The notes below the pieces were generated by a model. The model was not told the origin of the DNA. It made no database searches and was given only the letters and a program-made list of their open reading frames with translations. A program made the translations under genes and the position numbers. Positions 1 through 20,729 of a stretch of 20,729 bases of DNA are shown piece by piece; the stretch's first letter is position 1; each line of letters begins with the position of its first letter. The stretch lies in IMG/VR virus record IMGVR_UViG_3300020417_002118, positions 1-20,729 of that record. The stretch is one strand, 5' to 3'. The stretch comes from a virus.

Positions 1-2775
1 TACGACCTTAACACCTAAATTTACATCAGTAAGGTCATCGAGGTCTGAAACATTACCTGCTGCTAAGGCAAGAGCGTCTAACTCGTCATCGACATATTTC
101 TTATTAGCAACGTGGGCATCAGCAGTAGGCTCTACTACAGAAATATATTTCCCTGCGGTTGTGGCTGTGATGTCATTTGTGAAGATATTCACACCTGAGA
201 AAGTTTGATTATTTCCATTCAGGAGAGCGACATTCTGAGTCGAACCAACATTTTGGTTTAGATCACCAAAAGCGAGTTTCGAGTTCTTCCATTCGAGGTT
301 AGCACCGTCCCATCTTAGTGTCTCCCCATCATTTCCATTTCCTATATTTGCGGCAATATCAACTTTTTCAAGATCACCAAGCTCTGCGTCTGAACCGATG
401 AAAGTCTTAGCGTTATCAGAAAGACTTATCATTTCTAAGTCATTGTCTGCTGTATTAGAGTAGATGATCTTCTTAACGCCCGTAGCGAGTCCTGCGAGAG
501 CCGTTAAAGTAGCGTCAGATGTTTGCTTTGTAGCTACTTGAGTGTCTACATAAGTCTTGGTTGTAGCGTCTGTAGCATTAGCAGGTGTTTTGACTGTTAC
601 TGTAGAGGCTGTAAAGTCATAAGCGAAAGCACCGAAAGTCTTTCCTGCATTATTTAAGACTATATTTGAGCCGTCAGAAAGATCAGAGGAAGCAAGCTTT
701 GTATTCACAAACGATGTTGGTATATCAGCGACACCACCAACAACACCAACGGCACTTACTCTGAGGACATCACCAACCGCACCTGCTTGTAGAGTCGTAT
801 CAGAAAGAGTGCCTACGCTACCTGACCCTCTTAATATAGCTTCAGCACCTGCTGTTACGCTGATCTTCTCAAAGGAGTTAGCTCCATCACCTAAGAGTAA
901 GTCTTTGTCTGCGATACCTGTAATATCATCGAGAGCCGAGTCTTTCGCTTGGTAGTTGTTAGCGAGATCAAGAGCATTTATGTCTGTGTCAATCTGAGTA
1001 TCAACATACTCCGTAGTCGCTAAACTCGAAGAGTTGTTATTAGGCTGTTGTGTAGCACCTGTTGCAGTAGCATTTGTTAGGTCTACATTACCTGTGAATG
1101 TTTTATTTCCTGTGAAAGTCTGAACCCCACCCAAGAAGCCAACTGTGGTGTTATCAACAACAAAGTCGAGGGTGTTATCTGCTGGGTCATAAGATACGGC
1201 AATGCCTGTTTCAGTATTACCATCAACCATACCCCCAACAATGTCTTCGATTTCTGCTTGGGTCTTACCTGTGTCTGCACTTGGAACGAAGTTGTTCCCA
1301 TCCCACTTTAAGACTTCCCCATTTTGAGGTGCGTTTGTAGTGGTGTCTACATCAGAAAGAGCGTCTACAGAGAACCCTGCGAGACTTACCTCAAAGTCGA
1401 GAGTTCCATCACCTTGAGCTGTTACTGTAATACCTGTTTCCGTATTATTTGAAACCATACCACCGACAACAGTCTGAATTTCTGCGTCAGTACGTTGCGT
1501 ATTAGTGTCTGTCTCATCTACTTGGGTTAGAACGCCATTTTGGACTTTTAAGATTTTTCCATTAACTAAAGCGTCATTGGAAACATCACTCAAGTCTCTA
1601 ACCGAGAATCCACCTAAACTAACGGCAAAGTCGATATTTCTGTTTACTGCGTCATAAGAAACAGTAATACCTGACTCATCACCTCCAAGCATTTGCTGAC
1701 CGACAATATCTTTAACTTGATTATCGGTGAGTTGGGTATTGGTATCAGTCTCGTCTACTGCTACGAAAGACCCATTGTCATATTTCAGAATCTTGCCATT
1801 ACCGACTTGTGCAAGGTCTACATCAGAAAGAGTCCCTACGCTACCTGTGCCTTTTAAGAAAGTTTCTACTCCTGCCTGTACGCTTATCTTCTCGAAAGAA
1901 TTTGGGTTATTTCCTAAGAGCAAGTCCCCATCAGCAATACCTGTGATGGTATCAAGGGAAGCGTCAGCGTCTTGTTTGCCTGCAAGGTTAATCCCACTAA
2001 TTTCGTCATCTACATATTTCTTAGTAGAAGCATGAGTATCTTGCGTTGGAGCAGGGACAGTGATTGTAGTAGCACCTGTAAAGTCGTAGTTGTGATTTCC
2101 GAAAGTAGCGTCAGCATTAGTTAAAACTACTTTATCTGAGTTAGAAAGATCCGCAGTTGAAATGAGTCGGTTTACATATTGACCTTGAGCATTTCTAACC
2201 AAGAAATGATTTTCAGCACCTCCTGCGATAGTAACGTCACTTAGTGCATTAAGACTTTCAGCTCCCCCACCTCCACCCTCACCTGGCACCCAACCACCTG
2301 CACCACCATTGGCTGCGGCTGAATAAACGAGTGCATTTCCGTCATTTAACCCTGCAAGATCGACATCAGAAATAGTACCTAACGTAAAAGTAACATTAGC
2401 CCACTTATTTCCGTTGTACTGTAAGAATTGATCTGCAGCTAAGTTCGCAAATTGCGTATCACCGAGTGCTGAAAGATTAGCGTTCCCACCACCAAGTTGA
2501 GCATTTCCGATCAGAGTTTGAACAAAAGCAGTTGTGGCAATGCGATTGGAAGACTCATCTACGTCAATAACAACTTGACCGTTTTCTTCCTTCTCTATTT
2601 CTTTAATAGTCAGTACCCAATCACCACCTGCACCAAGGATATATCCTTGTTGTGCAACAGCAGGACCTGGGACAAGACCGTCAGTGCCTGCTTGCACTCC
2701 GTTTGTACCTGAAAATGCAGTTAAGACTATTGAACTTCCACCTGTTGTGGTTGTGCCTGTACCAAATGTACTCAT
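1..2775 (-). CDS. Tail fibre protein, C-terminal end outside the window
   Basis: The frame is open for 925 codons from an ATG at 2775 to the left edge, so the protein is at least 925 residues and its C-terminus is missing. A good ribosome site (AAAGGAG, 6-base spacing) fixes the start. The protein is Gly/Asn/Asp/Ser/Thr rich and built of repeats typical of phage tail fibres. 'LSDVDL'-type units recur; 'TKKYVDDE' or 'TKTYVDTQ' units occur at least three times. A block of about 80 residues (DTNTQ..., IVGGMV, NTETGI, then DF.V) recurs three times between about 1141 and 1770. A second block (ITGIAD.DLLLG..., FEKIS, GSVGTLSD) occurs twice. These are features of trimeric beta-structured fibres, and ETGI/DF repeats are familiar from marine phage fibres. 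The N-terminus is glycine and threonine rich and probably attaches to the baseplate or tail. The receptor-binding tip lies outside the window. Confidence in a fibre is high; its exact place in the virion is unknown. Confidence 0.88.
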   Translation of the reverse strand, partial: MSTFGTGTTTTGGSSIVLTAFSGTNGVQAGTDGLVPGPAVAQQGYILGAGGDWVLTIKEIEKEENGQVVIDVDESSNRIATTAFVQTLIGNAQLGGGNANLSALGDTQFANLAADQFLQYNGNKWANVTFTLGTISDVDLAGLNDGNALVYSAAANGGAGGWVPGEGGGGGAESLNALSDVTIAGGAENHFLVRNAQGQYVNRLISTADLSNSDKVVLTNADATFGNHNYDFTGATTITVPAPTQDTHASTKKYVDDEISGINLAGKQDADASLDTITGIADGDLLLGNNPNSFEKISVQAGVETFLKGTGSVGTLSDVDLAQVGNGKILKYDNGSFVAVDETDTNTQLTDNQVKDIVGQQMLGGDESGITVSYDAVNRNIDFAVSLGGFSVRDLSDVSNDALVNGKILKVQNGVLTQVDETDTNTQRTDAEIQTVVGGMVSNNTETGITVTAQGDGTLDFEVSLAGFSVDALSDVDTTTNAPQNGEVLKWDGNNFVPSADTGKTQAEIEDIVGGMVDGNTETGIAVSYDPADNTLDFVVDNTTVGFLGGVQTFTGNKTFTGNVDLTNATATGATQQPNNNSSSLATTEYVDTQIDTDINALDLANNYQAKDSALDDITGIADKDLLLGDGANSFEKISVTAGAEAILRGSGSVGTLSDTTLQAGAVGDVLRVSAVGVVGGVADIPTSFVNTKLASSDLSDGSNIVLNNAGKTFGAFAYDFTASTVTVKTPANATDATTKTYVDTQVATKQTSDATLTALAGLATGVKKIIYSNTADNDLEMISLSDNAKTFIGSDAELGDLEKVDIAANIGNGNDGETLRWDGANLEWKNSKLAFGDLNQNVGSTQNVALLNGNNQTFSGVNIFTNDITATTAGKYISVVEPTADAHVANKKYVDDELDALALAAGNVSDLDDLTDVNLGVKVV

Positions 2776-2859
2776 GTCAGACTCCTTTATTTCTAATGCT
2801 TCATTCTAGGGTAGGTATAAAGTAACAATCGACCTAATAAAAACTTGAGAGCTTAGCGC

Positions 2860-3573
2860 ATGGAAAAGATAGTTCTATCCCCCCCTATGAGTAATCTTCA
2901 GATTTTCTCCCCCTCGTACTCAGGAAAAACAACTCGCATTTTAGGAACGTACACGCTCGAAAAAAGAAGAGGTCTTTGGAGAGTCCTCACAACTCTGAAA
3001 AGAGCGGAAGGGGGTTGGTTAAATAATGTAGGTCTACGAAATGGTGGTATAGACTCTATCCCCAATAAAAGAGCAATCATTTCTATCAGCTCTCTTGGAG
3101 ATCAAGATTGGTACGCTCTAGTTGAAGAAATAAAAAGCAAACCTAAAGTCATAGGGGTGGAGCTTAACATTTCATGCCCTAACGCAGAGGTGAATCAGCT
3201 ACCTCCCGATCTTCTTGGGGAAATGAACCGTTCATTTCAGAATGTAGTCGTAAAAGCACCTCATATCTGTACCCTTGATTATCTTCTGAGGCTTGTGGAT
3301 ATGGGCGTTAAAACCATTCACATTTCAAACACAAAAAAAACTGTAGAGGGTGCGCTCTCAGGAAGGTCTTTGGTCGAAAGAAATCTACAGACGATCAGAG
3401 ACTTGAAAGTTTTAAGACCTAGTGTGAAAGTGGTCGGAGGGGGTGGGATATACGACCTTGATACGCTGTTGAGATATGAAGATGTAGGGGCTGACCATTT
3501 CAGTTTAAGTACCGTCTTGTTCAACCCTTTGAAGTCTAGGAAATTAATAAGAGAATATTACGAAAGGAGTTGA
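2860..3573 (+). CDS. pyrD: Dihydroorotate dehydrogenase-like flavin-barrel protein, shortened
   Basis: This 237-residue protein resembles class 1 dihydroorotate dehydrogenase, which oxidises dihydroorotate to orotate in pyrimidine synthesis using FMN. Class 1A enzymes are about 310 residues, so this one is short at the N-terminus and in loops. Visible motifs are TLEKRRG (32-38), NNVGLRN (55-61), NISCPN with the presumed catalytic Cys106 (103-108), Lys132, Asn157-Thr158, GALSG (164-168) and the phosphate-binding GGGGI (193-197). These match most orotate and FMN contacts of the Lactococcus enzyme. The lysine that normally sits just before TLEK is Gly/Thr here (ILGTYTLEK). The start at 2860 has only a weak ribosome site; the next ATG (2887) has none. 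It stands alone on the plus strand, divergent from the tail fibre across 84 bases that include GGTATAAAGT, a possible promoter. It could be a host-derived metabolic gene boosting nucleotide supply, or a diverged barrel with another substrate. Confidence 0.75.
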   Translation: MEKIVLSPPMSNLQIFSPSYSGKTTRILGTYTLEKRRGLWRVLTTLKRAEGGWLNNVGLRNGGIDSIPNKRAIISISSLGDQDWYALVEEIKSKPKVIGVELNISCPNAEVNQLPPDLLGEMNRSFQNVVVKAPHICTLDYLLRLVDMGVKTIHISNTKKTVEGALSGRSLVERNLQTIRDLKVLRPSVKVVGGGGIYDLDTLLRYEDVGADHFSLSTVLFNPLKSRKLIREYYERS

Positions 3574-3756
3574 GGGGAAGCTATTCAAAAGCACTCTGAG
3601 ATCGAAGTTGAACTAGAGTGCTTAATAAGTAGCCCCGTTTCCTCGCCTTACAAGAAAGGGTGAAAATCATAAGACTCAAACGGCATTACGACCCTTAACT
3701 ACCTCTGACACCCTTCTTCTTCGATAAATGGTAGATTAGGGTCGGGGGCTTTTTTT
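3574..3756 (+). ncRNA. Candidate structured RNA or 3' UTR downstream of the pyrD-like gene
   Basis: No gene lies in these 183 bases, but pairing is dense. AAGCACTCT (3589-3597) pairs perfectly with AGAGTGCTT (3615-3623) across a 17-base loop. Outside it, GCTA (3580-3583) and GGG (3574-3576) can pair with TAGC (3630-3633) and CCC (3634-3636). CGTTT (3636-3640) pairs with AAACG (3678-3682). A terminator stem follows at 3689-3744. AGCCCC (3631-3636) can instead pair with GGGGCT (3745-3750), directly before a run of seven T. The CCCC tract therefore has two mutually exclusive partners. It could be the 3' UTR of the upstream gene, an independent small RNA, or a switch. It does not fit a tRNA. The pairings were found by eye without a folding calculation. 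Confidence 0.35.
3689..3756 (+). terminator. Rho-independent terminator after the pyrD-like gene
   Basis: The arm 3689-3703 pairs with 3730-3744 at 13 of 15 positions (CGACCCT/AGGGTCG and CTACC/GGTAG), with a 26-base loop. GGGGC and then seven T (3750-3756) follow. The T run is on the plus strand, so it terminates transcription from the pyrD-like gene. It overlaps the TAA stop codon of the convergent minus-strand gene at 3755. Confidence 0.6.
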
Positions 3757-4264
3757 AGTCTATTAAAAGAGTGAAACTTACCTGACCTGTCGTCATGTTT
3801 TCATTCTTCTTGATAGGAGTGTCCTTAGAAATAAGATTTCTATCCACAGCGAGCTTGACCTTACGGCTAACCTCTTCGATGAAAGCTTGCTTCTTAGAAG
3901 TAAGGGTTTGCTTGTAATGGTAAGCCTTAGCTACATCTATTTCTAAGTGTTCGCCTTTGACAATCTTTACCGCTCCATTAAAGAGAGGGATAGCACTAAA
4001 AACGCCACCTAAATATGAAACAGGAATGTCGAAGACAGACACTTGAACAACTCCATCTTCGGCAGTGAAGAACTTGATCGAGTAGCCTCTTGAAAGAAGT
4101 TCACTCTTAACGTCTGAAGAAGCCTTTTCTGTGAGACTGTCTAATACGTCATTGTTAAACATTTTAGTCGTAGTAACCTCAATCGAACTTGTGCGCTCGT
4201 TTGCGATCACAAAAGTCTCTTCACCTCTGAAATGCTTTTTAAGCGAATCAATCATTTCTAACAT
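3755..4264 (-). CDS. Hypothetical protein, 169 residues
   Basis: I do not recognise a family. The ATG at 4264 has a fair ribosome site (AGGGA, 7-base spacing). The protein has no membrane segment or signal peptide. It alternates short helices and strands: an N-terminal amphipathic helix, a strand-rich centre (about 60-110) and a lysine-rich helix around 118-145. It ends in a threonine- and serine-containing strand. It is the last gene of the minus-strand block that starts at 9865. It is separated from the upstream gene (4355-4768) by about 90 bases holding an inverted repeat at 4310-4343. Its TAA stop falls in the T run of the opposing terminator. Function unknown. Confidence 0.7.
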   Translation of the reverse strand: MLEMIDSLKKHFRGEETFVIANERTSSIEVTTTKMFNNDVLDSLTEKASSDVKSELLSRGYSIKFFTAEDGVVQVSVFDIPVSYLGGVFSAIPLFNGAVKIVKGEHLEIDVAKAYHYKQTLTSKKQAFIEEVSRKVKLAVDRNLISKDTPIKKNENMTTGQVSFTLLID

Positions 4265-4309
4265 AGCTTTATCCCTATCAGTGTCAGGTTTCAGTTTTCA
4301 GTTTTATTA

Positions 4310-4343
4310 TTCTTTACCTACTAAAGATAAAGCGGGTAAAGAA
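4310..4343 (-). repeat. Inverted repeat between two minus-strand genes
   Basis: TTCTTTACC (4310-4318) pairs perfectly with GGTAAAGAA (4335-4343) around a 16-base loop. It lies just past the stop of the 4355-4768 gene and ahead of the 3755-4264 gene. No T run follows on either strand, so it is not a standard terminator. It may be an mRNA processing or stability hairpin, or a protein-binding site. Two direct CAGTTTT copies lie beside it at about 4292-4305. Confidence 0.4.
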
Positions 4344-4354
4344 ATGGTTGGGGG

Positions 4355-4768
4355 TCATACGATAATATCGTACATCACAGACCCTGTAAAAGCAGTAGAT
4401 AACTCAACTACAAAACCTGTAGTGGTACGGTTCTTAACTCTAGCGAAAACAAAGTCGTCAACAGAGAATAACACACGGTAGTCTGTGTTCGGCATTGGGG
4501 AGTCAAACACTACGCTCTTTTCGGATTGGTTGGCGAAAGAAATAACACCACTCAGAGTAGATATGTTAGCCATTATAATCTCCAACTTTGAAATAGCGGT
4601 GCTTACTGCTTGTTGCACTTCTAAAGGGTAGCTCCCTACAACAGAGATGTTGTCTCTTGTGATCGAAGAAACAGAAATAACACCAAATTTATTAGACGAG
4701 ACAGAAAACTTAAAAGTCCCTAGTCCTGTAGGTACTGAATAGGACAGACTTGTTTCTTGAAGTATCAT
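4355..4768 (-). CDS. Small virion-type protein with a tail-spike/lectin-like C-terminal domain
   Basis: The start is ATG at 4768, with GGAGGG six bases upstream. An in-frame TTG at 4774 abuts the ribosome site and is unlikely. Translation is coupled to the upstream gene: its TGA and this ATG share one A (TGATG). The product is 137 residues and strand-rich. Residues about 87-137 contain 'DYRVLF' followed by NRTTTGF (113-119) and end in a short hydrophobic strand. The same order (YMVLF, NRTTTGF, terminal hydrophobic strand) closes the beta-helix protein at 7431-8414. Domains of this form are common at the C-termini of phage tail and decoration proteins and are thought to be carbohydrate-binding or trimerising. 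That role is inferred. The N-terminal half (1-60) is unrecognised. Confidence 0.65.
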   Translation of the reverse strand: MILQETSLSYSVPTGLGTFKFSVSSNKFGVISVSSITRDNISVVGSYPLEVQQAVSTAISKLEIIMANISTLSGVISFANQSEKSVVFDSPMPNTDYRVLFSVDDFVFARVKNRTTTGFVVELSTAFTGSVMYDIIV

Positions 4769-5142
4769 CAGCAACCCTCCACAAAGTAGCCTTTGTTTTT
4801 AAGTATTGTGATAAGCGTAGCCATCTTCAAAGGGTCTTTCCCTGTAACTGTGAGCTTATCATCTTTGAGGGTACACTCTAACTCATCGTCTCTCAGATTT
4901 CTGATTAACCGTTCAGGAATAGACCCGCAAGACTTAGGGTGTACTGTAATAGAATACTCATTTCTAATTATTTTAGAGAGCCACCTCTCTGCAACTTTTT
5001 TAGAAATAATACTTATAGAATCACCTTGCGAGGCTCTTCGATCTTTTCGCTCTTCCTCAACAGGGTGAGGTTGGAGTTGATCGTGTCGAGAGCTAGGTGT
5101 ATTTCCTGTAGGCTCTCGATTTTTTTCATCGCATTTAGACAT
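4768..5142 (-). CDS. Hypothetical protein overlapping the sigma-like gene
   Basis: The 124-residue product is not recognised. Its first 42 codons overlap the 3' end of the sigma-like gene (5013-5582) in another frame. That overlapping part is hydrophilic and Pro/Glu/Arg/Gln rich with no domain look. The rest (about 45-124) has a regular helix-strand pattern ending in strand-helix-strand with a C-terminal cysteine, so the conserved part is probably outside the overlap. ATG at 5142 has only a weak AGG eight bases upstream, and no better ATG or GTG exists in the non-overlapping part. The start is therefore uncertain. The stop is coupled to the next gene (TGATG at 4766-4770), which supports that the frame is translated. 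Confidence 0.55.
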   Translation of the reverse strand: MSKCDEKNREPTGNTPSSRHDQLQPHPVEEERKDRRASQGDSISIISKKVAERWLSKIIRNEYSITVHPKSCGSIPERLIRNLRDDELECTLKDDKLTVTGKDPLKMATLITILKNKGYFVEGC

Positions 5143-5582
5143 CTTAAAAACCTATATCTTACTTTTCCTTGTGATTCCCCTATAACACGAGCCGCATGAC
5201 TCTGACTTGAGTAGAGGTAAAGAAGTACCATTACCTTAATGTCTTTCGTATCAGAAAAGTATTGACTCAGTATTTTCAATAACTCTTCTTCCTCAAAGAT
5301 CGGAACTTGCATTAGAATCTTAATTCGATCTAAAGCTCGATTCACTCTGTAGTGGATATTGGGCTGTGTGTACCCAAATATTTTACCCAAAGCGGATTGA
5401 GGAACACCCTTAAGAAGATGAAGTTCTACCATGTCAGCTTCGATTGGGTTTATTCGACCCATGTGTTCAATCACTTTGTCTATCTTTGCGTAAGTTTCTT
5501 CCGAAGCATATTCTGAGTAAGTTGGTAAATAGCTCAGAGAGTGTTCGTTAGAGAAGATACGCTCCATTATGTGGTTATCCAT
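5013..5582 (-). CDS. Sigma-factor-like protein with two helix-turn-helix units
   Basis: This 189-residue protein has two sigma region 4-like HTH units. The first is at about 45-88 (PIEADMVELHLL, then PQSALGKIFGYTQPNIHYRV). The second is at about 112-152 (VMVLLYLYSSQSHAARVIG, then GKVRYRFLRCL). A helical, probably coiled tail follows. It starts at ATG 5582 with AGGGG six bases upstream and overlaps the end of the NusG-like gene by 8 bases. Its size is similar to T4 late sigma factor gp55, but I do not see a clear region 2, so that analogy is only a suggestion. Adjacency to the NusG-like gene fits a role in phage control of host RNA polymerase. It could also be an ordinary DNA-binding repressor or activator. 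Confidence 0.65.
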   Translation of the reverse strand: MDNHIMERIFSNEHSLSYLPTYSEYASEETYAKIDKVIEHMGRINPIEADMVELHLLKGVPQSALGKIFGYTQPNIHYRVNRALDRIKILMQVPIFEEEELLKILSQYFSDTKDIKVMVLLYLYSSQSHAARVIGESQGKVRYRFLRCLNAMKKIESLQEIHLALDTINSNLTLLRKSEKIEEPRKVIL

Positions 5583-6114
5583 TAAAGTCCCCTACAGAAA
5601 AAACATCAACAGTTACGACTACTTCGGCACTTCTTAGTTTCAACAGTATACTATAAAAGCAACCACCTAGCCCATCTCCATCAGAAATAATGGTCATTAT
5701 TTCCCCTTCACACCCCTTAAAGTCCCCTTCTATGATCTCTACAAAGTCTCCCTCTTTGTACCTCCCACCCAAGCTGTAAGCTTCTCTTACCATTTCCTTT
5801 AGTTCAGAATCTAAGATCGTACCCTGAGAGATCATGTCGCTACTACGATCATAACGACTGATCATTGTTTCGATGAAAATTGACCTAGAAATGTCGTAAT
5901 ACTTCGTAGTTGGATAGCCCGACTTAACAAAGATATAGCCCTCAACTAAAAATGTAGCCTTGCTCGAACCACCTCTTAAAACAGGGACATAAATATCTTC
6001 TATTTCTATCCCCGACAGGTTACTAAGGACTTTCGCTAGAGTTCCTGCTCTTGCTTCCTCCTCACCTTTGAGGGTAGTTGTCATTACTACCCAAGTCGGT
6101 TGTCTTTGTCTCAA
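5575..6114 (-). CDS. NusG/Spt5-like transcription elongation factor
   Basis: The protein has 179 residues with two recognisable parts. An NGN-like domain spans about 5-85: the WVVMTT strand, a Glu-rich first helix, the 'IYVPVLRGG' segment and the 'VEGYIFVKSGY' strand. A KOW motif spans about 119-142 (YKEGDFVEIIEGDFKGCEGE). NusG-family proteins bind the RNA polymerase clamp and affect pausing, termination or antitermination. The start is TTG at 6114: AAGGGAG lies seven bases upstream and this start keeps the whole NGN strand. The ATG at codon 11 would remove it. The gene overlaps the 3' end of dnaX by 53 bases and the start of the sigma-like gene by 8. It is probably a phage-specific elongation or antitermination factor, but this is inferred from the family. 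Confidence 0.8.
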   Translation of the reverse strand: MRQRQPTWVVMTTTLKGEEEARAGTLAKVLSNLSGIEIEDIYVPVLRGGSSKATFLVEGYIFVKSGYPTTKYYDISRSIFIETMISRYDRSSDMISQGTILDSELKEMVREAYSLGGRYKEGDFVEIIEGDFKGCEGEIMTIISDGDGLGGCFYSILLKLRSAEVVVTVDVFSVGDFNG

Positions 6115-7384
6115 AGTCTGACTCCCTTGGTTCGGTTAACGCTTCTTTTATTTCTTTTACCCAAGAAGCGAATAACATCAACGAAACCTCAGACTTTTTT
6201 TCTTTACTTTGTTTATGGGGAGGTGGCGAAACTTGGTTCTCGTTTGTAGAACCTAGATTTTCACTCTCAGAATCTTGAAAATTATTTTTTGTCTCCACTA
6301 CTTGAGAGGCGACCACCTGAGACAAAACACTGCGCTGTCTAACCCATTTGTAAAGCTCACACTTGAACAAAGCCTCTGTTGATCTTCTTGGTTTAGAAGA
6401 AATGGCTTCTGCAAGACCAATCAACTTTTCGCCTCTTTTTTCCCAAGCCTCTAAGAGTATTTCCTTGTTCCAAAAGGGAGGGGGAGTTCCTGAACCCAAC
6501 CCTAAAGAAATAGAAAACATGGTCGCTGACAACAGCCGATCAAAAGCAACTCCAACAGGAGTAGATGATAGAACCTCATCACATAATCTGAGAGTCTCAG
6601 CACCCTCACTCACGAGCAACTTACATATCTGATCATTCCTATCTACATGGAGATAAGACCTCACAGCTTCAAGAGATACATTTTTAGAGTTTGATGAAGC
6701 CACACCTTCAACAGCTTTAAGTGCGTCTCTTATATGACCCTCTGTAAAGTCAGCGATTAGGACAAGGGCTTCTCTGTCGTAAGTAAAACCCTCCTCATCA
6801 CAAACCCAAGCGAGCCGATCTGCGATCTCTTCAGAGTCAACGTGGTGTATTATAAAAGCAGGGGCGCACCGACTTAAAACAGTGGCTTTCATTTTTTCGG
6901 GTTCAGTTGTAGCGAAGATCACAACCAATCGTTTCTCTTCTGAACCTTTCCTGTTATCTTCCATCGGCTTTAAAAGAGCGTCTAAAGCGTCTTTACTGAG
7001 CTGATGGGACTCGTCAAAGAGGTAAAGTTTTCTCCTGCCTGAGAATGCTGTGTAATCTATTTCCTCCAATATCTTCTTAACGTCAGCTTTCCCACTATTC
7101 GTAGCCGCGTCTACCTCAATAAAAGCGTCAGACTCACCCGAAAGCATACCCTCGCAAGAAGAACACTGATCACAAGGCTCTCCATTAACAGGTGCTTCAC
7201 AAAGTAAGGCACGAGCGAGAATACGACCTAATGTCGTCTTGCCCGAACCGAAAGGTCCTGCAAAGAGATAAGACTGTTTCCAACCTGCGCCCTCTGAGAC
7301 AATCCCCTTAAGGGTTCTGACTGCGCCTCTTTGACCTAGCACATCGCTGTATTTCTTTGGTCTGTATTTGGTATCTAAGCTCAT
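6062..7384 (-). CDS. dnaX: DNA polymerase III gamma/tau-like clamp loader ATPase
   Basis: The 440-residue protein is a clamp-loader AAA+ ATPase of the bacterial DnaX type, which loads the sliding clamp for replication. It opens with the typical KYRPK..DVLGQ (6-18). Walker A is GPFGSGKT (43-50). A four-cysteine zinc module (Cys62, Cys71, Cys74, Cys77) is inserted as in bacterial DnaX. Walker B is LYLFDE (120-125), sensor 1 is around FATT (157-160), and the arginine finger SRC is at 171-173. Residues 180-360 carry the lid and collar. From about 365 the protein turns into a charged linker with a short C-terminal helix, much shorter than full tau. ATG at 7384 has GAGGA at good spacing. The Walker B carries FDESH where DEVH or DEAH is usual. 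Many phages use a T4-type gp44/62 loader, so a bacterial-style DnaX suggests acquisition from a cell. Confidence 0.92.
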   Translation of the reverse strand: MSLDTKYRPKKYSDVLGQRGAVRTLKGIVSEGAGWKQSYLFAGPFGSGKTTLGRILARALLCEAPVNGEPCDQCSSCEGMLSGESDAFIEVDAATNSGKADVKKILEEIDYTAFSGRRKLYLFDESHQLSKDALDALLKPMEDNRKGSEEKRLVVIFATTEPEKMKATVLSRCAPAFIIHHVDSEEIADRLAWVCDEEGFTYDREALVLIADFTEGHIRDALKAVEGVASSNSKNVSLEAVRSYLHVDRNDQICKLLVSEGAETLRLCDEVLSSTPVGVAFDRLLSATMFSISLGLGSGTPPPFWNKEILLEAWEKRGEKLIGLAEAISSKPRRSTEALFKCELYKWVRQRSVLSQVVASQVVETKNNFQDSESENLGSTNENQVSPPPHKQSKEKKSEVSLMLFASWVKEIKEALTEPRESDFETKTTDLGSNDNYPQR

Positions 7385-7397
7385 TTGTCCTCACACA

Positions 7398-7428
7398 AGT
7401 AAGTGGGTTTGTTCACTTACTCATATAA
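7398..7428 (-). promoter_or_regulatory. TATATG element and hairpin upstream of dnaX
   Basis: On the minus strand, TTATATG (7422-7428) is followed at once by AGTAAGTG and CACTTACT, a perfect 8-base inverted repeat (7414-7421 and 7398-7405) with an 8-base loop. The dnaX ribosome site and ATG come next. The hairpin does not cover the ribosome site. It may be a promoter with an operator, or a 5' hairpin on the transcript. Confidence 0.4.
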
Positions 7429-7430
7429 GA

Positions 7431-8414
7431 TTACATGAATATTGACCACCGAACTGTCTCATTTAATGGGTTAGAAAATGAAACACGGAAGCCCGTAGTT
7501 GTTCGATTTGAAATGACGGGAATTTCTCTCTGAGAGTTATCTTCAAAAAGAACCATGTATTGATCGGTACTTAGAGGGCAAGTAAATGTAATATCTACCA
7601 CATCTTCAGCTTGGAAAGCTCGACCACCCACAATCTGACTCTTAGTTAAAGCCGAAGCGTTGTCTCCTGCGTAGACAGCAAGCCTACCCTCCACAGAAAC
7701 CTCAGAACCTACTAAAGTGATACCAACCGTTTGGTTTGCTGAAATGTGGCTCATTGAAATGAGGTTAGTCAACTCTACTTCGGGACACACAGAGCAGCTA
7801 TTTAATAAGAATCTTGTAGCAGAAGAAATAGAAATCTTCCCAATCCCTGTAAACAAGGTGTTCGATACAATAACTTCTGCTTGAGAACTAGTGATGAACT
7901 CAGCATTAGCGTGTCCTGAAATATCTAAAGAGCAACCCTTCAATGTGGTCGGATAAGAAGCCAACCCATCTGATGTTATTTCTATAGCTGAGGGGTTGGT
8001 ATTTCCTAACTGACTCTTAACTACCAAGTTGAATCCGTCTAAAACCACCGAAGCACTCGAAATAGAAATACAAGATGTATCTGTAGACTCAATATTAACG
8101 GCACCTCTTGAGAGAAAAACAACAGGCTTTGAAATAGTGATCTGCTCAGCGTAAGTACCTCCATAAACAATCACTGTCCCTCCCTCTGTAGGGAGTGAGT
8201 CAACTGCGCTTTGGATAGTGGAGTAATCTGAGCCTAAAAGAGACTTAGATACTGTGGCGAAGTTATCCAAACCTCTCTCTGTTATAAGTGTGCTTAGAAG
8301 AATTGAACCAATGTTTGGGTCATATAAACTAAGACTAGAGCCTGCACCTCTTGTAATGTGCGGAGAGTTGTCAGAGAAACCTAATTGTACTTTGTCTGCT
8401 TTTAACGGATTCAT
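7431..8414 (-). CDS. Right-handed beta-helix (tail-spike-like) protein
   Basis: The product has 327 residues. Residues about 64-100 match the entry to a pectate-lyase or pectinesterase-type parallel beta-helix: the STIQSAVDSLP helix, then GGTVIVYGGTYAE and 'ITISKPV'. Short, regular Ile/Val/Ser-rich strands follow to about 260. Residues 270-327 form a separate C-terminal domain with YMVLF (286-290) and NRTTTGF (303-309), shared with the small protein at 4355-4768. The N-terminal 60 residues may attach it to the virion. This layout fits a tail spike or accessory fibre that binds or cleaves surface glycan. No catalytic residues can be assigned. ATG at 8414 has AGGAG at short spacing, and the 5' leader can fold over that site. 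Its place among replication and transcription genes is unusual for a structural gene. Confidence 0.72.
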   Translation of the reverse strand: MNPLKADKVQLGFSDNSPHITRGAGSSLSLYDPNIGSILLSTLITERGLDNFATVSKSLLGSDYSTIQSAVDSLPTEGGTVIVYGGTYAEQITISKPVVFLSRGAVNIESTDTSCISISSASVVLDGFNLVVKSQLGNTNPSAIEITSDGLASYPTTLKGCSLDISGHANAEFITSSQAEVIVSNTLFTGIGKISISSATRFLLNSCSVCPEVELTNLISMSHISANQTVGITLVGSEVSVEGRLAVYAGDNASALTKSQIVGGRAFQAEDVVDITFTCPLSTDQYMVLFEDNSQREIPVISNRTTTGFRVSFSNPLNETVRWSIFM

Positions 8415-8417
8415 ATT

Positions 8418-8462
8418 GCTCCTCTTTCTGAATGATTGTCTATGTGAAAGAGGGGCTATATA
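8418..8462 (-). promoter_or_regulatory. TATATA promoter candidate and RBS-hiding hairpin before the beta-helix gene
   Basis: On the minus strand TTTATATA (ending at 8457) is followed directly by CCTCTTTC (8446-8453), which pairs perfectly with GAAAGAGG (8421-8428). Two more G-C pairs lie beyond one mismatch. The 3' arm contains the AGGAG ribosome site of the gene starting at 8414. A transcript starting 6-8 bases after the TATATA would lack much of the 5' arm, so only read-through transcripts would be fully folded. Confidence 0.5.
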
Positions 8463-8471
8463 AAAGAGGTA

Positions 8472-8957
8472 CTATTTACTTTGCCTCTTGAGTGCTCTTT
8501 GGACTCCCCTATAACAAGAAATGCGATCTGAATATCCTGCTATTTTAGCGATCTGACCGTAAGTCATTTTTGTGGTTAATCTGAGCCTTAATGCGAAGTC
8601 TCCCTGATCATGTTTAAAAGGTTCAGGCAGTCCTCTGTCTTCACAAAATCTTCTGATACGAAAGTACACTTTATCTTTGTGGAGGCTCATAAGCTTACCA
8701 ATGTCTTTTACGCTCATACCATTCTTATAAAGCGCATGAAGGTACTCACCATTTCTCCTTCTACGAGGTAAAGGAAATGGTGAGGATGTGAGCCTAGCAT
8801 ACTTCCTAGCTTGATATGTCGCCTGCCTACTAGAGATACCCAAAGCTCTACCTATTTCTCTGTAGGTCATGCCTTGGGAGTACAGAGAATAGGCTTCAAA
8901 GCAAAGAGTGTCTATCAGTCCTCCCAAATCTGATCCCACCAACAAGCGCAGTCCCAT
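8472..8957 (-). CDS. DNA-binding protein with three tandem helix-turn-helix units
   Basis: The 161-residue basic protein contains three similar HTH units spaced about 50 residues apart. They are at about 23-55 (SLYSQGMTYREIGRALGISS), 73-105 (ALYKNGMSVKDIGKLMSLHK) and 123-157 (RLTTKMTYGQIAKIAGYSDR). Each has a 'G/K-M-(T/S)-(Y/V)' turn before the helix, so they look like internal duplications. A basic linker (PRRRR, 64-68) joins units one and two. The gene overlaps the end of the amidase gene by 43 bases. ATG at 8957 has only a weak ribosome site. It is probably a transcription regulator or small sigma-like factor. Targets cannot be inferred. Confidence 0.65.
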   Translation of the reverse strand: MGLRLLVGSDLGGLIDTLCFEAYSLYSQGMTYREIGRALGISSRQATYQARKYARLTSSPFPLPRRRRNGEYLHALYKNGMSVKDIGKLMSLHKDKVYFRIRRFCEDRGLPEPFKHDQGDFALRLRLTTKMTYGQIAKIAGYSDRISCYRGVQRALKRQSK

Positions 8958-9865
8958 TTCTTTCGGGTAATGTGATGATGACCAATAACACCCGTAAAGC
9001 TACCCGTAAGGTAGTCTTTATCTACCACTCCATGATAGAAATCCCCATCATAAGATTGTCCGTCAGAACCTCTAGGGCATTGATAAGGAATGTCGAGAAC
9101 ATCACAGAGAGATTTAATCGCTTCTTTGACAGCGAGAGCTACTCTTGGGTCAAGACTTAAAACCCTTTTATCTCCTCGACCTGTATCATTGTCGATCACT
9201 GAAATGTCGTAGCTCTTTTTAATATAGTGGTCTTTCCATTTCAAGCTCGGTTGCTGACAAATATCAATACCTACAGAATAAGAGTTCGCCCAACCTGCGT
9301 GCCAGCTTTTATGGTGGAGGTCGAGATACTGATAAATGGTAGGCTCTCCATCGGAGCTTACACCAATCCCTGCATGAGAGCTTACCTTTCGGTCAGGGCT
9401 TGAGAATACCCGATGACAATGAACAGGGTCTAATCCTCCCCAATGAACCACGATCATTGTAGGTCGTTTCCCTTTGCGACTTGAGAAATGACCGAACCTA
9501 TGGAGATCAAGCCCTCCTCTTTGGTCGAAGTTCACGGTCTGAACATCAGAATCAATATCTACATTAATGCGCCTATCGTTCAATGTCCAAAAAGGTTGGG
9601 TATCATCTACATGATCGAACTTTTTAAGAAGAGCTGACCATGTACCTCTGCCAAGCTTACCATCAACGTGGCTTCCTGCACCAAAGGTGTCCTCTTGAAA
9701 TGCCTCTACAGCAAGAGCGAACTCATTACTATCATAAGGCATACACAAATTCTGATATGTATCTAAAGCACTCTGCGGAATGTTCCCACCCCAACCTACG
9801 CTTTGAGACGCTTTTGCGTTATATGCACAGGCACTTTTTCTTGATTGAGTTATGGTACTCGACAT
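8915..9865 (-). CDS. Endolysin: N-acetylmuramoyl-L-alanine amidase with peptidoglycan-binding domain
   Basis: The 316-residue protein probably cuts the amide bond between N-acetylmuramic acid and L-alanine to lyse the host. A PG_binding_1-like segment lies at about 48-82 (AVEAFQEDTFGAG, then VDGKLGRGTWSAL). An Amidase_2/PGRP domain covers about 130-316. Likely zinc ligands are His141 (IVVHWGG), His296 (GHHHIT) and Asp305 or Cys306 (KKWDCA), with Lys303 near the active site. The family's 'WHAG' motif is at 188-191, followed by 'SVGIDI'. No signal peptide is visible, so export would need a holin or similar; none is identified here. ATG at 9865 has AAAGG eight bases upstream. The gene is divergent from the chaperonin gene with only 27 bases between starts. 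Confidence 0.88.
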   Translation of the reverse strand: MSSTITQSRKSACAYNAKASQSVGWGGNIPQSALDTYQNLCMPYDSNEFALAVEAFQEDTFGAGSHVDGKLGRGTWSALLKKFDHVDDTQPFWTLNDRRINVDIDSDVQTVNFDQRGGLDLHRFGHFSSRKGKRPTMIVVHWGGLDPVHCHRVFSSPDRKVSSHAGIGVSSDGEPTIYQYLDLHHKSWHAGWANSYSVGIDICQQPSLKWKDHYIKKSYDISVIDNDTGRGDKRVLSLDPRVALAVKEAIKSLCDVLDIPYQCPRGSDGQSYDGDFYHGVVDKDYLTGSFTGVIGHHHITRKKWDCACWWDQIWED

Positions 9866-9892
9866 CTCTTAAACCTTTCTGAGAGGATATAA

Positions 9893-11260
9893 ATGAGTTT
9901 CCGACAAATGATACCCGATATAGAAGAAATATCATCACTATTAGTAATCTCTCACGCTTCTAGTGGTAAAAGTATCGCAATCACTAGAAATAATCAGCAT
10001 TTTTCTAATCTTTCAGCTAAGTCTACTCTGAACGAGTGGACTCCTAGACATAAATTAGTCCAAAGTGCTTTACTTGATGTGGTAGGAAGCGGAGATGGAG
10101 GTAAGTTAGGGTCTTTTATCACCATTTCTTTGATCAGGTCTTTAGCAAAGCATAAACATGGGGGACACCCTGACCTCACAAAAGAAATACTCTCACATTT
10201 AGATGAAGTAATCGCTAATATTTCTGAGAAATCTGTAGAGTCGAAGAAAGAACATCTAATATCAGTAGGTGAAGATTTAGATTTTGCAGACCAACTTGCA
10301 GACGCAGTATTTCTAGGTGGCGCAGAAACTCACATATCATTGGAGAGGTATGGAGGAACAGGTTGTGAAGTAATAGAGTCAGAAAGTTTACTGACAGAAG
10401 CTCGACCTTTACATATTTCTGAACAAGTTTCCTTGAAAGGTTCTATGGTCGCTTTACTCCCAACTAGAGTATCTAGCTTTAAAGATGTAGCAGAGCCTCT
10501 TGAGCTTATGGGTACTTTCCCAAACAGACCTCTAGTTATTATCGCCCCTATGATGAGAGGAGAAGCTCTCGCTACGATTAAGAGAAATAGAGATGAGGGT
10601 GTTGTTGAAGTGTATGGGGTCGAGGCTCCTTTAGTTACTTGGGGCAAAGGGTGGTTAGAAGATGTAGCTTCTTTTACGGGGGGTACTTTATACGACTCAT
10701 TTCTTCATTCAGAGTTCAAACCCTATATGTTCGGCTCTGCTAGAGAGATCACACTCAAAAACAAAGAAATGATTATCGACCCTTATGATGATCACGCTGA
10801 AGTTACAGCCGAGCGCATTTCCCAACTCTTATATGAGGCGAACAACTCCCCTCACTCACATACCCAAGACTTGTGGAGGAAAAGAGCGGCTTCTTTGGGA
10901 GGAACTTTGATCAGAGTCAAGGTCGGAGGTACTACAGAAGCGGAAGCAAGACTTCGTAGAAATAAAGCTGAGAAAGCCATGCTTTCGATGGGTATGATGT
11001 TGGAGGGAGGTCATGTCGAAGGAGCTATCCCGACACTCTCAGAAATAAAAGGAATACACCCTATAATAGATAGGGCTTTAGTCGCTCCTCTTAGAGTAGT
11101 TGCGATCAATAAGAGACTTAACACCTTGGAACAAGCGAAGAAATGTTCTCCTAAACTGTACGAGCCTTTCCCTCTTACAAGACTTCTTTCTTTAGTTCGA
11201 TCTAGTTTCTCAGTCGCCACAACCATTTGTAGCGTAGCAAGGATAATAAATAAGAAATGA
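9893..11260 (+). CDS. groEL: Shortened GroEL-like chaperonin, apparently without ATPase residues
   Basis: The 455-residue protein (GroEL is about 548) is collinear with type I chaperonin. Matching segments are SGDGGKLGSF (66-75, GroEL's GDGTTT loop), the apical-domain RPLVIIAPMMRGEALATI (212-229), VEAPLVTWGKGWLEDVASF and TGGTLYD (243-268), the intermediate-domain 'RAASLGGTLIRVKVGGTTEAE' region (331-351), and the C-terminal PLTRLLSLVRSSFSVATT (427-444). Conserved ATP-site residues are lost. The DGTTT threonines are Gly-Lys-Leu. The catalytic Asp398 position is Lys361. The region holding Asp495 is deleted. The N-terminal strand is also trimmed. ATG at 9893 has GAGGA at good spacing. Phage GroELs are known (for example in phage EL), but this looks like a degenerate form that could act as an ATP-independent holdase, a modifier of host GroEL, or a repurposed ring protein. 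Confidence 0.82.
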   Translation: MSFRQMIPDIEEISSLLVISHASSGKSIAITRNNQHFSNLSAKSTLNEWTPRHKLVQSALLDVVGSGDGGKLGSFITISLIRSLAKHKHGGHPDLTKEILSHLDEVIANISEKSVESKKEHLISVGEDLDFADQLADAVFLGGAETHISLERYGGTGCEVIESESLLTEARPLHISEQVSLKGSMVALLPTRVSSFKDVAEPLELMGTFPNRPLVIIAPMMRGEALATIKRNRDEGVVEVYGVEAPLVTWGKGWLEDVASFTGGTLYDSFLHSEFKPYMFGSAREITLKNKEMIIDPYDDHAEVTAERISQLLYEANNSPHSHTQDLWRKRAASLGGTLIRVKVGGTTEAEARLRRNKAEKAMLSMGMMLEGGHVEGAIPTLSEIKGIHPIIDRALVAPLRVVAINKRLNTLEQAKKCSPKLYEPFPLTRLLSLVRSSFSVATTICSVARIINKK

Positions 11261-11658
11261 GAAGTAGAAGAATTAACTACAGAAGTGTATCAACCCCAAA
11301 AGACCTCGAAGTCTTTGAATGGGCTTTGATTGAGGGAGACTCAGTAAAGAATGCCTTTCTTGAGGGTAAACAACGCTATCTATTTCTTAGGGAAGCTAAA
11401 CGCTACTACATTCTCCCATCTGAAAGAACTCCTCTAACTAAAGAGGAAGGGATTATAGAGATGAGGTCGATTGAGGTAATTCAGCTTCCAAAGTCCTACG
11501 TTCTCGTAATAATCTTATCCTCAGATACGTTTTTGTTCTTCACGGACAGAGTAAACCCTCATAGGAAATTGCTTGATCAAGTAATCTCCGAATATGAGGC
11601 AGAGGGTATTATTTCCGAAGAACTATTGAGTAAATACCATAGCTTAGAAGGGTTTTAA
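11257..11658 (+). CDS. Hypothetical protein, 133 residues
   Basis: The start ATG overlaps the chaperonin stop (ATGA), so it is translationally coupled to it. A weak AAGGA lies 13 bases upstream. The N-terminus is very basic. The middle has strand-rich segments (YLFLREAKRYYILP, then 'VLVIILSSDTFLFF') and the C-terminus has an acidic helix (about 105-133). There is no signal peptide. I do not recognise a family. The coupling hints at a function with the chaperonin, which is inference only. Confidence 0.65.
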   Translation: MRSRRINYRSVSTPKDLEVFEWALIEGDSVKNAFLEGKQRYLFLREAKRYYILPSERTPLTKEEGIIEMRSIEVIQLPKSYVLVIILSSDTFLFFTDRVNPHRKLLDQVISEYEAEGIISEELLSKYHSLEGF

Positions 11659-11673
11659 GAAAGGTAAATACCG

Positions 11674-12252
11674 ATGATAGAAATAAAGATTGGCGATTGT
11701 GCAGAAAGACTCAAAGACCTAGAAGATAACTCGGTTGACGCTATTATTTCTGACCCTCCCTATGGACTCAAGTTTATGTCAAAGGGTTGGGACAATATCG
11801 GTGAGGGTAGTCAACAAAGAGAATGGCATAGGAAATGGCTGACTGAAGCTCACAGGGTGTTGAAACCCAACGGAGTGATCAAAGCTTTTAGTGGCTCAAG
11901 AACTTTCCACCACCTGATAGCTATGATGGGAGAAATAGGTTTCTCAGACTTGAGGGTAGAAGCATGGACTTATGGTTCGGGCTTCCCCAAGTCTTTAAAT
12001 GTAAGTAAAGCGATAGACAAAAGTTTAGGTGCTGAAAGAATCGTAGTAGGTACACAAAAGATGTCAGGCACTGCCCGTAAGATTAAAGGTACGAATAAAC
12101 ATGGTGGAAAGATGGCAGGCATTGACCAAGAGTATGAAGAGACAAGTATTGAAATAACAGTTTCATCAAGCAAAGAAGGTAAACAATGGGAGGGTTGGGG
12201 TACTGCGCTCAAACCCTCTTGGGAACCCATTTGTATAGGAGTTAAGAAATGA
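11674..12252 (+). CDS. DNA methyltransferase N-terminal (catalytic) half, copy A
   Basis: The 192-residue product matches only the first half of a beta-class N4-cytosine/N6-adenine DNA methyltransferase. It carries catalytic motif IV as SDPPYGLKFMSKGWDNI (DPPY at 27-30), then KPNGVIKAFSGSRTFHHL (64-81), YGSGFPKS (100-107) and the WGTALKPSWEPI segment near the C-terminus. The SAM-binding motif I (DPFxGSGTTG) is absent and is supplied by the gene at 13147. Residues about 108-168, the presumed target-recognition part, differ from copy B (12569-13147) while both ends are nearly identical. ATG at 11674 has AAAGG nine bases upstream. The stop overlaps the next start (ATGA). The usual fused protein continues with RKPL, which is exactly where the next gene picks up. 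Confidence 0.85.
   Translation: MIEIKIGDCAERLKDLEDNSVDAIISDPPYGLKFMSKGWDNIGEGSQQREWHRKWLTEAHRVLKPNGVIKAFSGSRTFHHLIAMMGEIGFSDLRVEAWTYGSGFPKSLNVSKAIDKSLGAERIVVGTQKMSGTARKIKGTNKHGGKMAGIDQEYEETSIEITVSSSKEGKQWEGWGTALKPSWEPICIGVKK
11704..11756 (+). repeat. Direct repeat, copy 1 of methyltransferase duplication
   Basis: These 53 bases are identical to 12599-12651, an offset of exactly 895 bases. The offset also separates the two start codons (11674 and 12569). The surrounding similarity covers about the first 320 bases of each gene without insertions, then stops at the variable segment and resumes at the 3' ends. Confidence 0.9.
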
Positions 12253-12572
12253 TCATCACTATCCTTAGAAAACCTTTAGATGGTAGCGTGGCTGACAACA
12301 CCCTTAATCATGGGTGTGGGGCTATAAACATAGATGACACTAGAGTAGGCGATATAGTCCAAGACACGTCTAAGAATGGAAGATCGCCCACTTCACATAA
12401 AGCGACAGTCTTCCAATCGGGCTTAAAAGAGAGCTTCGTAGGTCAGATGACCGTAGGGAGATGGCCTGCTAACTTTATCCTTAAAGGCGAAAAGGCTATT
12501 GAAGCTCTCGATAATAAAAGTGAAAAAAGCTCAGAGTTCTTCAAGCAGTTTAAGGAAGATAATGACCAATGA
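12249..12572 (+). CDS. Methyltransferase linker segment as a separate gene
   Basis: The 107-residue product corresponds to the middle of fused phage and bacterial methyltransferases of this family. RKPLDGSVADNTLNHGCGAI (7-26) with NIDDTRVG, and later GRWPANFIL (70-78), are typical of that linker. It has its own ribosome site (AGGAG, 7-base spacing) and overlaps copy A by 4 bases (ATGA) and copy B by 4 bases (ATGA). It has neither DPPY nor the SAM motif and cannot be an enzyme alone. It may be a structural piece of a multi-subunit enzyme, or a remnant of the fused gene. Its intact frame and ribosome site favour expression. Confidence 0.65.
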   Translation: MIITILRKPLDGSVADNTLNHGCGAINIDDTRVGDIVQDTSKNGRSPTSHKATVFQSGLKESFVGQMTVGRWPANFILKGEKAIEALDNKSEKSSEFFKQFKEDNDQ

Positions 12573-13147
12573 TAAAAATAAAGATTGGTGATTGCACTGA
12601 AAGACTCAAAGACCTAGAAGATAACTCGGTTGACGCTATTATTTCTGACCCCCCTTATGGACTCAAGTTTATGTCCAAAGGTTGGGATAATATCGGAGAG
12701 GGTAGTCAGCAAAGGGAATGGCATAGGAAATGGTTAGTGGAATCATATCGAGTTCTTAAACCTAACGGAGTGATCAAAGCTTTCTCAGGGTCTAGGACAT
12801 TTCATCATCTAATAGCGATGATGGAAGAAATAGGTTTCTCAGACTTGAAGGTTGAGGCTTGGGTTTACGGTTCGGGCTTTCCTAAATCCCACAACCTCGC
12901 TAAACAGTTTGAAAAAAAAGCAGGGGTTGAGGGCGAAGTAATTGGCTATTCTAAAGGAGTTTCCGTTGAAGACTCTCAAGGGTATGGTGGGATTGGTCGA
13001 GGTGCTGTGGGCATTGTTCAAAAAGCCGTAGACCTACCAATCAGAGCATTAGTTACTGAAGAAGCTAAAACATGGAATGGTTGGGGTACTGCTCTCAAGC
13101 CCTCATGGGAGCCTATTTGCATTGGAATTAAGAAAGGAAATAACTAA
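12569..13147 (+). CDS. DNA methyltransferase N-terminal (catalytic) half, copy B
   Basis: It has the same length (192 residues) and layout as copy A, with DPPY at 27-30, FSGSRTFHHL and YGSGFPKS. By hand alignment about 8 of the first 107 residues differ. Residues about 108-168 are different (for example GYGGIGRGAVGIVQ against the GTNKHGGKMAG region in A). The ends converge again at WGTALKPSWEPICIG. This is the pattern expected of two specificity variants. The start overlaps the linker gene (ATGA), with AAGGA 12 bases upstream. The stop overlaps the next start (TAATG). It lacks motif I, so SAM binding must come from the downstream subunit. Confidence 0.85.
   Translation: MIKIKIGDCTERLKDLEDNSVDAIISDPPYGLKFMSKGWDNIGEGSQQREWHRKWLVESYRVLKPNGVIKAFSGSRTFHHLIAMMEEIGFSDLKVEAWVYGSGFPKSHNLAKQFEKKAGVEGEVIGYSKGVSVEDSQGYGGIGRGAVGIVQKAVDLPIRALVTEEAKTWNGWGTALKPSWEPICIGIKKGNN
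12599..12651 (+). repeat. Direct repeat, copy 2 of methyltransferase duplication
   Basis: These 53 bases are identical to 11704-11756. Together with the flanking similarity they could support recombination between the two gene copies, deleting or exchanging 895 bases. Confidence 0.9.
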
Positions 13148-13956
13148 TGGAAGAAATGATCGAATACTTCAAAACAATGATTACACCTCCCGTAGAAGAC
13201 GCTTGTATTATCGTAGGGAAGCCATCAGAAATAGATTACGAAAAGTATCGTATCATCGAGGGTAATAGTATCGTACCACTCTACGATCCTGTCGCTCATG
13301 GAGCTATCCTGTTAGATGAGCCTACTGAAGAAGAATCACAAAAGCTCATGGCTATTCTAAAACCTGGCGCACACATCGTACTTATACCTAAAGACATAGG
13401 GTACAAAGGTGTGATCGCTCTTGAAGACCAAGGGTTTGAAGTGAGAGACGCTATCTTTGTAGGAGAAAACTCTGAGGAGTTTCATTACACCTCTAAAGCG
13501 AGCCGATCTGAAAGAGAAGCAGGCTTAAAAGGGTTCAATAAAAAGGACAGCTCGGAGATGACAGGTCGGAAAGAAAACTCTAAAGGTTTGATGAGAGTTA
13601 GAGAAGACGGTTCGGTAGGCACAAACCCCTATGCAGGCACAGCAGGAGGTCAAAACCCAAGAGCAAACATTCACCCTACAGTCAAACCAATCGACATTAT
13701 GGAGTGGTGTGGTCGAGACATAGCCCCTAACTCTAAAGTCGTAGACCCATTTCTTGGAAGCGGTACTACGGGTATAGCTATGAGCCGTTTAGGACATGAC
13801 TTTGTGGGTATAGAGCTGAACCCCGAATATGCAAAGATATGTGAGGGTAGGATTAGACATTGGATGCCTATCGGCTCAGAAATAGTATCGGAAGCTGAGG
13901 TTGGTAAAGCCGAAGCTCAAGAGGGTGATACTATTTCCATCTTTGACTTGTTTTAG
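13147..13956 (+). CDS. DNA methyltransferase C-terminal (SAM-binding) half
   Basis: The 269-residue product carries the second half of the beta-class enzyme: TSKASRSEREAGL (115-127), NIHPTVKPIDIMEW (174-187), SAM-binding motif I DPFLGSGTTG (200-209) and VGIELNPEYAKI (220-231). Its first 110 residues look like a decayed N-terminal half: ILLDEPT (54-60) sits where DPPY would be, followed by LKPGAHIVLIPKD and ALEDQGFEVRDAIFV. Without DPPY it should be inactive alone and needs copy A or B. The ATG at 13147 has AAAGGA eight bases upstream and is coupled to copy B by TAATG. The C-terminal tail is acidic. It converges with the minus-strand gene at 13964 across seven bases without a visible terminator. 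Confidence 0.85.
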   Translation: MEEMIEYFKTMITPPVEDACIIVGKPSEIDYEKYRIIEGNSIVPLYDPVAHGAILLDEPTEEESQKLMAILKPGAHIVLIPKDIGYKGVIALEDQGFEVRDAIFVGENSEEFHYTSKASRSEREAGLKGFNKKDSSEMTGRKENSKGLMRVREDGSVGTNPYAGTAGGQNPRANIHPTVKPIDIMEWCGRDIAPNSKVVDPFLGSGTTGIAMSRLGHDFVGIELNPEYAKICEGRIRHWMPIGSEIVSEAEVGKAEAQEGDTISIFDLF

Positions 13957-13963
13957 TCAGTGC

Positions 13964-14530
13964 TTAAGAAATTCTAAAGTAACCTTTAGTTGGGCTGTAA
14001 ACTGACCCTAAACTACTCAGACGAGACATGAGTCCATCTTGGATAGCACTTAAGTATTCCTCAAGTGTCTCAAAGCCATCTTCTCTCGCCCATACATTAA
14101 AGTTTCTGACGGGGGTAATCGTAATCTGAGTCATACCACTATAAAGAGAGCTTTTTTCTTTTTGTGCGTCTACATCAACACCTAGACTTGAAGAATGTAG
14201 CCAATACCTCTTAGAAGACACTGAAGTGTGCATGATTATTTCTTCTTTGGTGTTTTTTTCAATGATTATATTTGGGAGTTGCAACTCTTCAGGCGTTTCC
14301 AATTCAACGATTAACCCACTGTTGTTAATTCTAATGCTGTATTCCCACCCCATCTGATCAATGAAAGATTCAATCCTTATGGTTAATAGGCGAAGATCTC
14401 TTAGGTCTAAAGAAATGCCTGTAAAACGAAGTGTCAGACTTGATTTCTCTATGTGAGTTTCGAGTGATCTACCAAAAACTTTTTTAGCTTTTAGTGCTAC
14501 TTGGTCATTAAAGTTTTCCATCATTTTCAT
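13964..14530 (-). CDS. Hypothetical protein, about 188 residues
   Basis: I do not recognise a family. The start is taken as ATG 14530, which overlaps the upstream stop (ATGA). The ATG at 14524 is better spaced from AGGA and is a close alternative. An in-frame TTG at 14566 has no support. The protein has an N-terminal helix with basic residues, a strand-rich centre, and a C-terminal part rich in Ser/Tyr/Phe with 'EDGFETLEEYLSAIQDGL' as a clear helix near 150-170. There is no membrane segment. It is coupled with the Cys-His-Asp protein gene upstream. Confidence 0.65.
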   Translation of the reverse strand: MKMMENFNDQVALKAKKVFGRSLETHIEKSSLTLRFTGISLDLRDLRLLTIRIESFIDQMGWEYSIRINNSGLIVELETPEELQLPNIIIEKNTKEEIIMHTSVSSKRYWLHSSSLGVDVDAQKEKSSLYSGMTQITITPVRNFNVWAREDGFETLEEYLSAIQDGLMSRLSSLGSVYSPTKGYFRIS

Positions 14531-14970
14531 AGTCCTGTCTTTGTTTTGAGTTCCCACGGACCCCAATGCCCATGCGCTGAGATCATTTCTGAGAATGTAG
14601 GTTGGTCATAAATATGAATGTTAGATAAACGATCTACTTGACCTAGAGCATAATAAACACGCTTGTCGATTTTGATTTCTCTACCATTAGAGAAATCGAG
14701 TACCTCCCCACCGTCTTCACACCAACAATGCCCGTAGGAAATGCCTTGCAGTTCGCCTTGACCCATGACCTCCCCATGAACAAGTCTGAGGTTGGGGTTT
14801 CGATAAGCATTGTCCATAAAGTATTTCCCATTAGCTCTGTAACAATCGCCAAAACTAGAGGCGAGCTTCCTCATTTCAGAGGGTCTAACCCGTATCTTCT
14901 TCTTGGGGAGTTCATCAAAGATTTCTAATCCCTCTAAGTATCTACTCGCTATTACTTCAGATAGTTTCAT
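14527..14970 (-). CDS. Phage protein with a Cys-His-Asp papain/transglutaminase-like pattern
   Basis: The 147-residue product has GDCYRANGKYF (Cys43), YGHCWCEDGGEVLDFS (His81 and Asp92), and later YYALG (106-110). This order (Cys at a helix start, then His and Asp in neighbouring strands) matches a recurrent small phage family that looks like transglutaminase or papain-fold enzymes. Whether it is active, and on what, is unknown. No signal peptide is seen. ATG at 14970 has AAAGGAG nine bases upstream. It is divergent from the resolvase gene and shares the TATATA region with it. Confidence 0.6.
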   Translation of the reverse strand: MKLSEVIASRYLEGLEIFDELPKKKIRVRPSEMRKLASSFGDCYRANGKYFMDNAYRNPNLRLVHGEVMGQGELQGISYGHCWCEDGGEVLDFSNGREIKIDKRVYYALGQVDRLSNIHIYDQPTFSEMISAHGHWGPWELKTKTGL

Positions 14971-14990
14971 CAGATTTATCTCCTTTATCG

Positions 14991-14997
14991 TATATAT
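14991..14997. promoter_or_regulatory. Shared TATATA promoter candidate between divergent genes
   Basis: CGTATATATCTAG lies in the 59 bases between the divergent starts at 14970 and 15030. The core is palindromic and lies at a workable distance from both genes. It could serve as a -10-type or T4-late-type element for either strand. No -35 element is evident. Confidence 0.45.
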
Positions 14998-15029
14998 CTA
15001 GTAGCCATAAACAAAGAAAAGGAGGTCGA

Positions 15030-15683
15030 ATGATACTTGGTTTAGACCCCTCACTCAGAAACTTTGGGTGGGTTCTCATGGAAGACGACGGTCATTTCTT
15101 AGATAAAGGAATGATGTCTACTAAGGCTGACATGATGTTTGTCAGTCGCTATGTATTTCTCCGAGATGGCTTGAGAGAAATAGTCCGAACAATCAGATCG
15201 AACTACCCTGACAAAGTTCTTAGAGTTGGAATAGAAAGTCCCATCTTTAATGACTTGTACTCAGAGGGTATGTATGGTCTATTCCTCTACTCAAACGAAG
15301 CTCTCATGCTTGAAAAGTGCGATACTGTTTACTTAACCCCTAACCAAGTCAAAGCCCATGCCCATGCATTTCTTAATAGACCTAAAGGTTGGAAAATGCA
15401 GAAAGGCGATATGGTTGAAGCTGTTAAACAAGCAACAGAGGGTCAAGGCGCAAAGCGTTGGAATCATCACCAAGCAGACGCTTATTGGGTCGGTAGAACA
15501 GCAGGTCGTTTTTGGAAACTTGTTGAAGGTGAAATAGAAATTTCTGATCTATCAGAGTTGGAAAAAAGGCACTTCACTGACTACGAGAAATATGTGAGAG
15601 GTAAGAAAGCAGGGAAAGTCAAACGTAAAGGTATTACTTACAAAGAGAATGATAGATTTTTCAGATGGTCTGAAGAAAGTTAG
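15030..15683 (+). CDS. RuvC-like Holliday junction resolvase
   Basis: The 217-residue protein has the RNase H-fold pattern of RuvC: ILGLDPSLRNFGWVLME (Asp6) at the start, VGIESPIFND (Glu69) and HHQADAYWVG (Asp150). These acidic residues would bind metal to cut branched DNA in recombination or before packaging. RuvC itself is about 170 residues; here there is a C-terminal basic extension (about 185-217, rich in Lys/Arg). ATG at 15030 has a strong AGGAGG site. It heads the recombination block and follows the TATATA element at 14991. RuvC-like resolvases also occur as phage packaging helpers. Confidence 0.85.
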   Translation: MILGLDPSLRNFGWVLMEDDGHFLDKGMMSTKADMMFVSRYVFLRDGLREIVRTIRSNYPDKVLRVGIESPIFNDLYSEGMYGLFLYSNEALMLEKCDTVYLTPNQVKAHAHAFLNRPKGWKMQKGDMVEAVKQATEGQGAKRWNHHQADAYWVGRTAGRFWKLVEGEIEISDLSELEKRHFTDYEKYVRGKKAGKVKRKGITYKENDRFFRWSEES

Positions 15684-15702
15684 TCTCAGACTCAAAAATT
15701 AC

Positions 15703-15708
15703 TATATA
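15703..15708 (+). promoter_or_regulatory. TATATA promoter candidate before recA
   Basis: ACTATATACA lies in the 66-base gap between the resolvase stop and the recA start, 42 bases before the ATG. It matches the element seen before several other genes here. No hairpin over the recA ribosome site was found. Confidence 0.4.
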
Positions 15709-15749
15709 CAACACTTATCCACTCCATCATGCCTCGAAAGGAAATATTC

Positions 15750-16943
15750 ATGGCAAAATCAAAAGGAAATAAAACCACTAAAAAGAAACCAAAGACAGAC
15801 CTTCTTGCCGCAGCTAAAGCAGTTGCAGGCGCACTTAAAGAAGACCACGTTGTTTCTCTCGACCCGAACAGTCTGAAAGTCAGTCGCCCTCACATTTCTA
15901 CAGGTTCTGTGGCTCTCGATTATCTCATCGGAGGTAAAGAGAATGAACACGGTGTGCGCCCCTGTCCTGGCATTCCTAAAGGAAATATTACCAACCTTTA
16001 CGGACTCGCAGGTGCAGGTAAAACCACAATCGCTCTCCAAACTGCCGCTCAGACTTGCGCTGAGGGTGGTACTTGCGTCTATATAGATTGGGAGCATGAG
16101 GTCGATCACCGCTATGCGGCGAGCTTAGGTGTCCCTGTTTCTGACCCGACTAAATTTATGCTCATTCAGCCCGATACTCTTGAGGCAGGTCTGCGCTATA
16201 TCTTTACGATGACAGAAGCAGGTGTTGACCTCATTGTGATCGACAGCGTGGGCGCCGCAGTCCCTAAAGCTGTGTTTGAAAAGAACGATGACGGTCCCAC
16301 TCCCGTAGGTCTTAATGCTCGTCTGTGGAGTACATACTTGCCCAAGATCAAGTCAAAGATCAAAGGCAGTGAAACTGCTATCATTGGTATTTCTCAGCTT
16401 CGTGAGTCCATCGGTGGTATGTCATTCGCAGGTCCAAAGAAAATCCCTCAAGGTGGTAAGGCTTGGACATTCTACTCTACTCTTCAGATTATGCTCCGTG
16501 TAGTCGGTAAAGAGAAAGGCAAAGAGTGGGACGGTATGCAGGGCAAAGCTGTCGAAACGGTTCTTGGTACTTGTGTGAGAGCGAAGCTCGATAAGTGTAA
16601 AGTCTCAGACTCAGCGCATAAAGAGGTAGACTTCTATCTCATGTCGGGTGAGGGTGTCGATAATGTCCGTACTATTCTTGAGCTTGGTATAAAGACAGGT
16701 ATTGTGAAGAAAGGTGGGGCTTGGTACTCATGGCAGAGCGGTGATGGTGAGGTTCGTGGTCAAGGCTTAAATAACTTCAAAGAGTCTTTGACAGATGAGC
16801 ATATCGCAAGCATTTTCGCTCAGGTGAAGCCTTATCTCGCAGACCCTAAGAAGAAGACAGAAGAAGAGCCTCCAAGCCTTGAGAGCCTTGCCAAGCTCGA
16901 TGGTTCAGATGAAGACTTCTTAGCGAGTTTAGAGGACTTATAA
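15750..16943 (+). CDS. recA: RecA/UvsX-type recombinase
   Basis: The 397-residue protein catalyses homologous strand exchange on single-stranded DNA. The Walker A is YGLAGAGKTT (84-93), the catalytic Glu lies in IDWEHEVD (112-119), and Walker B is LIVIDSVGA (161-169). The 'IIGISQLRES' strand with its Q corresponds to the RecA NQ(L/I)R region. The C-terminal tail is acidic (SDEDFLASLEDL), as in RecA and UvsX, and may bind partner proteins. An upstream in-frame ATG at 15729 is rejected because AAGGA sits seven bases before 15750. Arginine codons are nearly all CGT or CGC, unlike neighbouring genes that favour AGA. The stop overlaps the next start (TAATG). Confidence 0.93.
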   Translation: MAKSKGNKTTKKKPKTDLLAAAKAVAGALKEDHVVSLDPNSLKVSRPHISTGSVALDYLIGGKENEHGVRPCPGIPKGNITNLYGLAGAGKTTIALQTAAQTCAEGGTCVYIDWEHEVDHRYAASLGVPVSDPTKFMLIQPDTLEAGLRYIFTMTEAGVDLIVIDSVGAAVPKAVFEKNDDGPTPVGLNARLWSTYLPKIKSKIKGSETAIIGISQLRESIGGMSFAGPKKIPQGGKAWTFYSTLQIMLRVVGKEKGKEWDGMQGKAVETVLGTCVRAKLDKCKVSDSAHKEVDFYLMSGEGVDNVRTILELGIKTGIVKKGGAWYSWQSGDGEVRGQGLNNFKESLTDEHIASIFAQVKPYLADPKKKTEEEPPSLESLAKLDGSDEDFLASLEDL

Positions 16944-17197
16944 TGAAGATTTTAGTTCTCGTCTTCTTAATTACTCTGCTGTGTGGCTTCCTCTCTTACG
17001 GAAAGCCGATTGACAGTGTTGAGATCATCGTCTGTAAAGACAATGAGAAGCGACTTTTCTTTGCAGGTGAGTTGCCTCACTTTAGGAAGTATAGAGAAGT
17101 ATTTAATCAAGATACTTGTAAGGTTCAAACCATGACTCTGAGGAAATGGCAAAGAATACTTTCCTCATACCAAAAACGATCTGTCAAAACTCCTTAA
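16943..17197 (+). CDS. Small exported or membrane-anchored protein
   Basis: The 84-residue product starts with Lys and then a hydrophobic stretch (3-19, ILVLVFLITLLCGFLSY), so it is either secreted or anchored by its N-terminus. The remainder is basic, with Cys31 and Cys59 possibly forming a disulfide outside the cytoplasm. No good lipobox is visible. The start overlaps the recA stop, with GAGGA at good spacing. Small envelope proteins of phages may act in lysis, superinfection exclusion or host modification. Which applies here is unknown. Confidence 0.65.
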   Translation: MKILVLVFLITLLCGFLSYGKPIDSVEIIVCKDNEKRLFFAGELPHFRKYREVFNQDTCKVQTMTLRKWQRILSSYQKRSVKTP

Positions 17198-17202
17198 AGT
17201 CT

Positions 17203-17235
17203 TATATATTCTCCAACACGAAAGGAGGATATATG
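17203..17235 (+). promoter_or_regulatory. TATATA promoter candidate overlapping an RBS- and start-hiding hairpin (Rad50 gene)
   Basis: TATATATTCTCC (17203-17214) pairs with GGAGGATATATG (17224-17235) at all 12 positions, two of them G-U, with a 9-base loop. The 3' arm contains the GGAGG ribosome site and the ATG. The 5' arm is also the presumed promoter TATATAT, so a transcript starting just downstream would lack it. Confidence 0.55.
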
Positions 17236-18363
17236 AAGCTAAAAGTTGAGAACTTTCAGTCCATTAAAAGTGCAGAGATCGAAGTTGATGGTCTGACTGT
17301 AATAACGGGTGAAAACAGTATCGGCAAATCTGCTCTCGCAAGAGCTTTCAATGGGGTCTTCACTAACTTAAGAGGAGACGCTCATGTGAGAAATGGTGAG
17401 AAGCATTCGACTGTATCTGTCGTCTTTGACGATGGCAACGAGGTTACTTGGGAAAAAGGTAAGAAAAAGAACCGATACGTTGTCAACGGAAAGGAAATAG
17501 ATAAGGTGGGTACGGGAGTGCCTGATGAAGTTAAAGCACTAGGGGTTACCTCCGTAAAGGTAGACGGTAAAGATGTTTACCCTCAGATAGCAAAGCAGTT
17601 TCAGAATATATTTCTGATTGACTTACCTCCTAGTGCTTTATCGTCTGCTCTTTCAGATGTTGAGTTAATACACCAACTTGAAGAAGCCTCAGCTAAAGCT
17701 CGGTCTGAAATAAGAGACACTAAGTCTCGGCTAAAAGTTAAAAGAGAAGACCTTAACACTGCTCAAAATAATCTCTCTATGTATGAAGACTTTGACCCTC
17801 TAAAGTTAGAAGAATACGAGCAAGCAGAACAAGCTAAAGAGACAGCGATTACTAACCTAAGCAAAGCAGAGTCTCTTGTTCAGAAGAAAGAGAAGGTGGG
17901 GAAAGCATACGAAGTCCTAGAGGAAGTGTTGACTGTATCTCTCCCTACTTTAGACCTCTCAGAGTTTGATAACTTAAACCAACTTATTTCTCTAAACAAG
18001 CGCAGGAAAGCCTTGACCAAAGCTGTCGAAGCACTTGGAGAAATAGAAACCTGTGAGGTGAGTAAAGCTCCCGAATTTCCTAATGTGGGTGAACTAGAGC
18101 GCATACAAACAAAGCGAAATAAGTTAGAAAGTGCGATTCAGATTTTAGACCCCTTAAGCAAAGTAGTATTAAGCACTCCCCCTCAAGACAACTCCGATAT
18201 AATTAATAGTCTAGTGAGGAAGAAGAAATTGACTCTAGGTATAAGCCTTGCGGAAGAAGAAATAACCAAAATTGACTCTGAACTAGAGTCTGTCCAAGAG
18301 AAGATTAGAGAGGGAGTATGCCCCGTATGTTTAAGAGGAGGAAATGACAAATGCCACGACTGA
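17233..18363 (+). CDS. sbcC: Rad50/SbcC-like ATPase, N-terminal half ending at the zinc hook
   Basis: The 376-residue product has the N-terminal lobe of an SMC/Rad50-type ATPase: MKLKVENFQSIKSAEIEVDG, Walker A GENSIGKSA (26-34), then a long coiled coil (about 150-355). It ends with CPVC (363-366), the Rad50 zinc-hook motif, and a further CH pair just before the stop. The second coiled coil, signature motif and Walker B of a complete Rad50 are absent, and the next gene is Mre11 rather than a continuation. The true start is ATG 17233, supported by AAAGGAGG; an in-frame ATG at 17146 lies inside the previous gene. With Mre11 it should process DNA ends for RecA. Either a second gene supplies the other lobe, or it acts as a half ATPase. 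Confidence 0.85.
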   Translation: MKLKVENFQSIKSAEIEVDGLTVITGENSIGKSALARAFNGVFTNLRGDAHVRNGEKHSTVSVVFDDGNEVTWEKGKKKNRYVVNGKEIDKVGTGVPDEVKALGVTSVKVDGKDVYPQIAKQFQNIFLIDLPPSALSSALSDVELIHQLEEASAKARSEIRDTKSRLKVKREDLNTAQNNLSMYEDFDPLKLEEYEQAEQAKETAITNLSKAESLVQKKEKVGKAYEVLEEVLTVSLPTLDLSEFDNLNQLISLNKRRKALTKAVEALGEIETCEVSKAPEFPNVGELERIQTKRNKLESAIQILDPLSKVVLSTPPQDNSDIINSLVRKKKLTLGISLAEEEITKIDSELESVQEKIREGVCPVCLRGGNDKCHD

Positions 18364-19325
18364 TATGGAGAACTGATGTCCACATGGGAGATCGAACCCC
18401 TAGAAGACGAACAGGTAATTGGTCAGAAGACGTTGCTAAAAAATTAAGATGGATAGGGAAGAAAGCGGAGGAAATAAAAGCTGACGCTGTGATTGATGGT
18501 GGAGATTATTTCGATGTGAAGTCTCCCGTTAAAAACTCACATGGCCTTGTCCGATTGTCCTGTGAAATACACTCAGAATACCCATGCCCAACCTACGCTC
18601 TAGTGGGCAATCACGATGTGAAATATGGGAATATTGATTACTTACCTGAACAACCTCTTGGGGTCATGTTTTCTTCGGGGGTCTTCAGGCAGTTTGGCGA
18701 TGACGAGGAAATAATCTTAGAGGGAGACGGTGTAAAGGTTAGAATCGTTGGAGTCCCCTATCATGGAGTCGAGTATGACTTTGATCGTATTGCTAACATT
18801 TCTAAGAAAGACGAAGACTACTTAATCGTTGCTTGTCATCTTCTAGCTAGAAAGGGCAAAACAGGCTCGATGTTTGAGGGTGAAGACATTATTGGCTACG
18901 ACTTTCTCAATAAGAATACTGAGGTGAACGCTTGGATGTTTGGTCATTGGCATAAAGACCAAGGCATTTCTAAACTTAAAAATGGCGCAATCGTAGTCAA
19001 CGTAGGTTCGCTTACTAGAGGCTCGCTCCACCTCGATGACTTAGATAGAAAGCCCTGTATCGTGGAAATAGAAGCCACCAAGAAAGGGCTAAACTTCAAA
19101 AGGCATAACGTACCCGTCAGACCTGCTTCCGTAGCGTTTAAGATTGATGACGCTAAAAGAGAGCATGAAGACGTTGACCGTATGGAAGAAATAGTTGAAA
19201 AGATGAAGTCTGTCGTTACTGAGGGTTGGGCAGGTAAATCTCTCATTGATAAGGTGAGAGAAATGAAAATCCCTAACGATGTTAAAGAGCAAACTATTTT
19301 ATACTTGGAAAGTGTAAACAAGTAA
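18351..19325 (+). CDS. sbcD: Mre11/SbcD-like DNA exonuclease subunit
   Basis: The 324-residue protein is a calcineurin-like metallophosphoesterase. Metal-binding motifs appear in family order: TDVHMGD (Asp9, His11), DGGDYFD (Asp52), VGNHD (85-89), ACHLL (His163) and FGHWH (197-201). A C-terminal capping or DNA-binding part follows (about 225-324). It is the partner of the Rad50-type ATPase in DNA-end resection, like T4 gp47. It overlaps that gene by 13 bases and has AGAGGAGG nine bases before its ATG. No frameshift is seen. Confidence 0.9.
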   Translation: MPRLIWRTDVHMGDRTPRRRTGNWSEDVAKKLRWIGKKAEEIKADAVIDGGDYFDVKSPVKNSHGLVRLSCEIHSEYPCPTYALVGNHDVKYGNIDYLPEQPLGVMFSSGVFRQFGDDEEIILEGDGVKVRIVGVPYHGVEYDFDRIANISKKDEDYLIVACHLLARKGKTGSMFEGEDIIGYDFLNKNTEVNAWMFGHWHKDQGISKLKNGAIVVNVGSLTRGSLHLDDLDRKPCIVEIEATKKGLNFKRHNVPVRPASVAFKIDDAKREHEDVDRMEEIVEKMKSVVTEGWAGKSLIDKVREMKIPNDVKEQTILYLESVNK

Positions 19326-19342
19326 TTCTAATCATTAAACAG

Positions 19343-19376
19343 TCCTATATATACGTCTTGCTTCGGTAATATAGGA
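19343..19376 (+). promoter_or_regulatory. TATATATA promoter candidate overlapping an RBS-hiding hairpin (nuclease gene)
   Basis: TCCTATAT (19343-19350) pairs perfectly with ATATAGGA (19369-19376) around an 18-base loop. The 3' arm takes in the first part of the AGGAGG ribosome site of the gene at 19385. The 5' arm overlaps TATATATA (19346-19353), so transcripts from this promoter would lack the arm. Confidence 0.5.
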
Positions 19377-19384
19377 GGAACTAA

Positions 19385-20365
19385 ATGAGGCAGGACAATG
19401 AAGATATGAAATACATTTATTGGTCGCATATTAAGATGATGAGGGAGTGTCCTCAACGCTACTTGTGGAGCAAAGGACACCCCGACCATGACCTTGGTGC
19501 AGGTATCGGGAAAAAGAAGCCCCTACCTCCTGAAAATCAGCGTGAGTCTGAACACCATCTCCTCATGGGTTCTGTCCTGTCGAAAGTAGTTGAAGACTTT
19601 TACAACCATGAGCTTTGGAGTGAGCCTAAGACTTTACAAGATAAGCTAGAAGACTTAGCCCGAAAAGAGTTCGTTTTCCAAGAGCAACGCTACTATTGCT
19701 TGTGGAATTATATGACTCGTGATGAAGCAATAGATGTAGTGGTGAGCGGTGCTTCCAACTTCTTGAAGATTATGAAAGAGAATAGACTGCTCGGAGTGTG
19801 GAACAAATCTGAACTAAAGATGACCCCCTCCGTGAACAAGTATTTCTCAGCTTCGGGTATCGCTGACCTTGTGTATAGAGACAAGGAAGATCGTATTCAT
19901 ATTCTTGACGGTAAAAACGCTAGTACCCCTGGAAAGTATGAAGACCAAGATCAGCTCCGTTGGTATGCGCTGTGTTTCAGACTACAGTACAACGTCATGC
20001 CTCACCGTCTCGGTTTCTTCTATTTCCGTTATCCCTCAGACATATTACCTAATATGAAGCACGTTCCTGAGAAATATCAAGGCGATAAATGGACAGGCTT
20101 CATGGAAGTCGATTTCACAATGGCTGATATTAAGAGATTAGCCGCTGAAGGGGTCGAGACTTCTAAAGCAATCCATCGAGGTGTCTTTGAAGCGAACCCA
20201 ATGCCTAAGCACTGTAGAACTTGCCCTTATGAGTCGGTGTGTGAGGAAAGACAAGAGCAGAAAGCTAGAAATGCCGCTAAGCGAGGATTAAGAAAGACGA
20301 AGACCCCCGACCCAACAGAGGGAAATGATGGTTTTGTCGATCTTTCATTTGGTTCAAAAACTTAA
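19385..20365 (+). CDS. PD-(D/E)XK nuclease, Cas4/RecB-like, with probable Fe-S cysteines
   Basis: The 326-residue protein has the nuclease core: ASGIADLV (Asp161), ILDGKNAS (Asp175 and Lys177) and the QLRWYAL helix (Gln190). Cys22 in RECPQRYLW and a C-terminal cluster CRTCPYESVC (Cys277, Cys280, Cys286) are placed like the four ligands of the iron-sulfur cluster of Cas4 and AddB. The tail from about 290 is basic and then acidic. Phage proteins of this type usually act as exonucleases in recombination with RecA, Mre11 and Rad50. There is no CRISPR array or other cas gene here, so a CRISPR role is not suggested. ATG at 19385 has GGAGG at good spacing; a second ATG at codon 8 is possible. Confidence 0.85.
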   Translation: MRQDNEDMKYIYWSHIKMMRECPQRYLWSKGHPDHDLGAGIGKKKPLPPENQRESEHHLLMGSVLSKVVEDFYNHELWSEPKTLQDKLEDLARKEFVFQEQRYYCLWNYMTRDEAIDVVVSGASNFLKIMKENRLLGVWNKSELKMTPSVNKYFSASGIADLVYRDKEDRIHILDGKNASTPGKYEDQDQLRWYALCFRLQYNVMPHRLGFFYFRYPSDILPNMKHVPEKYQGDKWTGFMEVDFTMADIKRLAAEGVETSKAIHRGVFEANPMPKHCRTCPYESVCEERQEQKARNAAKRGLRKTKTPDPTEGNDGFVDLSFGSKT

Positions 20366-20385
20366 CCAGCAGACTCGACTTTTCT

Positions 20386-20425
20386 GATATAGAGAAGTAA
20401 ACCTTTTTAACACTAAAGGAGTGTT
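20386..20425 (+). promoter_or_regulatory. TATA element and a small hairpin with the ribosome site in its loop
   Basis: GATATAG (from 20385) lies 36 bases before the GTG start at 20428. AACACT (20409-20414) pairs with AGTGTT (20420-20425), leaving AAAGG of the ribosome site in a 5-base loop. It is a weaker member of the pattern seen before other genes. Confidence 0.3.
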
Positions 20426-20427
20426 TT

Positions 20428-20697
20428 GTGTCTGATGAAATAAAAGCCCTTGTTGAGAAGAGAGAATCTCTCGAAGCAAGGAAATCGAAGTTATCGGGTA
20501 AGCTAGAAGTAGCTAAGAGTTCTCTCGCTGAAATAGACGAAAGCCTTGTGTCTATGGGAGTCTCACCCGACAACTTAGAGCAAGAAATTGAAAGATTACG
20601 CTCTGAGAGAGATGAAAAAATAAACGCTTTTTCTCAAGCCCTTGAAGAAGTCGAAACAATACTCACTAACATTGAGAATAGGATTGCTAATCTATGA
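20428..20697 (+). CDS. Small coiled-coil protein
   Basis: The start is GTG at 20428, with AAAGGAG six bases upstream. The 89-residue product is almost entirely heptad-like and charged: helix about 1-43, a short break around MGVSPDNL (43-50), then helix to the end. This is an antiparallel coiled-coil hairpin. It follows the recombination nucleases. It could be a partner or a detached coiled-coil piece of the Rad50-type ATPase, or an unrelated oligomerisation protein. Its stop overlaps the next start (ATGA). Confidence 0.7.
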   Translation: MSDEIKALVEKRESLEARKSKLSGKLEVAKSSLAEIDESLVSMGVSPDNLEQEIERLRSERDEKINAFSQALEEVETILTNIENRIANL

Positions 20698-20729
20698 GTA
20701 CACTACCCGTCCTTAACATCGCTACAAAT
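20694..20729 (+). CDS. Start of a gene cut by the right edge
   Basis: Twelve codons (MSTLPVLNIATN) are visible after an ATG that overlaps the previous stop (ATGA). The frame is open to the edge. This is too short to identify. Because it is coupled to the coiled-coil gene, it is the nearest place to look for the missing C-terminal lobe of the Rad50-type ATPase. Confidence 0.5.
   Translation, partial: MSTLPVLNIATN

Follow-up and report, generated by a model that had tools for sequence, protein, structure and literature searches.

Hairpins over the ribosome site as probable T4-type translational switches in the leaders of three genes from a different phage group

The leaders of three phage genes (8414, 17233 and 7384) are probably translational switches of the T4 type, for which we infer the promoters, transcript starts, read-through RNA and effect on translation, and the reading that fits best is silencing of read-through RNA as in T4, in a different and little-known group of large phages. 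The genes lie on a stretch of 20,729 bases (hereafter the window) of the IMG/VR viral record IMGVR_UViG_3300020417_002118. RNA reading through from the same-strand gene upstream would fold such that the ribosome site pairs with a 5' arm, the start codon also being paired in the case of 17233. This 5' arm would lie inside the gene's own promoter or directly behind it, and RNA made from that promoter would lack most or all of the arm and be translated; release of the ribosome site would require a start about 6–12 nt past the promoter motif. Gene 8414 would be expressed only when a class-L promoter (TA-N5-TTTAT) is active, and 17233 and 7384 only when a replication-class promoter (TCTKATATR, class M) is active. 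An initial annotation of the window had proposed a T4-like timing switch at several leaders. The arrangement stood at 8414, 17233 and 7384, on the evidence of the hairpins, their release on truncation, covariation at 17233 and an excess of such hairpins in the relative G001, and fell at 19385 and 20428.

We calculated, leader by leader, the free energy needed to free the Shine-Dalgarno sequence (the opening cost). In genome-wide controls the upstream part of the leader was shuffled or exchanged with that of other leaders, and each window leader was compared with dinucleotide shuffles and with swapped leaders, 1000 of each. Divergent gene pairs were kept apart because their facing ribosome sites are complementary and inflate hairpin counts; at two such pairs in G001 (77642/79315 and 95750/96190), the facing sites form long palindromes that could be mistaken for regulatory hairpins. 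An EM motif search that took in the final 20 nt settled on the Shine-Dalgarno sequence and was repeated with that stretch masked. As a positive control, the T4 genes e (14.2), I-TevII, I-TevI, segB and 49 ranked at or near the top of the late-motif leaders, and 6/23 of these leaders reached at least 8 kcal/mol by the same method (0.7 expected); soc and I-TevIII were missed. The resulting ranking of T4 hairpin genes agrees with the literature (PMC3014915, PMC2988022).

Genes in the window are associated with recombination and replication (RecA/UvsX, RuvC-like, SbcC/SbcD-like, PD-(D/E)XK nuclease and clamp loader), and the window also encodes one protein like sigma region 4 and one with weak similarity to NusG/LoaP. 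Two very similar methyltransferase-like open reading frames (11674–12252 and 12569–13147), separated by a short frame, have the appearance of a duplicated gene, or of one split as well as duplicated. The window had no near match among named phages. Viral contigs yielded 25 related recA loci (59–100% identity), on contigs including G001 (275 kb), one of 84 kb, G003 (45.8 kb) and G004 (21.9 kb), and G006 (177 kb) was reached as a relative via the clamp-loader gene. A simple home-made caller supplied the genes of G001, G006, G003, G004 and G008, the last of which is distant.

When opening costs were set against shuffles and swaps, the proposed leaders of 8414, 17233 and 7384 stood out, while those of 19385 and 20428 were at chance level. 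The features of the 8414 leader are as follows:

7431–8414, minus strand: gene 8414, encoding 327 amino acids, no family match
8460–8471, minus strand: class-L promoter-like motif TA-N5-TTTAT (TACCTCTTTTAT), a de novo motif in G001 and G006 leaders
8446–8453, minus strand: 5' arm (CCTCTTTC) of the hairpin, 8 core pairs
8421–8428, minus strand: 3' arm (GAAAGAGG) of the hairpin, overlapping the Shine-Dalgarno sequence AGGAG at 8419–8423

The eight core pairs (8446–8453 with 8421–8428) are supplemented by outer pairs, and the opening cost of 12.8 kcal/mol was reached by 3/1000 shuffles and 1/1000 swaps. Read-through RNA, for which the same-strand gene upstream is 8472–8957 (minus strand), takes 11.5–12.8 kcal/mol to open, compared with 1.3 kcal/mol for RNA begun 6 nt past TTTTATATA. 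The hairpin is retained in the nearest relative, L029 (64% protein identity, 8.5 kcal/mol); the orthologues in G001 and G003 are without it.

The leader of 17233 differs in that its 5' arm overlaps the promoter motif:

17233–18363, plus strand: SbcC-like ATPase gene 17233 (PF13476, 8e-10; phrog_77, SbcC-like)
17200–17208, plus strand: class-M promoter-like motif TCTTATATA, conserved in L002 and L003
17202–17214, plus strand: 5' arm TTATATATTCTCC of the hairpin, overlapping the motif
17224–17236, plus strand: 3' arm GGAGGATATATGA of the hairpin, holding the Shine-Dalgarno sequence and the ATG

The helix, initially placed at 17203–17235 with 12 pairs, is real and includes the ATG, but comprises 13 pairs (17202–17214 with 17224–17236). 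Its opening cost of 12.3 kcal/mol, reached by 11/1000 shuffles and 23/1000 swaps, falls to a calculated 2.1 kcal/mol in RNA begun 6 nt past the motif, and the same-strand gene upstream lies at 16943–17197 (plus strand). All 13 pairs are intact in the window, L002 and L003, the three closest phages, despite differing arms, with compensatory changes at two pairs (A-U/A-U/G-C and U-G/A-U/U-A); slid registers pair to 36–72% only. This covariation is supportive, not overwhelming, because it comes from three sequences and 46/500 column shuffles were as good. Among 17233 orthologues, seven distinct leaders (window included) have ribosome-site hairpins of at least 7 kcal/mol, and those of the more distant L019, L021, L022 and G006 (7.3–9.3 kcal/mol) are built from unrelated arm sequences. 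In five other orthologue leaders (L012–L018), an intrinsic terminator takes the place of the hairpin at this junction, as if hairpin and terminator were interchangeable insulators. The orthologues in G001, L009, L011 and L025 had neither.

Persistence of pairing while arm sequences vary between genes and orthologues bears on the suggestion that the arms are DNA palindromes with the role of operator or promoter component (hairpin promoters), or are terminators of the upstream gene, which we consider very improbable. Arms do overlap promoter motifs, as that suggestion would have it, but arms that differ in sequence and keep their pairing therefore offer no common operator, and the 3' arm runs into the start codon with no T-run after it, contrary to a terminator.

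Silencing of read-through RNA is likewise the probable role of the hairpin before the clamp-loader gene:

6062–7384, minus strand: clamp-loader (DnaX-like) gene 7384 (PF13177, 5.5e-23; phrog_5846, 1e-50)
7422–7430, minus strand: class-M promoter-like motif TCTTATATG
7414–7430, minus strand: 5' arm of the hairpin, containing the motif, 17 pairs
7389–7405, minus strand: 3' arm of the hairpin, covering GAGG

Of two cases initially described as weaker, that at 20386–20425 did not hold, but that at 7398–7428 proved stronger than stated, with a 17-pair helix that includes several G-U pairs. The opening cost (6.6 kcal/mol) was reached by 24/1000 shuffles and 45/1000 swaps, and beginning the RNA 6 nt past the motif lowers it from about 6.0–6.6 to 1.0 kcal/mol. 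The same-strand gene upstream is 7431–8414 (minus strand). The hairpin is kept in L029 and is weaker in the G001, G003 and G006 orthologues, the range including the window being 5.0–6.6 kcal/mol.

Four further leaders, two of them with a claimed hairpin, were at chance level:

19343–19376, plus strand: class-M motif (19343–19351) and 8-pair helix before 19385, at chance level and not conserved
20383–20391, plus strand: class-M motif TCTGATATA ahead of 20428, without a hairpin switch linked to the promoter
15700–15708, plus strand: class-M-like motif TACTATATA before recA (15750), no hairpin
14988–14996, plus strand: TCGTATATA, located between 14970 and 15030, which diverge

Opening costs were 1.6 kcal/mol for 19385 (reached by 919/1000 shuffles and 752/1000 swaps), 5.2 kcal/mol for 20428 (271/1000 and 184/1000), 6.6 kcal/mol for 15030 (221/1000 and 196/1000) and 1.6 kcal/mol for 15750 (952/1000 and 720/1000), and truncation past the motif left those of 19385 and 20428 unchanged. 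The complementarity at 15030 is a trivial one, with the facing ribosome site of its divergent neighbour 14970. For 19385, the arms are not complementary in the 90%-identical L027, an outcome that the initial annotation had named as counting against its reading. A block before this gene, (C)TTCGGTAnTrTAGGAGG (window 19355–19378), is conserved in phages of 66–100% identity although the helix is not.

Strong hairpins were in excess genome-wide in two relatives: 10 leaders in G001 reached at least 10 kcal/mol (0.8 expected by swapping) and 16 in G006 reached at least 8 kcal/mol (4.4 expected), with stems that run to 15–21 consecutive pairs. At the threshold of 8 kcal/mol, the G001 excess was found in same-strand leaders with TA-N5-TTTAT (11/36, 1.9 expected, maximum of 5 in 60 swaps), compared with 0/57 same-strand leaders without the motif and only 3/27 motif leaders behind a divergent gene, at least one of the three being a palindrome of facing ribosome sites. 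G006 showed an excess as well (6/35 vs 2.5 and 7/45 vs 1.5 expected), and at 10 kcal/mol the two genomes pooled gave 12/71 leaders with the motif and 3/102 without (p = 0.0019). There was no hairpin excess in the 45 kb relative G003, and neither motif nor hairpin excess in G008, which is too distant. Scans for relatives of the G001 hairpin genes 67644 and 188096 gave only G001 itself and one identical record. A repeated element, GTTGAGGTATTGGTGAGGTA, also occurs upstream of about nine genes in G001 (L041–L054).

These counts weigh on the idea that pairing arises by chance from composition, A/T-rich promoters and C/T-rich leaders meeting purine-rich ribosome sites, and has no function. That is the case for 19385, 20428, 15030 and 15750; furthermore, ATAAAG-type ribosome sites can pair with the class-L TTTAT itself, and the facing ribosome sites of divergent genes produce trivial palindromes. 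However, the G001 swaps were made among motif leaders, preserving both composition and motif, and still left 11 hairpins against 1.9 expected, and 8 against 0.2. The compensatory changes at 17233 also speak against chance. Chance is disfavoured for 8414 and 17233, and we judge it improbable as a general account.

By calculation, hairpin leaders retained on average 45% of the opening cost with RNA begun 7 nt past TTTAT, 37% at 9 nt and about 25% at 11–12 nt. The G001 hairpins lost more strength on promoter truncation than chimeric ones, i.e. swapped leaders forming hairpins by chance (p = 0.004 at +7 and 0.0002 at +9); in G006, release was no greater than for chimeric hairpins. When start positions were permuted among leaders of the pooled set, +7 was not significant (412/2000) and p = 0.004 was obtained only at +10. 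It is conceivable, if unlikely, that the hairpins persist in mature mRNA and regulate it otherwise, as RNA thermometers, 5'-end stabilisers or binding sites for a phage translational repressor, for example a RegA-like one: a start 5–7 nt past TTTAT leaves, on average, about half of the cost in place, the G006 leaders 37241, 115554 and 92162 retain nearly all of theirs, and the weak hairpin of 20428 is unaltered by truncation. Such roles sit poorly with the restriction of the G001 excess to same-strand motif leaders, given its low frequency in divergent ones, and with the 5' arms at 17233 and 7384, which contain the motif itself, such that promoter-derived RNA cannot form the hairpin.

The TATATA-like elements noted before 7384, 17233, 19385, 20428, 15030 and 15750 were confirmed as recurring motifs at the same genes in relatives, 24–45 nt ahead of the start in orthologous leaders. 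The single TATATA late promoter envisaged for them gave way to two motif classes, TA-N5-TTTAT and TCTKATATR. The former (class L, represented by 8414) was found de novo independently in G001 and G006, also when training used hairpin-free leaders only, and its genes in G001 include structural ones for the baseplate and tail, those for ribonucleotide reductase and a helicase, and many of unknown function. The latter (class M) is matched by 17233, 19385, 7384 and 20428, which fit TC[TC][GT]ATAT[AG], and the recA element is a close variant; in G001 the pattern precedes genes for DNA polymerase, helicase, exonuclease, DprA-like protein, RecA, nuclease and clamp loader. The class-M motif (17233, 7384, 19385 and recA) is a mark of replication and recombination genes, and a 'late' label is therefore unsupported for 17233 and 7384. 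Early or middle timing appears at least as likely as late for class-M genes, and late timing is plausible for 8414 only.

Two window proteins are candidates for a part in this transcription:

5013–5582, minus strand: candidate transcription factor that resembles sigma region 4 and has two helix-turn-helix domains; conserved among the relatives
5575–6114, minus strand: NusG/RfaH/LoaP-like protein, weakly matched in NCBIfam (LoaP 1.6e-4, UpxY 9e-5) and short of the curated cut-offs

The phage late sigma factor that had been suggested was not recovered: no Pfam sigma region 2 was found in three relatives (G001, G006 and G003), and the 5013–5582 protein matches region 4 only, in profile searches and in its predicted fold (mean pLDDT 77, partial fold matches only), with region 2 not detected and no sequence match in the PDB. 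This protein may be a transcription co-factor. Searches made without a positive control gave no match for T4 gp55 in the same three genomes and none for the T4 major capsid protein gp23, and an RNA polymerase beta' subunit was not found in three relatives. The 5575–6114 protein could be an antiterminator and thereby the source of read-through RNA. We tentatively raise a genome-wide translational insulation shared by a whole clade of large phages, in which the NusG/LoaP-like antiterminator would generate long read-through RNA and promoter-embedded hairpins, or terminators at the same junction in other members, would silence each downstream gene, replication and structural genes alike, until its own promoter fires.

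The arrangement is best known from T4, and in T4 and related phages it was worked out one gene at a time. Here, sequence analysis alone points to it in phages whose promoters are different, at T4-like frequency and with dependence on orientation and motif. This suggests that it is a general solution to leaky termination in the genomes of large phages. It also makes it possible to test for promoters and timing classes in uncultured phages using nothing but sequence.

T4 (NC_000866) also has strong ribosome-site hairpins in early-promoter leaders, with the 5' arm between the -35 and -10 boxes; examples, all on the minus strand, are 53885, 62740 (regB), 13130 (modB), 130253, 8161, 123032, 15232 and 136275 (alc). 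Among same-strand T4 leaders without the late motif, 8/95 reached at least 8 kcal/mol (1.2 expected). We know of no report of hairpins in T4 early-promoter leaders.

In IS10/Tn10, transposase RNA entering from outside is subject to fold-back inhibition. As in the window, the ribosome site is hidden in outside RNA and not in RNA from the element's own promoter; however, IS10/Tn10 is a transposon guarding against host transcription, whereas here a set of phage genes is involved. The jumbo phage AR9 has its own promoter system and multisubunit RNA polymerases (PMC5312081). The phages studied here resemble it in being large and having short promoter motifs of their own, and differ in that no beta' subunit was found in three relatives. 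The closest parallels are the promoter-in-hairpin genes e, soc, 49, segB and the homing-endonuclease genes I-TevI, I-TevII and I-TevIII of T4, and mobE of Aeh1 (PMC3014915, PMC2988022). Shared with T4 are a promoter, here a promoter-like motif, within or beside the 5' arm, a ribosome site in the 3' arm, a same-strand gene upstream, a calculated release of the ribosome site in RNA begun past the motif and a comparable proportion of motif leaders whose hairpins reach at least 8 kcal/mol (6/23 in T4, 11/36 in G001). Unlike T4, the motifs are TA-N5-TTTAT and TCTKATATR and not the late promoter TATAAATA, the distance from motif to start is longer (about 40–47 nt, 24 at 17233, vs 13–29 nt in T4), and replication and recombination genes also carry such hairpins.

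Follow-up and report, generated by a model that had tools for sequence, protein, structure and literature searches.

A phage gene array for a candidate three-part beta-class amino-methyltransferase with several catalytic and target-recognition subunits

How do four short overlapping genes, among which the motifs of one DNA methyltransferase are divided, contribute to an enzyme, and what does it mean that one kind of part is present twice? The window, i.e. the whole 20.7-kb stretch of DNA that was analysed, is a phage fragment carrying RecA, RuvC-like, SbcC/D-like, DnaX-like and further replication and repair genes. Upstream of the array lie a GroEL-like chaperonin gene (9893-11260; phrog_5725, E 4e-21), which stays a neighbour of the array in related phages, and a small unknown ORF; on the other side are two minus-strand unknown ORFs. 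A dihydroorotate dehydrogenase-like protein is also encoded in the window, at 2860-3573 (PF01180, E 1.7e-10). The features of the array are as follows.

11674..12252, plus strand: gene A, 192 aa; predicted DPPY catalytic-half subunit with a variable block at residues ~108-168 and the conserved end GWGTALKPSWEPICIG
11704..11756, plus strand: 53-bp tract in A, identical in B; possible gene-conversion tract
12249..12572, plus strand: gene L, 107 aa; probable DNA-reading part, RKPL..variable block..GRWPANFIL..FFKQF; phrog_3008
12569..13147, plus strand: gene B, 192 aa; second predicted DPPY catalytic-half subunit, with ends as in A and another variable block
12599..12651, plus strand: 53-bp tract in B, identical in A; possible gene-conversion tract
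13147..13956, plus strand: gene C, 269 aa; predicted SAM subunit with a pseudo-catalytic N-terminal half (DEPT), then KASR..HPTVKP..DPFLGSGTTG

All four genes are intact, start with ATG and occupy three frames, one of them common to A and C. They are joined by overlaps of 4 bases (A/L and L/B) and 1 base (B/C), and a ribosome-site-like sequence lies 5' of each; ORF calls and upstream sequence agree with the layout given in the initial annotation. The possibility of one gene broken by a sequencing frameshift was rejected since the separate genes recur across many independent contigs. Chance architecture is excluded because relatives retain the identical layout, the closest at 93-95% amino acid identity with far-diverged silent sites.

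Analysis of protein families revealed that the parts of a beta-class enzyme (PF01555, N6_N4_Mtase) are found across the subunits, in the order of that class, DPPY before HPTVKP and DPF.GSGT. The first part of the PF01555 profile is matched by A (residues 21-108, E 7.5e-13) and B (residues 21-115, E 5e-13), which cover profile positions 1-90/99, and the later part by C (residues 65-232 to profile positions 37-219, E 4.1e-15). B and C also match consecutive parts of M1.HpyAVI: in sequence comparison its residues 1-117 were matched by B 1-107 and its residues 162-230 by the C profile. Beta-class motifs stand together in one polypeptide, but here motif IV is in A and B and motif I in C only. It had been noted before that A and B both carry DPPY and lack motif I, and that DPFLGSGTTG occurs only in the last gene, where motif IV has decayed to DEPT; our analysis bears out both observations. 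Matches to DNA methyltransferases were all to amino-methyltransferases, and no C5-methyltransferase family was matched in Pfam or NCBIfam. No HsdS or HsdM family matched A, L, B or C in the family profile searches or, among the matches listed, in a further search.

The gene with GRWPAN had been taken for a linker, and this did not hold: L matches phrog_3008, a methyltransferase family, across the RKPL..GRWPAN segment (E 1.4e-9), and is a protein segment kept in every array described below. The L segment of single-chain relatives, both phage and bacterial, falls between the catalytic half and motif X, which is where the target-recognition region of beta-class enzymes lies. Since the matching segment occupies this position, L can be regarded as a third part of the enzyme; judged by its sequence it is the probable DNA-reading (target-recognition) subunit and looks like an obligatory part. 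For the GRWPAN segment the sequence search detected no relative of solved structure.

Searches of viral contigs revealed 30 further contigs with such a locus (31 including the window), some over 200 kb. Every one of the 31 arrays contains a single C together with one or more A and one or more L. C is the final gene, and in one record an extra conventional methyltransferase lies beyond it. The genes of these arrays overlap by 4 nt (ATGA) at 60 junctions and by 1 nt at 13. The flanks are conserved (amidase-GroEL-array-RuvC-RecA) and the content of the array differs within them: the orders A-L-A-C (window), A-A-L-C, A-L-C, L-A-C, L-A-L-C and L-A-L-A-A-L-A-C were found at this site, and L-L-A-L-C and A-L-L-A-L-L-C with the upstream flank alone. 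In nine whole records (47-376 kb) this single locus accounts for every clear A and L gene and for one C; the other matches in these records are weak and resemble conventional methyltransferases. Among distant phages, L068 has six A, six L and one C, i.e. thirteen part genes, and L123 has six L, then C, two A and one L.

The composition of the arrays bears on another explanation, a two-part enzyme of A or B with C that takes its specificity from the A/B variable block, L being either an accessory or a leftover fusion linker. The variable block of A and B is indeed clear, with constant ends, and the L of the window is short. This explanation is nevertheless unlikely, given that no array is without L and some have several, that single-chain enzymes contain L between the catalytic half and motif X, and that L has up to three variable blocks recurring in new combinations. 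The earlier proposal of one SAM subunit serving two specificity subunits thus holds in part: our results agree with an amino-methyltransferase split into a single SAM subunit and two DPPY subunits that serve as alternatives, but not with specificity by A and B alone, L being kept throughout and carrying most of the variable sequence. Specificity is probably set by A or B together with L.

Counts of A and L vary independently (2A:1L in the window; 1A:1L, 1A:3L and 4A:3L in others), and with no fixed ratio a one-to-one pairing of the parts is impossible. The same counts bear on a single dedicated complex of A, B, L and C, with A and B, for instance, acting on opposite strands of an asymmetric site. 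Beta-class methyltransferases are often dimers, and the window and related contigs share the same pair of A and B variable types, both of which would suit such a complex; however, the numbers of A and L vary freely even among related phages and some arrays have one A, and we regard a dedicated complex as quite improbable.

That the separate genes act in concert is strongly, if indirectly, supported by natural fusions. In the distant phage L065, A, L, the pseudo-half and the SAM half are fused in one 577-aa ORF, L and C are fused in L014 and L066, and many phages and bacteria carry A, L and the SAM half as a single chain. The order given earlier for fused enzymes (DPPY, RKPL..GRWPAN, HPTVKP, motif I) agrees with these single-chain relatives, and the search of related phages for fused and split versions that had been suggested yielded both. 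Against the three-part explanation it counts that all six isolated phages that were inspected encode the enzyme as one chain. The AF2 model of the L065 fusion has a pTM of 0.78; it is biased by single-chain enzymes in the input alignment, in which A and the SAM half are already paired. Foldseek matched this model to M1.HpyAVI, MboIIA and M.BceJIV over ~525-556 columns, with TM up to 0.75 on the target; the alignment length implies that both the catalytic and the SAM half are covered. The model backs the reading of the catalytic half and the SAM half as one methyltransferase, as support and not proof.

The N-terminal 107 residues of C resemble a catalytic half. DPPY is absent from every C homologue examined, and the motif IV position reads GEPT, SEPT, EEPT or DEPT in the group of the window and GTPT or GWST in distant ones. 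Because profile-profile comparison of this half with A gave a weak match (14%, E 0.002), its description as a decayed catalytic half is based on other evidence, namely the Pfam alignment, the matches that its profile finds in the catalytic region of single-chain enzymes and the shared LKPG..ED.GFE.RD. A further variable stretch of C lies before HPTVKP. A quick tree of SAM halves, with few columns, did not separate one from two origins of the C with a pseudo-half. AF2 of C alone gave pLDDT 66 and pTM 0.56, from a shallower alignment than that for the L065 fusion, and structure comparison of this model with whole methyltransferase folds gave no match (TM on target mostly 0.20-0.31). No annotated phage record had a match covering 80% of C. 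The pseudo-half could possibly be a scaffold or a mock second subunit; it might also compete with A, which counts against the three-part explanation. A pseudo-half of this kind is one point in favour of the parts being regulators, A-only or L-only proteins that would attach to C and tune a single main enzyme or its choice of DNA but form no active enzymes of their own, and a decoy role is possible for half-enzymes. DPPY, needless for a pure decoy, is present in 32 of 32 A subunits of the alignment, and this explanation is very improbable.

Comparison with the orthologues of the closest relative, L002, revealed dN/dS values of 0.03 for A, 0.06 for B and 0.08 for C. Across comparisons these three genes range from 0.03 to 0.10 (dS 0.5-1.3), and these low values indicate that they are maintained by strong purifying selection. 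L was compared with more distant relatives only, and gave 0.16-0.25. It is hardly credible on these grounds that the genes are functionless fragments, in decay since a single-chain methyltransferase was duplicated. The loss of motif IV from C and the broken A copies of some relatives (L034) would fit decay, but the ORFs are intact in independent contigs under the selection just described, motif I and DPPY are invariant and the coupling overlaps are conserved.

The relation of A to B was analysed separately. Sequence comparison agrees with the earlier description of matching ends and differing residues ~108-168; this is the one block in which A and B differ, and both block types are also found in other phages. 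Two direct repeats result, a 5' repeat of 300 nt (84% identical, offset 895) and a 3' repeat of 80 nt (83% identical, offset 886). The offset of 895 bases reported as constant thus applies to the 5' repeat only, the 3' offset being smaller because the middle of A and B differs by 9 bases. In the constant parts ~60% of silent sites differ (dS ~1.2, near saturation), and dN/dS rises from 0.05 there to 0.74 in the variable block. By their sequences A and B are old paralogues, and the two types persist side by side in related phages. The 53-base identical run reported before is real; it exceeds the length expected for sequences 83% identical and may reflect local gene conversion at most.

The silent divergence rules out a recent wholesale exchange between A and B. 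It had been suggested that A and B are switchable by recombination between the repeats; the dS of ~1.2, the lack of inverted repeats and the joint persistence of the A and B types speak against this. Only the two direct repeats, and no inverted repeats, were found in 11200-14200, and no site-specific recombinase was found among the window genes scanned with Pfam; the HTH_7 'resolvase' match of 8472-8957 is below its cut-off and covers a helix-turn-helix only. The locus thus has neither the inverted repeats nor the recombinase of a phase-variable invertible methyltransferase locus. As far as sequences can tell, a rapid A/B switch is not supported and slow block shuffling, which is clear over longer times, is supported.

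Such shuffling was found in L, which holds most of the variable sequence. In L proteins, constant anchors frame as many as three variable blocks, for which 15, 7 and 17 alleles were found among 47 distinct L genes; alleles are either at least 50% alike or mostly no more than 30% alike. Alleles recur in different combinations, and eight four-gamete quartets indicate recombination among the blocks. The L of the window is a short form with variable block 1 only, a further point against the three-part explanation. Full-length L proteins share an invariant H..C..C...C set, a possible zinc site. The hybrid gene L052:2143-2655 joins an L-like start to the conserved A C-terminus (TWDGWGTALKPAWEPVCIGVKK) and so directly records recombination between different types of part.

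Several further genes were observed in or beside the arrays. Some arrays contain ORFs that fall under none of the part types; one such ORF of ~155 residues, found in six loci, was considered as a fourth type of subunit and rejected, being a dCMP deaminase; dCMP/cytidine deaminase genes lie at L017:7801-8262, L025:3120-3590, L055:1142-1603, L011:6790-7266, L033:1348-1890 and L019:4001-4597. Inteins interrupt A and C genes of relatives. Intein-type inserts of ~300-430 aa occur in A-type genes (L065:4157-6067 and L005:3504-5270) and in a whole methyltransferase (L064:5437-7290); L065 and L064 share the conserved insert site YG^SGFPKS, the L005 insert is near that site, and the L065 insert has a weak match to Pfam Intein_splicing. 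In the C-type genes L034:7190-9106 and L123:6435-8348 the pseudo-half is separated from the part with motif I by intein-like inserts, which contain Hint and LAGLIDADG domains. The 484-kb uncultured phage LR756508 has a run of methyltransferase genes (L064:5437-10764), in which the gene at 8605-9603, with a degenerate motif I and no DPPY, may encode a pseudo-enzyme partner.

From the composition rule, the conservation, the mosaic blocks, the natural fusions and the selection we infer a three-part beta-class amino-methyltransferase, probably of the N6-adenine type, and consider it probable that interchangeable A/B and L subunits share one C and provide several specificities. A or B would supply motifs IV-VIII as the catalytic half, L would recognise the target, and C would bind SAM with motifs X and I-III; one catalytic half, one L and one C would assemble. 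Exchange of A/B and L would yield several enzymes with different targets from one locus, and arrays would grow, shrink and swap blocks over evolutionary time via recombination in the conserved gene ends and anchors. A likely use would be to mark the genome of the phage itself as protection from several restriction systems of its hosts. A fully combinatorial enzyme in large phages, in which any of n catalytic halves works with any of m mosaic readers and one C to give, via block shuffling, up to n x m specificities (6 x 6 in L068), is a tentative proposal that we put at slightly below even. If the parts mix, phages would build many methylation specificities from few genes, in parallel to HsdS shuffling and with the catalytic half exchangeable too. 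The subunits would then be natural swappable parts for dissecting how beta-class methyltransferases read DNA, and would allow a direct test of how large phages keep pace with diverse host restriction systems.

The literature covered (open-licence papers on split, two-subunit, multispecific and phage-encoded methyltransferases and on huge phages) did not describe this arrangement, and within the reach of these searches an amino-methyltransferase in three parts, whose catalytic and reading subunits are multiplied and mosaic, has no earlier description. Its closest likeness is to single-chain beta-class enzymes of the phrog_67/phrog_3008 type, e.g. Mycobacterium phage OrionPax gp98, which have the same part order: DPPY half, variable block, WEPI/RKPL..GRWPAN..SRFF segment, KASR..HPTVKP and DPF.GSGT. 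M1.HpyAVI, MboIIA, RsrI and CcrM, also single-chain beta-class enzymes, are its structural kin. Unlike these, the array has three kinds of separate genes, multiplied catalytic and L parts and a C with a pseudo-catalytic half. M.AquI and M.EcoHK31I are naturally split C5-methyltransferases (PMC3404938) and likewise form one methyltransferase from separate polypeptides, but they belong to the C5 class and have two fixed subunits, with neither alternative subunits nor arrays. Type I HsdM/HsdS systems undergo TRD shuffling and domain movement (PMC3077401, PMC6265443, PMC12707154); they resemble the array in a common catalytic subunit, swappable specificity sequence and recombination mosaics, whereas the array also multiplies the catalytic half and has no recombinase or inverted repeats at the locus. 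Temperate phages of Bacillus, as described in the papers that cite them (PMC12707154, PMC4081073), encode multispecific C5-methyltransferases with several TRDs per polypeptide. By these accounts they share with the array one core and protection against many restriction systems, but their TRDs reside in a single polypeptide, whereas the parts of the array are separate, exchangeable subunits.
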